Below are positions 1 through 64,000 of a stretch of DNA of 64,000 nucleotides, piece after piece. The notes beneath the pieces are model-generated. The model did no database searches, had not been told where the DNA came from, and saw nothing but the letters and a program-made list of their open reading frames with translations. The position numbers and the translations under genes are program-made. Source of the stretch: Gemmatimonadota bacterium. GTDB lineage: Bacteria; Gemmatimonadota; Gemmatimonadetes; Longimicrobiales; Gaopeijiaceae. Numbering within the stretch: the first letter of the stretch is position 1; the number at the start of each line of letters is the position of its first letter. The stretch is from contig JAJDXG010000046.1 in assembly GCA_022823365.1 (NCBI GenBank), forward strand, positions 1 to 64,000, given 5' to 3'.

Positions 1-1
1 G

Positions 2-142
2 GACCTGATGGACCAGCCGCTAAAGGTGCTCTGCGAACTCGGAGGCTGGAAGGAGCCCACGACCGTGCTGCGTTGCTACCAGCAGGCCAACCCGGGACAA
101 CTCAGGAAGGCTCTGGATGGCCGCCGGAGGGTTCGCACCTGA
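2..142 (+). CDS. Tyrosine recombinase/integrase, C-terminal end (partial)
   Basis: The first 46 codons of the window read as the C-terminal tail of a phage-type tyrosine recombinase. The segment G-G-W-K-E-P-T-T-V-L-R-C-Y-Q-Q matches the usual GW(K)xPxTxLxxY box, in which the Tyr (codon 77-79) is the nucleophile that attacks DNA. The 5' part, with the Arg/His catalytic residues, lies outside the window, so intactness cannot be judged. The sequence after its stop holds degraded gene fragments, which suits the edge of an old integrated element. The family call is by motif only. Confidence 0.7.
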   Translation, partial: DLMDQPLKVLCELGGWKEPTTVLRCYQQANPGQLRKALDGRRRVRT

Positions 143-504
143 GATCCCCGAAAGGGCGGGAATCATTCGGCGAGAGTCGAACTACAGAAGCCCGCAACTA
201 CCACGTTCACAACAGGATGCGCGTCTAGCAACACTTGCTGGAGAGGCGCATGCGCTCGCGGCGGCGGTCCGTTGCGTTCCAGACCCGTGCGTTCGACCAG
301 GAACGTTTGCTGCGCAGCGCGTCGGCCACCCTGCTCGAATTCCTGCGTTCGGAAACCCGCTACACTCCCGTCCCCTGCCCCGCGGGCACCGGCATTTTCG
401 GCACCGGGAGTTCAACCGGCAGCCTCGGCTGGCACGGAATCTCCCGATTGACCGGCGCGATGTCGACAAGCTGTATCATCCGGCGAGGAAGGACGATCAG
501 CCCG
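143..504. other. No convincing gene
   Basis: Short open frames exist on both strands here, but all have arginine/proline-rich shadow-like translations and no ribosome binding site. I see no RNA gene or clear repeat. The stretch joins the integrase tail to the plug-like fragments and is probably decayed DNA. Confidence 0.5.
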
Positions 505-690
505 AGGGTGTACATCGATGAAATGCCGGCCATCGGCGGCATGGACGAACTCGAGACCTACCCCACCGCGCAGATCTACGCGCTGGAGGTCTATTCCCAG
601 GGCGCCGAGATCCGGGCCTACACCTATGGCTTCATGCAGCGCATGGCCGAGAGACCCATGGCGCTGATTCCCATCAACCTCTGGCCGTAG
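505..690 (+). pseudogene. Fragment 1 of a TonB-plug-like protein
   Basis: The frame reads YIDEMPAIGGMDELETYP followed by IYALEVYSQGAEIRAYTYGF and ends at the TAG at 688-690. The pattern Y-[IV]-D...GG-x-D-x-L...[IV]-Y-x-[IL]-E-V-Y-x-x-G resembles the end of plug-type carboxypeptidase-regulatory-like proteins that I recall from Gemmatimonadota. There is no start codon with a Shine-Dalgarno and no upstream domain, so this is read as a 3' remnant. A near-identical unit follows immediately. The family assignment is tentative. Confidence 0.4.
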
Positions 691-691
691 C

Positions 692-853
692 GCCTCCATC
701 AACGAGGTGTCGGCAGCGGTCGGTTATCCGTCCTCCCGGATCTACCAGATCGAGGTGTTCTCATACGGCGCGGAAATCCGGGCCTATACCTACGGCTTCA
801 TGCAGCGCATGGCCGAGCGGCCCAGGGCGCTCATGCCTATCGGCTGGCATTGA
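692..853 (+). pseudogene. Fragment 2 of the same plug-like protein (tandem copy, other frame)
   Basis: This reads INEVSAAVGYPSSRIYQIEV, then FSYGAEIRAYTYGFMQRMAE, then RPRALMPIGWH and stop at 851-853. It shares GAEIRAYTYGFMQRMAERP with the preceding fragment but lies one frame over. It has no start signal of its own. Two adjacent copies of one 3' end next to an integrase tail suggest duplication or recombination followed by loss of the 5' parts. Confidence 0.4.
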
Positions 854-1013
854 AGGAACGAGGTGCCGGCTGACTCCTGCTCTTGATCCCCGGGCGGGCA
901 AGCGCGAGAGTTGGCTCGTAGTCTTCCCCTTGGCGGAGGCCCGCTGACGCCGCTCGCTGCACGCGATTGGGGCCTTTCCCCTCCGCTTTTCCAGGACCGT
1001 AGCCACCACATCG

Positions 1014-1355
1014 ATGCCCGCCCAGCCTTCCCAGTCCCAGCAGCAGCGACGGGCCGACGTTCGCCGGCGCAACCGCAAGCTCGGCCGCGTGCTGCTGGCT
1101 ATCGGGCTGATCGTGCTCTCGCTGCCGCTGGTGACCAACGTGGTGCGCGACCCCAACGCCGAGCGACCGGAGGACCCGCCCTCGGAGATGGTGCGCAGGG
1201 CGGGGCTGGCCGAGGGGCGGGGCGACATCGAACTCGCCACACGGCTCTATGAGCGCGTTCTGGAGCTGGAGATGGGCGAGTCGCCGCGGGATACGCTGAA
1301 GGCCCTTGTGCGTGCGGCGCGGGCCGGGCTGGCTCGCATCGCCGAATCGCCCTGA
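1014..1355 (+). CDS. Small single-pass membrane protein, unknown function
   Basis: 113 residues. A Gln/Arg-rich cytoplasmic start (residues 1-24) is followed by one hydrophobic helix at about 25-44 (VLLAIGLIVLSLPLVTNVV). A soluble tail follows whose helical spacing (GDIELATRLYERVLELE) recalls a single TPR-like helix pair. The stop lies 31 bases before the next gene on the same strand, so the two may be co-transcribed. I do not recognise the family. Coding character looks real (positively charged N-side, one membrane helix) but no homologue is claimed. Confidence 0.55.
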   Translation: MPAQPSQSQQQRRADVRRRNRKLGRVLLAIGLIVLSLPLVTNVVRDPNAERPEDPPSEMVRRAGLAEGRGDIELATRLYERVLELEMGESPRDTLKALVRAARAGLARIAESP

Positions 1356-1386
1356 GACATCCATTCCAACCTTCCACAAGACCGAT

Positions 1387-2373
1387 ATGACCACCACCAT
1401 GGCCATTCGCATCCACGGGCTCGGGGGCCCGGAGATGATGCGGTGGGAACAAGTGCCCCTGCCGGAACCCGCCCCGGGCGAGGTGCTCGTCCGCCACGAG
1501 GCGGTCGGGTTGAACTTCATCGACACCTACCACAGGAGCGGACTCTACCCGGTACCGTCGCTGCCGGCCGTGCTCGGGATGGAGGCGGCCGGGGTGGTGG
1601 AGGCGGCGGGGCCGCCGGCCGCGGAGGGACCGACCTTCCGGCCCGGCGACAGGGTCGCGTACGGGAGCGTGCTGGGCGGCTACTGCGAACGGCGGGTGAT
1701 GCCGGCCGACCAGCTGGTCCGCATCCCCGACGGCGTGGCATCCGAGGCCGCCGCCGCGGCCATGCTCAAGGGCATGACGTCGTGGTATCTCTGCCGCCGC
1801 ACCTACCGGGTGCGCGCGGGCGAGACCGTGCTGATCCATGCGGTTGCGGGCGGGGTGGGCACCATCCTTTGCCAGTGGTGCAAGGCGCTGGGCGCCACCG
1901 TGATCGGCACCGCGGGCAGTGCCGAAAAGGGCCGCCTCGCACGGGCGCACGGATGCGATCACGTCATCCTCTACAAGGAGGACGATTTCGTCGAACGGGT
2001 GGGCGAGATTACCGGCGGCGAGGGTGTCCCGGTAGTCTTCGACGGGGTCGGCAAGGCCACTTTCGACGGCTCCATGGAGTGCCTCGCCCGCTTCGGCATG
2101 ATGATCACCTTCGGCAACGCCTCCGGCCCGGTGCCTCCCCTCAACCTGCTGCGCCTGAGCGCGAAGGGGATCAGCGTGGCCCGCCCCTCGCTCAAGCCCT
2201 ATATCGAGCGGCGCGCGGACCTGGAGGAAGCCGCCGGCGAACTCCTGGGGCACATCCAGGCGGGCCGCATCAGGCTGACCATCGGCCAGCGCTTTCCTCT
2301 CTCGGAAGCTGCTGAAGCCCATCGCGCGCTGGAGTCGCGGCAGACGCAGGGATGCACCATTCTACAGCCGTGA
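1387..2373 (+). CDS. Zinc-independent quinone oxidoreductase (MDR family)
   Basis: 328 residues, the usual length for NADPH:quinone reductase-like medium-chain dehydrogenases. The GroES-like half carries GLNFIDTYHRSGLYP (about residues 41-55), the hallmark of the QOR subgroup. The Rossmann half has HAVAGGVGTILCQWCKALGA (151-170), binding NADPH. No structural-zinc cysteine cluster is seen, as expected for this subgroup. Predicted reaction: NADPH-dependent one-electron reduction of quinones or reduction of enones in the cytoplasm. The ATG at 1387 is chosen over an upstream in-frame GTG because the family begins here (MAIRIHGLGGPEMMRW). Confidence 0.9.
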   Translation: MTTTMAIRIHGLGGPEMMRWEQVPLPEPAPGEVLVRHEAVGLNFIDTYHRSGLYPVPSLPAVLGMEAAGVVEAAGPPAAEGPTFRPGDRVAYGSVLGGYCERRVMPADQLVRIPDGVASEAAAAAMLKGMTSWYLCRRTYRVRAGETVLIHAVAGGVGTILCQWCKALGATVIGTAGSAEKGRLARAHGCDHVILYKEDDFVERVGEITGGEGVPVVFDGVGKATFDGSMECLARFGMMITFGNASGPVPPLNLLRLSAKGISVARPSLKPYIERRADLEEAAGELLGHIQAGRIRLTIGQRFPLSEAAEAHRALESRQTQGCTILQP

Positions 2374-2405
2374 CGACATCACTTACGCGCATTCCGGAGG
2401 ACCCT

Positions 2406-3221
2406 ATGATTCGCACGCTGACTTCCGCCGCTCTCGCCGTGTTCGTTACCGCGAGCGCCGCCGCCGCGCAGCGGCCCAACACCGTTTTCCTCGACGAGCT
2501 CACCTGGACGGAGGTCCGGGCCGCCATCGACGAGGGAGTCACCACCATCATCGTGCCCACCGCGGGGACCGAACAGAACGGACCCCACATGGTGCTCGGC
2601 AAACACAAGTTCATCATCAACCACGCGTCGGACCTGATTGCGCGCGAGCTGGGCAACGCGCTGGTGGCGCCGGTCATCGCCTATGTTCCCGAAGGCGCCA
2701 TCGACGGGCCCGACGGACCCACCGGACACATGCGCTACGCGGGGGCGATCACGCTTCCCAACGAGCACTTCATGAAGCTGCTGGAGTACGCGGCCCGGAG
2801 CCTCGAGGTGCACGGCTTCACCGACATCGTCTTCATCGGCGACAGCGGCGGAAACCAGAACGGCATGCGCACCGTGTCGGAGGTGCTGAACGATGAGTGG
2901 GCGGCCGCGGGGAAGCAGGGCCGCGTCCACTTCGTGGGCGACTACTACTCCGGCAACGGCTTCCGAGACTGGCTCATGGAGGAGCACGGCTACGACGCGG
3001 CGACCATCGGCGGACACGCCGGCATCAGCGATACGTCCCAGCTTCTCTACATCGCGCCCGAGCACATCCGCCAGGGCGAGTTGGCGCCCGGAGGCGGGTT
3101 CGAGGGCAGCGGCGTCTCCGGAGATCCCACCAAGGCTTCCGTCGAATACGGCAGGATGGGCGTCCAGCTCAAGGTGGAGGCCGCGGTGCGCCAGATCCGC
3201 GAACTGACGCAAGGGCGATAA
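2406..3221 (+). CDS. Secreted creatininase-family protein with altered metal ligands
   Basis: 271 residues. The chosen ATG at 2406 has GGAGG five bases upstream and begins a clean signal peptide (MIRTLTSAALAVFVTASAAA-A). The creatininase signature appears as TEQNGPHMVLGKH (55-67). Classical creatininase has E-Q-H-G-P-H-L-P-L-x-T-D, where the E, first H and final D bind metal. Here the E is kept but the H is Asn and the D is His, so the metal site is remodelled. Family enzymes are metal-dependent amidohydrolases that open cyclic amides. The periplasmic location and changed ligands make the substrate unknown. It follows the quinone oxidoreductase closely on the same strand. Confidence 0.8.
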   Translation: MIRTLTSAALAVFVTASAAAAQRPNTVFLDELTWTEVRAAIDEGVTTIIVPTAGTEQNGPHMVLGKHKFIINHASDLIARELGNALVAPVIAYVPEGAIDGPDGPTGHMRYAGAITLPNEHFMKLLEYAARSLEVHGFTDIVFIGDSGGNQNGMRTVSEVLNDEWAAAGKQGRVHFVGDYYSGNGFRDWLMEEHGYDAATIGGHAGISDTSQLLYIAPEHIRQGELAPGGGFEGSGVSGDPTKASVEYGRMGVQLKVEAAVRQIRELTQGR

Positions 3222-3227
3222 CCGAGA

Positions 3228-3252
3228 CAACCCTGACGTAACGTGAGAGTTG
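3228..3252. promoter_or_regulatory. 25-bp palindrome, copy 1
   Basis: An imperfect palindrome of two 12-base arms around a single A at 3240. The left arm is CAACCCTGACGT and 10 of 12 positions pair with the right arm. It sits seven bases after the creatininase stop and 43 bases before the ALDH start. A second, almost perfect copy lies at 14237. There is no following T-run, so an operator for a dimeric regulator is preferred over a terminator. Confidence 0.5.
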
Positions 3253-3295
3253 TGGCAACGAATCCGTAAACCGACCCGAGGACCACAGAACGAAG

Positions 3296-4906
3296 ATGAA
3301 CCCCGCAACAATGACTCAGGCGACCGTGACCCAGGTTGGCGCCTCGGAGAGCACCGCCCGCCTCCTGGCGGCGCTGGGACTTGGAGATGTGAATCCGGGC
3401 GGGTTCGCCGGCGAGTGGATGGGTTCCGGGCCCGAGCTCGAGGTCCATACCCCCATCGACGGCTCGCGCATCGCGACCGTGCGCCAGGTCACCGAGGAGG
3501 AGTACGACCGCATCGTTTCACGGGCGCACGAGGCATTCCTCCAGTGGCGGACGGTGCCGGCTCCCAAGCGCGGCGAGGTGGTGCGCCAGATCGGCGACCG
3601 GCTGCGCCGGCACAAGGCGGAGCTGGGCGCGCTGGTCACCCTCGAGATGGGGAAGATCCTCACCGAGGGCGAGGGCGAAGTGCAGGAGATGATCGACATC
3701 TGCGACTTCGCGACCGGTCTCTCGCGCCAGCTCTACGGGCTCTCCATGCACTCCGAGCGCCCGGACCACCGCATGTTCGAGCAGTGGCACCCGCTGGGCG
3801 TGGTCGGGGTGATCTCGGCGTTCAACTTCCCGGTCGCGGTGTGGAGCTGGAACGCGGCCATCGCGGCGGTGTGCGGGGATGCCACGCTGTGGAAGCCGTC
3901 GAGTCAGACTCCGCTGACGGCGATCGCGTGCACCCGCATCGCGGGAGAGGTCGCGCGCGAGAACGGCTACGACCCCGCCATCTTCTCGCTGGTAGTGGGG
4001 CGGGGTTCCACCGTGGGCGACCGGCTCCTGCACGACCGGCGCATCCCGCTGGTATCCGCAACCGGCAGCTGCCGCATGGGCTACCGGGTGGCCCAGGTGG
4101 TCGGCAAGCGGCTGGGGCGCACCATCCTCGAGCTGGGCGGCAACAACGCGATCATCGTAACCCCGCACGCCAACATGGACCTGGTGCTTCCGGCGATCCT
4201 GTTCGGATCCGTGGGCACGGCCGGGCAGCGGTGCACCAGCACGCGCCGCATCATCGCGCACGAGTCCATCCGCGAGGAGCTGGAGCGGCGGCTGGTGTCC
4301 GCCTACGGGGACGTCCGCATCGGGGACCCGCGCGACGCGGCGACGCTCATGGGCCCAGTGGTGAACCACCAGGCGGTCGCCGACCTGGAGGGCGCGGTGC
4401 GGCGGGTCGCGGAGGAGGGGGGCGATATCCTCTGCGGGGGCGAGCGGCTTGACGGCCCGGACTTCCCCGGCGGCCACTACGTCACCCCCTGCATCGCCCG
4501 CGCCCGCAACGAGTTCGACATCGTGCAGGAGGAGACCTTCGCGCCAATCCTGTACATGCTGGGTTACGGGAGCGCGGATGCGAACCCGGCGCAGGCGGTG
4601 GACGAGGTCGCCGAGGCCATCGCCCAGCACAACGACGTGCCCCAGGGGCTCTCGTCCGCAATCTTCACCGAGCACATGCGCGAGGCGGAACTCTTCCTCT
4701 CCCATCGCGGCAGCGACTGCGGCATCGCCAACGTCAACATCGGGACCAGCGGCGCCGAGATCGGGGGCGCCTTCGGGGGCGAGAAGGAGACCGGGGGCGG
4801 CCGCGAGTCAGGCTCCGACGCGTGGAAGGCCTACATGCGGCGCCAGACCAACACGGTCAACTGGAGTCCGGAACTGCCACTGGCGCAGGGGGTGCGGTTC
4901 GGGTAG
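3296..4906 (+). CDS. ALDH7-type aldehyde dehydrogenase (piperideine-6-carboxylate dehydrogenase-like)
   Basis: 536 residues, typical of NAD-dependent aldehyde dehydrogenases. Conserved features are SAFNFPVAVWSWN, ELGGNNAII with general base Glu279, and GTAGQRCTSTRR with catalytic Cys313. The tail GGEKETGGGRESGSDAW is characteristic of the ALDH7/AmaB branch, which oxidises alpha-aminoadipic semialdehyde (lysine catabolism) to aminoadipate. No other lysine-degradation gene is nearby, so the physiological substrate is inferred only from the subfamily. The ATG at 3296 is used; an internal Met at codon 6 is also possible. A palindrome upstream may control it. Confidence 0.9.
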   Translation: MNPATMTQATVTQVGASESTARLLAALGLGDVNPGGFAGEWMGSGPELEVHTPIDGSRIATVRQVTEEEYDRIVSRAHEAFLQWRTVPAPKRGEVVRQIGDRLRRHKAELGALVTLEMGKILTEGEGEVQEMIDICDFATGLSRQLYGLSMHSERPDHRMFEQWHPLGVVGVISAFNFPVAVWSWNAAIAAVCGDATLWKPSSQTPLTAIACTRIAGEVARENGYDPAIFSLVVGRGSTVGDRLLHDRRIPLVSATGSCRMGYRVAQVVGKRLGRTILELGGNNAIIVTPHANMDLVLPAILFGSVGTAGQRCTSTRRIIAHESIREELERRLVSAYGDVRIGDPRDAATLMGPVVNHQAVADLEGAVRRVAEEGGDILCGGERLDGPDFPGGHYVTPCIARARNEFDIVQEETFAPILYMLGYGSADANPAQAVDEVAEAIAQHNDVPQGLSSAIFTEHMREAELFLSHRGSDCGIANVNIGTSGAEIGGAFGGEKETGGGRESGSDAWKAYMRRQTNTVNWSPELPLAQGVRFG

Positions 4907-4914
4907 GGAGGCGG

Positions 4915-5505
4915 CTAGAGCAGCTGTTGTAATCCAACGATCAGGCCAACGATTACCGTCGCCTGAACGAGCAGCAAGCCGTACATCTGCGCTTTCGTGA
5001 CGTGTTCGTCGAGCCCCCGCCGGAGTTCCGCCACATCGCGCCGAATGTCCCCTACTTCACGGCTCAGTCGCGCAATGTCGCTTCTCATCCCAGCCGACTC
5101 ATCGTGCAGCTGTCCGGTTTCGGCCTTGAGCTCGGTTCGGACGCCCTCGATCTCGGCCTTGAGCTCGGATCGGACGCCCTCGATCTCGGTTCGGACACTG
5201 GCGATCTCGGTCTTGAGGTCGGTTCGGACGCTGGCGATCTCGGTCTTGAACTCGGTTCGGACGCTGGCGATCTCGGTCCTGGTTTCGACACGAAGCTGTT
5301 CGAAGTCTTCCTTGATTTCGGTTCGGAAGTCGCGGAATTCGGCGCGGAGATCCCGAAAGTCCTCTCTGGTGGCGACGTTGCCCGGGACAGGGCCGCCGAA
5401 CACGGTAACCAGGACCTCCGCCTGGGCCGCGTCAAAGCCGGCCGCCTGCAGAGCCCTGGTTGCCTTAAGCGTATCGAGCCCGATCGGTTCCATGGCATCA
5501 AACAT
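4915..5505 (-). CDS. Coiled-coil, C-terminally membrane-anchored protein (DUF1640-like), paralogue A
   Basis: 196 residues. The N-terminal block MFDAMEPIGLDTLKATRALQ and AAGFDAAQAEVLVTVF resembles the opening of DUF1640/CCDC90-like proteins. The middle (about 50-165) is charged coiled coil with an 11-residue repeat (TEIASVRTEFK, TEIASVRTDLK, TEIASVRTEIE), a hendecad pattern matched by 33-bp tandem repeats in the DNA. The C terminus (174-196) is one membrane helix, MYGLLLVQATVIVGLIVGLQ. A paralogue lies at 10500-11033. Eukaryotic relatives tether mitochondrial complexes; the bacterial role is unknown. It converges tail-to-tail with the ALDH gene. Confidence 0.75.
   Translation of the reverse strand: MFDAMEPIGLDTLKATRALQAAGFDAAQAEVLVTVFGGPVPGNVATREDFRDLRAEFRDFRTEIKEDFEQLRVETRTEIASVRTEFKTEIASVRTDLKTEIASVRTEIEGVRSELKAEIEGVRTELKAETGQLHDESAGMRSDIARLSREVGDIRRDVAELRRGLDEHVTKAQMYGLLLVQATVIVGLIVGLQQLL
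5143..5281 (-). repeat. 33-bp tandem repeats inside coiled-coil gene A
   Basis: About four imperfect copies of a unit containing TCGGACGCTGGCGATCTC on the plus strand. The units are in frame and encode the 11-residue hendecad. The low divergence between copies suggests recent unit expansion. Confidence 0.6.
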
Positions 5506-5654
5506 GTGGCCCCCTCTTCCATCGCAGCAAGGTCAGGACTCCCGCTGGACATCCGCATTGCGCCCGCGAGGCGTCGCCGCCGTACGACAGGGCTTCATTG
5601 CCTGAAGTCGACGCACTTCGCTGCCGGACGAGTCGAAAGCTCGTTTCTACCGCG

Positions 5655-5683
5655 GGGCGATGGAATGGCGGAATGGGGTCAGT
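5655..5683 (-). promoter_or_regulatory. Upstream element shared with coiled-coil paralogue B (copy 1)
   Basis: 29 nt matching 11165-11193 at 25 positions. The core is GAATGGCGGAATGGG (CCCATTCCGCCATTC reading toward the gene). It lies 149 bases upstream of paralogue A and overlaps the tail of the nitrilase gene. It could be a promoter or operator element for both paralogues, or carry-over from their duplication. Confidence 0.35.
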
Positions 5684-6508
5684 TGGAGGTCTTCCGTGCC
5701 TGCCGCCACGCGCGCTCGTAGACCTTGGGCCGCACGTCAAGGTATCCCGGATACTCCTTGCGGGCGCGCTCCAGGACCGCCTTTTCCAGCGTGACGGTCG
5801 CCACCGGATCCGTGGTTTCAGCACGTCACCCGCAGGGTCCGCGACCATCGACGGTCCTCCGACGACCCCCTGCGAACGGGTCCCGGGCCGGTTCACCGAG
5901 ATCACGTAGGCGCAGCTGGTGACCGCGTTCGCCCGCAGCACCAGCCGCCAGCGCGGGTAGGTTTCCGCCGGGGTGGCGCGTGGCAGGAGAATGGCGTCTG
6001 CGCCCATGGCGGCGAGCGCGTTGCATCCCTGAGGACGGTTGGCGTCCGAGCACACCTGCACCCCGATGCCGAATCCGCCCACGTCCACCGGCGCCTGCAA
6101 TTCCCCGCCCGCCCGGTAGTGGTGTGCCTCCCAGTAGCCCTCCTCGTCGGGCAGGTGAATCTTGCGGTAGCGCAGCAGTTCTTCGCCGGTGGCGTCGAAG
6201 AGCACTGCGGTGTTGTGCCGGCGACCCTTCCCCGGGTCGCGCACTATGGCGCCGCCCAGCACCGCCAGCCCGGTCGCGCGCGCGGCCACGGCCATGGCGC
6301 TCTCCCGGGGACCGTACGGAGGCTCGGCGTCGGCGTCCGACGGAACCTTGCTCAAGGGAGCCCAGCGGTTGAGCGGCAATTCGGGGAGGACCGCAAGCTT
6401 CGCTCCGCGCGCCCGCGCCTCACGCAGGTGATCCAGCAGCCGCTCCTCGTCCCCCCGTGTCGGGAAGACGTCGGTGATGAGGGCGACGGTGAGGGATTCG
6501 GTATTCAC
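5679..6508 (-). pseudogene. Carbon-nitrogen hydrolase (nitrilase family), frameshifted near the C terminus
   Basis: The nitrilase catalytic triad is all present: Glu43 in LPELPLNRW, Lys116 in YRKIHLPDEEG, Cys153 in QVCSDANRP. The family cleaves C-N bonds in nitriles or amides. After codon about 229 (VADPAGDV) the open frame turns into arginine-rich nonsense. Shifting frame by one base near 5820 restores a plausible tail, ETTDPVATVTLEKAVLERAR then KEYPGYLDVRPKVYERAWRQ, ending at 5679. One base therefore seems to have been lost. This is either a young pseudogene or a sequencing error; the uninterrupted frame would otherwise run to 5498 and into the neighbouring gene. Confidence 0.75.
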
Positions 6509-6660
6509 GGAGGGCGGTTCCGGCTGCTGGCGGAAAAGACAGACGATCCAGATAGAAGTACGGCGGTACGTCGGAGATGATCCCGTGATGGGCCGGGACC
6601 GGACCGGATTCTCCGGGATCCCCCGGTGGCGAGTCGCGGTTGATCGTCCTCATCAAACAG

Positions 6661-6678
6661 ACTAGTCTTATGACTAGT
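6661..6678. promoter_or_regulatory. Dyad operator of the Phd/VapC pair
   Basis: Perfect inverted repeat ACTAGTC-TTAT-GACTAGT, 31 bases upstream of the antitoxin start. Phd/VapB-type antitoxins usually repress their own promoter by binding such a dyad, so this is the likely autoregulatory site. Confidence 0.6.
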
Positions 6679-6708
6679 TAGATCGGCGATCCATGGCTTG
6701 GAGGACGC

Positions 6709-6969
6709 TTGACCAGAGTCTGGCAGGTTCAGGAAGCCAAGGCGCGCTTCAGCGAGATGCTGGAGTCGAGCGTGTCGGAAGGCCCGCAGCTCGTAACCAA
6801 GCGAGGCGTCGAAGCCGCGGTGCTGGTTTCCGTTGACCACTGGCGCCGGTTGCAGAAGCTGGCGCGGCGAAATCTGAAGGAGTTGCTGCTTGCGCCGGAG
6901 GCTCGTACGGAGGAGTTGATTCTCCGGCGGCGGGAACATCGCCACCGGGCCCTTCCGCCGCTCGAGTAG
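6709..6969 (+). CDS. Phd/YefM-family antitoxin
   Basis: 86 residues. WQVQEAKARFSEMLESS followed by GPQLVTKRGVEAAVLVS is the Phd/YefM DNA-binding fold: an N-terminal dimerising sheet that recognises the operator. The C-terminal Arg/Glu-rich tail would wrap the toxin. No ATG is available in frame; TTG at 6709 is used, with GGAGG four bases upstream. It ends four bases before the VapC start, so the pair is translationally coupled, and a dyad operator lies upstream. Confidence 0.85.
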   Translation: MTRVWQVQEAKARFSEMLESSVSEGPQLVTKRGVEAAVLVSVDHWRRLQKLARRNLKELLLAPEARTEELILRRREHRHRALPPLE

Positions 6970-6973
6970 ATCC

Positions 6974-7411
6974 ATGTACCTCCTGGACACCAACGTCGTG
7001 TCGGAGCTGCGACGGCCGAAGCCCGATCCTTCTGTCGTGCGCTGGGTCGAGGCGGCGCCGGCCGACCGCCTCTTCATGTCCGCGGTCACGGTGGGCGAGA
7101 TTCAGGCCGGGATCGAGAACGTTCGTGGCCGGGATCCGCGGAAGGCGCGGCGATTGGCGGCCTGGCTCGATGACGTCATCGCCTCGTACGGTGTCCTCCC
7201 GATGGACGCCGATGCATTCCGGGAGTGGGCGCGGATCAAACATCGCCGCCCGCGCGCGCTCCTTGAGGACGCGATGATCGCGGCCACGGCCGTGACCCAC
7301 AAGTTGACCGTCGTAACGCGTAACGTCCGCGACTTCCGGCGATTGGGCGTGGCCTGGCTGAACCCATTCGAGCCCGGGTCGCTCACCCGTCCGCGATCAG
7401 CGCCTCCCTGA
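6974..7411 (+). CDS. vapC: PIN-domain toxin, VapC/FitB type
   Basis: 145 residues. PIN acidic residues are visible: Asp5 in LLDTNV, Glu42 in VGEIQAG, Asp99 in LLEDAMIAA and Asp120 in TRNVRDF. Family members are Mg-dependent ribonucleases that cut tRNA or rRNA when freed from antitoxin. The gene follows its Phd-type antitoxin by four bases. Its last 29 bases overlap the 3' end of the convergent propeller gene, so the final residues (SLTRPRSAPP) may be an extension created at insertion. Confidence 0.88.
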   Translation: MYLLDTNVVSELRRPKPDPSVVRWVEAAPADRLFMSAVTVGEIQAGIENVRGRDPRKARRLAAWLDDVIASYGVLPMDADAFREWARIKHRRPRALLEDAMIAATAVTHKLTVVTRNVRDFRRLGVAWLNPFEPGSLTRPRSAPP

Positions 7412-10400
7412 CCACCACCTGAGGGAGCCCCGCGTCCGCGAGCCGCCGGTTGAGGCGTGGCAAATCGTCGCCGAGCATCCGCTGGAGAATACGCAGCTGT
7501 GCCTCCAGTTCCGCCGACAGCTCCTCGAAGACGGCCTGGTACGCATCGATGGGCGTGCCGTCGCCCCGCTCCAGGTGGCTGCGCAGGCCGGTCAGCCGAT
7601 CGTTCAGCTTGATGGGGAAGGCGATCTTGTCCTTCGGGCTCTGGTTGCGGAGCTGGTAGAGCTCTCCCGCGACCGCCTCGATTCCCGCCGCGAAGCCCGA
7701 CGCTTCGTCGCTGAGGCCGGCGTCGTCGCTCTCGGCGACGATCGCGTCGATCTGGGCACGCAGGTCGCGCGCCAGCAGCACGCTCGTGTTCGCCTGGCTC
7801 TCGGCGTCGCGGATCGCCATCGCCAGGCGGAACTGGTCGGTGAAGGCGGCGGTGGGGATGTCCTCGAGTCTCGGATCCGGGAGCACCTGGAAGGCGGCCT
7901 CCCGGGTCGTGCCATCGACGGTGAGCCGCGCCCGGTAGCGTCCCGGCGGCGCCCAGGGCCCCACTGCGGGGTTGCCCCCCTCCAGGACGATGCCCTCGAA
8001 GGTCACCGCGCCTGGGTAGCGGAGGTTCCAGCGGACCCGTCGGGTGCCCGCATCCTCGCTCTCGTCGACGAGGGTGCGCACGTGCTCGCCGTCGTCGGTC
8101 AGGATGTCGAGCCGCGCGCCCCCCGACGCGCCCACCCGGAAGTCGATGACCGCGGGGACCGATCGCCGGATTGCGTCGGCGGGCTGGAAGAGGTGGATCT
8201 CCGCGCCGGCGACGTCCGTGTCCAGCTGTCGCAGCGTCTCGATGTCGTCGAGGACCCAGAAGGAGCGGCCGTGGGTGCTGATCACCAGGTCGCGCTCCTG
8301 GACGGACAGCCCGGTGACGGGTGTGTCCGGCAGGCGGAACGAGAGGTCGCTCCAGTGCGCACCGGCATCGAAGGAAACGAAGACGCCGCGCTCGGTGCCC
8401 GCGTACAGGAGCCCGGCACGCTTCGGATCCTCCCGAACGACGCGCACGAAGGCACCATCCGGGATGCCCTCGCTGATCCGGGTCCAGGTCGCGCCGTAGT
8501 CGGCGGTCTTCCACGCGTACGGCGCCCGGTCGTCCATCTCATACCGGATCCCGGCTACGAGGGCGCTCCCGGCGTCGTGCGGGGACACCTCCACCGTCAT
8601 GACGCGCGTGTGCGGTGGCATGTCCGGCGGGGTCACGTCGCTCCAGCTCCCGCCGCTATTGCGGGTGACGTGCAGGAGCCCATCGTCCGAGCCTGTCCAG
8701 ATCGTCTCCGCTTCATGCGGCGAAGGCGTGATCGCGTACAGCGTGCCGTAGATCTCGGGTCCGTCCTGGTCCTTGACGATCGGGCCGCCGGAGTCGTCGA
8801 GCGTTTCCGGCTCGGCTCGCGTCAGATCGGGGCTGATCTTCTCCCACGACTTCCCGTCATCGAGGGATCGCCACAGGTGCTGCGATCCGACGTACAGCGC
8901 GTGCGGCGCCGTCGGCGCCACGGTGATGGGATAGGTCCAGTTCCATCGCTCGGGCATGTCGCGCGCGGGCTCGCCCATGACGATGCGCGGCCAGGGCTGG
9001 ATGTCGGTGACCAGGCCTGTCGCGCGGTCGTAGCGGGTGAGGGTGTTGGTCGCTCCCGCGTAGAAGATGTCTGGGTCGGCGGGATGCTGCGCGATGTAGC
9101 CCATCTCGCCTCCGCCCACCGCGTACATCCACTCCGTGCTCGGGCCGCGCGGGTTGCGGAGATGCCCCGGCTCCGACGACACGCACGCCGTGGAGTTGTC
9201 CTGCTGCGCGCCGCACACGTGGTAAGGGAAGTCCGAAGTCGTCGTCAGGCGATAGATCTGCGCCGTCGGATACCGCATCGAGGTCCAGGTCCGGCCCCCG
9301 TTCACGGTGACCACGCCGCCCCCGTCGTTGCCGTTGATCATGCGCAGCGGGTTCGTGGGGTCGATCCAGAGATCGTGATGGTCGGCGTGGGTTTCGGGCA
9401 CGCTCTCCAGCGTCTTGCCGCCGTCGGTCGAGCGCATGAGCCGGAAGTTGAGGATGTAGAGCGTGTTGCGGTCAACCGGGTCCGCTTCTAGGCGCTGGAA
9501 GTAGAAGGCGCGCTGCCAGATGTCGCGATGGCCGTTGATGAACTGCCACGACCCGCCTCCGTCGTCCGACCTGTAGAGTCCCCCGCGCTCGGCCTCGAGG
9601 TTCGCCCACACCCGTTCCGGATCCGCGCCGGACACGGTGATCGTGATCTTGCCGAGGACACCGTCCGGGAGCCCCGGGTTGCGCGTGATCTCGCTCCAGG
9701 TGTCGCCGCCGTCGGTCGACTTGAAGATCCCCGACCCCTCGCCGCCGCTCCACAGGCGCCACGGCTTGCGGTACACCTGCCAGAGCGTCGCGTACAGCAC
9801 GTCTGGATCGCCCGGGTCCATGACCAGGTCGACCGCCCCGGTGCGCTCGTCGCGGAAGAGGACCTTCTCCCAGGTCCTGCCTCCGTCGCTGGTTCGGAAG
9901 ACGCCGCGCTCGGAGTTGGGTCCGAAGGGGTGGCCGAGCGCCGCCACGTAGGCGCGGTCGGGGTCGGTCGGGTGGATGCGGATGCGCCCGATCGCGTGGG
10001 TGTCGGCGAGGCCGAGGTGCCGCCAGCTCTTCCCGGCGTCGTCGGAGCGATAGACGCCGTCGCCCTGGAGGACGTTGGCGCGCAGCTGCACCTCGCCCAT
10101 GCCGATGTAGACGATGTCGGGGTCCGACGGCGCCATCGCGACCGCGCCCACCGAGGCGCTGCCGACCTGGCCGTCGGTTACGGGGGTCCAGGTGGACCCG
10201 CCGTCTGTCGTCTTGAACAGTCCGCCTCCGGTTGCGCCGAAATAGTACTCGAAGGGGCGCTCGGCGTGGCCGGCCACCGCGATCGAGCGGCCGCCCCGGT
10301 CCGGGCCGATGGAGCGCCACTCCATGGGGGGGAGGAGGGAGATGGGGTCCTGGGCGGTGAGGGCGGGCGGCACCGCGACGAGGGAGATCGCACAGAGTAA

Positions 10401-10454
10401 TGGGAGTGTGAGGAGCGGGACTCGAATGGCCGGCGAGGGGTTACTGACGTCCAT
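7383..10454 (-). CDS. Secreted BNR/VPS10-type beta-propeller protein, paralogue 1
   Basis: 1023 residues with a signal peptide (PLLTLPLLCAISLVAVPPAL-TA). The body holds many Asp-box/BNR blades of the form S-x-D-G-G-x-T-W (TTDGGSTW, RSDDAGKSW, RTSDGGRTWE, STDGGDTW). This is the fold shared by sortilin/VPS10 ectodomains, sialidases and xyloglucanases. The opening EWRSIGPDRGGRSIAVAGH marks a large bacterial secreted family usually annotated as glycosyl hydrolase-like. The C-terminal 200 residues are helical (ELYQLRNQSPKDKIAFPIKL). No catalytic sialidase Arg/Tyr/Glu set was identified, so enzymatic activity is not claimed. A paralogue lies at 14377-17640. Confidence 0.85.
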   Translation of the reverse strand: MDVSNPSPAIRVPLLTLPLLCAISLVAVPPALTAQDPISLLPPMEWRSIGPDRGGRSIAVAGHAERPFEYYFGATGGGLFKTTDGGSTWTPVTDGQVGSASVGAVAMAPSDPDIVYIGMGEVQLRANVLQGDGVYRSDDAGKSWRHLGLADTHAIGRIRIHPTDPDRAYVAALGHPFGPNSERGVFRTSDGGRTWEKVLFRDERTGAVDLVMDPGDPDVLYATLWQVYRKPWRLWSGGEGSGIFKSTDGGDTWSEITRNPGLPDGVLGKITITVSGADPERVWANLEAERGGLYRSDDGGGSWQFINGHRDIWQRAFYFQRLEADPVDRNTLYILNFRLMRSTDGGKTLESVPETHADHHDLWIDPTNPLRMINGNDGGGVVTVNGGRTWTSMRYPTAQIYRLTTTSDFPYHVCGAQQDNSTACVSSEPGHLRNPRGPSTEWMYAVGGGEMGYIAQHPADPDIFYAGATNTLTRYDRATGLVTDIQPWPRIVMGEPARDMPERWNWTYPITVAPTAPHALYVGSQHLWRSLDDGKSWEKISPDLTRAEPETLDDSGGPIVKDQDGPEIYGTLYAITPSPHEAETIWTGSDDGLLHVTRNSGGSWSDVTPPDMPPHTRVMTVEVSPHDAGSALVAGIRYEMDDRAPYAWKTADYGATWTRISEGIPDGAFVRVVREDPKRAGLLYAGTERGVFVSFDAGAHWSDLSFRLPDTPVTGLSVQERDLVISTHGRSFWVLDDIETLRQLDTDVAGAEIHLFQPADAIRRSVPAVIDFRVGASGGARLDILTDDGEHVRTLVDESEDAGTRRVRWNLRYPGAVTFEGIVLEGGNPAVGPWAPPGRYRARLTVDGTTREAAFQVLPDPRLEDIPTAAFTDQFRLAMAIRDAESQANTSVLLARDLRAQIDAIVAESDDAGLSDEASGFAAGIEAVAGELYQLRNQSPKDKIAFPIKLNDRLTGLRSHLERGDGTPIDAYQAVFEELSAELEAQLRILQRMLGDDLPRLNRRLADAGLPQVVVREALIADG

Positions 10455-10499
10455 GCTGCCTCCAGATCGGGTCGCGAGCCGACTCGCGGAAGTGTGCCG

Positions 10500-11033
10500 T
10501 CAGAGCAGCCGCTGCAAACCCACGATGAGCCCTACGATCACGGTCGCCTGCACCAGCAGCATGCGGTACATCTGCGCTTTCAGGTTCTTTATGTCGCCGC
10601 GCACCTCGGCGATTTCATGATTGAGGGTCGCTACGTCCGCCCTTCGCTCGGTCGACTCCACTCTCAGTTCGTCACGCAACTGAGCGAACCCCGCCATGGT
10701 CTGATCGCGCAGTTCAGCGATCTCCCCTTTCAACTCTGCCCGGACGTCGGCGATTTCCGCCTTCAACTCCGTTCGGCAGTCAGCGATCTCGGCCTTCGTC
10801 TCATCGCGCAGTTGGGAGATCTCCGTCTTCAGTTCCGTTCGGAGATCCTTCATCTCCGTCTTCAGTTCAGTCCGGAGTTCCCGCACATCGCCTTTCGTTG
10901 CGGCATTGCCTGCGACCGGTCCGCCAAACACGGACACAAGGGCCTCGGCCTGGGACGTCTCGAAGCCTGCCGCCTCGAGCGTTCTCGTCGCCTTGAGCGT
11001 ATCCAGTCCGGTGGTATCCATGGCATCAAACAT
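10500..11033 (-). CDS. Coiled-coil, C-terminally membrane-anchored protein (DUF1640-like), paralogue B
   Basis: 177 residues, clearly paralogous to 4915-5505. It has the same head (GLDTLKATRTLEAAGFE, FGGPVAGNAATK) and the same tail helix (QMYRMLLVQATVIVGLIVGL). The central coiled coil uses related but more diverged heptad/hendecad units (RTELKTEISQLRDETKAEIA). The stop lies 45 bases beyond the start of the upstream-lying propeller gene on the same strand, so the two could be co-transcribed. The function is unknown; a membrane-tethered rod-like adaptor is the structural expectation. Confidence 0.75.
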   Translation of the reverse strand: MFDAMDTTGLDTLKATRTLEAAGFETSQAEALVSVFGGPVAGNAATKGDVRELRTELKTEMKDLRTELKTEISQLRDETKAEIADCRTELKAEIADVRAELKGEIAELRDQTMAGFAQLRDELRVESTERRADVATLNHEIAEVRGDIKNLKAQMYRMLLVQATVIVGLIVGLQRLL

Positions 11034-11164
11034 GTATCGCCACCATCCTCCGCAGCAACTTCGTGAGCCTCTCGGCGCCAGCCTCCGCTCGGTCCGGGAG
11101 ACTGATGGGTCGAGTGCCGAGTCTGATTGGCGCCCTGCGCCATCTCAAATCTCTGGATTCTCAC

Positions 11165-11193
11165 GGGCGAAAGAATGGCGGAATGGGATGAGT
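11165..11193 (-). promoter_or_regulatory. Upstream element shared with coiled-coil paralogue A (copy 2)
   Basis: Same 29-nt element as at 5655, 131 bases upstream of paralogue B. The core GAATGGCGGAATGGG is identical in the two copies, although the DNA between element and start codon has diverged. That favours functional conservation. Confidence 0.35.
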
Positions 11194-11303
11194 CGGCGCA
11201 TCGCGGCTTCGCAGGTGGCGGTGATCGAGCCGGCACGGCAGTTTCCACCTTACGTGCGTTGCGCGGCTGCAATGAGGCGCTCCGTTCAAAGGGGGATGCA
11301 TCG

Positions 11304-11780
11304 ATGAGCGAGATCACGCTCAGGGTAAACGGGGAGACGCATACGCTCGATGTCGATCCGTCGACGCCGCTGTTGTATGTGCTCCGCAACGATCTCGGGC
11401 TGCGGGGGCCGCGCTTCGGCTGCGGATTGGCCCAGTGCGGGACGTGCACGGTGCTCATGGACGGGCGCGCGATTCGCTCGTGCAACCGGCCGGTGTCGCG
11501 TTCGACGGGAGAGATCACGACGCTGGAAGGGCTGCCCGAGGACGGCGAACTCCATCCGGTGCAGCAGGCGTGGATCGACGAGCAGGTGCCGCAGTGCGGG
11601 TACTGCCAGAACGGGCAGATCCTCACCGCGGCGGCGCTGCTGAGCTACAGTCCCAGCCCGAGCGACGACGAGATCCGCGAAGGCATGAACCGCGTGCTCT
11701 GCCGCTGCATGACCTACTACCGGATCCAGTCGGCGGTGAAGCGCGCGGCCGAGGCGATGGCCGAAGGGGAGGACCGATGA
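11304..11780 (+). CDS. 2Fe-2S subunit of a molybdenum hydroxylase (isoquinoline 1-oxidoreductase alpha-like)
   Basis: 158 residues. The plant-type ferredoxin cluster is ligated by Cys40, Cys45, Cys48 and Cys60 (GCGLAQCGTCTV...RSC). The second, helical-domain cluster uses Cys98, Cys101, Cys133 and Cys135 (QCGYCQNGQ...CRC). It passes electrons from the Mo subunit, whose gene overlaps by four bases (ATGA). The ATG at 11304 is used, with a purine-rich AGGGGG upstream. No FAD subunit gene is present, which fits the two-subunit IorAB type that donates to a cytochrome or quinone. Confidence 0.9.
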   Translation: MSEITLRVNGETHTLDVDPSTPLLYVLRNDLGLRGPRFGCGLAQCGTCTVLMDGRAIRSCNRPVSRSTGEITTLEGLPEDGELHPVQQAWIDEQVPQCGYCQNGQILTAAALLSYSPSPSDDEIREGMNRVLCRCMTYYRIQSAVKRAAEAMAEGEDR

Positions 11781-14185
11781 GCGGCGGGCGGAGCGTGCCC
11801 AAGGCGGTCAACGACGCGCTCGCGCGCTGGGGCGGAACCACCTCCCGGCGCGACTTCCTCAAAACTTCGGGGCTGTTCGTCTTCGGGCTTAGCGGCGCGG
11901 GGGCGGTCGGGGCGGGTCGATGGGGATATGGGACGGAACCATCCGGGGACGAGTCCTCCGAGCCCGCTTCCTATCCCGATCCCGACTTCCTCCAGCTCGA
12001 CTCTTGGCTGGTCGTGCACGAGGACGGCAGCGCGACCTTCTACGTCGGCAAGACCGATGGCGGGCAGGGGACCGGGACCGCCACGCAGCAGATGATGTGC
12101 GACGAACTCGACCTCGCCTTCGATCAGGCGACGGTCGTCATGGGCCGGACCGACATGACCGTGGATCAGGGCGGTTCGGGGGGTTCGGATGCGATCGAGC
12201 GCGACGCCATGGTCGGGCGCCGGATCGCGGCGGAGGCCCGGCGCGTGCTCCTGGAGATGGCGTCAGAGCGCTTCGGCGTGCCCGTGGAGGGACTCAGCGT
12301 CAGCGAGGGCGTGATTTCGCTGCGCGACGATCCCGGGCGGACGGTCACGTACGGCGAGCTGATCGGCGGACGGCGCTTCGATGTCGCGCTGACCGGGGGC
12401 AACATCAACGCGACCACCGGTGTCGCGAGCATCAAGCCGGTGCAGGATCTGAAGCTGGTCGGCCAGTCGATCCCGCGCTACGACATCCCGGGCAAGGTGG
12501 ATGCGTCGCTCGAGTGGGCCGTCGATGTGAGGCTCCCCGGGATGGTGCACGCGCGGCATGTGCGGCCGCCCTTCGCGGGGGCGACGCTGGTGGGCATCGA
12601 CGAGTCGTCGGTGCGCGACGTGCCCGGCTTCATCCGTGTGGTGAGCGAGGGCAACTACGTCGCCGTGGTGTGCGAGCGCGAGGAGCAGGCGATCGAGGCC
12701 GCGGAACGCCTCGTGGTCGAGTGGGAGAAGCCCGCCACAGCGCCCTTCCCGGCATCCGACCACCTGTTCGACTACATGCGGGGCGCGGAGCGAGTGCCGG
12801 GGTCGGGGGGACGCGGAGCGGCGCAGACGCAAGGGGATCCCGACGGAGCGCTGGCGAGCGCCGCGACGGTTGTCGAAGCCGCGTACGACATCCCCTTCCA
12901 CGGGCACACCGCCATTGGACCCGCGCACGCCCTGGCCGATCCCTCGGACGGCCAGATGACCATCTACACCAATGATATGAAGCCGTACAGCCACCGGACC
13001 GGGATCGCCGAGTTCCTGGGGATGGACCCGGAGCAGGTGCGGGTGATCTGGATGGAAGGGCCGCAGCTCTACGGGCGCACGGCGGCGGACGACGCGGGCT
13101 TCGAGGCCGCGTACCTGGCCAGGGAGCTGGGCCGGCCCGTGCGGGTGCAGTGGATGCGGCACGAGGAGACGGCGTGGGACACGAAGGGCCCGGCGTTTGC
13201 GATCGACCTGCGGGGAGGGCTGGATGCGGACGGCAACGTGGTCGCTCTGGACTATCAGGGCCGGATCGCCAACTACGCTCACGTCGGGTACAACCAGGCC
13301 CGCACGGTGCTGATCGCGCAGTTGATGGGTTTCCGGCCGGAGCGGCCGTCTCCGGGCGGCGCGCGCGGCCCCGACGAGATGTATTACATCCCGAACCGGC
13401 GCCAGGAGACGCGGGCGGTGCGCTTTCCGCTTGCGTTTGAGACGCCGCTCCGCACCGGCAACCTGCGCGACCCCAACGGCCCGCAGACGACCTTCGCCGG
13501 GGAGTCGTTCATCGACGAGCTGGCCGCGGCCGCGGGTGCCGATCCGGTGGAGTTCCGGCTGCGCCTGCTGCGCGGGGCGACCGACGACGACGAGGCCTTC
13601 CGCCGCGCGCGCTCGATCGCGGTGGTCGAGGCCGCGGCGGAGGCGTACGGGTGGGACGCGCGCCCGTCACCCGGGACGGTGGGGAGCGGGCGCGTGCTGA
13701 CGGGGCGGGGCATCGCGTATGCGTATCGCGCCCGCACCACGATCGCCGTGATCGCCGAGGTCGAGGTCGACCGCGAGACCGGACGGGTGTGGGTACGGCG
13801 CATGGTGTGCGCCCACGACTGCGGCCTGGTGATCAACCCCGACAGCCTCGAGAGCACCATCCAGGGCAACCTCCTGCACGGCATCAGCCGGACGCTCTAC
13901 GAGGAGGTCCGCTTCGACGGCGAGAAGGTCACCAGCGTGGACTGGCGCACACACCCGACCCTCACGCACATGGACACGCCCGAGCGCATCGACGTCGTGA
14001 TGGTGAACGGCGACCCGAACCCCGACCGCCCGGATCTGCGGCCTTATGGAGCAGGGGAGCCGTCGCATCGTCCCGTCCCCGCCGCGGTCGCAAACGCGAT
14101 CTACGACGCGACAGGGGTACGGATGCGGAGGCTGCCGCTGCGGCCGGAGCGGGTGCTGGAGGAGTTGGGGGCGGCGGGGTTGTAG
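11777..14185 (+). CDS. Tat-exported molybdopterin-binding subunit (isoquinoline 1-oxidoreductase beta-like)
   Basis: 802 residues. It opens with a twin-arginine signal, TTSRRDFLKTSG (Arg24-Arg25), so the folded Mo enzyme is exported. The FeS subunit, lacking its own signal, presumably travels with it. Xanthine-oxidase-family features include GGQGTGTATQQMM, GGSGGSDAIERDAM and a C-terminal YGAGEPSHRPV box that carries the active-site Glu of this family. Predicted reaction: hydroxylation of an N-heterocycle or aldehyde using water. The ATG at 11777 overlaps the previous stop. The substrate cannot be told from sequence. Confidence 0.88.
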   Translation: MSGGRSVPKAVNDALARWGGTTSRRDFLKTSGLFVFGLSGAGAVGAGRWGYGTEPSGDESSEPASYPDPDFLQLDSWLVVHEDGSATFYVGKTDGGQGTGTATQQMMCDELDLAFDQATVVMGRTDMTVDQGGSGGSDAIERDAMVGRRIAAEARRVLLEMASERFGVPVEGLSVSEGVISLRDDPGRTVTYGELIGGRRFDVALTGGNINATTGVASIKPVQDLKLVGQSIPRYDIPGKVDASLEWAVDVRLPGMVHARHVRPPFAGATLVGIDESSVRDVPGFIRVVSEGNYVAVVCEREEQAIEAAERLVVEWEKPATAPFPASDHLFDYMRGAERVPGSGGRGAAQTQGDPDGALASAATVVEAAYDIPFHGHTAIGPAHALADPSDGQMTIYTNDMKPYSHRTGIAEFLGMDPEQVRVIWMEGPQLYGRTAADDAGFEAAYLARELGRPVRVQWMRHEETAWDTKGPAFAIDLRGGLDADGNVVALDYQGRIANYAHVGYNQARTVLIAQLMGFRPERPSPGGARGPDEMYYIPNRRQETRAVRFPLAFETPLRTGNLRDPNGPQTTFAGESFIDELAAAAGADPVEFRLRLLRGATDDDEAFRRARSIAVVEAAAEAYGWDARPSPGTVGSGRVLTGRGIAYAYRARTTIAVIAEVEVDRETGRVWVRRMVCAHDCGLVINPDSLESTIQGNLLHGISRTLYEEVRFDGEKVTSVDWRTHPTLTHMDTPERIDVVMVNGDPNPDRPDLRPYGAGEPSHRPVPAAVANAIYDATGVRMRRLPLRPERVLEELGAAGL

Positions 14186-14236
14186 GGAGGACCGCACGCG
14201 CCTTGGCATCCCGAACCCGAAAGGATGGGCACAACC

Positions 14237-14261
14237 CAACTCTGACGTAACGTCAGGGTTG
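14237..14261. promoter_or_regulatory. 25-bp palindrome, copy 2
   Basis: Left arm CAACTCTGACGT, central A at 14249, right arm complementary at all 12 positions if one T-G pair is allowed. It lies 51 bases after the Mo-hydroxylase stop and 115 bases before the propeller gene. Same arrangement as the copy at 3228, with no T-run following. Confidence 0.55.
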
Positions 14262-14376
14262 GGGCGACGATGGGCAGTGTAACCCGCTTGACCCGTCCAA
14301 CCCCCGCTTGCTTGTCGTGCACTTCCGCATCCGGGTAGCTTGAGCGCGCTGATTTGACGCTCCCCTGAAACCCAGG

Positions 14377-17300
14377 ATGGCCGCCGTGATGCGTCCCGCA
14401 CTCAAGCCGTTTCTCCTCGTCGTAACGCTCTCCGCAATCGCACCCGCCCTGACGGACGCGCCGTTCGCCGCGCGGGTCTCGTCTCTCGCCGAAAACATGA
14501 ACGTGGACATCGCGGGCCTGGCCCCGCTTACATCCGCGCTCCACGCGCAGGACCCGCAGGTGGTGCTCGACTCCGCCTTCCTCGCCGGCTATTCCTGGCG
14601 CAACCTCGGCCCGGACCGGGGCGGCCGCTCCATCGCGGTCAGCGGGGTCAAGGGCCGGCCGCAGGAAGCCTATTTCGGCGCCACCGGAGGGGGCCTCTGG
14701 AAGACGGTCGACGGGGGCGACAACTGGTTCCCGGTCACTGACTTCAAGATCAACTCGGCGTCCGTGGGCGCCGTGGCGGTGGCCGAGACCGACCCGGACC
14801 TCGTCTTCATCGGCACGGGCGAGACCTGCATTCGCGGCAACATCCTGCCCGGCGATGGCGTCTACCGGAGCCGCGACGCGGGCGAGACCTGGGAGCACGT
14901 CGGGTTCTCCGAGTCGGACGGCATCTCCAAGATCCGCATCCACCCGACCGATCCGGACATCATCTATGTGGCGTCCTTCGGGAAGTACGGGGTGCCGAGC
15001 GAGGAACGCGGCGTCTTCAGGAGCACCGACGGGGGCGACAGCTGGGAGAGGATCCTCTTCCGCGACGAGCGCACCGGCGCCATCGATATCGCGCTCGACC
15101 GCAACAACCCGGACGTGCTCTACGCGGCGCTCTGGGAGGCCTTCCGCAAGGAGTACACGATGTCCTCCGGAGGGCCGGGCAGCGGCATGTTCAAGAGCGC
15201 CGACGGCGGGACGACGTGGACCGAGATGACGCGCAATCCGGGGATGCCGCCCGAGGGCGTCGTGGGCAAGATCGGGCTAGCGGTCTCAAGCGCGAATTCG
15301 GACCGCGTCTACGCCCTCTTCGAGCACGACGACGGAGGGCTCTTCCAGAGCGATGACGGGGGCGAGAGCTGGGAGCTCATCAACGACGAGCGCCGCATCC
15401 GCCAGCGCGCCTTCTACTACACGCACGTCTTCGCCGACCACCACGACGAGGACGTGGTCTACGTGCAGAACACGTCGTTCTTCCGCTCGACCGACGGCGG
15501 CGCCACCTACGACGTCATCAACAACGGGACCCACGTCGACTTCCACGACTTCTGGATCGACCCCGACGACCCCGCGCACGTCGTGGTCGCGAACGACGGC
15601 GGCGGTGCGGTCAGCTTCACGACCGGCAGCGAGTGGACCGACCAGGAGTTCTCGACGGCCCAGTTCTACCACGGCGTCACGACGGCGCACATCCCGTTCC
15701 ACATCTGCGGCTCGCAGCAGGACAACAGCACGCTCTGCCTGCCCTCGGACTGGAACGCGGGGCGCTTCGCCTCGGCGCTGGCCGACACCGCCGGTGACTC
15801 CGGCGCCCGGGTGCCCGACATCACCGCGGGCTCGATGGACGTGTACTACCGGGCCGGTGGCGGGGAGCCGGGCTACATCGCGCCCGACCCCACGGACCTC
15901 GACGTCTTCTTCTCGGGCACCAACAACGGCCGCTACATCGACAGGTTCAACCGGCGCCTGGGCACCTCGCGCGAGGTCAACCCCTACCCCTGGTTCTACT
16001 CCGGGGAGCCGGCCATCGACATGGTCGAGCGCTGGCAATGGACCTTTCCCATCATCTTCTCGCCCATCGACCCCAACGTGCTGTACGCCTCCTCGAACCG
16101 GCTCTGGCGCACCACCGACGGCGGCACCAACTGGGAGGCGCTGAGCCCCGACCTCACCCGCGCCGACCCCATGACGCTGGGCCGTTCCGGAGGGCCGATC
16201 ACCGGTGACATGAACGGGCCGGAGGTCTACGCGACGATCTTCGCGGTCGGGCCCGGCAAGGTGGACATCGACGTGATCTGGACGGGCTCGGATGACGGGC
16301 TCGTGCACGTGACGCGCGACGGCGGCGCGAACTGGACCAACGTGACGCCCCCGGACATGCCGGACTTCGGGCGCGTAAGCCTGGTCGACGCCTCGGCGTT
16401 CGACGCGAGGAAGGCTTATGTATCGGCGCGCCGGCCGCTACTCGATGATTTTCGGCCCCATATATGGAAGACCGATGATTTCGGGGAGTCCTGGACGCGA
16501 ATCGTTGACGGTATCCGCGGCGACGCCTACGTGAACTCGATCCGCGAGGACCCGAACCGGGCCGGCCTGCTCTACGCCGGCACCAACCACGGCGTCTACA
16601 TCTCCTACGACGACGGCGGCTCCTGGCAGGAACTGAACCCGGACCTGCCCGACATGCCGATCACGGACGTGATCCCCGAGCACGACGAGCTGGCGATGGC
16701 GAGCCACGGGCGCGGCTTCTGGATCCTCGATAACGTCGCGCCGTTGCGGCAGCTGACGCCCGGGACGACTGCGGAGGACCTGGTGCTGTTCGACCCGGCC
16801 GCCGCGTACCGCTCGGCCAACGGGGTCGTGTTGTCGTGGTGGCTTGGGGATGACCCCGGGGAGGCGACGCTCGAGATCATGGACGCGTCGGGCGATGTGG
16901 TGCGCACCTTCGATCCCGCCGTGGAGGGCGAGGAGCGCGACCGCTGGATGGGCCCGGCGCTGCCGATGGAGGCCGGCCTGAACCGCCTGCGCTGGGATCT
17001 CCGCACCGACCCCGCCGCGTCCTTCCCCGGGATGGTCCTCTGGGGCGTCGCCACCATGGCGCCCGCGGTGCCGCCGGGAACCTACACGGCGCGCCTGACC
17101 GTGGACGGCCGCGCGGAGACGACCGAGGTGGAGGTGCGGCGGCATCCGTGGATTACGGACGTGACGGACGAGGACCTGGTCGCCCAGTACGAGTTCGGCG
17201 TGCAGATCCGCGACCGGGTGCACGCGGCCAACTCGGCGGTGATCGCCATCCGGAACGTGAAGGCCCAGCTGGACGACCGGCTGGAGGCGTCGGACGACGA

Positions 17301-17640
17301 GCGCCTGGCCGAGGCGGGCGAGCGGCTGCGGGAGGCGGCGTCGGCGGTGGAAGCGGACATCTACCAGGTGCGCAACCGGTCGAACCAGGACCCTCTCAAC
17401 TTTCCGATCAAGGTGAACAACCGGTTGGCCAATCTCCTGTCCATGTCCGAGCGCGGGGATGGGCGGCCGGGGAGCGGCATGTACGCGGTGTTCGAGATCA
17501 TGGTGGAGCGGCTGGAGGGGTACCTGGAGCGGGTGCAGGCTGTGTGGGATGGGGAGTTAGAGGAGGTGAACGAGGTGTTGAGGGGGGTGGGGTTGGAAGA
17601 GATCAGCGTGGAGGGGGAGGGGAGGGGGGTGGTGTCGTGA
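14377..17640 (+). CDS. Secreted BNR/VPS10-type beta-propeller protein, paralogue 2
   Basis: 1087 residues with a signal-like hydrophobic start (PFLLVVTLSAIAPALTDAPF). Like the 7383-10454 protein it opens with W-R-N-L-G-P-D-R-G-G-R-S-I-A-V and continues with repeated Asp-boxes (KTVDGGDNW, RSRDAGETWE, STDGGDSWE, SADGGTTW, TTDGGTNWE). It also has the same helical tail (DIYQVRNRSNQDPLNFPIKV). The extra length comes mainly from inserts between blades. It probably works outside the cytoplasm in polymer or peptide binding or turnover; no catalytic set was identified. Start could be codon 1 or the Met at codon 5. The last 30 codons are unusually G-rich DNA. Confidence 0.85.
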   Translation: MAAVMRPALKPFLLVVTLSAIAPALTDAPFAARVSSLAENMNVDIAGLAPLTSALHAQDPQVVLDSAFLAGYSWRNLGPDRGGRSIAVSGVKGRPQEAYFGATGGGLWKTVDGGDNWFPVTDFKINSASVGAVAVAETDPDLVFIGTGETCIRGNILPGDGVYRSRDAGETWEHVGFSESDGISKIRIHPTDPDIIYVASFGKYGVPSEERGVFRSTDGGDSWERILFRDERTGAIDIALDRNNPDVLYAALWEAFRKEYTMSSGGPGSGMFKSADGGTTWTEMTRNPGMPPEGVVGKIGLAVSSANSDRVYALFEHDDGGLFQSDDGGESWELINDERRIRQRAFYYTHVFADHHDEDVVYVQNTSFFRSTDGGATYDVINNGTHVDFHDFWIDPDDPAHVVVANDGGGAVSFTTGSEWTDQEFSTAQFYHGVTTAHIPFHICGSQQDNSTLCLPSDWNAGRFASALADTAGDSGARVPDITAGSMDVYYRAGGGEPGYIAPDPTDLDVFFSGTNNGRYIDRFNRRLGTSREVNPYPWFYSGEPAIDMVERWQWTFPIIFSPIDPNVLYASSNRLWRTTDGGTNWEALSPDLTRADPMTLGRSGGPITGDMNGPEVYATIFAVGPGKVDIDVIWTGSDDGLVHVTRDGGANWTNVTPPDMPDFGRVSLVDASAFDARKAYVSARRPLLDDFRPHIWKTDDFGESWTRIVDGIRGDAYVNSIREDPNRAGLLYAGTNHGVYISYDDGGSWQELNPDLPDMPITDVIPEHDELAMASHGRGFWILDNVAPLRQLTPGTTAEDLVLFDPAAAYRSANGVVLSWWLGDDPGEATLEIMDASGDVVRTFDPAVEGEERDRWMGPALPMEAGLNRLRWDLRTDPAASFPGMVLWGVATMAPAVPPGTYTARLTVDGRAETTEVEVRRHPWITDVTDEDLVAQYEFGVQIRDRVHAANSAVIAIRNVKAQLDDRLEASDDERLAEAGERLREAASAVEADIYQVRNRSNQDPLNFPIKVNNRLANLLSMSERGDGRPGSGMYAVFEIMVERLEGYLERVQAVWDGELEEVNEVLRGVGLEEISVEGEGRGVVS

Positions 17641-17702
17641 GGGGCGCCTTGCTACCCATCTGTCTGAAGCCGCAAGCTAAAGTGTAAGCCTCGACCGGGC
17701 CT

Positions 17703-18347
17703 TCACGGCAGAAGCATCGGCCCCACCCACATCACCCACACCGGTCCCCCCACAACCGCCGCCCCAACCAGGGTCGGCACGATCATCCTCACCCTCTGCC
17801 CTCGAGGGATGGAGGTCACGACGAGCCAGTACGAGAGCACGGCGCTGGCGAGGGCGATCAGAATGACCAGGAACTGGGGGATCCCCATGATCGCCGCGAC
17901 GATGACTTCGTCCGGGCCCCATTCGACGCGCGCCCCGCGGAGCCTCAAGGCGAGGACCGGAATCGACCACGTCCAGTGGAAGGGTGTCACCAGCCCGACG
18001 CCGAGAACGAGAGACAGGGGGCCGGGGCCGGATCGGCGGAGCGCCAGGATGCAGGCGATGATCGTCAGGTAGGAGACGACCGGTCCCGCGGCGATACTGG
18101 CCGCTACCTGCCACGGTGGAGCAATCGCCGCCGCGGCCTCCACGTCTCCGGCCCGCCAGAGCGAGTCGAACTGCCCGTCATCGCCCCAGCCGGCAGAGGC
18201 GAAGTGCAGGACCGGATCGGGGAATCCGAACGCGGCGAATCCGCCGAAGTGCCCGAGTTCGTGGAGCAGCACCCCGATCGGGAAAGCGATCGCCCCGCCG
18301 GCCACCGCGACCCACCACCCTCGGTCTCGCCACCACCTGTCAGCCAT
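17703..18347 (-). CDS. M50-like membrane zinc peptidase, tandem copy 1
   Basis: 214 residues with about five to six hydrophobic segments. The HExxH zinc motif is HELGH at residues 29-33, inside the first membrane segment, as in site-2 proteases. The usual third-ligand motif (NxxPxxxxDG) is not visible; the corresponding membrane segment reads LVLGVGLVTPFHWTWSIPVL. It is therefore a divergent M50-type protein whose proteolytic activity is uncertain. It shares most positions with the adjacent 18369-19016 gene (for example WGPDEVIV, RGQRVRMIVPTLVGAAVVGG). Both are transcribed leftward, 21 bases apart. Confidence 0.7.
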   Translation of the reverse strand: MADRWWRDRGWWVAVAGGAIAFPIGVLLHELGHFGGFAAFGFPDPVLHFASAGWGDDGQFDSLWRAGDVEAAAAIAPPWQVAASIAAGPVVSYLTIIACILALRRSGPGPLSLVLGVGLVTPFHWTWSIPVLALRLRGARVEWGPDEVIVAAIMGIPQFLVILIALASAVLSYWLVVTSIPRGQRVRMIVPTLVGAAVVGGPVWVMWVGPMLLP

Positions 18348-18368
18348 GTGTCCTCTGCTCAGCGGGTA

Positions 18369-19016
18369 TCAGGGGAGGAGGATGGGCCCCAGCCACAGCA
18401 CCCACAGGGGACCACCGACGACCGCGGCGCCGACGAACGTGGGGACGATGGCGCGCACCCTCCGGCCGCGGGGGACGGCGACCACGATGAACCAGCAGGC
18501 GATCAGGTACAGGACGCCGGACAGAATGACAAAGGCCTGGGGGAGCCCGGCAAGCGTCGTGACAATGACCTCGTCCGGGCCCCACGTAACCTGGTACCCA
18601 CGGAGCCTCAGGGAAACGAACGGAATCAGCGCCAGCCAGCGCATGGGTGTCACCAACCCTATGCCAAGCACCACGGAAAACGGTCCCGGGCCGAACCGAC
18701 GGATCGCGAGCACGCAGGCGATGACGAGCACGTAGGAGGCCATCGGTCCCGCCGCCACGCCGACCGCCACTTGCCACGGCTCGGCAATCGCCGCGGCGGC
18801 CTCCAGGTCTCCCGCCAGAAAGAGGCGGCGAAACTCCCCTGAACCCGTCCAGCTGACGGAGGTGGACCGCAGGACTGTACCGGGGAATCCGAAGGTGCTG
18901 AATGCCAGAAAGTGCCCCAGCTCGTGAAGCAGCACCGCGATGGGGAACGCGAAGGCGCCGCCAGCCACTGCGGCCACCCAGCTCCCGGACCAGGCCTTCG
19001 GGGCCGTTCCGTCCAT
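18369..19016 (-). CDS. M50-like membrane zinc peptidase, tandem copy 2
   Basis: 215 residues, paralogue of the gene immediately downstream. HELGH lies at 31-35 in AVLLHELGHFLAFSTFGFPG. The C terminus (RAIVPTFVGAAVVGGPLWVL) aligns almost residue for residue with copy 1. The third zinc ligand motif of classical M50 enzymes is missing here too. The two genes form a leftward tandem pair, probably one transcript. Substrate and function are unknown; regulated intramembrane proteolysis is only the family expectation. Confidence 0.7.
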   Translation of the reverse strand: MDGTAPKAWSGSWVAAVAGGAFAFPIAVLLHELGHFLAFSTFGFPGTVLRSTSVSWTGSGEFRRLFLAGDLEAAAAIAEPWQVAVGVAAGPMASYVLVIACVLAIRRFGPGPFSVVLGIGLVTPMRWLALIPFVSLRLRGYQVTWGPDEVIVTTLAGLPQAFVILSGVLYLIACWFIVVAVPRGRRVRAIVPTFVGAAVVGGPLWVLWLGPILLP

Positions 19017-19171
19017 GGTGTCTCCTGCGTGCGTAAGGAGACCTCACCTCCAGCCCACTCCCCGCCAGCGGCAGCTGCCTCGGACTGCTCTCCGATCATC
19101 CGCTGATCAATCGATGATGGGACGATAGTACCTTGGGCCGATCCTCGCTCCGCTAGGGGTGCGGGGCAGCG

Positions 19172-19200
19172 TTGACAAGCTGTACGATGCATGGTACAGT
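19172..19200 (+). promoter_or_regulatory. Sigma-70-like promoter of the HigB-stub/HigA gene
   Basis: TTGACA (19172-19177), a 17-base spacer and TACAGT (19195-19200). The spacer and -10 box contain a dyad, CTGTAC...GTACAG (19180-19199), so binding there would block polymerase. Expected transcript start is near 19207. Confidence 0.6.
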
Positions 19201-19216
19201 GTACCTCATGAGGTAC
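19201..19216. promoter_or_regulatory. Perfect 16-bp palindrome, probable HigA operator
   Basis: GTACCTCATGAGGTAC is fully self-complementary and follows the -10 box directly, covering the expected start site and the Shine-Dalgarno (GAGG). HigA-type antitoxins autoregulate through such palindromes. Confidence 0.6.
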
Positions 19217-19218
19217 AG

Positions 19219-19305
19219 TTGGCGAGACTCAAGAGACTCCCGGGAGCGTTCTACCAGAGCTCGAGCGGAAGGGAGCCGGTCAAGGACTGGCTCCGCGCTT
19301 TGGAC
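19219..19305 (+). pseudogene. HigB-type toxin stub (N-terminal remnant)
   Basis: A TTG start five bases after GAGG begins LKRLPGAFYQSSSGREPVKD, then WLRALD. The pattern pAFYxxxSGxEPVxxWL is the N terminus of HigB/phage-derived Gp49-like RNase toxins. The remaining 70 or so residues, including the catalytic region, are absent. The frame runs straight into the antitoxin without a stop. The toxin is therefore inactivated by an in-frame deletion while promoter and operator are kept. Confidence 0.6.
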
Positions 19306-19326
19306 CAGAAGAGCAACGGAAATCAC

Positions 19327-19620
19327 ATGATGACCAAAGATAAGGGACGCGTCGGCTCCTCCTTCGAAGACTACTTGGCGGAGGAAGGGACGCTCGAAGA
19401 GACCACTGCTGTCGCCGTGAAGCGCGTTCTGGCCAGGCAGCTGGAGCAGGCCATGGAGAGAAGGCAGATGAGCAAGAGCGCTATGGCCCGGGCGATGCGC
19501 ACGAGCCGGAGTCAACTGGACCGGATCCTGGATCCCGACAACGACCACATCCGCCTGGACACCCTCACCTCGGCCGCGAAGGTGCTGGACCTCAGTCTTC
19601 GGATCGAACTCGTCGGTTAG
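19327..19620 (+). CDS. higA: HigA-type XRE antitoxin, orphaned
   Basis: 97 residues from the ATG at 19327. A helix-turn-helix spans about 40-90 (LEQAMERRQMSKSAMARAMR, TSRSQLDRILDP), as in HigA/XRE antitoxins. The frame is also open from the upstream toxin stub, so a 133-residue fusion starting at TTG 19219 is equally possible. With its toxin deleted it may persist as a plain autorepressor or as an anti-addiction factor against related toxins. It lies between the M50-like pair and the macrodomain gene. Confidence 0.75.
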   Translation: MMTKDKGRVGSSFEDYLAEEGTLEETTAVAVKRVLARQLEQAMERRQMSKSAMARAMRTSRSQLDRILDPDNDHIRLDTLTSAAKVLDLSLRIELVG

Positions 19621-19645
19621 GGTTGCCACTCGAAACGGGGTGACC

Positions 19646-20167
19646 TCAGCCAAGTTCGTGTAACGCGGCCCTATGTGCCTCCGCCGAATCCTCTGAGAAG
19701 CAACAGAAGGTGCCCTCTACGATACCGGGCGAGGCGCTCGGGAAGCTCGCAACCTCTCGAACCGCGATTCGCGCGGCTCGGTCCACCGGAAACCCGTAAA
19801 CCCCAGTCGATATCGCCGGAAACGCGATCGTCCGCAGCCCGTTCTCAACTGCCACCTCCAGCGCCCGCCGATAACAGCTTGCGAGAAGCCGGTCCTCGTC
19901 CGCGTCACCACCGGACCAGACCGGGCCGACGGTGTGGATGACGTTAGCCGCCGGCAGGCGGTAGCCACGGGTGATCTTCGCGTCACCGGTGTCGCATCCG
20001 TTCAGGGAGCGGCACTCCTCGAGCAGGCTCGGCCCGGCGGCCGCATGGATGGCGCCGTCCACCCCGCCACCACCCAGCAGCGACCGGTTCGCCGCGTTGA
20101 CGATCGCGTCGACCGCGAGCTTCGTGATGTCGCCAACGACCACTACCATCCTCCTCCCAGACGCCAT
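19646..20167 (-). CDS. Macrodomain protein (ADP-ribose / O-acetyl-ADP-ribose hydrolase type)
   Basis: 173 residues. [19 protein letters not shown] then [18 protein letters not shown] is the ADP-ribose-binding signature of MacroD/YmdB-type proteins. [18 protein letters not shown] is the second ligand loop. Family members remove ADP-ribose from proteins or nucleic acids or deacetylate O-acetyl-ADP-ribose. The ATG at 20167 is preferred over an upstream in-frame ATG because GGGAGGAGG precedes it by five bases. It is divergent from the DUF3224 gene and converges with the HigA gene. No NAD-consuming toxin (DarT, Fic) is adjacent. Confidence 0.9.
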
Positions 20168-20307
20168 GAGGCCCTCCTCCCATCGAGCGGCAGGTCGCTC
20201 GGTCAGCTTCGGCCCGCCCGGGATGCTCCCTTCGAGGCGTCTCATTGTACGATACTTCGTTCAAGTGTACGTGGATCTGACGGCAACACGAGCAAGGATT
20301 CTCGACG

Positions 20308-20715
20308 ATGAACATCGTCTCCGACTTCGAAATCACCGGCTGGGACGCCGTGCCGAACGGTGAGGAAGGCGAAGGCCCGCTCCTCTCTGAAGCACGAGTC
20401 TCGAAACGTTACCGTGGCGATCTGGATGGAGAGGGCCGTGTACGCCTGCTGATGTGCCGTGCCAGCGCCGACGGCCCGCTGGAAAACGCGGGGTACATCG
20501 CGTCGGAACAGGTCTCGGGCACGCTCGGTGGGCGCGCGGGCACGTTCGTGCTCCATCACTGGGGCATCGCCGAAGCCGGAGCCCCGCCGCGCACCGGCGG
20601 CCATGTGGTGCCGGGGTCCGGGACGGGCGAGCTGGCGGGCCTGTCGGGCACCATGGAGATCCACGTGGATGAGGACGGCAAGCACACGCTGGCCCTGGAC
20701 TACCAGGTCGGTTAG
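20308..20715 (+). CDS. DUF3224-family protein
   Basis: 135 residues with no signal peptide. The sequence carries the DUF3224 pattern: an opening FEITGWD, a middle LLMCRASADGPLENAGYIAS and GRAGTFVLHHWGIAEAG, and a closing GSGTGELAGLSGTMEIHVDE. Members are predicted beta-barrels with an allene-oxide-cyclase-like fold and no established function. AAGGA lies about ten bases before the ATG. It is divergently transcribed from the macrodomain gene. Confidence 0.8.
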   Translation: MNIVSDFEITGWDAVPNGEEGEGPLLSEARVSKRYRGDLDGEGRVRLLMCRASADGPLENAGYIASEQVSGTLGGRAGTFVLHHWGIAEAGAPPRTGGHVVPGSGTGELAGLSGTMEIHVDEDGKHTLALDYQVG

Positions 20716-20811
20716 CGGCCGCTGGAGTGGCCCCACTCGCCGCTACGCAGTAGATGTACTTGGCTGAGTGGTTTTGCGAGATGGATTACAAACTACGCGG
20801 CAGCCCCCCGA

Positions 20812-21549
20812 TCACCCTCCCGCACTCGGCGTCAACGTAACCGACGCGCGCGTGAAATAGACCTCCGTCCGACTCTCGAATCCCGAATCGACCCCGATCA
20901 GGAGCCAGGCGCGACCGTCGGCAGATACCGAGGTGCCTGCCGGTGTCGACTGGCTCTCCAGGGCCTTGAGTTTCCATTCGCGGGACTGCTCGCACTGCCG
21001 CGAGTTGGCCACGTTGCCGAGCACCACCGCCTGTGTGCCGCCGTTGGACTGCCGTCCAATGTCGATGTTCATGCGCAGGTGGGAGCCTTCCATGACCGCG
21101 ACCGGTTCTTCCGCGGTCACGCCGGCCTTGATCCAGACGCTCTCGCCCGGCGCACCTCCGACGCCGACGCAACCGCCCGGCGTGCTGGTCGCGATCTCGA
21201 CGCTGACCTCGACGGCATAGCTCGCTCCGGGGGTCAGGCCGTCGATGGGGCCCTTGAAGTACATGAACAGATCGTCGCTCCTGTTGACCCCGGAAAGGAA
21301 CAGCCCGGACCGCGACTCCAGAGGCGCCGGCAGAGCACGGTGCCCGGATGTCAACTCGTAGATCTCCTCATGGGCGGGAGGAAAGTCGGCGAAGCCCGCG
21401 ACGAACCCCAGAGGTCCCTCATCGAAATCGAAGCGGAAGGTCACGGCCTCGCCGGTATCGCTCGGGAGGCTCCTGCAACCGGTGGAGAGCACGCCGATCA
21501 GCAGTCCGATCAGCAGTGTCATCGCAATACGGGGAGTCGGGCGGTACAT
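20812..21549 (-). CDS. Lipoprotein, unknown function
   Basis: 245 residues. It begins MYRPTPRIAMTLLIGLLIGV, with lipobox LSTGC, so the mature protein is a lipoprotein. The ectodomain is beta-rich and contains NRSDDLFMYFKG, GGCVGVGGAPGESVWIKAG and WLLIGVDSGFESRTEVYFTR. I recall this pattern from a widespread uncharacterised family but know no function. The open frame extends upstream to 21729 through a Leu/Arg-rich segment lacking signal features; the start at 21549 is chosen for the signal peptide. Confidence 0.75.
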   Translation of the reverse strand: MYRPTPRIAMTLLIGLLIGVLSTGCRSLPSDTGEAVTFRFDFDEGPLGFVAGFADFPPAHEEIYELTSGHRALPAPLESRSGLFLSGVNRSDDLFMYFKGPIDGLTPGASYAVEVSVEIATSTPGGCVGVGGAPGESVWIKAGVTAEEPVAVMEGSHLRMNIDIGRQSNGGTQAVVLGNVANSRQCEQSREWKLKALESQSTPAGTSVSADGRAWLLIGVDSGFESRTEVYFTRASVTLTPSAGG

Positions 21550-21726
21550 CTCCACTGAAACAAGTCCTGTCACAGCCAATTCCGAACCTCCCCCGACCCA
21601 CCCCGGTGGATCCTCCGTCCCCTCCCGCAGAAGTTCTTCGAGAAGCCGGAGCACGGCGGCCACGGTCGGCGCGGCCAAGCCGGTTCGCCGCGCATGATCC
21701 AACTGTTGCCGCCGTAAGGAAAGGTT

Positions 21727-21778
21727 CAAGGCGTTCGCTTTCGTTAGCGTCTTGCTGAGGAAAGGTAGTTTTCCTTAG
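21727..21778. terminator. Hairpin region between BCCT transporter and lipoprotein genes
   Basis: GCTGAGGAAA and TTTCCTTAGC pair around a short loop (21752-21777); a smaller CGCT/AGCG hairpin lies beside it. They stand 45 bases after the transporter stop in its direction of transcription. No long T-run follows, so a terminator is likely but an operator cannot be excluded. Confidence 0.35.
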
Positions 21779-21822
21779 CAGCCCTCCATCGATCCGACTC
21801 CACCCCCACCGATCCGACCTCC

Positions 21823-23415
21823 TCACGGATCCCGCGCCAGCGACTTGAGCAGCCCGGCGATCATGAACAGCAGCACGACGCTCACGGGCAGGGCAGCGGC
21901 TATGGCTGCGGTCTGCAGGGCCTGGAGGCCGTCGGCCAGCAGGAGCACGGCGGCCACCGTCCCCACGCCGAGCCCCCACACGATGCGGAAACGCCGCGGC
22001 GGATGAGCGTTGCCCATGCTCAGGAAGGTGGTGATGACCAGGGTGCCGGAATCCGAGGAAGTGACAAACCACGTCGCGAGCAGGAGGGTGGCCATGGCGG
22101 ACATGGCCCAGGCGAGCCAGCTGACGTCGCTCATGCGGTCGATGGTCGCGTAGAGCGCGGCCTCGTAGTTCGCGGCTCGCACCAGTTCCAGGATCCCGGC
22201 CGTGCCGACGCCGCCCGCGGCGTTGAGTTCCAGATGGAGAGCGCTGCCGCCGAAAACCCCGAACCACAGCAGCCCCAGGCCGGTCGGGACGAACAGCACG
22301 CCCAGGATGAACTCGCGCAGTGTGCGCCCGCGGGAGATGCGGGCGATGAACGTGCCGACGAAGGGCGCCCAGGAGATCCACCATCCCCAGTAGAAGATCG
22401 TCCAGGCGTTCTGCCAGGCGGCCTGATCCGGAGTGTCGGCGATCCAGAATCCCATGGGCACAACGCGCCACAGGTACGCGCCGATGGAGGTGGCGACGAA
22501 TTGGACGAGCCACGTGAAGGGGCCCAGAAACAGCAGGCACCCCAGCAGGAGGATGCTCAATACGATGTTCCACTCGGACAGCATGCGGATCCCGCGCCTC
22601 ACGCCGGATACCGCCGACAATGTTGCCGCCAGCGAGATGGCGGCGATGAGCCCGACCTGCGTGACGAGACCCGGATCCACGTCGAACAGCACGTTGAGTC
22701 CGGTGGCCATCTGGCTTGCCCCGAGGCCCAGGGAGGTCGCGATGCCGAAGACCCCGCCGAACACCGCCAGCAGGTCCACCAGGTCACCGATCGGGCCGTA
22801 GATGCGATCGCCGATGAGCGGGTAGAGAGCTGAGCGCAGCGTCAGCGGCAGCTTCTTGCGGAATCCGAAGTACGCCAGGCACAGCCCGACGACGACGTAC
22901 GCGGCCCATCCGTGTATGCCCCAATGGAAGTAGGTGACGCGCATCGCGTGCACGGCACGCTGCTCGTCCGGCAGCACGGCGCCCGCCATGTCGGCGAATG
23001 GGTTGTTCGGGTAGCCGGCAGCCGAGCTGGCGTCGAAATAGAAGAGCGGTTCGGCGATCGAGAAGAACAGCACCCCGATCCCGATTCCCGCCGAGAACAG
23101 CATGGCGATCCAGGACGATGTCCTGAACTCGGGTGCGGAAGCGTCGTCGCCGAGCCGGATCCTGCCGAACCGGCTGCACACCAGGAACAGGCAGGTGAGC
23201 ACGGCGGCGCAGACGGTCAGGACGTAGAACCAGTCGAGCGTGCCCTCGATCCAGTCGCGGATGCGGCCGAAGACGGCGCCGGCGGCGTCCACGTCCCGGA
23301 TCGTGGCGAGGACGAAGACCAGGACGACGCCCTTGGCGGCCAGCGCCATCGCGGGATTCAGCCCCTTCCACAGCCCGGCATCCGCCGTGGCTCGCCGATG
23401 CCGTGCGCCGCTCAT
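21823..23415 (-). CDS. BCCT-family betaine/choline/carnitine transporter
   Basis: 530 residues, about twelve membrane helices. BCCT hallmarks are present: GIGIGVLFFSIAEP, YFHWGIHGWAAYVVVGLCLA, the Trp-rich TIFYWGWWISWAPFVGTFIA, then RISRGRT and VTSSDSGTL. The family imports quaternary ammonium compounds (glycine betaine, choline, carnitine) with Na+ or H+, usually as osmoprotectants. The ATG at 23415 is chosen; the longer frame to 23622 antisenses the repeat array of the divergent peptidase gene. Start codons of the two divergent genes are 65 bases apart. Confidence 0.92.
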   Translation of the reverse strand: MSGARHRRATADAGLWKGLNPAMALAAKGVVLVFVLATIRDVDAAGAVFGRIRDWIEGTLDWFYVLTVCAAVLTCLFLVCSRFGRIRLGDDASAPEFRTSSWIAMLFSAGIGIGVLFFSIAEPLFYFDASSAAGYPNNPFADMAGAVLPDEQRAVHAMRVTYFHWGIHGWAAYVVVGLCLAYFGFRKKLPLTLRSALYPLIGDRIYGPIGDLVDLLAVFGGVFGIATSLGLGASQMATGLNVLFDVDPGLVTQVGLIAAISLAATLSAVSGVRRGIRMLSEWNIVLSILLLGCLLFLGPFTWLVQFVATSIGAYLWRVVPMGFWIADTPDQAAWQNAWTIFYWGWWISWAPFVGTFIARISRGRTLREFILGVLFVPTGLGLLWFGVFGGSALHLELNAAGGVGTAGILELVRAANYEAALYATIDRMSDVSWLAWAMSAMATLLLATWFVTSSDSGTLVITTFLSMGNAHPPRRFRIVWGLGVGTVAAVLLLADGLQALQTAAIAAALPVSVVLLFMIAGLLKSLARDP

Positions 23416-23480
23416 GGGCAGCAATATAGGTTGGGGCTGGTGGCGCAAACCAACCCGACCTTCGAGGGCGTGGAGACAAC

Positions 23481-25202
23481 ATGACGAGTTCGGCGACAGG
23501 ACAGGCGGCGTCTTCGGCAACCGGAGATGCAGCGCCTTCGGCAACAGGACGTGCGGCGTCTTCGGCAACAGGACGTGCCGCCTCGGGTTCTGGCGCAGCC
23601 ACCCCGGCGTCTCGCCGCACACTGTGGGGGGCGCTCGTCGGCGGGCTCGCCGCGCTCACGGCCGTGCTCGCGGCGTGCGCCGGCTCCCCGGCCCCTGACG
23701 ATTCCTTCCTCACGCGCGCGGAACGCACGGATTATCGCGAGACCAGCACCCACGCCGATGTCGTGGACTTCCTGCAGCGCGCGGCGGGCAGCTCGCCGTC
23801 GGTCCACTACACCACATTCGGCTACAGCACCGAGGGACGGGCGCTTCCCCTGGCGGTAGTGGGCGATGTCGAGGATGCGAGCCCGGCCTCGGTGCGGGCT
23901 TCGGGCAGGACGGTCGTCTATCTGCAGGGCAACATCCACGCCGGGGAAGTGTGCGGGAAGGAGGCGCTCCAGATGCTGCTCCGCGACCTCATGGCCGGCC
24001 GTCACGGCGAATGGCGCGAGTCGATGGTGCTGCTGATCGGGCCCATATACAACGCGGACGGCAACGAGCGGGTGACGCTCACCAACCGGGGCCGCCAGCA
24101 CGGGCCCATCGGAGGGATGGGGCAGCGGCCGAACGCCCAGGGCTACGACCTGAACCGCGATCACATGAAACTCGACTCGCCCGAAGCGCGGTCGGTGGCG
24201 CGGCTCTTCAGCGAATACGATCCGCACGTGGCCGTCGACCTGCATACCACGAACGGGACGCAGCACGCCTACCATCTCACCTACTCGCCCCCGCTCCACC
24301 CCAACACGCCGGCCGCCATCGACGACTTTCTGCGGGAAGGACTCCTTCCCCACGTGACCGGGGAGATCCGGGACAAGCACGGCTGGGAGTACTATTACTA
24401 CGGCAACGCGTTCGCGCGCGGCGGGGGCGAGCCCGGATGGTACACCTTCGACCACCGCCCGCGCTTCAACAACAACTACCTCGGCCTGCGCAACCGGATC
24501 GGCATCCTGAGCGAGGCCTACTCCTACGCGTCCTTCGAGGAGCGGGTGCTCGCGACGCTGTATTTCGTGGAGGAGATCCTGGACTACGTGCACGAGCACG
24601 CGGACGAGGTGCGGAGCATTGTGGCGGACGCCGATGCCGTCTCGGTGGTGGGCGATTCGCTAGCGCTTCGCGCCGTGCCCGAGCGTTCGCCCGCACCGGT
24701 CGACATCCTCATGGGCGGCACGATCGAGGAGGCGCACCCGCTCACCGGACGCCCGCTGCTGCTGCGCACCGATACGCAATACGTCGCGCCGATGTACGAG
24801 TACGGGACCTTTGCACCGACCCTCCTGGAGCGAGTGCCCGAGGCCTACCTGGTCCCCGCGGATCTGGAGGAGGTCCTGACGCGGCTCGCGGCGCACGGGG
24901 TTGCACTCGAGCCGGCGGAGGCTGTGCCCGTGTATGTGGAGGCGTTCCGCATCGATTCGGTACAGACGGCCGAGCAGCCGTTCCAGGGGCACAACGAGCA
25001 GACCCTCTTCGGAGGCTACGAGCCGGCCCAGGTCACCCCGGAATCAGGCGACATGCTGGCGCGCGTCGACCAGCCGCTGGGGCGCCTGCTGTTCAGCCTG
25101 CTGGAGCCGCAGTCCGACGACGGTTTCGCGAACTGGGGCTTTCTCGCGGACCGGCTGGGTGCCGGCGAGCCGTATCCGATTCTGCGGGTTCCGGGGGGTT
25201 AG
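23481..25202 (+). CDS. M14-family zinc carboxypeptidase, lipoprotein
   Basis: 573 residues. An unusual N-terminal segment of 8-residue repeats (TGQAASSA, TGDAAPSA, TGRAASSA) precedes a lipoprotein signal (LVGGLAALTAVLAAC). The peptidase domain starts near residue 90 (TFGYSTEGRALPLAVVG). Zinc ligands are in NIHAGEVCG (His, Glu) and the His of VDLHTTNG; NGDGN-like and YDLNRDHMKLDSPE segments are typical of M14. It removes C-terminal residues or amidated caps from peptides at the outer face of a membrane. It is divergent from the BCCT transporter gene. Confidence 0.88.
   Translation: MTSSATGQAASSATGDAAPSATGRAASSATGRAASGSGAATPASRRTLWGALVGGLAALTAVLAACAGSPAPDDSFLTRAERTDYRETSTHADVVDFLQRAAGSSPSVHYTTFGYSTEGRALPLAVVGDVEDASPASVRASGRTVVYLQGNIHAGEVCGKEALQMLLRDLMAGRHGEWRESMVLLIGPIYNADGNERVTLTNRGRQHGPIGGMGQRPNAQGYDLNRDHMKLDSPEARSVARLFSEYDPHVAVDLHTTNGTQHAYHLTYSPPLHPNTPAAIDDFLREGLLPHVTGEIRDKHGWEYYYYGNAFARGGGEPGWYTFDHRPRFNNNYLGLRNRIGILSEAYSYASFEERVLATLYFVEEILDYVHEHADEVRSIVADADAVSVVGDSLALRAVPERSPAPVDILMGGTIEEAHPLTGRPLLLRTDTQYVAPMYEYGTFAPTLLERVPEAYLVPADLEEVLTRLAAHGVALEPAEAVPVYVEAFRIDSVQTAEQPFQGHNEQTLFGGYEPAQVTPESGDMLARVDQPLGRLLFSLLEPQSDDGFANWGFLADRLGAGEPYPILRVPGG
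23490..23585 (+). repeat. Four 24-bp tandem repeats in the M14 peptidase 5' end
   Basis: Four consecutive 24-bp units beginning TCGGCRACMGGA, in frame, encoding TG-x-AA-x-SA octapeptides ahead of the lipoprotein signal. Copies differ at only a few positions, suggesting slippage-type expansion. Confidence 0.75.
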
Positions 25203-25278
25203 CGAAGGGCTGCAACCAACCGCCATGGCGGGATACCTGGACTCCTCTCGCCAAGGGCAGGGGAGCAGGCTCCGTTAC

Positions 25279-26160
25279 CTACTCCGTCGCACTCCAGCTC
25301 GGCGGCTTCACCAACACCCGCAGCTTGTTCCCCGTTCCCTTCGTCTGGAAGGTCTTGACGGCCAGGCGCTGGATCCCGTGCAGAAACACCTTGATCGGGT
25401 TGTTGGAGTTGAGCGGCTGCTCGATGCCGTACATGACCGGCTCTACCTCCGGCTCGAAGGTCCCGAACATGCGATCCCAGACGATGAGCATGCCCGCGTA
25501 GTTCCTGTCCCAGTACTGCAGATTCGAACCGTGATGCACCCGGTGGTGAGAGGGCGTGTTGAACAGGAACTCGATCGGCCGCGGCAGCTTCCGGATGGCT
25601 TCCGTGTGCAGGATCGCCTGGAACTGCTGGACCAGGATCTCGGACAGCAGCACCAGGATCGGGTGATACCCCAGCATGACGATCGGGAATGAGAAGAGGA
25701 GCGGGAAGACTGCATCGAGGGGGCCGAAGCGGTAGGCCACCGACATGTTGAAGTGGGGCGAGCTGTGATGCACCGTGTGCGTGGCCCATCCGACCCCGAT
25801 CCTGTGCATCATGCGGTGATCCCAGTAGTACATGAGATCGGCCAGCAGGACACAGGTCACGATGGTGACCCAGTTCAGGGACAGGTGAGCCAGGCTGAAG
25901 TTCGCGTAGATCCAGAAGTAGAGCTTCGTGACGAAGAGGATGCCGAGGGCGTACTCGATGGCCACGAACGAGACGAAGGTGATGACGTTGGCCACCGAGT
26001 CGCCGATGACGTCGAAGCTCAAACGCTTCAGAAACGCGTAGCGAATGAGTTCGACGAAGAAGAACGGGACGATCACGTACACCAGGCTCAGGTCGTTCAA
26101 TACGTAGAACCAGCCCATGACCGCGTCCCAGTTGAGCGCTCTCGTGATCGCGTCGATCAT
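25279..26160 (-). CDS. Fatty acid hydroxylase / sterol desaturase family membrane enzyme
   Basis: 293 residues with several membrane helices. The di-iron histidine boxes are complete: DHRMMH (His115, His119), HTVHH (128-132) and HHRVHH (205-210). Such enzymes hydroxylate or desaturate membrane lipids, sterols or carotenoids with O2. The C terminus MYGIEQPLNSNNPIKVFLHG is typical of the bacterial alkylglycerol-monooxygenase-like branch. The ATG overlaps the stop of a small upstream membrane-protein gene by four bases, and thymidine kinase precedes that, so the three form a leftward operon. Confidence 0.88.
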   Translation of the reverse strand: MIDAITRALNWDAVMGWFYVLNDLSLVYVIVPFFFVELIRYAFLKRLSFDVIGDSVANVITFVSFVAIEYALGILFVTKLYFWIYANFSLAHLSLNWVTIVTCVLLADLMYYWDHRMMHRIGVGWATHTVHHSSPHFNMSVAYRFGPLDAVFPLLFSFPIVMLGYHPILVLLSEILVQQFQAILHTEAIRKLPRPIEFLFNTPSHHRVHHGSNLQYWDRNYAGMLIVWDRMFGTFEPEVEPVMYGIEQPLNSNNPIKVFLHGIQRLAVKTFQTKGTGNKLRVLVKPPSWSATE

Positions 26161-26393
26161 GGCTCTTCAGGCTCTACGGGCGCCTGGCGCTCGTCGTCCG
26201 CCGGGCCGGCCGCTTCGACACCTCGCGCAGCCCCTTCCAGCTGAAACCGCGTCTGCTCCGCCGCCTCGTCGAACGCCCTGGAGTCTTCTTCGGAACTCGC
26301 CAGGCGGGCGGCCCCGGCCAGGGCGGCCACGATGATCGCGGTCGTCAGGATCTGCGCCGGAAAGGAAAGTCGACTCGATCGGCCATGTGGCAT
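26157..26393 (-). CDS. Small single-pass membrane protein in the tdk operon
   Basis: 78 residues. A hydrophobic helix (FPAQILTTAIIVAALAGAARLA, about 11-31) precedes an acidic, Gln/Glu-rich helical tail. It overlaps the downstream hydroxylase start (ATGA) and begins three bases after the thymidine kinase stop, so translational coupling is likely. No family is recognised. Confidence 0.6.
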   Translation of the reverse strand: MPHGRSSRLSFPAQILTTAIIVAALAGAARLASSEEDSRAFDEAAEQTRFQLEGAARGVEAAGPADDERQAPVEPEEP

Positions 26394-26396
26394 GGT

Positions 26397-27032
26397 CTAC
26401 ACCCCCTCCCAGCCCCTTCCGCGCCTCAGCAACAGCTCCCTCTGGGCTCGATCCCGCTTCGGCACCTCGTGGCAGCGGCGGCAACGGGCCTCGTACGACT
26501 CGGCGCCTCCCACATGGATCGTCGGGCCCTCCGCGGGCGCCGGCTTCCCGTCGATGAGGCGCTGGTTTCTGGTTGCCGGATCGCCGCACACGACGCAGAT
26601 CGCGTTCAGCTTGTCGATCCGTTCCGCGCGCGCCAGGAGCAGCCCCATGGGGCCGAAGGGCTCCCCGCGGAAGTCCATGTCGGTGCCGGCGATGATGACG
26701 CGCATCCCCGCGTCCGCCAGCGCGTCAGCCACCTCGCAGACGCCGTCATCCAGGAACTGGGCCTCGTCGATGGCGACGACCTGGGTCTCCGGGTGCACCT
26801 TTTCGGCGAGCTGCGTCGAGTTGGACACGGGCTCGGCGTCGATCTGGCGGCCGTCGTGGGAGGAGATGCGGAACTGACCCCCGTAGCGGTCGTCGAGGTG
26901 CGACTTGAAGAGCTGCACCCGCCGTCCGGCGATGAGGGCGCGCCGTATGCGCCGGATCAGCTCCTCGGACTTGCCGCTGAACATGACGCCGGCGACGACC
27001 TCGACCCATCCCTGTCTCGCCCTCTGCATCAT
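26397..27032 (-). CDS. tdk: Thymidine kinase (type II)
   Basis: 211 residues. The P-loop GVMFSGKSEEL lies at 15-25, with Val in place of the more usual Pro after Gly. AIDEAQFLDD contains the catalytic base Glu90. The zinc ribbon is CVVCGD (146-151) with CRRCH (184-188). The enzyme phosphorylates thymidine to dTMP in the salvage pathway. Two Met codons open the frame; the first is used. Three 22-bp direct repeats lie about 100-160 bases upstream. It heads a leftward operon with the small membrane protein and the hydroxylase. Confidence 0.93.
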   Translation of the reverse strand: MMQRARQGWVEVVAGVMFSGKSEELIRRIRRALIAGRRVQLFKSHLDDRYGGQFRISSHDGRQIDAEPVSNSTQLAEKVHPETQVVAIDEAQFLDDGVCEVADALADAGMRVIIAGTDMDFRGEPFGPMGLLLARAERIDKLNAICVVCGDPATRNQRLIDGKPAPAEGPTIHVGGAESYEARCRRCHEVPKRDRAQRELLLRRGRGWEGV

Positions 27033-27128
27033 GGCTTTGCTCGTGCAACGTGCGGTGTTCGGCGGGCATGTAATGTAGTCATCCTGCGGCCCATGCGTCC
27101 GCCAAGGTATCCCGCAGTCCCTGAGCGA

Positions 27129-27190
27129 ATAACGATCGGACGGTCCTCCGATAACGATTGGACGGTGTCTCGATAACGATGGGACGCTAG
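27129..27190. repeat. Three direct repeats with 22-bp period upstream of tdk
   Basis: ATAACGATNGGACG recurs at 27129, 27151 and 27173, exactly 22 bases apart (two helical turns). The array lies in the 223-base gap between tdk and the leftward membrane-protein gene. The spacing places each copy on the same DNA face, as for tandem-binding response regulators. Confidence 0.6.
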
Positions 27191-27255
27191 CTGCGGGGAG
27201 GTTACGTGGCTCTCCTGGGCCAGAGCGGCGAGACCGAGTTCCCGGTGAACGCTAA

Positions 27256-27990
27256 TCACCCACCCAGCACGCCGTAGCTCCCGTCCAGGATCAGGCGAAC
27301 CGACACGTACAGGCCGAACATCGGAATGAACACCCAGATGGCGTTGGGTCCGATCAGGTAGGTGTACAGCTCGCCCCTGGTGATGCGCTTCTGGCTCCCG
27401 GCCACGAAGAAGCTGACCCAGTAGAGCGACGACAGGTACACCCACTGCCAGAACAGCATCGCCCCGATGATGCCGGCAATAATGGCGGGCAGGAATTTGA
27501 CGGTATAGGCCGCGTACAGGATCAACGTCGGAATGGGCGTAACGAAGCCGTTGCCGACGTCGGCATTGAAGCCGAAGGTGCCGCGGTCCTCGTACGCCGA
27601 ATCGATCATCGAGTAGGTTGCCCAGACGTCTGCCCAGACCGTCGGGGAGAAGATCCGGCCCGGCGGCACCCGGCCGGTGAGGAACTCGACCGCCGGCGTG
27701 CGGCCGGTTTGACGCCGCCATCCGCGCCAGTGCTCCGCGCGTGCCTCGACGTAGTCCCTTCGGAAAAACAGGCACGTCTCCCAGTAGCAGATGAGGAGGT
27801 TGGTCGAGAAAAACAGGCTGAACAGGCAATGGATGGGGTTCACATCCCCGAGGACGTAGTAGCGGGCACCGATGCCGAGCCCGGACAGCAGCGCGATCAC
27901 CAGCGCGATGAGCAGTCCCACCGGGATCCCCGAACCGCCCGCCCGGCTGCCCGGGTCCCGGGCCTCGCGATCGGAGTTGCGTTCAGCCAT
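27256..27990 (-). CDS. Polytopic membrane protein, unknown function
   Basis: 244 residues with about five to six membrane helices (GLLIALVIALLSGLGIGARY, PIHCLFSLFFSTNLLICYWE, ILYAAYTVKFLPAIIAGIIG and others). The charged loop FFRRDYVEARAEHWRGWRRQ sits between helices 2 and 3. The start at 27990 (MAERNSDREARD) is preferred over an upstream in-frame Met because the hydrophilic N terminus then has a normal length. I do not recognise the family. It is leftward, separated from tdk by the 22-bp repeats, so probably its own unit. Confidence 0.65.
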   Translation of the reverse strand: MAERNSDREARDPGSRAGGSGIPVGLLIALVIALLSGLGIGARYYVLGDVNPIHCLFSLFFSTNLLICYWETCLFFRRDYVEARAEHWRGWRRQTGRTPAVEFLTGRVPPGRIFSPTVWADVWATYSMIDSAYEDRGTFGFNADVGNGFVTPIPTLILYAAYTVKFLPAIIAGIIGAMLFWQWVYLSSLYWVSFFVAGSQKRITRGELYTYLIGPNAIWVFIPMFGLYVSVRLILDGSYGVLGG

Positions 27991-28295
27991 CGGCAGTGAT
28001 CCTCGTGTGGTTGGAGCTGTCGTTGCGCGTGGAGTCGCAGGCGAACTCGACACCATACATCATGACACTGGAATCATCCACGCCAACGAGCCGGGCCATC
28101 GATCTCGGGCCGCCCGGGCGCCGGGTCCCGATTCCCCGACCCTGCGCCGCCGATCTCGAGCGCCGTCCGGTGACCCGACCCCCGATTGACCGGACGCCAT
28201 CGGAAGCGTAGTCATCATGGTTACTCGCATCCCGTCGGGCTCGCGCAGGGCCGGTCGGGTTTTGGCAACGAGGCGATTCACGCAGGGGTGACAAA
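27991..28295. other. Divergent intergenic region without a gene
   Basis: 305 bases between the leftward membrane-protein gene and the rightward amidohydrolase gene. Open frames here have shadow-like translations. AGGGG at 28283-28287 serves as Shine-Dalgarno for the amidohydrolase. No clear promoter pair or hairpin was found. Confidence 0.5.
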
Positions 28296-31295
28296 ATGGG
28301 CGGTTCTGTGAAGGCGATACTCTGCACGATGGGGCTTGCGGCCGTCCTGGCCACGGGTGTCGAGGCCCAGCAGGCGACCCGGACCCAGCCGGTCGAGGGC
28401 ATGCGCGACAACGGCACCGGATTCCACGCCCTGGTGGGGGCGCGGGTGGTGACCGGGCCGGGACAGGTCATGGACGATGCCACGATCGTGATCCGCGACG
28501 GCCTCATCCAGGAGGTCGGCAGTGGCGACGCGCCGGCGGGCGCACGGGTCTGGGATCTCGATGGGCTCACCGTGTACCCGGGCTTCATTGACGCGCACGC
28601 GGACCTGGGAATGGACGACGTTCCGGAGGGCGGCGATGTCGGTCCCACGCACTGGAATCCGCAGGTGCGCGCATGGTTCTCCACGACGCGCAACCTGCAG
28701 GATGACGCCGACCGCCGCGCGGCGCTCCGCTCGCAGGGGTTCGGCGCGGCGCTGGCCGTTCCCAGCCAGGGCATCTTCCGGGGAACCGCCTCGCTGGTGA
28801 ATCTCGGGGACGAGGGTGTGCGCGACCGGGTGCTGCGCCCCGACATCGCCCAGGCCATCGGCTTTCAGCGCTCTTTTGAACTCGGCGGATCGTATCCCAA
28901 CTCCGCCATGGGCACGATCTCGCTCATGAAACAGACGTTCATGGACGCCGACTGGTACGAGCGCGCCTGGGATGCCTACGAGGCGAGCGGCCGCGCCTTC
29001 CTGCCTCCGGAGACCAGCGAAGCCCTGGCGGCGCTCGAAGACGCGGCGGACGGCGATCAGCCGGTCATCTTCGAGACCGGCAGCGAGGAGGAATACCTGC
29101 GCGCGCATCGTCTCGCGGCGGAGTTCGGGCTCGAAGCGTGGTACCGGGGGAACGGCCTGGAATACAGGCTCATCGACGTGCTTCGGGGGCGCACCGAACC
29201 CCTCATCGTTCCGCTCGATTTCCCGGACGCTCCGGATGTGGGTCATCCCGGGGCGGCGCTCGATGCCTCGCTCGCCGATCTGCGCCACTGGTACCTGGCG
29301 CCGACCAGCCCGGCGCAACTGTCCGATGCCGGAGTCAGCTTCGCCATCACCACCGACGGCCTCTCGTCGCTGAACGAGTTCCTGCCCAACCTGCGGGTTG
29401 CGGTGGCGCGGGGGCTCGAGGCGGACGATGCGCTGGCGGCGCTCACTACCACGCCCGCCTCCTGGCTCGGCATCGATCGCACTCACGGGACCATCGCCGA
29501 GGGCAAGGTGGCCAACCTGATCGTGAGCGAGGGCGACCTCTTCGCGGAGGAGGCGACGGTCCGCGACGTATGGGTGCAGGGAAGGGTATACGCCGTGACC
29601 CGCCCGGCCCAGATCGATCCGCGCGGAACCTGGGAGATCGCCTCGGACGACGAGTGGGGCTTCGAAGCCGTTCTCGTCCTGGAGGGTCCGTTGAACCGGC
29701 TGCGCGGCTACCTCGATATCGGCAGCACCGGGCCCGAACTTCCGGGCGGCGCGCGGATCGACCTGGAGTCGGCCAGCGCGGTCGCGGAGACCGGCCGGAT
29801 CGACGTCCGCTTCAACGGCGAGGTGCTCGGCTATCAGGGCATGGCGCTCCTGTCGGGTTCGGTGCGCGGGGACGACTTCTTCGGATGGACCTCGCTGCCC
29901 AATGGGGCGGACCCCTCCTTCCGCGGCATGCGCACCGAGCCCTTCGAGGGTGCCGCGCGCGGGACGGTGGCGATGGACGTGCCCGAGATCGATCTGCCCT
30001 TCATCCGGCCCATGATGGACTACGGCCGCACCTCGATCCCGGAGCAGCCCGGCGCGGTCGTGGTGCGCAACGCGACGGTCTGGACCCAGGGTCCGCAGGG
30101 AATCATCGAGGGCGCCGACCTCCTGGTGCGCGCCGGGACGGTCGAGGCGGTCGGCATGAATCTCGACGCCCCGGGCGGCGCGGTGGAGATCGATGCGACC
30201 GGCAAGCACGTGACGCCGGGGATGATCGATCCGCACATCCACTCGGGCGTGAGCGCCGTGAACGAGAGCGGCTTCGCGATCGTCCCCGAGGTGCGCATGG
30301 GCGACGTCGTGACCCACAACAACATCTGGATGTACCGGCAGCTGGCCGGCGGGCTCACCACCGCGCACATCAAGCACGGTTCCGCGAATCCGATCGGGGG
30401 CGAGAACGTCTTCGTGAAGATGCGCTGGGGTTCGCTGCCCGAGGACCTCAAGCTGGAGAACGCGCCCCGCACCGTGAAGTTCGCGCTGGGCGAGAACCCG
30501 AAGCGGCGTCAGGGCCGCTATCCCGACACCCGCATGGGCGTGCAGGAGATCATCCGCGACCACTTCATGGCCGCGCGCGACTACGAGCGCGAGTGGCAGC
30601 AGTGGGAGGAGAACCAGGAGGGACTGCCCCCGCGGCGCGACCTGCGCATGGAGGCGATCCTGGACATCCTCGATCAGGAGCTCCTGATCTCGTCGCACGG
30701 CTATCGCGCGGACGAGTTCCTGGCGCTGGTCCGGCTGGCCGAGGAGTTCGGCTTCCGGGTCCAGACGCTGCAGCACGGCGTCGAGGCCTACAAGATCGCG
30801 CCCGAGCTCGCCGCGTCCGGGGTCGCAGCGGTTGTCTGGAGCGACTGGGGCGCCTTCAAGATGGAGGCCTACGACGCGACGGTGTACAACGCCCGCATCC
30901 TCATCGAGGCGGGAGTCGTGACCTCACTGCACTCGGACAACAGCGAGATCGCCAGCCGCATGAACTGGGAGGCGGGCAAGCTGCTGCGCACGGGGCTCAC
31001 CCCGGAGCAGGCGATGTCGACGGTGACCAACCAGGCGGCGGAGGCCGTGGCGATCCACGAACAGGTCGGCTCGCTTGAGGCCGGCAAGGACGCCGACTTC
31101 GTGATCTGGAGCGGCAACCCGCTCTCGCAGTTCTCGCGCGCCGAGCAGACGTGGGTCGACGGCCGCCGGTACTTCTCCCTCGAGGAGGACGCGGCGCTGC
31201 GCGACCGCATCGAAGAGGAACGCACACAGCTCATCCAGGCCATCCTGTCCGTGGAGGGCAACGGCGACCGGAACGCTCAGATGGAGAGAAACTGA
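28296..31295 (+). CDS. Secreted two-domain amidohydrolase (imidazolonepropionase-like)
   Basis: 999 residues, signal peptide at 1-25 (LAAVLATGVEA-Q). It contains two amidohydrolase-superfamily units in series. In the first, the metal motif is reduced to GFIDAHADLG (His-Ala-Asp). The second, from about residue 580, is complete: GMIDPHIHSG (His647, His649), SHGYRADEF, LQHGVEAY and TSLHSDNSE supply the His/Asp ligands. The first domain may be structural. The family hydrolyses amides or dipeptides. The stop overlaps the next amidohydrolase start (TGATG), so the two subunits probably work together in the periplasm. Confidence 0.85.
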   Translation: MGGSVKAILCTMGLAAVLATGVEAQQATRTQPVEGMRDNGTGFHALVGARVVTGPGQVMDDATIVIRDGLIQEVGSGDAPAGARVWDLDGLTVYPGFIDAHADLGMDDVPEGGDVGPTHWNPQVRAWFSTTRNLQDDADRRAALRSQGFGAALAVPSQGIFRGTASLVNLGDEGVRDRVLRPDIAQAIGFQRSFELGGSYPNSAMGTISLMKQTFMDADWYERAWDAYEASGRAFLPPETSEALAALEDAADGDQPVIFETGSEEEYLRAHRLAAEFGLEAWYRGNGLEYRLIDVLRGRTEPLIVPLDFPDAPDVGHPGAALDASLADLRHWYLAPTSPAQLSDAGVSFAITTDGLSSLNEFLPNLRVAVARGLEADDALAALTTTPASWLGIDRTHGTIAEGKVANLIVSEGDLFAEEATVRDVWVQGRVYAVTRPAQIDPRGTWEIASDDEWGFEAVLVLEGPLNRLRGYLDIGSTGPELPGGARIDLESASAVAETGRIDVRFNGEVLGYQGMALLSGSVRGDDFFGWTSLPNGADPSFRGMRTEPFEGAARGTVAMDVPEIDLPFIRPMMDYGRTSIPEQPGAVVVRNATVWTQGPQGIIEGADLLVRAGTVEAVGMNLDAPGGAVEIDATGKHVTPGMIDPHIHSGVSAVNESGFAIVPEVRMGDVVTHNNIWMYRQLAGGLTTAHIKHGSANPIGGENVFVKMRWGSLPEDLKLENAPRTVKFALGENPKRRQGRYPDTRMGVQEIIRDHFMAARDYEREWQQWEENQEGLPPRRDLRMEAILDILDQELLISSHGYRADEFLALVRLAEEFGFRVQTLQHGVEAYKIAPELAASGVAAVVWSDWGAFKMEAYDATVYNARILIEAGVVTSLHSDNSEIASRMNWEAGKLLRTGLTPEQAMSTVTNQAAEAVAIHEQVGSLEAGKDADFVIWSGNPLSQFSRAEQTWVDGRRYFSLEEDAALRDRIEEERTQLIQAILSVEGNGDRNAQMERN

Positions 31296-32665
31296 TGACG
31301 AAGACGGAGCGACGGGCGATGAAGGGAACCTGGACACGGGCGAGCGGAGCCGCCTGGACGGCTCTGGCGCTGTGGCTGTTGGCGCCGGCAGCCATCGAGG
31401 CCCAGGTGCGCATGACGGTGCCCCCGCAGGCCGAGCCGATGGCCTTGCAGGGGGCGACAATTCACACGGTTACCAGCGGTGTCATCGAGAACGGTACCAT
31501 CCTCTTCGAGAACGGGGTGATCACCGCGGTCGGCGCCGACCTGGAGATTCCGGACGGGACCCGCGTGGTGGACGCAACCGGGAAGCACATCTATCCCGGG
31601 CTCATCGACGCCTACAGCACGGTGGGGATCGCCGAGATCGGGGCGGTCGGGGTCTCGAACGACATCAACGAACTGGGGGACTTCAACCCCAACGTGCGCG
31701 CGGACGTCGCCGTGAATGCCGAGAGCCGGCACATCGGCACGACGCGTTCGGCCGGCGTGCTGACCACGCTCACGACCCCCGCCGGTGGCCTCGTCTCCGG
31801 CATGTCCTCGGCGATGGCCCTCGAGGGCTGGAGCTGGGAAGAGATGTCGATGCAGTCGGCCGCGGCGCTCAACGTGAACTGGCCCAACCCGAATCCCCGC
31901 CGCTTCGGTGGCTTCGGCGGCTTCGGCTTCGGTCAGCAGGCGGACCCGCCGAGCTACGAGGAGCAGGTCCAGCAACTCAAGAGCTTCTTCGCCGAGGCGC
32001 GGGCCTATCGGGACGCGGTGGCCGCCGGCGAGGAGGTGCGCAGCGACTCCCGCTATCTGGCGATGATGCCCGTCTTCGACGAGGAGCTCCCGGTGGTGGT
32101 CGCGGCCGACGGCGCGGCGCAGATCAACGACGCCGTCACCTGGGCGCAGGAGGAGAACCTCAGGATCGTCATCCGCGGCGGACGCGACGCCATACACGTG
32201 GCGGACCGCCTGGTCGCCGAGGACATCCCGGTCATCCTGACATCGACGATGGCCGCCCCCGGCCGGGACTACGAGGGCTACGACGGAGCCTACTCGATGC
32301 CGGCGCGCCTGCACGATGCGGGTGTGCGCTTCGCGATCTCGGGCGGCTCGGGCTCGCTGTACTCGAACCGGCTGCCCTTCGAAGCCGGGGTCGCGGTTGC
32401 GTTCGGGCTTCCGGAGGACGAGGCGCTGAGGGCGGTGACCATCAATCCGGCCGAGTTCATGGGGCTGGACGACCGGGTCGGCTCCCTGGAGCCGGGCAAG
32501 CAGGCGACCTTCCTCATCACGACGGGCACGCCGCTCGACATGACCACCGACATCGAGCAGGCCTACATCCAGGGCCGCGAGCTCGACATGAACGACATCC
32601 AGAAGCACTTCTTCGAGAAGTACATGGAGAAGGTGAGGCAGTACATGCGGCGGGTGATCATGTAG
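31295..32665 (+). CDS. Secreted amidohydrolase-like protein lacking the HxH motif
   Basis: 456 residues with a signal peptide (WTALALWLLAPAAIEA-Q). The fold signature GKHIYPGLIDAYSTVGIAEI is that of amidohydrolases, but the usual H-x-H is A-Y-S. SVR-type C-terminal features (GLDDRVGSLEPGKQATFLI) are intact. It is probably a catalytically inert or differently metallated partner of the preceding enzyme, with which it overlaps by one base. A Gly/Phe-rich loop (FGGFGGFGFG) sits near residue 207. The cognate activity cannot be assigned. Confidence 0.8.
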   Translation: MTKTERRAMKGTWTRASGAAWTALALWLLAPAAIEAQVRMTVPPQAEPMALQGATIHTVTSGVIENGTILFENGVITAVGADLEIPDGTRVVDATGKHIYPGLIDAYSTVGIAEIGAVGVSNDINELGDFNPNVRADVAVNAESRHIGTTRSAGVLTTLTTPAGGLVSGMSSAMALEGWSWEEMSMQSAAALNVNWPNPNPRRFGGFGGFGFGQQADPPSYEEQVQQLKSFFAEARAYRDAVAAGEEVRSDSRYLAMMPVFDEELPVVVAADGAAQINDAVTWAQEENLRIVIRGGRDAIHVADRLVAEDIPVILTSTMAAPGRDYEGYDGAYSMPARLHDAGVRFAISGGSGSLYSNRLPFEAGVAVAFGLPEDEALRAVTINPAEFMGLDDRVGSLEPGKQATFLITTGTPLDMTTDIEQAYIQGRELDMNDIQKHFFEKYMEKVRQYMRRVIM

Positions 32666-32714
32666 CCTCGAATTGCCGGGCTTGCCCGGCGTTCCCAGTC
32701 ACGGATACGCACCC

Positions 32715-33308
32715 ATGACCGCTACGCGTCTACGTCCTCCAGCTTGTTCCTTCTCCCTGGCACGGCTGACCACCGTGGTCCTTGTGACCGGGGTGGTGGC
32801 TGCCTGGGCCCCGAGTCCCGCCACCGCCCAGCAACCCGCCGCCGACCCGGCGGACGTCGCGTCCATCGACGCCATCATCACGGCCGTCTACGACGTCATC
32901 TCCGGCGACGCGGGCGTGGCGCGTGACTGGGACCGCTTCCGTTCGCTGTTCGTGTCCGGCGCGACCCTCAGCCCGGTGGGACGTCCCGGCGGCGGGTCAA
33001 CCTGGGCGCGCAGGGTGATCACCCCCGACGAGTACGCGGAGGTGGCCGGCGCGTCGCTCGAGGCCAACGGCTTCCACGAGGTGGAGATCCATCGGGTGAC
33101 CGAGGAGTACGGCGTCATCGCGCACGCGTTCAGCACCTACGAGTCGCGCCGGAGCGCGAGCGACCCGGAGCCGTTCACGCGCGGCATCAATTCGATTCAG
33201 TTGATGAACGACGGGTCGCGTTGGTGGGTGGTGTCGATCTTCTGGCTGGGGGAGGGGTCCGACCACCCGATTCCGGCGAAGTACCTTCCGGGGGGTGAGG
33301 GCAGCTGA
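32715..33308 (+). CDS. Secreted NTF2/SnoaL-like protein
   Basis: 197 residues. Signal peptide LTTVVLVTGVVAAWAPSPAT-A, then a cone-shaped alpha+beta domain of the SnoaL/NTF2 type: DVISGDAGVARDWDRFRSLF, HRVTEEYGVIAHAFSTYESR, SIQLMNDGSRWWVVSIFWL. Such domains bind small ligands or act as dimerisation scaffolds; no catalytic residues stand out. The start ATG at 32715 is chosen for the signal peptide. It lies 50 bases after the amidohydrolase gene on the same strand. Confidence 0.75.
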   Translation: MTATRLRPPACSFSLARLTTVVLVTGVVAAWAPSPATAQQPAADPADVASIDAIITAVYDVISGDAGVARDWDRFRSLFVSGATLSPVGRPGGGSTWARRVITPDEYAEVAGASLEANGFHEVEIHRVTEEYGVIAHAFSTYESRRSASDPEPFTRGINSIQLMNDGSRWWVVSIFWLGEGSDHPIPAKYLPGGEGS

Positions 33309-33360
33309 CCCGGGCATCGCCTTGTTGACGCCCCGGCGCCCCCGGGCGCACATTGCATTC

Positions 33361-33792
33361 ATGCGCCGCACCGTAGCCGTATTCGCCCTCGCGGCCCTGT
33401 CGTGGTCCCAACTGGTCGCGCTCCGTTGTGACATGGGTGCGCCCGTGCCCATGCTCGAGGCGGGCCCGCGCACGTTCGCTTCCGCGCACGCGGGCGGCGA
33501 CCCTGACCGCCACGCGAGCGGCCCGGCCCACCAGCCTCCCCCGCCCCCCACCGGCCACGACCACCTCCCCACCGAGGGGACGCCGGCGCCCCAGCACGGA
33601 GGGCACCACGGTGAAGGCGGCGGGTGCCTCATGATCCTGGCGGCTTGCGGCGCCGCCTCCGCGCGGACCGTGCAGGCGGCCATCCTGGTGCGCTTCCCGG
33701 CCGTCTCCGTTCGGGCGAATCTCGACATCGCGCCCATCCCCGTCGCGGTCTCGGTGGGCGTCGAAACGCCCCCTCCCCGCCACCACGCCTGA
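33361..33792 (+). CDS. Small His/Pro-rich exported protein at the head of the cus operon
   Basis: 143 residues. The N terminus (TVAVFALAALSWSQLVALRC) is a signal or anchor. The middle is His/Pro/Gly-rich (PPPPPTGHDHLPTEG, HGGHHGEGGGC), which could bind Cu or other metal ions; a hydrophobic stretch follows (LMILAACGAASARTVQAAIL). Its position directly ahead of the CusCBA-like genes suggests a metal-sensing or metal-capturing accessory. A TTGACG box at 33325 lies upstream. No family is recognised. Confidence 0.6.
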   Translation: MRRTVAVFALAALSWSQLVALRCDMGAPVPMLEAGPRTFASAHAGGDPDRHASGPAHQPPPPPTGHDHLPTEGTPAPQHGGHHGEGGGCLMILAACGAASARTVQAAILVRFPAVSVRANLDIAPIPVAVSVGVETPPPRHHA

Positions 33793-33995
33793 CCGTCCGC
33801 GCTCCGACTCGGGGCGCACCCGTGAAGGCCGCCTGACCCACCCGGGGCGCCTCCGCATTCCGGAGGCGGCATTCCCCGCAGTCGGACGCGCGCCCCTCGT
33901 GCCCGAGGCACGTCCCCATCCACATCGCGGGATGGTCGTCTCGCGCCCGGGCATCCCCTCACGGGACGTATCGACATCCTCACGGCGAGGTGCAC

Positions 33996-35339
33996 ATGTA
34001 TATCAAGCGGATCCCGGCGGTCGCGCTGGCGATCGCACTCTCGGGTGCCCTGGGCCCGGCGGGCGCCACGGCGCAGTCGCCGGCCTATGCGAACAACGGC
34101 GACCCGACGCTGGACGCGCTCCTCGCGGAAGCGCTGGAGGGCAACCCCCGCGTACGCGGGGCGCTGTCGGAAGTAGAGGCTGCTCGCGCCCGCGTCCCGC
34201 AGGCGGCGACCCTCCCGAACCCCATGGTTGCCTTCACGCAGCACCTGCGGGGTCCCCAGACCCGGGTCGGGCCGCAGACGTCCGGCGTGTCGCTCAGCCA
34301 GGCGTTCCCCTGGTTCGGAACGCTCTCGGACCGACGGGATGTCGCCGAAGCCGAGGCCGAGAGTCGCGGGGAGACCTACAGAGAGCAGGCGGCCGAGGTG
34401 GTGCGGCAGGTCAAGCTGGCCTATTACGACCTCGCCTATCTCGATGAAGCGCTCCGAATCACTGGAGAGGAAGAACAACTCCTCCTCCACTACGAGGCGC
34501 TCGCCCAGGCGCGCTACTCGCAGGGCTTCGGGCAGCAGCAGGCCGTCCTCAAACTCCAGGCGGAGGTCACGCGCGTCCTGAGCCGGCGGCAGGAGCTCCT
34601 GCAGCAGCGGACCGATTTCGAAGCGGCGCTCAACGTCCTCGCGAATCGACCGGTGGACGCCGCCATCCCGATCATCGAGATCCGCCAGCGCCCGCTGGCG
34701 AGCTTTGACGACGAGCAGTTACGGGCCGCCGGGCTCGACGCCAGGCCGGAAGTGAGATCGGCCCGGCTGCGCATCGAGAACAGCGAGCGGGCCGTCCGCC
34801 TGGCAGGCCGACGCTACCGGCCCGATTTCTCCATCGGCCTCGCCTGGGGGAGCGTTCTCGACCGGCGCGACGATCCGGGCCGCAACGATCCGCCTCCGGA
34901 CAACGGACGCGACACCTACAGCCTGACCCTCGGCGCGAGCATCCCCGTCTTCAGGTCGAGTTACGACGCGGGCATGCGCGAGGCCGCCGCGAGTCTCACC
35001 GCGGCCGAGGAAGCGTACCGGGACGCGGTAAACGGGGTGGCGCTCGCCGTCCGGTCCACGGCGTTCCGCCTTACCACCATCGAAGGGCAGCTGGCCCTCT
35101 TCGAGCACGCGCTGCTCCCGCAGGCGGAGCAGGCCCTGCGCGCGACCGAGGAAGCGTATTCGGCGGGCGTCACCGGCGTGCTCGAGTTGCTGGACAGCGA
35201 GGCGGTCCTGCTGGACGTCCGCCTGGGTCTCGCGCGCTTGCGCGCCGACTACATGAAGGCGCTGGCCGACATGGAACGAGCCATCGGCTCGGCTTTTCCG
35301 GAGGAGGAGCCATCGTCCCCGGGCGAGGAGGGATCATGA
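33996..35339 (+). CDS. cusC: TolC-family outer membrane efflux protein (CusC-like)
   Basis: 447 residues with a signal peptide (VALAIALSGALGPAGATA-Q). Two OEP repeats are visible, each with long coiled-coil helices (NPRVRGALSEVEAARARVPQ, SPAYANNGDPTLDALLAEAL) and beta-strand segments. GVSLSQAFPWFGTLSDRRDV is a typical TolC strand-turn. It forms the outer-membrane channel of the tripartite pump. The ATG at 33996 has GGCGAGG upstream. Its last four bases overlap the adaptor start (ATGA). Confidence 0.85.
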   Translation: MYIKRIPAVALAIALSGALGPAGATAQSPAYANNGDPTLDALLAEALEGNPRVRGALSEVEAARARVPQAATLPNPMVAFTQHLRGPQTRVGPQTSGVSLSQAFPWFGTLSDRRDVAEAEAESRGETYREQAAEVVRQVKLAYYDLAYLDEALRITGEEEQLLLHYEALAQARYSQGFGQQQAVLKLQAEVTRVLSRRQELLQQRTDFEAALNVLANRPVDAAIPIIEIRQRPLASFDDEQLRAAGLDARPEVRSARLRIENSERAVRLAGRRYRPDFSIGLAWGSVLDRRDDPGRNDPPPDNGRDTYSLTLGASIPVFRSSYDAGMREAAASLTAAEEAYRDAVNGVALAVRSTAFRLTTIEGQLALFEHALLPQAEQALRATEEAYSAGVTGVLELLDSEAVLLDVRLGLARLRADYMKALADMERAIGSAFPEEEPSSPGEEGS

Positions 35340-36757
35340 GGAACACGAAGAGGTTTCAACTGGCCGCAGTCGTGGCGCTGGGTGTCGTGACCGGCGCGGG
35401 AGGAGCGCTGTTGCTGATGCGCATCCTGCCCGGGGAGCCCATGAGCGAGATGTCGGCGGGAGGCGGCGAAGGCGGAGCCCTCGCCCCCGGCGCACAGGCC
35501 GACGGTGCGGGCGAACGCAGGATCCTGTACTGGCGAGCGCCCATGGATCCGAACTACACCTCCGACCGGCCGGGCAAGTCCCCCATGGGGATGGACCTGG
35601 TTCCGGTCTATGCGGACGAGGGTCTCGCGGACGGCCAGGTCCGGGTGAGTCCGAGCTTCCTGCAGAACTTCGCCGTGCGCACGGCCGAGGTGCATCGCGG
35701 AGCGCTCCCCGTCTTCATCCGCACGGTCGGCATCCTGGCCCACAACGAGGAGCGCGTGGTCTCGGTCCAGACCAAGTACGAAGGCTGGATCGAACAGGCC
35801 AACGTGAACAACGTGGGCGAGACCGTCGACAGGGGAGATGCGCTCTTCGAGATCTACAGCCCGGAGCTGGTCTCGACGCAGCGCGAGTTCATCGGGGCGA
35901 TGGAATACGTCGGCCGCCTGCGGGAGGGCGGAGCCTATCCGGAAGCCATCGAACGCGCGCAGTCGCTCCTGGAGGCGACCCGGGAACGCCTGCTCTACTG
36001 GGACATGACCGAGGCGCAGATAGACGCGCTCGCCGAGTCCGGGGAGGTCGCGCGCACGGTCCGGGTATTCTCGCCCGCCACCGGCTTCATCGTCGAGAAG
36101 ATGAGCGACTCGATGGAAGGGTTGCGGATCGGACCCGGGATGACGGTCCTGAAGATCGCGGATCACTCCACGCTCTGGGCCGAGACCGAGTTCTACGAGG
36201 ACGATCTCAGGCACGTGGGCGAGGGCGAGGCAGTGGAGATCGAGGCGGACGCATTCCCGGGCCAGCGCTGGGACGGGCGCATCCTCTTCTTTCGTCCCGC
36301 GGTGAATACGCAGACGCGGACGCTCACGGCGTTCGTGGAGGTGCCCAACGCCGACCTGCGGCTCCGGCCCGGGATGTACGTCGACGTGACGGCGCGGGCC
36401 AGCGGCGCGTCCGACGCGGTGATGGTCGCCGCAGAGGCGGTGCTGCACAGCGGAACCCGCGCGGTGGTGATCGTGGCCCGGGGCGAGGGCGTGTTCGAGC
36501 CGCGCGAGGTCATGCTCGGAACCGAGAGCGAGGGGATGCAGGAGGTGACGTCAGGGCTGACCCCGGGAGAGCAGGTCCTCGTCTCGTCCCAGTTCCTCAT
36601 CGACGCCGACGCCAACCTCAAGGCCGCCATCTCGCAGCTCTTGAGCGGCGCGGAATCCGGGCAGCCTGCTGCAGACGGCGAGATGCAGCACGGGGAGATG
36701 CCGGGTTCGCCCGGGGCGATGCGGGGTGCCGCCTCCGGCATGCCGCCCGGCCGCTGA
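35336..36757 (+). CDS. cusB: RND efflux periplasmic adaptor with heavy-metal-binding domain (CusB-like)
   Basis: 473 residues. One N-terminal membrane anchor (AAVVALGVVTGAGGALLLMR) is followed by the CusB heavy-metal domain ILYWRAPMDPNYTSDRPGKS then PMGMDLVPVY, whose Met residues bind Cu(I)/Ag(I). Barrel-sandwich and helical-hairpin segments follow (QTKYEGWIEQANVNNVGETV, SPELVSTQREFIGAMEYVGR). The C terminus is Met/Gly/His-rich (EMQHGEMPGSPGAMRG). It links the inner-membrane pump to CusC and shuttles metal. It overlaps CusC by four bases and precedes the pump by 12 bases. Confidence 0.9.
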   Translation: MRNTKRFQLAAVVALGVVTGAGGALLLMRILPGEPMSEMSAGGGEGGALAPGAQADGAGERRILYWRAPMDPNYTSDRPGKSPMGMDLVPVYADEGLADGQVRVSPSFLQNFAVRTAEVHRGALPVFIRTVGILAHNEERVVSVQTKYEGWIEQANVNNVGETVDRGDALFEIYSPELVSTQREFIGAMEYVGRLREGGAYPEAIERAQSLLEATRERLLYWDMTEAQIDALAESGEVARTVRVFSPATGFIVEKMSDSMEGLRIGPGMTVLKIADHSTLWAETEFYEDDLRHVGEGEAVEIEADAFPGQRWDGRILFFRPAVNTQTRTLTAFVEVPNADLRLRPGMYVDVTARASGASDAVMVAAEAVLHSGTRAVVIVARGEGVFEPREVMLGTESEGMQEVTSGLTPGEQVLVSSQFLIDADANLKAAISQLLSGAESGQPAADGEMQHGEMPGSPGAMRGAASGMPPGR

Positions 36758-36769
36758 CGGAGGTCCTTC

Positions 36770-39700
36770 ATGTTCGCGCGCATCATCGACGGCTCCATCA
36801 GGAACCGGCCCCTGATCCTCGTCGGCGCCCTCGCCGTCGTGGTCGCGGGCATCTTCTCGCTGTCCCGCACGCCCATCGACGCCATTCCGGATCTCTCCGA
36901 CGTGCAGGTCATCATCCAGACGGAGTATCCGGGCCAGGCGCCGCGCATCGTCGAGGATCAGGTCACCTACCCCGTCGCCACCCAGATGCTGGCGGCGCCG
37001 TTCGCCCAGGTGGTGCGCGGCTATTCGTTCTTCGGGGTGTCGTTCGTGTACGTGATCTTCGAGGAGGGAACCGACCTCTACTGGGCCAGAAGCCGGGTTC
37101 TGGAATACCTGAACTCTCTCTCCGAGCAGCTGCCGGCCGGGGTCACACCCCAGCTCGGACCCGACGCCACGGGAGTCGGCTGGGCCTTCGTGTACGCGCT
37201 CCGGTCCGACCGCCACGACCTCGGGGAGCTGCGCTCGATCCAGGACTGGTTCCTCAGGTATGAGCTGACCGCGGTGCCCGGGGTCTCGGAAGTGGCCAGC
37301 GTGGGCGGCTTCGTGCGGCAGTATCAGGTCACGGTCGACCCGAACCGGCTGCGCGCCTACGACCTGTCCATCCCGGCCATCCGCTCCGCCATCCAGGAGA
37401 GCAACAGCGATGTCGGGGGCGGGCTCATCGAGGTCGCCGAGCGGGAGTTCATGATCCGCGGGCTCGGCTACATCCGGTCGGTGGACGACATTCGCCGGAT
37501 CGGTCTCGGGGTGAGCGCGGACGGGACGCCGATCCTGCTCGAGGACGTGGCGCGCGTGAGCGTTGGGCCGGAGGGCCGTCGCGGCCTGGCGGAGTGGAAC
37601 GGGGAAGGAGAGACGGTCGGCGGCATCGTCGTGGTGCGGTCCGGCGCGGACACGCGGCAGGTGATCCGCGACGTGAAGGAAAAGCTGGCCCAGGTCGCGC
37701 CGGGCCTGCCGGAGGGCGTCGAGATCGAGGTGGCCTACGACCGCAGCGCGCTGATCGACCGGGCGGTCGGGAGCATCCGCATGAGCCTCGCGCAGCAGCT
37801 CGTGATCGTGGGCCTGGTGTGCCTGGTGTTCCTCTTCCACCTGCGCAGCGGGCTCGTGGCCGTGATCGCGCTCCCGGTCGGGATTCTGATGGCGCTGATC
37901 GTGGTGCGCATGCAGGGGCTGACGCTCAACATCATGTCGCTGGGCGGGATCGCGGTCGCGATCGGGACGATGGTCGACGCCGGGATCGTGATGGTCGAGA
38001 ACGCCCACCGGCGCCTCGCCCAGGACGGCGGCCGAAAGCCCCACTGGGAGATCGTCGCCTCGGCGGCGCGCGAGGTGGGCCCGTCGCTGTTCCTGGCGCT
38101 CCTCGTGATCACCGTGTCGTTCATGCCGGTGTTTACCCTCGAGGCGCAGGAGGGGCGGCTGTTCAAGCCGCTCGCCTTCACCAAGACCTACGCGATGGCG
38201 TCCGCGGCGCTCCTTTCGGTGACGCTGGTTCCGGTGCTGGTGGGCTACTGGGTACGAGGGAGGATCCGCCCGCCGACGCGCACCCCGGTGGGCAGGCTCC
38301 TGGCCCGGACGTATTGGCCGGTTCTCTCGCTGGCTCTGCGGTTTCGGACGTGGGTCCTGGCCGCTGCCGTGCTGGGGCTGGCGGCGACCGCCGTGCCGCT
38401 GTCGCGGCTGGGGTCGGAGTTCATGCCGCCGCTGTGGGAGGGCGACCTGCTGTACATGCCCACGACGCTGCCCGGCGTCTCGATCACCGAGGCGCGCGAG
38501 ATCCTGCAGCAGACGGACCGCATCATCTACACCTTCCCCGAGGTCCAGCACGTCTTCGGCAAGGTCGGGCGGGCGGAGACGGCGACCGATCCCGCGCCCC
38601 TGTCCATGCTCGAGACCACCATCGCCCTCAAGCCCCGCGACCAGTGGCGGTCCGGGATGACGCCCGAGCGCCTCATCGAGGAGCTCGACGCCGCGCTGCA
38701 GATTCCGGGGCTGACCAATGCCTGGACCATGCCCATCCGGAGCCGGATCGACATGCTCTCGACCGGAATCCGCACGCCCGTCGGCATCAAGATCGCCGGT
38801 CCCGATCTGTCCGAGCTGGAGAGGCTGGGGCGCGAGATCGAGGATGTGCTGCGCGACGTTCCCGGGACCGCCAGCGTGTACGCGGACCGGGTGATGGGCG
38901 GCAACTACCTCGACTTCTCCATCGACCGCGAGGCCATCGCCCGCCACGGACTCACCGTGAGGGACGTGCAGGAGGTGATCCGGACGGCCATCGGCGGGAT
39001 GAACGTCACGACGACGGTCGAAGGCCTCACGCGCTACCCGGTCAACCTGCGCTACAGCCGTGAACTGCGGGACGATCTGCCGGCGCTGCGCGCCGTCCTG
39101 GTGACGACGCCCCAGGGGCACCAAGTGCCGCTGGGACAGCTGGCGGCCATGGACTACGTCGTGGGTCCGCCGAGCATCAAGAGCGAGGGGGCGAAGCCCA
39201 ACGCCTGGGTGTATGTCGATCTGCGCGACGTGGACATGGGCGGATATGTGGAGTCCGCGCGGGATGCGGTCGCGGCCGGGGTAGCGCTGCCGCCGGGGTA
39301 CACGCTCGCGTGGAGCGGGCAATACGAGTATCTGGAGCGCGCCGAGCGGCGTCTCATGTTCGTGGTTCCGCTGACCCTGGTCCTGATCTTCGTGCTGATC
39401 TACCTGACGAACCGGTCCGCGACCGAAACCTGGCTCGTGCTGCTGGGCGTTCCGTTTGCCGTCGCCGGATCGTTCTGGCTGTTGCAGATGCTGAACTACG
39501 ACCTCAGCATCGCCGTCTGGATCGGGATCATCGCGCTGGCCGGCCTCTATGCCGAAACCGCGATCGTGTTTCTGCTCTACCTGAACCTCTCGCTGGCCGA
39601 CTACCGCGACCGCGGCCTGCTGACCGATCGCGCGGCGCTTGCGCAGGCGATTCGCGCCGGGTCGATCAAGCGCGTCCGCCCGATCATGATGACCATCGCG

Positions 39701-39901
39701 ACCGATGTGATCGGGCTGATGCCGATTATGTGGAGTGCGGGCGCGGGCGCCGACGTCATGAAGCGGATCGCCGCGCCCCTGGTGGGAGGGGTCGTGACGT
39801 CGGGCGCCGTGGTGCTGCTACTCTTCCCGGTGGTGTTCTACCTGTGGAAGGCACGGGGGCTGCCGGAGGGGCCGGAAACGGCGCACTCGCTGGCCGGCTG
39901 A
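36770..39901 (+). CDS. cusA: Heavy-metal RND pump (CusA-like)
   Basis: 1043 residues. HME-RND hallmarks include the first helix with a short N terminus, TPIDAIPDLSDVQVIIQTEY at the porter entry, proton-relay helix GTMVDAGIVMVENAHRRL, and the periplasmic IRSRIDMLSTGIRTPVGIKI containing the CusA-type Met. It exports Cu(I)/Ag(I) from periplasm or cytoplasm through CusB and CusC using the proton gradient. The gene order C-B-A and close spacing indicate one operon. Substrate is inferred from subgroup motifs and the CusB metal domain. Confidence 0.92.
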   Translation: MFARIIDGSIRNRPLILVGALAVVVAGIFSLSRTPIDAIPDLSDVQVIIQTEYPGQAPRIVEDQVTYPVATQMLAAPFAQVVRGYSFFGVSFVYVIFEEGTDLYWARSRVLEYLNSLSEQLPAGVTPQLGPDATGVGWAFVYALRSDRHDLGELRSIQDWFLRYELTAVPGVSEVASVGGFVRQYQVTVDPNRLRAYDLSIPAIRSAIQESNSDVGGGLIEVAEREFMIRGLGYIRSVDDIRRIGLGVSADGTPILLEDVARVSVGPEGRRGLAEWNGEGETVGGIVVVRSGADTRQVIRDVKEKLAQVAPGLPEGVEIEVAYDRSALIDRAVGSIRMSLAQQLVIVGLVCLVFLFHLRSGLVAVIALPVGILMALIVVRMQGLTLNIMSLGGIAVAIGTMVDAGIVMVENAHRRLAQDGGRKPHWEIVASAAREVGPSLFLALLVITVSFMPVFTLEAQEGRLFKPLAFTKTYAMASAALLSVTLVPVLVGYWVRGRIRPPTRTPVGRLLARTYWPVLSLALRFRTWVLAAAVLGLAATAVPLSRLGSEFMPPLWEGDLLYMPTTLPGVSITEAREILQQTDRIIYTFPEVQHVFGKVGRAETATDPAPLSMLETTIALKPRDQWRSGMTPERLIEELDAALQIPGLTNAWTMPIRSRIDMLSTGIRTPVGIKIAGPDLSELERLGREIEDVLRDVPGTASVYADRVMGGNYLDFSIDREAIARHGLTVRDVQEVIRTAIGGMNVTTTVEGLTRYPVNLRYSRELRDDLPALRAVLVTTPQGHQVPLGQLAAMDYVVGPPSIKSEGAKPNAWVYVDLRDVDMGGYVESARDAVAAGVALPPGYTLAWSGQYEYLERAERRLMFVVPLTLVLIFVLIYLTNRSATETWLVLLGVPFAVAGSFWLLQMLNYDLSIAVWIGIIALAGLYAETAIVFLLYLNLSLADYRDRGLLTDRAALAQAIRAGSIKRVRPIMMTIATDVIGLMPIMWSAGAGADVMKRIAAPLVGGVVTSGAVVLLLFPVVFYLWKARGLPEGPETAHSLAG

Positions 39902-39935
39902 ATGATATCATCGCGGTTTGGCAGGTGTTACCACG

Positions 39936-39994
39936 GGCCGGCGAGAGTGCCGGCCGGGCGTTGAACGCCGGGGGTAGGCGCGCGACCGGCGCGC
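39936..39994 (+). terminator. Three successive hairpins after cusA
   Basis: GGCCGGC-N6-GCCGGCC (39936-39955), GGCGTT-G-AACGCC (39957-39969) and GCGCGC-N5-GCGCGC (39978-39994) stand in a row in the gap between cusA and the MscS gene. No T-run follows, so they would act as Rho-type or attenuating structures. They separate the efflux operon from the next unit. Confidence 0.45.
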
Positions 39995-40037
39995 GGGTAA
40001 TGTAGTGTTGTCCGCAGACCCGCCGAAGGATCCGCCC

Positions 40038-41198
40038 ATGCCCGCACGACAAACGAACAGAGAGGCCGCGAGCCTTCTCTCTCGCGTCGCCTGCTGGATC
40101 ATGCTCCCGCTACTGGCTGCGGCGTGCGCGGATGCACCGCTAGACTCGGCGTCCGGCACGGTGGTGATCACGGGGATGGAGCAGACGTCCGATCCCGGTC
40201 CCCAGGCTCTCCCATCCCAGCCGACCCTCGACTCGCTCGCCGCCCAACTAAGTGATATCACAGCGGCGCAGCAGTTGATACTATCCCGGCTGGACGCGAT
40301 GGAGCAGGGCGGGACAGTGGCTGCGGCCCCGGCCGACACAGCCGGCGTCGCCCTCGATCTGGAGGAAGCGACCGAGGAGGTCCGGAGTCTCGGGGTGGGC
40401 ATCTTCTGGTCGCTGGTCATTATCGTCGTCTTTCACTTCCTGATCCGGGCGCTGGCATGGATCCTCGAGACGCTGGCCGAACGGAGCGTCAGGCGCCGCC
40501 TCACATTCAAGTGGCTCATCCCCATTACGCGCATGGCGCTGTGGGGGATCGCCGCCTACCTCATCCTGCGCACCGTCTTCCGGGTCGACGCCCAGGGGCT
40601 TCTCGCGGCGAGCGCGGCGCTGGGCCTGGCACTCGGCATCGCCGCGCAGGATCTGCTCAAGAACGTGTTCGGGGGCCTGATCGTCGTCTTCGACCAGCCC
40701 TTCCAGGTGGGCGACAAGATCTCGGTCGGGGGGACCTACGGAGAGGTGGTGTCGATCGGCCTCAGGTCGACACGCATCGTTACGGCCGACGACAACCTGG
40801 TGACCGTGCCCAACTCCCAGGTCGTGGAGGAGCAGGTCGCCAACGCCAACGCCGGACAGTTGAACTGCCAGGTCGTGACCGATCTCTACCTGCCGGGACG
40901 CGTGGACGAACGCAAGGCCAGGGAGATCGCCTTCGAGGCGGCGGTGACTTCCCGGTACGTCTTCCTGAAAAGGCCCATCGTGGTGCTCGTCGGAGACGAG
41001 TTCCGCACCACGTTCGTCACCCGCGTGAGAGTGAAGGCCTATGTGCTGGATCCCCGCTTCGAGTTCCTGATGCAGAGCGACATCACCGAGCGGGCGCGCG
41101 ACGGCTTCCGCGCCGCGGGGCTCATGCCGGAGCATGACTGGTATCCGATGGTCGAAGCGCCGGAGGCCCGGGATTCGGCTGGGCGGAGACCTGGATGA
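40038..41198 (+). CDS. MscS-family mechanosensitive channel
   Basis: 386 residues. The N terminus is lipoprotein-like (IMLPLLAAAC). Next come a periplasmic coiled-coil segment, two membrane helices (FWSLVIIVVFHFLIRALAWI, LIPITRMALWGIAAYLILRT) and the pore helix with the MscS core LGLALGIAAQDLLKNVFGGL, then FDQPFQVGDKISVGGTYGEV and NLVTVPNSQVV. It is expected to open under membrane tension or, in ligand-gated subtypes, on a bound signal. The ATG at 40038 has GAAGGA upstream. Its stop overlaps the start of the large ATPase-like gene (ATGA), implying stoichiometric co-expression. Confidence 0.88.
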   Translation: MPARQTNREAASLLSRVACWIMLPLLAAACADAPLDSASGTVVITGMEQTSDPGPQALPSQPTLDSLAAQLSDITAAQQLILSRLDAMEQGGTVAAAPADTAGVALDLEEATEEVRSLGVGIFWSLVIIVVFHFLIRALAWILETLAERSVRRRLTFKWLIPITRMALWGIAAYLILRTVFRVDAQGLLAASAALGLALGIAAQDLLKNVFGGLIVVFDQPFQVGDKISVGGTYGEVVSIGLRSTRIVTADDNLVTVPNSQVVEEQVANANAGQLNCQVVTDLYLPGRVDERKAREIAFEAAVTSRYVFLKRPIVVLVGDEFRTTFVTRVRVKAYVLDPRFEFLMQSDITERARDGFRAAGLMPEHDWYPMVEAPEARDSAGRRPG

Positions 41199-44100
41199 AC
41201 GGGAACTCGCGCAGGAGACCCGACGACTCCGACATCGTCGCCCGCATTTCCGCGGTGGTGCACGAGCCCTTCGCCGAGGCCTGGCGGGGCTACGAAGAGA
41301 AAGAGTGGGATCCCATTCGCCGGACGCTGGAGGACGCCGCGGGTGCGCATGAGCGGGCACTCGACGCCCTCTCCTTCGAGGGATCGGAGGGTGCCGGTCC
41401 CGGCGCTGGAGAGCGGAAAGGGCTCGCGGGGGAGGGAGTCCGGGGCACGCCTGCCGGCGAGACGGGCCGGGATGCACCCGGAGCGCCGGCGCGGTATCGC
41501 GACGCAGTCTCCGAAGAGGTCATTGAGCCCCTCCGTGTAGTGCTGGCTCGATCGGGTGCCGCGACCAGGCTTGCGCGATCGTTCGCCTCGGCCACCGATG
41601 GCGCGCGGGCGGCGGTGGCGCGGCTGCCGGCGTTCCTCCAGGCGCCGGCTTCGGGGTCCCCTGCCGCGCGCATCTCCGGTGTCGGTACCATCCGCACGAT
41701 CAAGCGAGCCGCCGCGCGCGTGCTCGGCCCGGTCGTGTGGCGGGGCCGGATGCGCCGTGTCCCGGTGGCCAGGCTGGCCCGCCAGCACCTCGACCAGGTA
41801 GTGCTGCGCGCGCAGGGGAGCGCCTTCAGGCAAAGCCAGCACGACCGCGCGGAATGGCTCGCGCACCTCGAGCGCGCGTGTTCGGAGTGGGCCGGCGCGG
41901 TGCTGCGGCCGGCCCGCGCTGTGGATGCGGCCGAGCGGACGGCCGATCCGGAGGCGGAGCCGCTGCCTGACGAAACACGGATCCACCACACCGCCGGAGC
42001 GGCGCTTCAGGCCGAACTGCAGGTGCTCGCCGACGAGGTCGAACGGGTCTGCGGGAGCTCCCGGAGCGCCCACTTCCGCGGCCTGGAGGAGTTGCTCGCG
42101 GCCTCGGTCGCCGTGGCCGGCACCTTCGCGGCGGACCCTCCTTCCAGCCGCCCCCGCGCGGGACTCCAACCGGAGCTGCCCGCGCAATGGGATGCTTGGG
42201 CGGAAGGAGCGGCTGCCCGGCTGGAGTTGTACCAGGGTCTGGTTGCCATGCGGCGGGACGTCGATGGGATTCTCGGCGAGCTGCGGGGCGGCTGGTCGGG
42301 CATCATCCGGAACGCGGATGCGGTGCTGGCGGACGTAGCGGCCGAACTGGGCCGGGGCCGGGAGCGTGCGGAGGGCCTGTCCGCCGGCGAAGCGGAACTG
42401 CCGGCGATGCTCGAAGCCGAACGGCAACGGACCGACCGCGCGCTCGCGCTCGTCCAGGGCAGCCTGCCGGAGCCCGATGCCGTGTTCGAGGCGCTGATCG
42501 GCGCGGTGGAGGAGGGAATCCACGCCCTCGACCAGCTTCGGGAGCGGATGCCCGGAGCCCTGACCCTCCACGACATCCCGGCGCCCGGAGATGTCCCGCG
42601 AAAGCCGGGGGCCGACGCCCGAAGCGTGCGCCTCCGCGAGACCTTCCTGCGTGCGTTCGATCTCCTGCGCAGGGAACGCATGCGCGCCGCCCCCTCGGCC
42701 ATCCGCGAAGCCATGCGCAAGGCACACCTGGAGGCGGCCGAACTCCGGGAGGTGTCGGGATACGGATACGAGGCAGCGGTCGCGGAGGCGAAGGATCGGC
42801 GCGATCCGGAAACGCCGCACCCAACCGCGCTGGTCGTCAACGCCCTCACCCGTGCCGGCAACAAGGCGGCCGCCACGCGCCGACTGCTGCGCGAAGCCCT
42901 CACAACGGCGGAAGACAGGTTCGCGGCCGAGATCCGAGGCGGTTCGCGCCAGCTGATCGAGCAGGCCACCGCGGACCGGATGACGGCGGGCTTTCTCGAG
43001 ACTCGCACGTTCCTGGCGGCCGGGTTCGCGCGGGTGTGGAAGCGGATGCGGCGGATTTCCGCTCAGGTCGGCGCCCGAGCCACCGCGGCTGCATCGTGGG
43101 TCCTGGCCCTCCTTCGGCAACTGGGCGCGAGCCTGGGTCTCGGTCCGGCGCCCCGGGCCGTCGCCGATCGCCGCGAACACTCCCTCGCCCACGCGGAGGC
43201 GTACCCGCGCGCGCTCCCGGTCGTATACAGGCGCCTCTTCTCGCTCGAGCCGCTCACCGATGGGCGGCTGCTGGCGGGACGGGAAGACGCCCTGGCCGCG
43301 GTGGTGTCGGCCTGGGGCCGGCGAGCGACCGGGGAGCCGAGGTCCCTGGTCGTCATCGCATCGCCCGGCGCGGGCGTGACCAGTTTCCTGAACGTCGTGG
43401 CGAGCCGCCTCTCCGAAGAGGCCCCGGACGGGGTGCGGTGGACGTTAGCCACGCGTGTCCGGACAGAAGCACGTCTCGCGGAATGTCTGGCCGGATGGCT
43501 GGGTCTCGAGGAAGCGAGCGATCTCGACTCCCTAGCGGAGCGTGTGCTGAAGGCCCCACCTGGGTCGATTCCCGGCTTCGTCATCCTGGAGGCGACGGAA
43601 CACCTTCACATGCGCACGCCCGCGGGGAGCAGGCTGTTCGAGCGGCTTCTGACCTTCATGTCGCGCACCGAATCGAGCGTGTTCTGGATCACGGCCATGA
43701 CCTCGTCGGCCTGGCAACTGGTCGAGAAGCGAGCGCCGGCGTTCGTGCACGACATCGAGCGTGTGAAGCTGGGAGAGCTGTCGCCCGAAGAGCTGAAGCA
43801 GGCCGTTCTGGCCCGGCACCGGCTGAGCGGTCTTCCCATGCGCTTCGCCGAACCACATGACGGGCGCGCGGCGTTGCGGCGCCGGACCCGCCGGCTGCGG
43901 GGCGCGGAGAAGCAGGAACGGCTCGTCGAGGCGGACTACTTCCAGCGCCTGCACCGCGCCTCTCAGGGATCGGTTCGCCTGGCGCTCTTCTACTGGCTGC
44001 GTACGGCGGACTTCGCCTCGACCCCGGGCAGCCTCCTCGTGCAACCGCTGAGCACGCTGGATTTGGGAATCGAGGACCTGGATCGAACGCAAAGCTTCGC

Positions 44101-44383
44101 TCTCAAGGCCATCCTCGACCACGGCACCCTGACCGTAGACGAGTACTGTGACGTTGCGCGGACCGCGGGCCCCGAGAGCCTGCACATCCTCCGGTCACTG
44201 GAGGAGTTCCGGGTGATCGAGAGGGTCGAGGACGCGATCGAGAAAGTCGGGGACGCGGGCAGGGAGACGCCGGGCGCCGAGAAGGCGACAGGAGACAGCA
44301 CCGATCCGTCCCGCTATCGCATCCGTCCGCTCATGGTCGGCCCGGTCTCGGCGCACCTGAGGTCAAGCAACATCCTGCACTAG
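41195..44383 (+). CDS. Large STAND/AAA-like protein with degenerate P-loop, coupled to MscS
   Basis: 1062 residues. Residues 1-650 are mostly alpha-helical and Arg/Ala/Glu-rich with no recognised domain. A nucleotide-binding-like domain follows: LVVIASPGAGVTSFLNVVAS has the Walker A position at 723-730 but with Val728 where Lys is required. The Walker B strand is FVILEATEHL, with Glu799 in place of Asp, and a sensor-like SSVFWITAMTSSAW follows. The C-terminal 150 residues look like a winged helix (LDHGTLTVDEYCDVAR, SLHILRSLEEFRVIERV). It overlaps the MscS gene, so it may gate or sense through the channel. Its 3' end is duplicated at 49534-49896. Confidence 0.7.
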   Translation: MNGNSRRRPDDSDIVARISAVVHEPFAEAWRGYEEKEWDPIRRTLEDAAGAHERALDALSFEGSEGAGPGAGERKGLAGEGVRGTPAGETGRDAPGAPARYRDAVSEEVIEPLRVVLARSGAATRLARSFASATDGARAAVARLPAFLQAPASGSPAARISGVGTIRTIKRAAARVLGPVVWRGRMRRVPVARLARQHLDQVVLRAQGSAFRQSQHDRAEWLAHLERACSEWAGAVLRPARAVDAAERTADPEAEPLPDETRIHHTAGAALQAELQVLADEVERVCGSSRSAHFRGLEELLAASVAVAGTFAADPPSSRPRAGLQPELPAQWDAWAEGAAARLELYQGLVAMRRDVDGILGELRGGWSGIIRNADAVLADVAAELGRGRERAEGLSAGEAELPAMLEAERQRTDRALALVQGSLPEPDAVFEALIGAVEEGIHALDQLRERMPGALTLHDIPAPGDVPRKPGADARSVRLRETFLRAFDLLRRERMRAAPSAIREAMRKAHLEAAELREVSGYGYEAAVAEAKDRRDPETPHPTALVVNALTRAGNKAAATRRLLREALTTAEDRFAAEIRGGSRQLIEQATADRMTAGFLETRTFLAAGFARVWKRMRRISAQVGARATAAASWVLALLRQLGASLGLGPAPRAVADRREHSLAHAEAYPRALPVVYRRLFSLEPLTDGRLLAGREDALAAVVSAWGRRATGEPRSLVVIASPGAGVTSFLNVVASRLSEEAPDGVRWTLATRVRTEARLAECLAGWLGLEEASDLDSLAERVLKAPPGSIPGFVILEATEHLHMRTPAGSRLFERLLTFMSRTESSVFWITAMTSSAWQLVEKRAPAFVHDIERVKLGELSPEELKQAVLARHRLSGLPMRFAEPHDGRAALRRRTRRLRGAEKQERLVEADYFQRLHRASQGSVRLALFYWLRTADFASTPGSLLVQPLSTLDLGIEDLDRTQSFALKAILDHGTLTVDEYCDVARTAGPESLHILRSLEEFRVIERVEDAIEKVGDAGRETPGAEKATGDSTDPSRYRIRPLMVGPVSAHLRSSNILH
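44003..44383 (+). repeat. Duplicated ATPase 3' end, copy 1
   Basis: The last 380 bases of the ATPase gene recur at 49534-49896 in the same orientation with high identity, including a stretch of about 90 bases with a single mismatch (44136-44225). The two copies bracket 5.2 kb of accessory genes. Confidence 0.85.
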
Positions 44384-44597
44384 CTGAGCGAACTAGTTAC
44401 CGGGCTGCACGATCTGCGCTTTCCGCCTTTGGACGGCATCTACCTCCGTCGTCCAGAGACAGCGGGGATCGCCTCAGTTCGGGGCTTCCGTTTCCCCCTC
44501 ACGCCAACGGTTGGTCACGGCATCTCCAAGAGCCGCGAGAACACAGGTCCCTTTCTCCGTCTCGGCTCGCAGCCCTTCCTGCAGCCATCACATCTGC

Positions 44598-47500
44598 TCA
44601 AACATCGTCAGCGCGGCGGTCCTCGCGATCGGCGTCTCGGCGATAGGATTTCGCGATTCCTCGTAGCATCTGTGCCGTCCGGGGATGCGTAGCTCGCGCC
44701 GCGATGGCGTAGCCCTCGTATCGTTGGGCGAGCTCTCGCTCGGCCACACCTCCCGCCGCCGCATCCTTGGTCACCACACCACGGCTATTGTGGACGCCGA
44801 CCGCGACCCCCGTCTCCAGGTCGGCGTTCGCCACCGCCTCAATCACCTCTCGTACAGCGGCGCACGGCCACAATCCATCCCGGCCGTGAGGACTCCCGCT
44901 CAACATCTGTCCAGCGACCGTCAAGCCGACTGGGAGCCGTCCCACGGCGTCGAGACCGGCTTGGGCGTCCGTAATCCACCTGTGGAGCAGGCGGTGGCTA
45001 ACCCGGCCGTTGTCCTCACCGGGCAGCGTTCGCCAGGAAGACAGCAGGGAGTAGGCACCTCGAGCGATCCGTCTCGTACGTTCGTCCAGTTTCTCCCGAT
45101 CACCTTCCGGTGAGTACGCAAGCGCCACGACCTCCACGAAGAACGCCGCGTCTTCGGCCAGGATCTCGTGCAGTGCACCCGGCGGTCGTTCATGCCGGGA
45201 TACATGGGGCAGCAAGCCCCACTCCAAACGGGCCAGATCCTTACTGTCATAATCGGCTGGCGCGAGCGTGTCGAGCAGGGACGCGATGTCTCCCCCGAGT
45301 TGCGGATTCGGAGTGTCGCACTTCCCGTCAGCCGAGACGATGGCGCGGAGTACATCCGCAATCACTCCTGGCGAGACGAGATTCCTTGTGACCCGCTCAT
45401 CGTGCGCGAGGACGCTCGCGGCGTCGAACGGCCGACCGGCGTTGACCAGGCATGACGCCCCCTGGGCCAGATCCCGGTCCCGTGCACATCCAGAAAACAC
45501 CTCGACCTTGCGCCAGTATTCCTCGCGTACGGCCTCGCCGCGTCGCGCGGCCGCCTCCCAAGTCTCGCTGCAGAAAGGCAGGATCATCAGAAGCGCTACT
45601 TCCTGGTCGGCGGAAAGTGTCAACTCTCCGCGGTCCAATTGCCGGATCACCCACGACTTGCCACGCACGCGATAGCGCCCCGACGCGAATCCGCGCGCGA
45701 ACCGGCTTAGCGCTGTCTCCGCGTGGGCCAGGTACTGAGGCAACAGGGCATGGGCATCCACCAGCCCGTTGGGCATGCTGCCGATGGCGAATCCCAAGTC
45801 GTCGGGCCTGTCAACCGCTCCGGCGAGTGCGGCAAGAGCCGACAGTCCGCCTTGCTCGAATACCGCTGCCGCAGCCTCCATCTGCTGCTCTACCTGGGGC
45901 ACGCCATCCGCGAAGAGCCAGGCGAAGCGTGTGACTGGATCGGACGGATGGAGCCGAATCAGGACGCCCTGAAGCCTTGTCAGGTCAGCCTCCGGCATCG
46001 CCCACCGTGCGGTCTTGTACCGCCGGTGTCGGTCCAAAGTAGACCTGACCGCCCGCCAGATGGCCGCACATGCGTTCTCGGTGTACTCGTCGCGATTCAG
46101 GTTCTCCAGTTCCGTCATCACATGGTCGCGCTCGCCAGCGGGCAGCCGCTCGAGCCGTTCGATCAGGTCTGTCCACCGCTGACCGCATGGTCCCGCATCG
46201 TCCACCATCCGTGTGACGACCTCGGACGTAGTCCGGGCACGATCCTCCCAAGTCGCGTGCGGCGTCTCGTCGGGTGCCCACTCACGCACCTTCGGCTTCG
46301 AAGCTGGAAACCCGACCGCGTGCGGCTCGGGCAGCATGGAACGCATCACGCACCAAGCCGCATCACCGTGCGAACTGCGCAACTGGTCGAGGGTCGCGAG
46401 CCGTTCACTCAGCGATGCGCTGGTCTCCGGGAGCCAGCTCCGGAACACGGCCTTGAGCACGGACGACGGACGGGGACGGGAAACTCCATAGCCATCGTTG
46501 TCCTCCCGAAATTCTGACGCCGGATCCAGCCGATCGAGGCGTGCGAGAAGCGGTACCACCAATCCGAAGTGATCCGGGCACCACGCCAACACTTGCATCG
46601 CCACCATGAGCCCGCGAAAGCCTTGCGGGTGAAACAGCGCCATACCACTTCCGGCAAACAGGTTGGCCAGCACTGGCTCAGGACCTTGCAGACCTTGCTC
46701 AACGGCGCGTACAAAGTCATGAGGAGCGGCCTCGGCGAGCAGGGGCAGGTTCTCGCCCAGCGACGCCCAGATGCGCCAGTCATCATTGGCTTTCCGGAGG
46801 AGGTCACGAATCATGCCCTCGGCCATCTCACTTCCGGAGACCATGGGGCCACCGTGAACCCCCATGACGGCCAGATTCATGGCCAGACCCTCGCGTAGCA
46901 GGTTGGAGTGGTCCCCGTCTTCGCCCCATACGTCCACCATCCACCTCTGTTCAGGCGGGCGATAGTACGCGGATTTCACCTGCCCCAGTACAGATATGAC
47001 GGCTTCATCAAGGAGGCTCAGATCGTCCGGGAGGATGTAGCGATTGAGGAGACGCCAGGCGTCGTGGACCGAGATCAGATACCAGGCATCGCCTCTTTTT
47101 CGGACAAGCGGGTCGGCCGTCATGCTTTGCGGGAGGAGTGTGTCGACCAACTCTTCGTAGGAGTAGCGTCCGAGAGCAGCAACGACCTCGCGGTCCCTGG
47201 GGTTCCCGTCGCTCCACGAGCCCGCCAGAAGTGCAGGTATCACGCTCCGGGCTTCTGAGGGCTTGGACCAGTCGGGCTGACGGACCGCCGGGGTCGCGGC
47301 GCATTGCCGTCGAAACGCGGACATGCTTCCATGGGCAAGTCCCGCCATCTCGCGAGCTCGCTTGTAGGGCATCCCGACACCCTCAAGGGCGCGGGTGGCG
47401 GGCTGGCGACCCACTGGGCCAACAGAGACTACAAGGTCCTGCGGTGCTGGCGTGGTCCCGTCGAGAGGCACGACTACGATGTGCCCAGTCTGCGCACCAG

Positions 47501-48608
47501 CGGACGCCAGATTTCCGGCTTCGAACGTTGGTATCAGTACAAGCGGCCGCTTGGCGGAGATCAAGGACCGCAAGGCATCCGCCGTGTCCACTACCAGGGA
47601 TCCGGCGAATAGACCTTGGGCCTGTTCCGTTCCAAGGGCGAGGGCGGCGCAGTAGAGGCAGGCGACTGCTTCTTCCTGGGATTCGGCCTGAATCGCCCAA
47701 GTCTGGCCGGTTCCCTCCAGTAGCCGCTGACGGATCACTTCGAGCGTCTGGTCCCGACCAGCCAGGACGAACTGGGGCGTCAGAGGTGGACGGGTTCCCC
47801 TGGACCACTCCTCCCACCAGGACTCCAGATCCACCACTTTGGTGGGCCTCTTGCCAATCTGGATCGACAGCCAGACGTGTACCGCGGGAGCGTCGTCGAG
47901 CCAGGCCGCCAGATCGTCTGCATCCAGGACGCGCACCTCACGCCATGGCCCCACGTCGGCCCTTTCCCGGGCCCACTTTTCCTTGTCCCTCCAGCGTCGA
48001 GACGTGACGAATACAAAACTGGCTTCGTCCGCCTGCAGTGGCTCGCTGTTGGTGGACCGGGTCTCCCAGTCATCGTCCGCCTTGCTCTTCGGGTCCTTCG
48101 CCACGCTCATCTCCCAGCCGGATCTGCCCTTGGGGACGAACGGCGAACGCTGCTCAGAGTGAACGATGCCGTCCCATCCGGATAGCTGGACGCCTTCGCT
48201 CGTTCGCACATGCAGCTTGGAGCACCCGACCGCAGTGGCGTGGATGAGCCGCCTCACAAGGAGCGGCAGCATTTCCTGTGCCTCACGCCGATCCGACCAC
48301 TGTTCCAGGTCTGCTGCGTTGCAGAGGGTGTCGCCCAGAATCGCCAGACCCGTTTGGGTGCCCGAGTCCCCGTACGGGGATTGACCATGCGCGGGGTGGC
48401 CACGGCGGTCTCCAACGCCATGCAATGCTCGCTCAATCCTGGCTCGGGTCAGGTCCGAGAGCTCGTCCCGGTTGACGGCCCGGGACACGGTCTGTCGACT
48501 GAGCGAGGTCTTCCTCGCCAACCAGGCCTGCGTAAGCCCCAGCGCCTTGAGCCTCTCCCGAAGCCCGGTTCCATAGCCGGAGACGGTCTGAATGGTTCGA
48601 TCTTCCAT
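44598..48608 (-). CDS. 1336-residue protein: XRE-type HTH plus putative PD-(D/E)XK-like module and helical tail
   Basis: Start ATG 48608 (MEDRTIQTVSG) has GAGG five bases upstream; an earlier ATG at 48629 has no Shine-Dalgarno. Residues 12-60 form a helix-turn-helix (LRERLKALGLTQAWLARKTS, LSRQTVSRAV). Residues about 105-255 carry QLSGWDGIV, FVPKGRSGWEMSVAKDPKSK and SFVFVTSRRWRDKEKW. The Asp...Trp-Glu-x-Ser...Lys spacing suggests a restriction-endonuclease-like fold, but this is inference. The next section (LAGRDQTLEVIRQRLLEG, WAIQAESQEEAVACLY) recalls a degenerate STAND domain. The remaining 900 residues are helical, possibly repeats. I have seen related large proteins in defence islands but cannot name a family. 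Confidence 0.75.
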   Translation of the reverse strand: MEDRTIQTVSGYGTGLRERLKALGLTQAWLARKTSLSRQTVSRAVNRDELSDLTRARIERALHGVGDRRGHPAHGQSPYGDSGTQTGLAILGDTLCNAADLEQWSDRREAQEMLPLLVRRLIHATAVGCSKLHVRTSEGVQLSGWDGIVHSEQRSPFVPKGRSGWEMSVAKDPKSKADDDWETRSTNSEPLQADEASFVFVTSRRWRDKEKWARERADVGPWREVRVLDADDLAAWLDDAPAVHVWLSIQIGKRPTKVVDLESWWEEWSRGTRPPLTPQFVLAGRDQTLEVIRQRLLEGTGQTWAIQAESQEEAVACLYCAALALGTEQAQGLFAGSLVVDTADALRSLISAKRPLVLIPTFEAGNLASAGAQTGHIVVVPLDGTTPAPQDLVVSVGPVGRQPATRALEGVGMPYKRAREMAGLAHGSMSAFRRQCAATPAVRQPDWSKPSEARSVIPALLAGSWSDGNPRDREVVAALGRYSYEELVDTLLPQSMTADPLVRKRGDAWYLISVHDAWRLLNRYILPDDLSLLDEAVISVLGQVKSAYYRPPEQRWMVDVWGEDGDHSNLLREGLAMNLAVMGVHGGPMVSGSEMAEGMIRDLLRKANDDWRIWASLGENLPLLAEAAPHDFVRAVEQGLQGPEPVLANLFAGSGMALFHPQGFRGLMVAMQVLAWCPDHFGLVVPLLARLDRLDPASEFREDNDGYGVSRPRPSSVLKAVFRSWLPETSASLSERLATLDQLRSSHGDAAWCVMRSMLPEPHAVGFPASKPKVREWAPDETPHATWEDRARTTSEVVTRMVDDAGPCGQRWTDLIERLERLPAGERDHVMTELENLNRDEYTENACAAIWRAVRSTLDRHRRYKTARWAMPEADLTRLQGVLIRLHPSDPVTRFAWLFADGVPQVEQQMEAAAAVFEQGGLSALAALAGAVDRPDDLGFAIGSMPNGLVDAHALLPQYLAHAETALSRFARGFASGRYRVRGKSWVIRQLDRGELTLSADQEVALLMILPFCSETWEAAARRGEAVREEYWRKVEVFSGCARDRDLAQGASCLVNAGRPFDAASVLAHDERVTRNLVSPGVIADVLRAIVSADGKCDTPNPQLGGDIASLLDTLAPADYDSKDLARLEWGLLPHVSRHERPPGALHEILAEDAAFFVEVVALAYSPEGDREKLDERTRRIARGAYSLLSSWRTLPGEDNGRVSHRLLHRWITDAQAGLDAVGRLPVGLTVAGQMLSGSPHGRDGLWPCAAVREVIEAVANADLETGVAVGVHNSRGVVTKDAAAGGVAERELAQRYEGYAIAARATHPRTAQMLRGIAKSYRRDADREDRRADDV

Positions 48609-48642
48609 GGTAACCTCGCGTGTGTTCATTTGATCATATGTA

Positions 48643-48670
48643 ACATGTCAACACCTATTAGACACGTCAA
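48643..48670 (-). promoter_or_regulatory. Direct repeats upstream of the large HTH gene
   Basis: ACATGTCAA (48643-48651) and ACACGTCAA (48662-48670) lie 19 bases apart, read TTGACATGT/TTGACGTGT toward the gene, and precede its start by 35-62 bases. They may be operator half-sites for the encoded HTH protein. The locally AT-rich sequence suits a promoter, but no good -10/-35 pair at standard spacing was found. Confidence 0.3.
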
Positions 48671-48837
48671 ATAGTAAAACCGTTGGAATCGGCGGAAGCG
48701 TTCAGGCGCAAGAGTGAGGATGGCGGCGTCGCAGACCGCGACGCCCGAGCTACCAAGGCCGTTCCGTGGCCGGTACGTTATCGTAAAGGGGTTCCCGCGC
48801 GGCGCGGGCAGTTCCACACCCGAAACCCACGACCCAC

Positions 48838-48921
48838 ATGACCGCGCCCCACCTGAACTGGCTCGCCAACTACATCGGGCGCATCGCGGACGACGCTGTC
48901 CCCGGTGTCCCATCCGGCTGA
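48838..48921 (+). pseudogene. N-terminal scrap resembling HsdM (type I methyltransferase)
   Basis: 27 codons from an ATG: MTAPHLNWLANYIGRIADDA then VPGVPSG and stop. HsdM proteins commonly open with x-L-N-W-x-x-N-[FY]-I-W-x-I-A-D-D-V-L-R, so the match is good over about 18 residues and then ends. No further methylase sequence follows. It is taken as what remains of a type I restriction-modification locus replaced by the DUF433 toxin-antitoxin pair. The rest of this 319-base gap (48630-48948) holds no gene. Confidence 0.45.
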
Positions 48922-48948
48922 AGACGACATGGCGAAGGAGGCCGTACC

Positions 48949-49176
48949 ATGACGAACTGGAACGAGTGCCCGGCCGTTGAACGGACACCGGGCCGGGTTA
49001 GCGGAGCCTGGGTCTTTTCGGGCACGCGGATTCCCCTTTTCGCGCTCTACGAGAACCTTGCCGCGGGCGCCACGGTCGAAGAGTTCGTCGAGTGGTTTCC
49101 GGGGGTTGAGGAACGCCAAGTCAGAGCGGTGCTCGAACACGAGGCGCAGACGCTGAGAACGGCGTTGGTCCGTTGA
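48949..49176 (+). CDS. DUF433-family antitoxin (VapB45-like)
   Basis: 75 residues. SGAWVFSGTRIPLFALYENL and EEFVEWFPGVEERQVRAVLE match the DUF433 pattern of a small helix-turn-helix domain paired with PIN-like toxins. GGAGG lies nine bases before the ATG. The stop overlaps the toxin start (TTGA). Expected role: neutralises and represses the adjoining DUF5615 protein. Confidence 0.85.
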   Translation: MTNWNECPAVERTPGRVSGAWVFSGTRIPLFALYENLAAGATVEEFVEWFPGVEERQVRAVLEHEAQTLRTALVR

Positions 49177-49502
49177 AGCTGCTGTTCGATCAGGGCACGC
49201 CCGCGCCTTTGCGGCGACAGTTGCCCGGACACTCCGTGGACACGTTGGCGGAGAAGGGATGGTCGGAGAAGAGCAACGGCGAGTTGCTCGATCTGGCGGA
49301 GCAAGAGGGATACGCGGTTCTGGTAACGACCGACCAGAGTCTGCCCTTTCAACAGAATCTGGCCCGGTGGCGAATCGGGCTCGTCGTGCTGCTGTCCACG
49401 GATTGGTCTCAGATTCGCCTCCGCACCCGCGAGATCGCCAGGGGGATCGAGGCGGTGCGTCCGGGCCACGCCATCGAAGTACCGATCCCACGTCCCGGGT
49501 GA
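49173..49502 (+). CDS. DUF5615 PIN-like toxin (VapC45-like)
   Basis: 109 residues. It begins MKLLFDQGTPAPLRRQL, with the first PIN aspartate at position 6, and has YAVLVTTDQSLPFQQNL as the second acidic segment (VTTDxxxxxQ). The start is a TTG overlapping the antitoxin stop (TTGA), which should limit toxin output relative to antitoxin. Family members are predicted ribonucleases. The pair sits between the hsdM scrap and the duplicated ATPase 3' end. Confidence 0.82.
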   Translation: MKLLFDQGTPAPLRRQLPGHSVDTLAEKGWSEKSNGELLDLAEQEGYAVLVTTDQSLPFQQNLARWRIGLVVLLSTDWSQIRLRTREIARGIEAVRPGHAIEVPIPRPG

Positions 49503-49533
49503 GATGACCACGGACACGTCCGAGTGAGGCCTT

Positions 49534-49896
49534 GACTACGGCGCCGCCCTTCCGACTGCGGGCAGCCTCCTCGTGCAACCGTTGACCACGCTGGATTCGG
49601 GAATCGAGAACCTTGACCGGACGCAGAGCTTCGTCCTCAAGGCCATCCTCGACCACGCAACCTGGACGGTAGACGAGTACTGTGACGTTGCGCGGACTGC
49701 GGGCCCCGAGAGCCTGCACATCCTCCGGTCACTGGAGGAGTTCCGGGTGATCGAGAGGGTCGGGGGCGCGGCCGGGGAGAAGCCGGCCGCAGAGAAAGTG
49801 GCAGGGGACAGCGCCGCGCGGTCCCGCTATCGCATCCGCCCGCTCATGATCGGCTCGGTTACGGCCCACCTGAGGTCACGCAACAACCTGCACTAG
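49534..49896 (+). pseudogene. Truncated second copy of the ATPase gene (3' end only)
   Basis: Reads LTTLDSGIENLDRTQSFVLK, AILDHATWTVDEYCDVARTA and GPESLHILRSLEEFRVIERV, ending RSRNNLH-stop. It is the same C-terminal winged-helix region as in the full-length ATPase (44003-44383). No nucleotide-binding domain or MscS partner remains. Divergence is concentrated in the linker after IERV. It marks either an ancient tandem duplication of the MscS-ATPase unit or recombination between two such units that trapped cargo genes. Confidence 0.8.
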
Positions 49897-50324
49897 CAGT
49901 CCATGGATGAATCCGCCCGAGCACCGAGAGCGGCGAGGCGCCGGACTCGCAGGTTTCCGATGGAGTGATCACGGCAGGATGTCACGAAAGTTCAACCGGG
50001 GCTGCACGATCTGCCACCCTTGCCGTCCTCGGCCTGTCGATCCGCCGCGTCGGAATCGAAGGAGTATTCGGCACGGAGTGGCGGGAAGCCAGCTCCTCCC
50101 CCACGTGGCTGTGGAAGCCGCCATTAGGTGCTTTCCGGTTTCTCCTGTTGCAGTCGAGGATCCGGCCGGCGTAGGCGGCACCTATGCGACGGCGGAGTCC
50201 CCATGGCGTGACTTGTGCGAGATGGAGGCCGAGCGATCTGCTCCGCTCCCGAGGAATAAATCGAGGCCGACGACGGTATATCGGAAGCTAAGTCCGCGAC
50301 CCTCGTAACCAAGCGGTTCCTCTC
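49897..50324. other. No convincing gene
   Basis: 428 bases between the ATPase remnant and the Shedu stop. A short motif, ACCGGGGCTGCACGATCTGC near 49996, resembles ACCGGGCTGCACGATCTGC after the full-length ATPase gene (near 44399), so the duplication extends past the stop codon with an insertion. Open frames have no coding character. Confidence 0.5.
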
Positions 50325-51422
50325 TCAAGCAAAGATGGCTAGGTTGTCCGATTCGATTTCGGCTCGGCGCGCCAGCATGTCGTATGGCAAGACCTCCATC
50401 CTGTGGAGCGTCAGGTTCAGTTGGTCCAGAATCGTAGCGGCTTCCGGAGTTGGCAGTGAGGATCTGAGTCCTATGATGATCGTTACACGGGGGTTCCTTA
50501 CCTGCTCGACGCCGTACTGAGCCTTCATGGTGCTGTCAGGTGTGATAGCCAGCCATTCCCGGTACAGGTGAGCCTGCGCAAGGGCTTGCCCGAGTTCCGA
50601 CGACAGAGAGTAGGAGCTGGGGTGCGTCGGGTCTCCCCCGAGGAATCGAATGATCTTGCAGTCCGGACGCTTGAGTTCAAGCAGATCGTGATATCCGTCG
50701 TGACGCCGAACCATGAAGTCGACTTTGCCTCGCGGGATTTTATGCGCGGGCAGCACTTGGGCGTACCTGAACCCCAGCAGGAAAGGCTTTCCCTCGATGT
50801 ACTTCTGGAGTTCAGGTTCCGTGACGTCCGCGCGCAACAGCTCCCGGAATTCGCGCGCAGCATTCCGGAGGTCCTCGATTCGTACCGAGAGGCGTTTGGA
50901 CATTGCGCCAGACGCCGCTTCCCGTCCCTGCGACGTACTGGTCAGTTCGTCGGCCAGCTTCTCGATTACCCCTGCTTCTGCGTCCTTCATGATTCGCTTG
51001 ATGAGATCTAGAATGGCGTCTTCTCTGACCATATCTTGGGAGCGAAGAGGCTCGTGGCCTTCGGGAGGAAACGCCATCTGTAGAATCGCGAGTGCGTCTT
51101 CCAGAACCGCGATCCGTTCGGTGTTGCGCTCGGCCCATCTTACCAATCTCTCCGTCGTAATTGAGGTTGCCAGAACCTCGTCCAGTTGATGGTCGTCGGT
51201 AACGCGCTTGAGAGCCCGGCGCGCAGCAGTGACGGCGTTGAGCCCGGAATCGTCGGCAAAGTAGCCTAACGCCCTCTTGGTGGGCTTGTATTCCTGATAC
51301 CTCTGAATCTGAGTGACCACGATATAGTGCTTGTCCTCGGTGAGGAGTGGCCCCTCGTCTACATCGTCCTGGACGGTTAGGAGCAGAACAGGCTTTTTCC
51401 CTGCCGGACATCCATCCTTCAC
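50325..51422 (-). CDS. sduA: Shedu-type nuclease (DUF4263)
   Basis: 365 residues. The C-terminal half is a DUF4263 PD-(D/E)XK nuclease: ELQKYIEGKPFLL (203-216), KVDFMVRRHDGYHDLLELKR (233-252) with Asp235, Glu249 and Lys251 as the D...ExK set, and QALAQAHLYREWL. Shedu is a known single-gene antiphage system whose nuclease degrades invading DNA. The start is the first available codon, GTG at 51422; AGGAG touches it directly, an unlikely spacing. The same frame is open upstream for 77 codons beyond one TAG, so the true N terminus may be interrupted. It lies at the 3' end of a leftward cluster with a helicase. Confidence 0.82.
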   Translation of the reverse strand: MKDGCPAGKKPVLLLTVQDDVDEGPLLTEDKHYIVVTQIQRYQEYKPTKRALGYFADDSGLNAVTAARRALKRVTDDHQLDEVLATSITTERLVRWAERNTERIAVLEDALAILQMAFPPEGHEPLRSQDMVREDAILDLIKRIMKDAEAGVIEKLADELTSTSQGREAASGAMSKRLSVRIEDLRNAAREFRELLRADVTEPELQKYIEGKPFLLGFRYAQVLPAHKIPRGKVDFMVRRHDGYHDLLELKRPDCKIIRFLGGDPTHPSSYSLSSELGQALAQAHLYREWLAITPDSTMKAQYGVEQVRNPRVTIIIGLRSSLPTPEAATILDQLNLTLHRMEVLPYDMLARRAEIESDNLAIFA

Positions 51423-51425
51423 CTC

Positions 51426-51659
51426 CTACGCCAAACTCTTGCCCCTGCGAAACGCCGTACGATTGTGCCCGATCACATGACGCCACTCGAAATCGAAGTA
51501 TACGCTTATCCCACCGAGCAGCATTGGGGCGCCAGTTCTCTCCTGCAGCGCTGGTTGCCAGTTCTCCTTGATGTCCGCCAGCGTGCGGTATTCTTCCCGG
51601 TTCATTCGCGGACTCCTATCTCCCAGTGATTTCGCAAAGGAGCCCGACAGTAACGTCAT
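51426..51659 (-). CDS. Small ORF in frame with sduA, possibly its displaced N terminus
   Basis: 77 codons, with an internal Met (51605) opening MNREEYRTLADIKENWQPAL, QERTGAPMLLGGISVYFDFE, WRHVIGHNRTAFRRGKSLA. It ends with TAG, then one GAG codon, then the GTG of sduA in the same frame. If the TAG were sense, the product from 51605 would be about 426 residues, close to the size of described Shedu proteins. It may be a nonsense-split gene, a sequencing error, or an independent small partner translated just before the nuclease. Confidence 0.5.
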   Translation of the reverse strand: MTLLSGSFAKSLGDRSPRMNREEYRTLADIKENWQPALQERTGAPMLLGGISVYFDFEWRHVIGHNRTAFRRGKSLA

Positions 51660-52181
51660 GCGGATCCGGGCCGCAAGCTCGGTCCCGCTCTGTCACCACC
51701 TAGAGGGATCCCGCATAGAGACTCGCGGAGCAGGCTCACGGTAATCGTGTAGGTGCGGATCCATGTGCTCGATGACCCGTGCATCGTCGTCAATCCTCGC
51801 ATCGCTAGTCGCGCGGTTGGAGAGCAGTCCGATCAGGTGCCCGTCGGCGTCCTCCACTCGGAGATGGTCGAAGATCGGATCGCGGTTCCGCGTCCGGACT
51901 TCAGACACGCGATTGCTCGCGCTACATAGCCTGAGTTTGGGGCGTGGAATGGCGATTTGTCCGGTCGTGGAACGGGCGTGAACGTCCCTCGAACCCTGCA
52001 CTCTGCCGCCTTGTATCGGGCTTTCCGGCACGCATCTTGTACGCTCCCGTGAGGGAGGAATCGACTGGAGCGTCCTTTGCTCGAAGCACCTGTCTCGGCT
52101 CCGGAGCGTCTCAGGACGGCTCCGGTGTGCATCGTTCGGCGACGCTTAGACGGCTGTCCGGGCGTGGTCTCAAGCGACCAC
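51660..52181. other. Spacer in the defence cluster with one doubtful ORF
   Basis: 522 bases between the small ORF and the second paralogue. A leftward frame at 51693-52031 (GTG start) reads RDPIFDHLRVEDADGHLIGL, LSNRATSDARIDDDARVIEH in its second half. That looks protein-like, while the first half does not, and there is no Shine-Dalgarno. It may be the tail of a decayed gene. No hairpin or promoter stands out. Confidence 0.35.
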
Positions 52182-52913
52182 CTAACCCCAACTGGGATAC
52201 CACTCGTTGACGTGATCCCACAGGCAACCCACGAACCGATAGTTCCAGTCCGTCGGCGCCGGACCGTTGCGATAGGGGGTCCAAACCGAGCCCGCCTCAG
52301 TGACATAGAACCGACCTCCAAGTCCACCCTTTGCCGCCCAGATTGCGTCTGCCAACCGCTCATAGGTGCGCGTGTGAGTGTCGAGGTACTCGCGGTGACG
52401 GACTCTGACGAATTCGTCCTCGTTCTGGAGGACCGTGGGCCGGTAAATGCGAAGGCCTCTTCGTCCTCGCCGAACGTCCAGCCAATACGGTATCCCACAG
52501 CGAGGGCCGCCCCAGTCGTCGCTAGGGGCCAACCGCCCCTTCGGCCGGTGCGGGGGGCGATTATCCCACACCCCATCGAAGAGTCCGAACCGGAATCGGC
52601 ATCGTGGGAACTCGCCGACGTAACGCAGTTCGACGTGTTCGTCGGACCAGATCGGCTTAAGGACCTGGTTGTACTCGTTGAAGTAGAAGGATCCACCTCG
52701 CCGCCCGTGGTGTTGCAGGGCTACCCGATTCACCGCGGCTACGAGCTGCGGACACTGGAGAACGGTCGGCACCCATGCGGACGCCAGTTCATGGACTGGC
52801 CGATACCATACCATCACCGTCCACCGGTTCCGGTGCCGCTTCACATGATACTTCCGGTCTTGCCCGGGCAGGGAGACACCATACCCCTTCCAGAGATCAC
52901 CCTCGCGGAGCAT
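52182..52913 (-). CDS. Unknown protein with two hairpin modules, paralogue 2 of the helicase cluster
   Basis: 243 residues from the ATG at 52913, which overlaps the previous gene by 17 bases. Two copies of a beta-rich module are visible: GGSFYFNEYNQVLKPIW...ELRYVGEFPRCRFRF (73-108) and GGRFYVTEAGSVWTP...YRFVGCL (199-231). Between them lies IPYWLDVRRGRRGLRIYRPT and a helical piece (LDTHTRTYERLADAIWAAKG). Layout and motifs match the neighbouring 226-residue protein, so the two genes arose by duplication. No catalytic motif is apparent. The cluster context suggests a DNA/RNA-recognition or assembly role, by inference only. Confidence 0.7.
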   Translation of the reverse strand: MLREGDLWKGYGVSLPGQDRKYHVKRHRNRWTVMVWYRPVHELASAWVPTVLQCPQLVAAVNRVALQHHGRRGGSFYFNEYNQVLKPIWSDEHVELRYVGEFPRCRFRFGLFDGVWDNRPPHRPKGRLAPSDDWGGPRCGIPYWLDVRRGRRGLRIYRPTVLQNEDEFVRVRHREYLDTHTRTYERLADAIWAAKGGLGGRFYVTEAGSVWTPYRNGPAPTDWNYRFVGCLWDHVNEWYPSWG

Positions 52914-53577
52914 CGGGTTCGTGCTTTTCGAACCAAGGATCCGATTCGACATCGACTCGGCCGACGAAAACCGGCATCTGCGCTCCTTCCGTCCGAGGCA
53001 GGAAGGCGAGCCCGTGCTCATTGACGTAGAATCGGCCCGCCCGGCGGCCGGGACGCGCGCGGGCAAACGCGCTCAGGAGACTGGCGGCCGGATGATCAAG
53101 AGTCTGCGTCTCGTAAACTGCCGCAAAGTCCTCCCATGAGATGGTCTCGCGAGAGATCGTTCCGACCGAGAGGTCGTACTTGTACCTCATCCCGACCTCC
53201 TGATGCTTCCACTCGTCTCCAGGGCGGAGGCCGTCGCTCGAGGCGTTGTCGAAGACCCGGCCGCGGAACGAGAACCGAAAACGCAGGTCGGGGAACTCTC
53301 CGAGATACAGGACTTCGCGGAACCCCTCCTCTCCCAGCACGGGTTTGAGCACTTGCTTCCATTCATTGACGAAGAACGGACCTCCGTCGGGAATTCGTGA
53401 CTCGATCTCTGGATGGGGGACACGGGAGAAGAGAGTGACTTCGGCGTCCCGCTCCCGATCCGGGATCACGCACGCGACACGCCGACCCAGCTTTGGGTGG
53501 TATCGCACGGCGTACTTGTGGGCCCGGATCGTAGCGGGGGCGTATCCCAGCCACTCCGGTGTTCGATCATCTGCCAT
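52897..53577 (-). CDS. Unknown protein with two hairpin modules, paralogue 1 of the helicase cluster
   Basis: 226 residues. Modules are GGPFFVNEWKQVLKPVL...EVLYLGEFPDLRFRF (65-102) and AGRFYVNEHGLAFLP...VFVGRV (180-208). They are separated by MRYKYDLSVGTISRETISWE and a helical stretch. The ATG at 53577 overlaps the helicase 3' end by 11 bases, so translation is coupled to the helicase. The closest visible relative is the next gene; a fifth copy of the module occurs near the helicase C terminus. No enzyme signature was found. I do not recognise the family. Confidence 0.7.
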   Translation of the reverse strand: MADDRTPEWLGYAPATIRAHKYAVRYHPKLGRRVACVIPDRERDAEVTLFSRVPHPEIESRIPDGGPFFVNEWKQVLKPVLGEEGFREVLYLGEFPDLRFRFSFRGRVFDNASSDGLRPGDEWKHQEVGMRYKYDLSVGTISRETISWEDFAAVYETQTLDHPAASLLSAFARARPGRRAGRFYVNEHGLAFLPRTEGAQMPVFVGRVDVESDPWFEKHEPDAPRG

Positions 53578-55729
53578 GTAAGAGTTCCTTTCTCAAGTCG
53601 TCGAACGATTCCTTCCCCAAGGGCCATCCATCTTCTTCGCCCAGCCTCCCAAGCCGGCACTCCCGCCCGCTCACGCGCACGAGCACGCCCCTGCCGCGTG
53701 TCAACTCGACCTTGTGAATGGGCCCAACCTCGCCCTGCCGAACCCCCCGGACAAGCGCCAGAATCCGCCGAGCGGCCGGGGAACGCATGTCGTGTTTGTT
53801 CCCAGCACCACTGGCGACCACGACGCTTCCCCCGTGTCGCGCAGATACCTTGAGCGGGATTCGCTCCTGTGGCCGATGCCACTCAATGGGTTGCGAAAGA
53901 CGGCCGCCGTAGAATACCTGCCAGCGGCCTTCGGCGTTGCGTGAGGGAACAAGCACGTGATTGCGGCGGGGTGTTACCCGGATCAACCCACCGCCTGGCC
54001 GAATCTGCCGGATAGCTTCGACAACAGCGGCGGGGATCGCGCCGATGTCTCGCGTGCCGTACCCGCCCGCCCTCAGGTTGCGATAGACGTTCCCCTGAGT
54101 GTCGATGGACAGTTCATGCCCCTCGTCCTTGCCCGGATACGGCTCTCCGACCTCCAACCGATCCTCGACAAGGTCTGAATCGGAGGGGAGGGGCTTGTGC
54201 GGAGGACCGTCCTGCGCCTCCCACTGCTTGGGGCCTAGCCACCTTCGGTACTCGACGCTTCCAACGCCCAGAATCTGCTCGAAGTTCATGCGCCGGAAGA
54301 TATGCTCGTCGACCGACTCACCAACGTACAGGTTGTAGATTCGTGACGTTTCCTTACCGGCATATCGTCGCATCACCCGGCCGAGAGATTGTATTTTCTG
54401 GCGCGGAGAGGTGGAGGCCGCGACGATCACGCCAATATCCGTCGCCGGGGCGTTGACGCCTTCGATCAGCGCCTTGACCGAGAGCAGGATCGGCGCGGTG
54501 CCGCGAAGGTACAGCGCGAGCGAGCGCTCGCGCTGCGACTCGGTAATACCTGTATGATCCAGGACGACCGACCTTCCGTCGCGAACGAGGCCCTCGAACA
54601 GTCGGTTGACCTCCGAAATCCGCTCGTGGAACGCCATGATCCGGACATCACCGGCACTGCATTCCTCGTCGAGGATGGTAACGAAACACCTCCGTCTATT
54701 CTTGGCCCGGTAAAGGATCTCCTTTCGCTCGTTCGTGAGCGCTTCGTACCGTGCTGCGAGCTTCCTTGCCTTCGACCTTCCTCGGGCAAGGGACTTGATG
54801 AGCCGAAACTCGTTCGGCACCCCTGAGCGTCCCTTGATGTATGCTGGCTCTTGGCGTAGACGGTCGCGTACATGTTTCAGTTCCCGACTGAGCCTGTCGT
54901 ATGTTCGGCGCTCCCCGCGCGTCAGGCGTACAGCTACGTGGATCAACTCGAACGGAGGGACAATCCCCTCTTCGAGCGCCTGTCGGAAGGTGAGTTCGTA
55001 GATGATCGAGCCAAGCTCCTCGTTGATCACGTCGGACACGTCGTGGCTCGACACCGCGCCGCTCGCCTGTCTTCCTACATCCCGCTCGGGCGTCGCGGAA
55101 AGACCTAGGCAGAAACGGCGTGGGACCTCGAAGATCTTCCTGTTCTCCGCTGATCCGGCACGGTGACACTCGTCAACGACCAGGAAGTGGGTGGACCGAA
55201 GCTCCTTGCTGCGGAGAGGGCGACCGAGCGCGGTCCGGGCAGAGTTCACGACATAGATCATGACGCGCCGGCCCTCGCGGAAACTGTCCTTATGCTCCCC
55301 ACTCCGCCGACCGACCCATGCCGTTGGGAGGCCGAGAGTGCAGGTGAGTTCATGATACCACTGATCGAGTAACACGCGTGTGGGAACCACGATGCTCGCC
55401 CGAACGGCTTGGTCCTCTCGGAATAGCCGCTCAAGGCACATCAGCGCGAGCATCGTCTTACCGGCGCCGGTCACCACCTTGACGACGCCTCGCCGCCCGT
55501 TCCGTTCCCATGCTTCGAGGGCGTCGGCTTGCCAGGGATAGGGCGGCGTTTTCTTGGGGATACCCCACGACCCGGACAGCACCTGGTCTCCAGATGCCCG
55601 ATCATCCGAGCCAGGCGCCTCAGGGGAAACCAGAATCCGCCGTAGAAGGTCGAGCTGGTGCCAATGCAACTCATCGGCCTGAGTGAAGGCTGGATGCTTC
55701 GGTCCTACCTTGGCCTCGGTGTCTTCCAC
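53567..55729 (-). CDS. SF2 DECH-box helicase with C-terminal hairpin module
   Basis: 720 residues. Motifs in order: PWQADALEAWERNGRRG (Q-like, 65-81), Walker A VVTGAGKT (85-92), VVPTRVLLDQW (Ia), DECH at 186-189, LGLSATPERD (III, 208-217), and motif VI QSLGRVMRR (447-455). A helical insert with many Arg/Lys (about 270-350) separates the two RecA lobes. The tail (500-720) contains GGGLIRVTPRRNHVLVPS...VFYGGRL (579-611), the module shared with the two following genes. The GTG at 55729 is the start used. Predicted role: ATP-driven DNA or RNA translocation. It heads the leftward cluster that ends with the Shedu nuclease. Confidence 0.88.
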   Translation of the reverse strand: MEDTEAKVGPKHPAFTQADELHWHQLDLLRRILVSPEAPGSDDRASGDQVLSGSWGIPKKTPPYPWQADALEAWERNGRRGVVKVVTGAGKTMLALMCLERLFREDQAVRASIVVPTRVLLDQWYHELTCTLGLPTAWVGRRSGEHKDSFREGRRVMIYVVNSARTALGRPLRSKELRSTHFLVVDECHRAGSAENRKIFEVPRRFCLGLSATPERDVGRQASGAVSSHDVSDVINEELGSIIYELTFRQALEEGIVPPFELIHVAVRLTRGERRTYDRLSRELKHVRDRLRQEPAYIKGRSGVPNEFRLIKSLARGRSKARKLAARYEALTNERKEILYRAKNRRRCFVTILDEECSAGDVRIMAFHERISEVNRLFEGLVRDGRSVVLDHTGITESQRERSLALYLRGTAPILLSVKALIEGVNAPATDIGVIVAASTSPRQKIQSLGRVMRRYAGKETSRIYNLYVGESVDEHIFRRMNFEQILGVGSVEYRRWLGPKQWEAQDGPPHKPLPSDSDLVEDRLEVGEPYPGKDEGHELSIDTQGNVYRNLRAGGYGTRDIGAIPAAVVEAIRQIRPGGGLIRVTPRRNHVLVPSRNAEGRWQVFYGGRLSQPIEWHRPQERIPLKVSARHGGSVVVASGAGNKHDMRSPAARRILALVRGVRQGEVGPIHKVELTRGRGVLVRVSGRECRLGRLGEEDGWPLGKESFDDLRKELLHGR

Positions 55730-56174
55730 GTTGTTGCCACCCGACTCAACAGTGTCTTATGTAGGTCGCCTGCCGTCCCAACCGGTCGTAGCGCCCGCCA
55801 CATCCACAGGCACGCCGCCTGTTCAGCCTGCTGGTACCCTGACACAATCGGTAACCCAACAGCGGACAGCCCACAAGCTACCCCGAGGGCGACGCGGTCG
55901 GCCGCTAACGAAACCGGACCGGCGCGAGCGACTGGAACGAGATTTCGGTTGGGGAGTCACAAAGTGGACGGTCGGAAGACTGCGCGAACGCCGCTGGAGC
56001 GTAGGTCTCCAGGGGTTCGAAGGGGCGGAGTCCCTCGCCAGCTCAGCGGACGCCCTCGAAGCGGACGCCGAAGATACCGGGGCGGATGGTGCCCGGCACG
56101 TGGTCCGCGCCGGCGGGGTTGGCCGCGTCGGCGGCCGACCGCCGCATCCGGCGCAGCCCGACCTGGACGGGCTG
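55730..56174. other. Intergenic region upstream of the helicase
   Basis: 445 bases. The helicase promoter should lie here, but I find only weak boxes. The stretch GTCTCCAGGGGTTCGAAGGG near 56007 superficially resembles a tRNA T-arm but does not fold as one. Rightward frames here are poor in coding character. The right-hand limit of the accessory island is probably within this gap, because chromosomal-type efflux genes resume at 56175. Confidence 0.4.
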
Positions 56175-59100
56175 CTATGGCGCCTCCCCCCCCAATCGCC
56201 CGTAGCGCAGGAAGAGCGCGGGAATGACGAACATGTTGAGGAAGGTCGACGTGATCAGGCCGCCGAGCACCACGACCGCGAGCGGAGCCTGAATCTCCTT
56301 GCCGGGCTCGCCGATGCCGAGGGCCAGCGGAATCAGCGCGAGTCCCGTGGTGAGCGCGGTCATCACGATCGGGCTGAGGCGTTCCGCTGATCCGCGCCGG
56401 ATGGCGTTCGGGAGAGGAAGGCCATGTCCGCACAGGTGCTTGTAACGGCTGACCAGCAGGATCCCGTTGCGCACCGCGATGCCGAACAGGGTGATGAAAC
56501 CGACCAGGGTGGCGACGTTGATGGCGCCTCCGATGAGCATCACCGCGGCGACGCCGCCCGCGAGCGCCAGCGGCAGGTTGGCCATGAGCAGCACGGCCGT
56601 GCGGACGGTCCCGAAGGCCCGCAGCAGCACCAGAAAGATCGCCGCGATCGAGAAGAACGAGAGGATGGTGATGCTCCGCGTCGCCGCCTGTCCGCTCTCG
56701 AACTGGCCGCCGTACTGAAGCGAGTATCCCTGCGGCAGCGCCACTTCCGCCGCGACCCTCTCCTGCAGCTCCGTCACCGCGCCGACCACGTCGCGGTCGG
56801 CCACGTTGGCGCTGATTGCGATCTTTCGCTGGACGTTTTCGCGGCTGATGGTGTTGGGACCGCGCGCCGGCACGACGGAGGCGAGCTGCGAGAGCGGGAC
56901 GGTGGCCCCCGCCGGCGTCGACACCAGCGTGCTTCCGATGGCATCGGCGTCCGCGCGGTGCTCCTCGCCGTAGCGCACCACCAGGTCGAAGGCGCGCTGG
57001 CCCTCGCGGATCAGCGAGACCTCCTCTCCCTGGAACGCCACATCCACTGCGGCCGTCAGCGAGCCCGGGGTGACGCCGTAGCGGGCCATGGCGCGGCGGT
57101 CCGCCCGGACCTGGAGCTGCGGCACGTCGGCCTGCCGTTCGACGGAGATTTCCACGAGGCCGGGGACCTGGCCGGCGACGGCCTCGATCTCCGCCGCGAT
57201 GTCGCGCAGGGGCTGCAGCTCCGGCCCGAACAGGTTCACCGCGATGGCGGCGCGCGTCCCCGAGAGCATGTGGTCGATGCGGTGGCCGATGGGCTGACCC
57301 ACCGTGATGCTGGTGCCCGGAAACCCGGTGAGGTCGGCGCGCAGCTCCGCCAGGACGTCGTCCAGGTCGTAGTCGTCCAGGTCGAGGCGCGCGTCGATCT
57401 CGGAGGCGTTGGGGCCCTGTGCATGCTCGTCCAGGTCCGCCCGCCCCGTCCGCCTTGAGGTGGAGACAACCGCCTGGTGGGCCAGCAGGCGCCGCTCCAC
57501 CCGGGCTCCGATCGCGTCCGACTCGGCCAGCGAGGTTCCCGGCAGGCTGACCACCGAGATGGTCAGCGAGCCTTCCCGGAACGGGGGCAGGAACTCGCCC
57601 CCGAGCGAGGGAATCAGGGCCAGCGTGCCCAGCAGCAGCACACCCGCCCCCGCCACCACGAGACCGGAGCGGCGCAGGGTCGATTCCAGCAGGTTGCCAT
57701 AGACGCGCTGCACCCCGCGCAGCAGCCAGGGCTCCTGCTTCCTCGCCAGCGTGCGATCACCCGACAGGAGCAGCGAACAGAGCACGGGGGTCACGGTGAC
57801 CGCCACCAGCAGGGACGCCAGAATGGCCACGATGTAGGCCTGGCCGAGCGGGCGCAGCATGCGGCCCTCCACCCCGGACAGGAAGAAGAGCGGCACGAAC
57901 ACCACCGTGATGATGATGGTCGCGTTGACGATCGGGTCGCGCATCTCGCGCGCCGCGTACCGGATCAGCGGCAGCGTCGCCTGCCGCATGTCTTCAGGCT
58001 GCTGCCGGTTGCCGCGCAGCCGCCGGTAGGCGTTCTCCACGAAGATGATGGCGTCGTCGACGAGGGCACCGATGGCGATCGCCATCCCCCCCAGGGTCAT
58101 CGTGTTGATGGTGCCCCCGAGCAGCAGCAGGGCGATAACGGCCAGCGCGAGCGACAGGGGAATCGCCAGCACGGAGATGACCGTCGTGCGCAGGTTCCAG
58201 AGGAAGAGGAACAGGATGACGACGACGAGCACCGCCCCGTCGCGAAGGGCTTCGACCACGTTTTCCACGGCGAGCGAGATGAAGTCCGCCTGGCGGAAGA
58301 TGCCCCGCGCGAACGAGACGCCTGCGGGAAGCTCGGCCTCGATGGCGTCCAGCTCGGCGTCGACCCGCTCCGTCAGCTCCAGCGTGTTGGCGCCGGGCTG
58401 CTTCTGGATCGAGAGGATGACGGCCGGCTCGGCATTCACGGCGGCCGTCCCGAAACGGATCTTCGGGCCGATGCGCACGTCGGCGACATCCTCGATCAGC
58501 ACGGGCACGCCGTCGCGGACCGCGACCACGGTGAGACCGATCTCTTCCAGGCCGCGCGCGCGTCCGAGGCCCCGGATCAGGACTTCCCGGCCCCCGGAGC
58601 GATAGACTCCGCCCGACACGTTGCGGTTCGAGGCGGCGGCGGCGGCGAGAATCTCGTCGAGCGCGATCCCGTACGCCCGCATCCGGCCGGGGTCGACCAG
58701 GATCTGGTACTGGCGTACTGCGCCCCCGATCGGGACCACCTGCGACACGCCCGGCACGGCCAGCAGACGGCGCCGCACCGTCCAGTCCGCCGCGGTGCGG
58801 GCTTCCATGAGTTGCGCGTCCGGCGCGGTCATGCCGACCAGCAGGATCTCGCCCATGATCGAGCTGACCGGGGCGAGGACGGGAGCCGTCACGTCGTCGG
58901 GGAGCTGCGCGACCGCGAGCTGGAGTCGCTCGTTCACGATCTGGCGCGCACGGAACAGGTCCGTGCCCCAGTCGAAGTCCACCCAGACGATGCTGATGCC
59001 CTGCGCCGAACTGGACCGCACCCGGCGCACCCCCGGGGCTCCGTTGACAGCGGTCTCGAGGGGGAAGGTCACCAGGCTCTCGACCTCTTCGGGCGCCAGG

Positions 59101-59300
59101 CCATGGGCGTCCGTGAGCACCGTGACGGTCGGGGCGGTGAGGTCCGGAAAGACGTCGACGGGGAGGGTCGCCGCAACCCATCCTCCACCGGCGAGCGCGA
59201 TGGCCGCGGCGCCGACGGTGAGCAGCCGGTGCCGGAGGGACGCGCCGACCACCGCGTCGAGGAGGCCGGTCCGTTCCCGTTCGGCGGGCGTCAAGGCCAT
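56175..59300 (-). CDS. CzcA-type RND efflux pump
   Basis: 1041 residues. Hallmarks: TLPVDVFPDLTAPTVTVLTD at the porter entry, twelve predicted helices, and the proton-relay helix GALVDDAIIFVENAYRRLRG with paired Asp. The double Asp and the lack of the CusA Met signature separate it from the 36.8-kb pump, so divalent cations (Co/Zn/Cd) or other small substrates are more likely. It is the last gene of a leftward tripartite operon: TolC-like, adaptor, pump. The stop of the adaptor lies 13 bases upstream. Confidence 0.88.
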   Translation of the reverse strand: MALTPAERERTGLLDAVVGASLRHRLLTVGAAAIALAGGGWVAATLPVDVFPDLTAPTVTVLTDAHGLAPEEVESLVTFPLETAVNGAPGVRRVRSSSAQGISIVWVDFDWGTDLFRARQIVNERLQLAVAQLPDDVTAPVLAPVSSIMGEILLVGMTAPDAQLMEARTAADWTVRRRLLAVPGVSQVVPIGGAVRQYQILVDPGRMRAYGIALDEILAAAAASNRNVSGGVYRSGGREVLIRGLGRARGLEEIGLTVVAVRDGVPVLIEDVADVRIGPKIRFGTAAVNAEPAVILSIQKQPGANTLELTERVDAELDAIEAELPAGVSFARGIFRQADFISLAVENVVEALRDGAVLVVVILFLFLWNLRTTVISVLAIPLSLALAVIALLLLGGTINTMTLGGMAIAIGALVDDAIIFVENAYRRLRGNRQQPEDMRQATLPLIRYAAREMRDPIVNATIIITVVFVPLFFLSGVEGRMLRPLGQAYIVAILASLLVAVTVTPVLCSLLLSGDRTLARKQEPWLLRGVQRVYGNLLESTLRRSGLVVAGAGVLLLGTLALIPSLGGEFLPPFREGSLTISVVSLPGTSLAESDAIGARVERRLLAHQAVVSTSRRTGRADLDEHAQGPNASEIDARLDLDDYDLDDVLAELRADLTGFPGTSITVGQPIGHRIDHMLSGTRAAIAVNLFGPELQPLRDIAAEIEAVAGQVPGLVEISVERQADVPQLQVRADRRAMARYGVTPGSLTAAVDVAFQGEEVSLIREGQRAFDLVVRYGEEHRADADAIGSTLVSTPAGATVPLSQLASVVPARGPNTISRENVQRKIAISANVADRDVVGAVTELQERVAAEVALPQGYSLQYGGQFESGQAATRSITILSFFSIAAIFLVLLRAFGTVRTAVLLMANLPLALAGGVAAVMLIGGAINVATLVGFITLFGIAVRNGILLVSRYKHLCGHGLPLPNAIRRGSAERLSPIVMTALTTGLALIPLALGIGEPGKEIQAPLAVVVLGGLITSTFLNMFVIPALFLRYGRLGGEAP

Positions 59301-59313
59301 CAGCCGCTACCCG

Positions 59314-60939
59314 TCAGTGCGTGTGGCCGTGGTCGGCGAGGTCCGCTTCGCCCAGGGACGCGAGGAACACCTGGTAGGCGCCCTCGGTGACCACCCGCTC
59401 CCCGCTCGCCACGCCGGTGACCAGGGTCCAGGCCCCGTCGGACGGCCCCCTCTCCACCACCCGGCGCTGGAAGCTCTCTCCGCCGACCTCGACGTAGACG
59501 ACCCCGAGCCCATCCTCGTCCTGGATCGCCGCGGACGGGACGGCGACGCCGGTGACCGGCTCTCCCGTGAGCAGCCGCCCCTCGGCCAGCATGCCCACCT
59601 TGAGCGTGCCGTCCGGGTTGGCGACGGCGAAGCGCAGGGGAAGGGTGCGGGTCTCGGGGTCGATTACGGTGCCGGTGGAGACCACCCGGTCGGTGGTGTA
59701 GGTCGCGTCCGCCCCCTCGACCGTGAACCAGGCCTCCCGCACCCCTCCCGCCCGCGCGGCCTCCCGTGCCGGGAGCCGGGCGATGAACCAGAGGGTCGCC
59801 GGGTTGACCACCGTGAACGCATGCGTGCCCGCCTCCACCTGCTCCCCGGGGGCGACATGGCGCTCGGAGAGGACCCCGCCGATGGGGCTCCGCAGCGCAT
59901 AGAGGTGCGCGGCCTCATCGCCCTCCGGCGACTCCATCCCGCCCACGGCCGCGAAGGCTGCCTGCGCCACCTCCAGTTCGTGCCGCGCCTCCAGCAGGCG
60001 GCGTTCCGGGACGGCCTCGGCGGCGAACAGCCGCTCCGCGCGCGCCGCCTCCCGCTCCGCGTGCGCCACCCGCACCTGCATGCGCGCGAACGAGTCGTCC
60101 AGGCTGGTGGGCGCGATCAGCGCGAGCGTCTGTCCCGCGGCGACCGCATCCCCCGGCGCGGGCGTGGGGCCCTGCACGACCACCAGGCCGGTGACCGGCA
60201 CGGAGACGTGCGCAAGGCCGTCGGCGGGCGCGACGATCTCTCCCGCCGCCGGAATCGACCGGGGGATGCTCTTCTCCTCCGCGGCCGCCACCGCGAAGGG
60301 CATCACCCATTGCTGCTCTTTCAGCAGCGTGATCAGACCCGGAGGCGACACCTCCTCGTCCGGCAGCAGGGCGTCCACGCTCTCGAAGACCTCGAGTTCG
60401 CCCACCGGGACCGGATACTCCCGGCCGCCGACGGCAAGCGTGAGGTCGGCGCGCCAGATGCCGGCGGCCGGCAGCACCGGGGCCGCCGTAAAGACGCCTG
60501 CCCGGGCGGGCGCGGGCATGACGATTTCCTCACGCGCCCCACCCGGCCCTTCCAGCGCCAGCGTCAGGCTGCCTTCCTCGACCGGCGACCAGTCCGCGAG
60601 CCAGGTGAGGTGGATCGCCCACACGTCGCCCTCCAGCCCGCGAACGTGAGGCGGATACTCGACGAAGAGCTCGAGCGCGTCGGTCCAGTGGGTTACGACC
60701 GCGCCCCCGGCAAAGGCCTGCTCGGGCTCGGGCGCAACATCGTCCACGGCCGGACCGCAACCGGTGAACGACAGCGCGGCGGACCCGCACACCAATGCGC
60801 CGGCGAACCCGGGCCTCCCCGTCACCGCCAACCCGGGCCTCCGCGCCATCGCGATCCCGGGTTTCAGCGCGGTCGCGACCCTCGACGCGAGTGCCGTCAC
60901 CATTCCGGACGCCAGCGCCGTCCCACTCCCTCTCATCAT
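59314..60939 (-). CDS. RND efflux periplasmic adaptor (lipoprotein)
   Basis: 541 residues. An N-terminal run of octapeptide-like repeats (VTALASRV, ATALKPGI, AMARRPGL, AVTGRPGF) leads to a lipobox SFTGC at about residue 60. The adaptor core follows: barrel-sandwich (GEIVAPADGLAHVSVPVTGL), alpha-hairpin (QVRVAHAEREAARAERLFAA) and beta-barrel. The C terminus is His-rich (DLADHGHTH). It joins the CzcA-like pump to the TolC-like protein. The first ATG overlaps the TolC stop (ATGA), but Met31 (60849) would give a more normal signal peptide. Confidence 0.87.
   Translation of the reverse strand: MMRGSGTALASGMVTALASRVATALKPGIAMARRPGLAVTGRPGFAGALVCGSAALSFTGCGPAVDDVAPEPEQAFAGGAVVTHWTDALELFVEYPPHVRGLEGDVWAIHLTWLADWSPVEEGSLTLALEGPGGAREEIVMPAPARAGVFTAAPVLPAAGIWRADLTLAVGGREYPVPVGELEVFESVDALLPDEEVSPPGLITLLKEQQWVMPFAVAAAEEKSIPRSIPAAGEIVAPADGLAHVSVPVTGLVVVQGPTPAPGDAVAAGQTLALIAPTSLDDSFARMQVRVAHAEREAARAERLFAAEAVPERRLLEARHELEVAQAAFAAVGGMESPEGDEAAHLYALRSPIGGVLSERHVAPGEQVEAGTHAFTVVNPATLWFIARLPAREAARAGGVREAWFTVEGADATYTTDRVVSTGTVIDPETRTLPLRFAVANPDGTLKVGMLAEGRLLTGEPVTGVAVPSAAIQDEDGLGVVYVEVGGESFQRRVVERGPSDGAWTLVTGVASGERVVTEGAYQVFLASLGEADLADHGHTH
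60849..60936 (-). repeat. 24-bp imperfect tandem repeats in the adaptor 5' end
   Basis: Units of 24 bp, in frame, encode the octapeptide series leading into the lipobox (A-x-A-[LR]-[KR]-P-G-[ILF] in the best copies). They are more diverged than the 24-bp repeats in the M14 peptidase gene but have the same period and position relative to the signal. Confidence 0.45.
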
Positions 60940-62186
60940 GATTCCTCCCCGGGGCCGCCGCCCATGGCGCGCACGAGGTTGTAGTAGGCGATCCAGGCTT
61001 CCGCCCGCAGGGTGAGCGCGCTGAGCCGGGCATCCCTGAAGGCCCCCGTTGCGTCCAGGAACTCCACCAGCGTCATCTCGCCCTCATCGTACGCCATCCT
61101 GGCTGCCGAGAGGAGCACCTCGGCTTCGGCCATGATGCCTTCGCCCGTGACCTGCAGGCGTTCACGCGCGACCGAGTACAGATCGGACGCATCGACAAGG
61201 TCCAGTTCGGCCTGGCGCCGGAGGAGGTCCAGTCCCGATGTGGCCGCCGATTCGCGCGCGGCGGCCTCTTCGCGGGCGCCCCCGGCCCGGTTGAAGATCG
61301 GCAGGGGCAGGTCGACCCCGAGCGTCGCGCCCTTAAAGCCGTCCGCGTGCTCCTTGTACGCGAGGCTCAAGGTGGGATCGGGCACCCACTCCAGGTTCGC
61401 GACCCGGTGTTGGGCTCGGGCCGCGTCCAGCTCCCGCGCGGCCGCCTCCAGATCGGGACGCCGGGAGAGGGCATCGCGGGCGCTCCCGGAGGCGATGGCG
61501 GGCGGCACGCCGACTATCGCACCCGCGGGTCCCAGCTCGTGCAGGGAAACTTCCGGAAGGACCAGGGACCCCAGCAGCCTGCGGGCGGCGCGGCTCCGGA
61601 GCTCCGCATCCACCTCATCCTTTTCGGCCTGAATCCGCCCGAGGCGCAGACGCCGGGTTTCGTACCCCGAGATGTCGCCCGCCTCGAGCCGCTGCTCCGC
61701 CGCGCGCGTTACCACCTGGATCATCTCCGCAGCCTGCCCGATGGTGCGCTCCGCCTCCTCCGCGAGCCAGGCGCGCACATAGGCCTCGCGGACGGCGAAG
61801 ACCAGCTGCAGCGAGTCCGCTCGAAACCGGGCTTCGGCCCCGGTGATGGTGTGGCGGGCAGCCACTCCGCGGGCCACGGTGCGACCCGGCCATTCGATCT
61901 GCTGCATCAGCCCTGCGGTCGCTTCCCAGTAATCTTCGCCCGAGCGACTCAGATCTTCACGCAGGAGCGAGAAGGCGGGGTTGGCGTAGCTGCGGGACTG
62001 GCGCGCCCGGCCCGCGATCCCCGCCGCGTCGGCCCGGGCCATGCGCAGCGCGGGGCTGTTCTCGGCGAAGGCTTCCAGCGCTTCCGCGAGCGTGACCCGC
62101 GGCACGCCGTCCTGTCCCAGCAGGGCGAGAGGCCCCGAGGCGAGAGCACCCGTCAAGAAGACCACACCGACCTGCGTCAATCGCAT
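60936..62186 (-). CDS. TolC-family outer membrane protein
   Basis: 416 residues with a signal peptide (VGVVFLTGALASGPLALLGQ). Two OEP-type repeats with long helices (NSPALRMARADAAGIAGRAR, RPDLEAAARELDAARAQHRV) and strand segments (TLSLAYKEHADGFKGATLGV) are seen. It is the outer-membrane channel of the tripartite pump. It heads the leftward operon and overlaps the adaptor by four bases. The subgroup resembles CzcC. Confidence 0.85.
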   Translation of the reverse strand: MRLTQVGVVFLTGALASGPLALLGQDGVPRVTLAEALEAFAENSPALRMARADAAGIAGRARQSRSYANPAFSLLREDLSRSGEDYWEATAGLMQQIEWPGRTVARGVAARHTITGAEARFRADSLQLVFAVREAYVRAWLAEEAERTIGQAAEMIQVVTRAAEQRLEAGDISGYETRRLRLGRIQAEKDEVDAELRSRAARRLLGSLVLPEVSLHELGPAGAIVGVPPAIASGSARDALSRRPDLEAAARELDAARAQHRVANLEWVPDPTLSLAYKEHADGFKGATLGVDLPLPIFNRAGGAREEAAARESAATSGLDLLRRQAELDLVDASDLYSVARERLQVTGEGIMAEAEVLLSAARMAYDEGEMTLVEFLDATGAFRDARLSALTLRAEAWIAYYNLVRAMGGGPGEES

Positions 62187-62276
62187 CTTGCCTCCCCGAG
62201 GAATTCACCGCCCGGACCTCAGCAAGGATGATATGGCTTCGCGGCGGACCGGGCGAAACGGCGGGGAACGTGTCTC

Positions 62277-63197
62277 CTATCCCCCCAGCGCCGCCCTGGC
62301 CGCGGCTGCCGCGGACGCCGCGTAGCCGCCGCCGAAGAGCCGTGCGTGCACCAGCAGCGGGTAGAGCTGGTACGCGGGCCGCCGTCGCAGATGGCCCGGC
62401 TGAAGCGGCCAGGCATCCTCGTAGTCCTCGCGGAAGGCCCCCGAGAAGCCGCCGAACAGGTCGGCCATGGCCAGGTCCACCTCGCGGTGACCGACGTACA
62501 CCGCCGGGTCGATGAGCACGGGCGCGCCACCGCGGGCGAAGAGCACGTTGCCGGACCAGAGGTCGCCATGGAGGAGGGAAGGGCCGTCGGCCGCCGCCGC
62601 CGGACCGAGGAGTTCGCCCGCGCGCTCGGCAACCGCTTCTACGATGCTCGCCTGGGCCGCCGAGAAAGCCCCCCGCGCGCGCAACTCCCGCGCCAGCGGT
62701 CGGATGCGGCGCTCCGCCCAGAAGCCGGCCCAGTCGTCGCTCCACCCGTTGGGCTGCGGCAGCGATCCGATCAGGTTGTCGCCGCTCCACCCGAAGCGGG
62801 CAACCGGACCTCCCGGGCCCGGGTCCCGGTGGAGTGCGGCCAGCTCCCGGCCCAGCCGCATCCAGCCCGTTCTGCCGGGCCGGCCCTCCTCGATCCACTC
62901 CAGGAGCAGCCACGCGACCTCGTCACCGGGCCCGCTGGCGGCCATGACGGACGGCACCCGCACCGCGCCCGATGCCGCCAGCGCCGCCAGGCCTTCGGAC
63001 TCCACGCCGAAGAAACGATGATCCGCCTGCCGGTTCCACTTGACAAAGAAGTCGCCCCGGGTGGTGCGCAGGGCGCTGCCCTGGTTGATGCATCCTCCTC
63101 CGACGGGACTGGCGCTCAGGACGTCGGCGGAACCCAGGCCGATCGCGCGGCAGGCGCTCTGCACCGCGATCGCGGTCGGACCACGGCTCGGCTCCAC
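62277..63197 (-). CDS. Fructosamine-3-kinase family protein
   Basis: 306 residues from the GTG at 63197 (VEPSRGPTAIAVQSACRAIG); no suitable ATG exists, and 306 residues fits the family length of about 290. Kinase features: GGGCINQGSALRTTRGDFFV then KWN (ATP-binding lysine), LLHGDLWSGNVLF (catalytic Asp loop) and VLIDPAVYVGHREVDLAM (metal-binding Asp). FN3K-type enzymes phosphorylate sugar-lysine adducts and so reverse protein glycation. The gene follows the MerR-like gene by 34 bases in the same direction. Confidence 0.88.
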   Translation of the reverse strand: MEPSRGPTAIAVQSACRAIGLGSADVLSASPVGGGCINQGSALRTTRGDFFVKWNRQADHRFFGVESEGLAALAASGAVRVPSVMAASGPGDEVAWLLLEWIEEGRPGRTGWMRLGRELAALHRDPGPGGPVARFGWSGDNLIGSLPQPNGWSDDWAGFWAERRIRPLARELRARGAFSAAQASIVEAVAERAGELLGPAAAADGPSLLHGDLWSGNVLFARGGAPVLIDPAVYVGHREVDLAMADLFGGFSGAFREDYEDAWPLQPGHLRRRPAYQLYPLLVHARLFGGGYAASAAAAARAALGG

Positions 63198-63231
63198 GGC
63201 CTCGATGTCCCGCTTTCCGCCGGTCCGGCGC

Positions 63232-64000
63232 CTACTCGTCCGGCTCGCCCGAACTTCGCTCGACCCGCTGACTGCGGATCTCCAGCACCTGCCGCAGCAG
63301 ACGCCCGGCGACGCGCAGGAGGAACGCGTCCTCATCCGCCATCCCCCGGATCGAGAGCCGGATGTCCGAGGTGACCTCGACCTGCGACCAGGTGTCGATG
63401 GCGTCCGGAGCGAGTTCGCGGCGCCGCCGGGCCTGGGACCGCAGTTCATTCAGCACCCACGACAGCTGATTCGCGAGGGTATCGGCTTCCTCGTCCGGAT
63501 CGCCCGTGCTCCGATGCCGGCCAGCGGAGTCGGTCGCTCCGTCGTCCTCGAACAGGGATGCCGGAGGCCGGGGAGCGGCCAGGTACATCGCGCCGGGGTC
63601 CTCGATCTCCCGGGGCATCGCCACCGCGAGTTCATCCATGTCTCCCTGGGGTTCGCGTTCTTCCATGGCTCGCACGTCGGGTGTCCGGTCCTCGATGAAC
63701 GGGGGCGCGGGCCCCTGGGCCAGGAGCCGCTTCCGGAGCGCGGCCACCCGGTCGACCATGGAACGCTGCTCGACGGACGCGAGGGAGACGATGTCGGAGG
63801 TCATCGGGGTGTCGCCGGCGGCGACGCTCGCGACCAGCCCGGGGGGCAGGGCCTCGAACAGCTCGCGCAGCTCGCGGAGGGGCACCGGCCGGATCTCGCT
63901 CTCCGCCTCGGCCTCGCGCACGCGGCGGACAAAGAGGAGTCGATCCCGCACCAGCTCGGGATAGCGGGTGCGCGGCCCTCGTCGGCCCACCCGCGGAAGC
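63232..64000 (-). CDS. MerR-like transcriptional regulator, C-terminal part (partial)
   Basis: The frame is open to the window edge, so the 5' end is missing. It reads GRRGPRTRYPELVRDRLLFV, RRVREAEAESEIRPVPLREL, RELFEALPPGLVASVAAG, the wing and second helix of a MerR-type DNA-binding domain. A long acidic, Pro-rich linker follows, then VEVTSDIRLSIRGMADEDAF, a beta-rich C-terminal segment that could sense a ligand. It precedes the fructosamine kinase on the same strand. The target is unknown. Confidence 0.65.
   Translation of the reverse strand, partial: LPRVGRRGPRTRYPELVRDRLLFVRRVREAEAESEIRPVPLRELRELFEALPPGLVASVAAGDTPMTSDIVSLASVEQRSMVDRVAALRKRLLAQGPAPPFIEDRTPDVRAMEEREPQGDMDELAVAMPREIEDPGAMYLAAPRPPASLFEDDGATDSAGRHRSTGDPDEEADTLANQLSWVLNELRSQARRRRELAPDAIDTWSQVEVTSDIRLSIRGMADEDAFLLRVAGRLLRQVLEIRSQRVERSSGEPDE

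Follow-up and report, generated by a model that had tools for sequence, protein, structure and literature searches.

A helicase and two partners built on a shared beta3-alpha-beta3 domain form a conserved, predicted defence cassette in bacteria and archaea

In the 64,000-nucleotide stretch of Gemmatimonadota DNA analysed here (the window), three overlapping genes encode an SF2 helicase and two smaller partners, P1 and P2, and this trio is a genuine conserved, co-inherited unit. The trio is probably a defence cassette that stands by itself and has moved horizontally, with a predicted antiviral role. The evidence shown here comprises gene structure, homology, co-inheritance, defence-island context, helicase motifs and a shared module. 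With slightly less assurance, we favour the more specific reading that the trio represents an undescribed bacterial and archaeal defence system, in which an SF2 helicase and its two partners all share one new beta3-alpha-beta3 domain, present five to six times in each complex, without a nuclease of its own and without a link to the neighbouring Shedu gene. As a named system the trio is absent from PADLOC-DB 2.0.0 (2023), and we found no description of it in the open literature; its novelty was judged against those models and open papers.

The coordinates confirm the leftward cluster given in the preliminary description of this DNA (Table 1). In the open reading frames (ORFs), the helicase stop (53567) and the P1 ATG (53577) overlap by 11 bases, the P1 stop (52897) and the P2 ATG (52913) overlap by 17 bases, and a 522-base spacer (51660-52181) lies between P2 and the next leftward ORF. 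GC content by codon position was of the coding type in the helicase, P1 and P2 alike. The two partners are paralogous, as had been proposed (BLASTP 2e-17, 35% over 146 aa), and neither matched Pfam or PADLOC.

Table 1. Features of the trio and its surroundings, in window coordinates.
Feature	Position	Strand	Basis
Island between 1062-aa ATPase gene and RND efflux gene	44384..56174		Comparison with five genomes of the genus
DECH SF2 (ResIII/PbeA-like) helicase, 720 aa, first trio gene	53567..55729	-	Pfam, PADLOC, motifs, tree
First C-terminal beta3-alpha-beta3 module of helicase, aa 522-620	53870..54166	-	hmmsearch with module profile
Probable second, diverged helicase module, about aa 625-718	53576..53857	-	Read from the sequence
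P1, 226 aa, two modules (53290-53577; 52951-53229)	52897..53577	-	Paralogy with P2, profile match, AlphaFold2
P2, 243 aa, two modules (52605-52913; 52218-52532)	52182..52913	-	Paralogy with P1, module profile
Shedu (SduA) gene split by in-frame TAG (51426-51428); neighbour, outside trio	50325..51659	-	PF14082, PADLOC, alignment

Scanning with a helicase alignment yielded 65 loci, and a tree was built from 64 helicases. The trio helicases formed one clade of 24 (support 99/98). P1/P2 homologues were present within the fetched locus of 22 of the 24 clade members, in two copies in 20 of them, and at none of the 40 loci of helicases outside the clade. Partner presence on the tree required one gain, a value as low as this being reached in 0 of 500 shuffles, and the trio genes in the clade were mostly spaced by 4-base overlaps or by gaps of a few bases. 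In agreement, five plasmid records carried a trio-type helicase and exactly the same five carried a B partner (see below). A search with P1 itself found only the window among 395 genomes of the phylum, and likewise nothing besides the window among plasmids, because the relatives are too diverged for this query; the helicase query recovered them. The hosts span Gemmatimonadota, Acidimicrobiia, Acidobacteria, Lentisphaerae, haloarchaea, Methanomassiliicoccales and Poseidoniales. Several copies lie on archaeal plasmids. Viral contigs and phages yielded no trio, and a phage origin was rejected on this result.

The trio occurs in two layouts. In layout 1 the gene order is A-B-helicase and the helicase measures about 960-1120 aa; this layout occurs in Gemmatimonadota, two genomes of the window's genus among them, as well as in Methanomassiliicoccales, Poseidoniales and haloarchaea. 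Layout 2 has the order helicase-P1-P2 and is found in the window, Acidimicrobiia (L022) and Lentisphaerae (L028 and L084); besides the different gene order, its helicase (about 720 aa) is without a roughly 300-aa N-terminal region that is present in layout 1. One locus (L023) carries a single partner and another (L024) the helicase alone, and the full trio may thus not always be required. In six haloarchaeal layout-1 loci (L034, L035, L037, L039, L042 and L045), B lies about 6 kb from the A-helicase pair. Conserved divergent genes separate the two parts there, encoding a DrmD-like SNF2 helicase, a protein of roughly 1.1 kaa and a protein of roughly 310 aa; the latter two had no Pfam or PADLOC match in the one member examined. 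This haloarchaeal set resembles an expanded version of the trio system with six genes.

The window helicase matched ResIII (6.7e-23) and Helicase_C (5.9e-09) in Pfam and, in addition to the DECH motif already reported, carries GAGKT, SAT and QSLGRVMRR motifs. ResIII-type SF2 proteins translocate on DNA. The nearest named family is PbeA/dnd_restrict_1, and this applies to the helicase core only (PADLOC PbeA, 6.4e-60, aa 58-471); XPB-type repair helicases are also similar. Only aa 58-720 could be aligned to PbeA, the N-terminal region of which is absent. No nuclease domain was recognised in the helicase, P1 or P2. Pfam gave no PLDc match in the window helicase or in three layout-1 helicases, and a motif search found no HKD motif in the window helicase.

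On profile matches and predicted structures, P1, P2 and the helicase C-terminus are all built from one repeated beta3-alpha-beta3 module. Profile comparison of the layout-2 partners (P1/P2) gave 99.0% with the A family and 96.9% with the B family, and A against B gave 99.6%. The A family also matched the helicase alignment (hhalign, 93.7%) at the module of aa 522-620, and the region of the L022 helicase equivalent to the putative second module (aa 553-691) was matched by the module profile. Beta3-alpha-beta3 units were seen in the AlphaFold2 models of P1 (pLDDT 83, pTM 0.83) and of a single module (pLDDT 83, pTM 0.73). Five modules are recognised in layout 1. The family (29 members) had no credible match in NCBIfam, Pfam, PADLOC or among PDB sequences, and its fold had no significant structural match in searches of the PDB and a viral library. 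Csx19 of type III-D CRISPR was rejected as an identity for P2, being a single weak match (E 0.012) from 1 of the 29 members, and Azaca (ZacABC) was likewise set aside, with none among the PADLOC matches listed.

The trio of the window lies in an 11.8-kb island that is absent from five other genomes of the genus (G003, G004, G006, G007 and G009), where the flanking genes are 0.1-1.8 kb apart, and the GC content of the island is lower than that of its flanks. A second, partial copy of the 3' end of the 1062-aa ATPase gene (~366 bp, 83% identical DNA) was also observed; the copies, at 49553-49897 and 44019-44384, place the second 5.5 kb downstream of the first, and the duplication suggests that the end of the ATPase gene has been a target of insertion more than once. 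Between them lie a gene for a 1343-aa protein (44598-48629, reverse strand), in which an N-terminal HTH alone was recognised and which had no PADLOC match, and DUF433 and DUF5615 (PIN-like) genes (48949-49502, forward strand) that overlap by a few bases and resemble a VapBC-type toxin-antitoxin pair. An hsdM scrap had also been reported here; a whole-genome search with PF02384 gave no match within the window.

Elsewhere, the trio is found mostly in defence islands, a statement that rests on named examples, not on a statistic. Its neighbours include CBASS, Gabija (in the same archaeal island), pAgo, type I restriction-modification (R-M), a D12 methyltransferase, a BsuBI/PstI-type R-M pair, type II methyltransferases and N4/N6 methyltransferases. 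At L025 and L026, CBASS with a SMODS cyclase (about 5.5-7.2 kb) lies directly upstream of the trio, and a SLATT_4 effector of CBASS was confirmed in L026/L015. At L023 (Acidobacterium), SspBCD and DndB phosphorothioation genes (1792-8881 and 9582-12600) are divergent from the trio helicase. At the contig end of L029 in G006 (14025-15272), a second, fragmentary PbeA-like helicase was observed beside an N4/N6 methyltransferase downstream of a layout-1 trio. The trio borders at L084 and L022 contain no recognisable defence gene. The preliminary description had held that mainly housekeeping contexts would speak against a defence role: the named examples are mostly defence neighbours, but L022 and L084 sit among ordinary genes.

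These neighbours bear on the alternative that the trio is the restriction half of a modification-linked system, with a methyltransferase or phosphorothioation enzymes marking self. Modification genes do occur near the trio at several loci (L025/L026/L029, L030/L032, L036, L060, L073, L012/L080 and, with SspBCD, L023), and PbeA is the family closest to the helicase core; however, these genes are mutually unrelated and differ by locus, and the searches made detected none next to the trio of the window, nor in L084, L022 and L028. We therefore regard this arrangement as unlikely. Less likely again is a DNA repair or plasmid/replicon maintenance complex without an antiviral role. The similarity to XPB-type helicases and the plasmid-borne archaeal copies would fit such a function, but the trio is rare (P1 in 1 of 395 phylum genomes), patchy and located in an island, and unrelated defence systems recur as its company.

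Among known systems, PbeABCD (a CxC-ABC-ATPase/DndE system with an HKD-SF2 helicase; PMC6459918, PMC10853773) is the closest comparison. Both are multi-gene, helicase-centred cassettes, the core of the trio helicase has PbeA/dnd_restrict_1 as its nearest family, and phosphorothioation genes (SspBCD) adjoin one trio locus. In contrast to PbeA, with its N-terminal PLD/HKD nuclease domain, the trio helicases examined are without one, and for this reason the trio was not filed as Pbe. The partners also differ, since those of the trio belong to the unnamed module family, and PADLOC found no match to PbeB, PbeC (CxC ABC ATPase) or PbeD (DndE) among the window genes. According to one report, PbeABCD acts without cutting viral DNA directly (PMC6459918), whereas others have argued for cleavage by its HKD domain (PMC10853773). 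Hachiman (HamA nuclease and HamB helicase) likewise pairs an SF2 helicase with small partner gene(s) in defence islands, but HamB matches to the window genes were marginal (about 1e-4 in PADLOC) and P1 and P2 had no PADLOC match. The type I/III restriction subunits HsdR and Res share a ResIII-type ATP-dependent DNA translocase with the trio, which in turn has no nuclease domain found and no fixed methyltransferase or specificity subunit.

A further alternative is that the modules close into a ring resembling a sliding clamp, with 2+2+2 copies in layout 2, and so hold the helicase on the DNA. PCNA or DnaN made up most of the top PDB fold-search (Foldseek) matches of the two-module and single-module models, and several of the matches in the viral library. 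None of these had a significant E-value, and with TM scores of 0.2-0.38 and rmsd of about 9-19 Å the structures were not superposable. Moreover, hhalign of the module against PCNA and DnaN gave 0.1-0.6%, compared with 35.9% for PCNA against DnaN (the PCNA set containing a few wrong frames), and the five recognised modules of layout 1 do not suit such a ring. The clamp resemblance is thus a lead only, and the ring itself appears quite improbable, somewhat more so than the repair complex.

The nuclease gene next to P2 is an independent bystander of the trio, not a component. Its assignment as a DUF4263 nuclease was borne out: the ORF at 50325-51422 scored 39.1 bits against SduA_C (PF14082; cut-off 27) and 1.3e-20 against PADLOC SduA, and alignment placed the catalytic D, E and K of the PD-(D/E)XK core in conserved columns. 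The small ORF described as separate (77 aa, 51426-51659) is instead the 5' end of the same gene, cut off by a single TAG, because the two ORFs share a reading frame and an uninterrupted 442-aa relative from another genome of the family (L090:8622-9950) aligns across the TAG without gaps (40% identical). The neighbour gene agrees with both Shedu models, but in the window it is not intact over its full length. The premature stop, in the N-terminal, sensor-side part, would mean that the gene is broken or that the sequence contains an error. The N-terminal domains of Shedu are thought to set specificity (PMC12904381).

PF14082 was found in 3 of 27 trio genomes or records, compared with 6 of 249 phylum genomes; the three cases are the window, an archaeon in which it lies ~10 kb away on the opposite strand, and one on a different contig. 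No trio locus besides the window has an adjacent Shedu, and the closest full-length relative found adjoins an integrase (tyrosine recombinase) and other R-M-like genes, without a trio. Thus, of the co-occurrence raised in the preliminary description, the part joining the helicase to both paralogues stands, and DUF4263 proved unlinked; of its undescribed defence system, a conserved trio remains, mostly in defence islands and absent from PADLOC-DB 2023, with Shedu removed as a component. That the trio recognises and unwinds DNA for Shedu to cut is very improbable: the two share a strand, 522 bases apart, and the catalytic residues are kept, but other trio loci have no adjacent Shedu, a Shedu relative occurs without a trio and the frame is broken.

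Returning to the trio as a defence cassette of its own, we infer the following for complex formation, DNA binding, antiviral effect and mode of action. The helicase, P1 and P2 would be co-translated and probably form one complex. The helicase is predicted to be an ATP-driven SF2 DNA translocase, and its C-terminal modules, with the double-module P1 and P2, could assemble five to six copies of the domain into a beta-rich platform. This platform may bind DNA or a phage-specific DNA feature, DNA binding being a guess given a fold with no significant structural match. Recognition would be coupled to ATP-driven translocation or unwinding, and the outcome might be that replication of the invader is blocked, or that its DNA is exposed to nucleases supplied in trans.

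Together, these results indicate that the trio is probably a defence cassette, described in no library or open paper searched. The Shedu case illustrates that a neighbouring gene can be mistaken for a system component, a matter settled here by the co-inheritance test. If the trio protects cells, it would add a helicase-centred system that uses a new repeated domain and whose hosts range over several bacterial phyla, halophilic archaea and other archaea. It would then also be a clear candidate for the class that, as PbeABCD is claimed to do (PMC6459918), halts viral DNA with no obvious nuclease.
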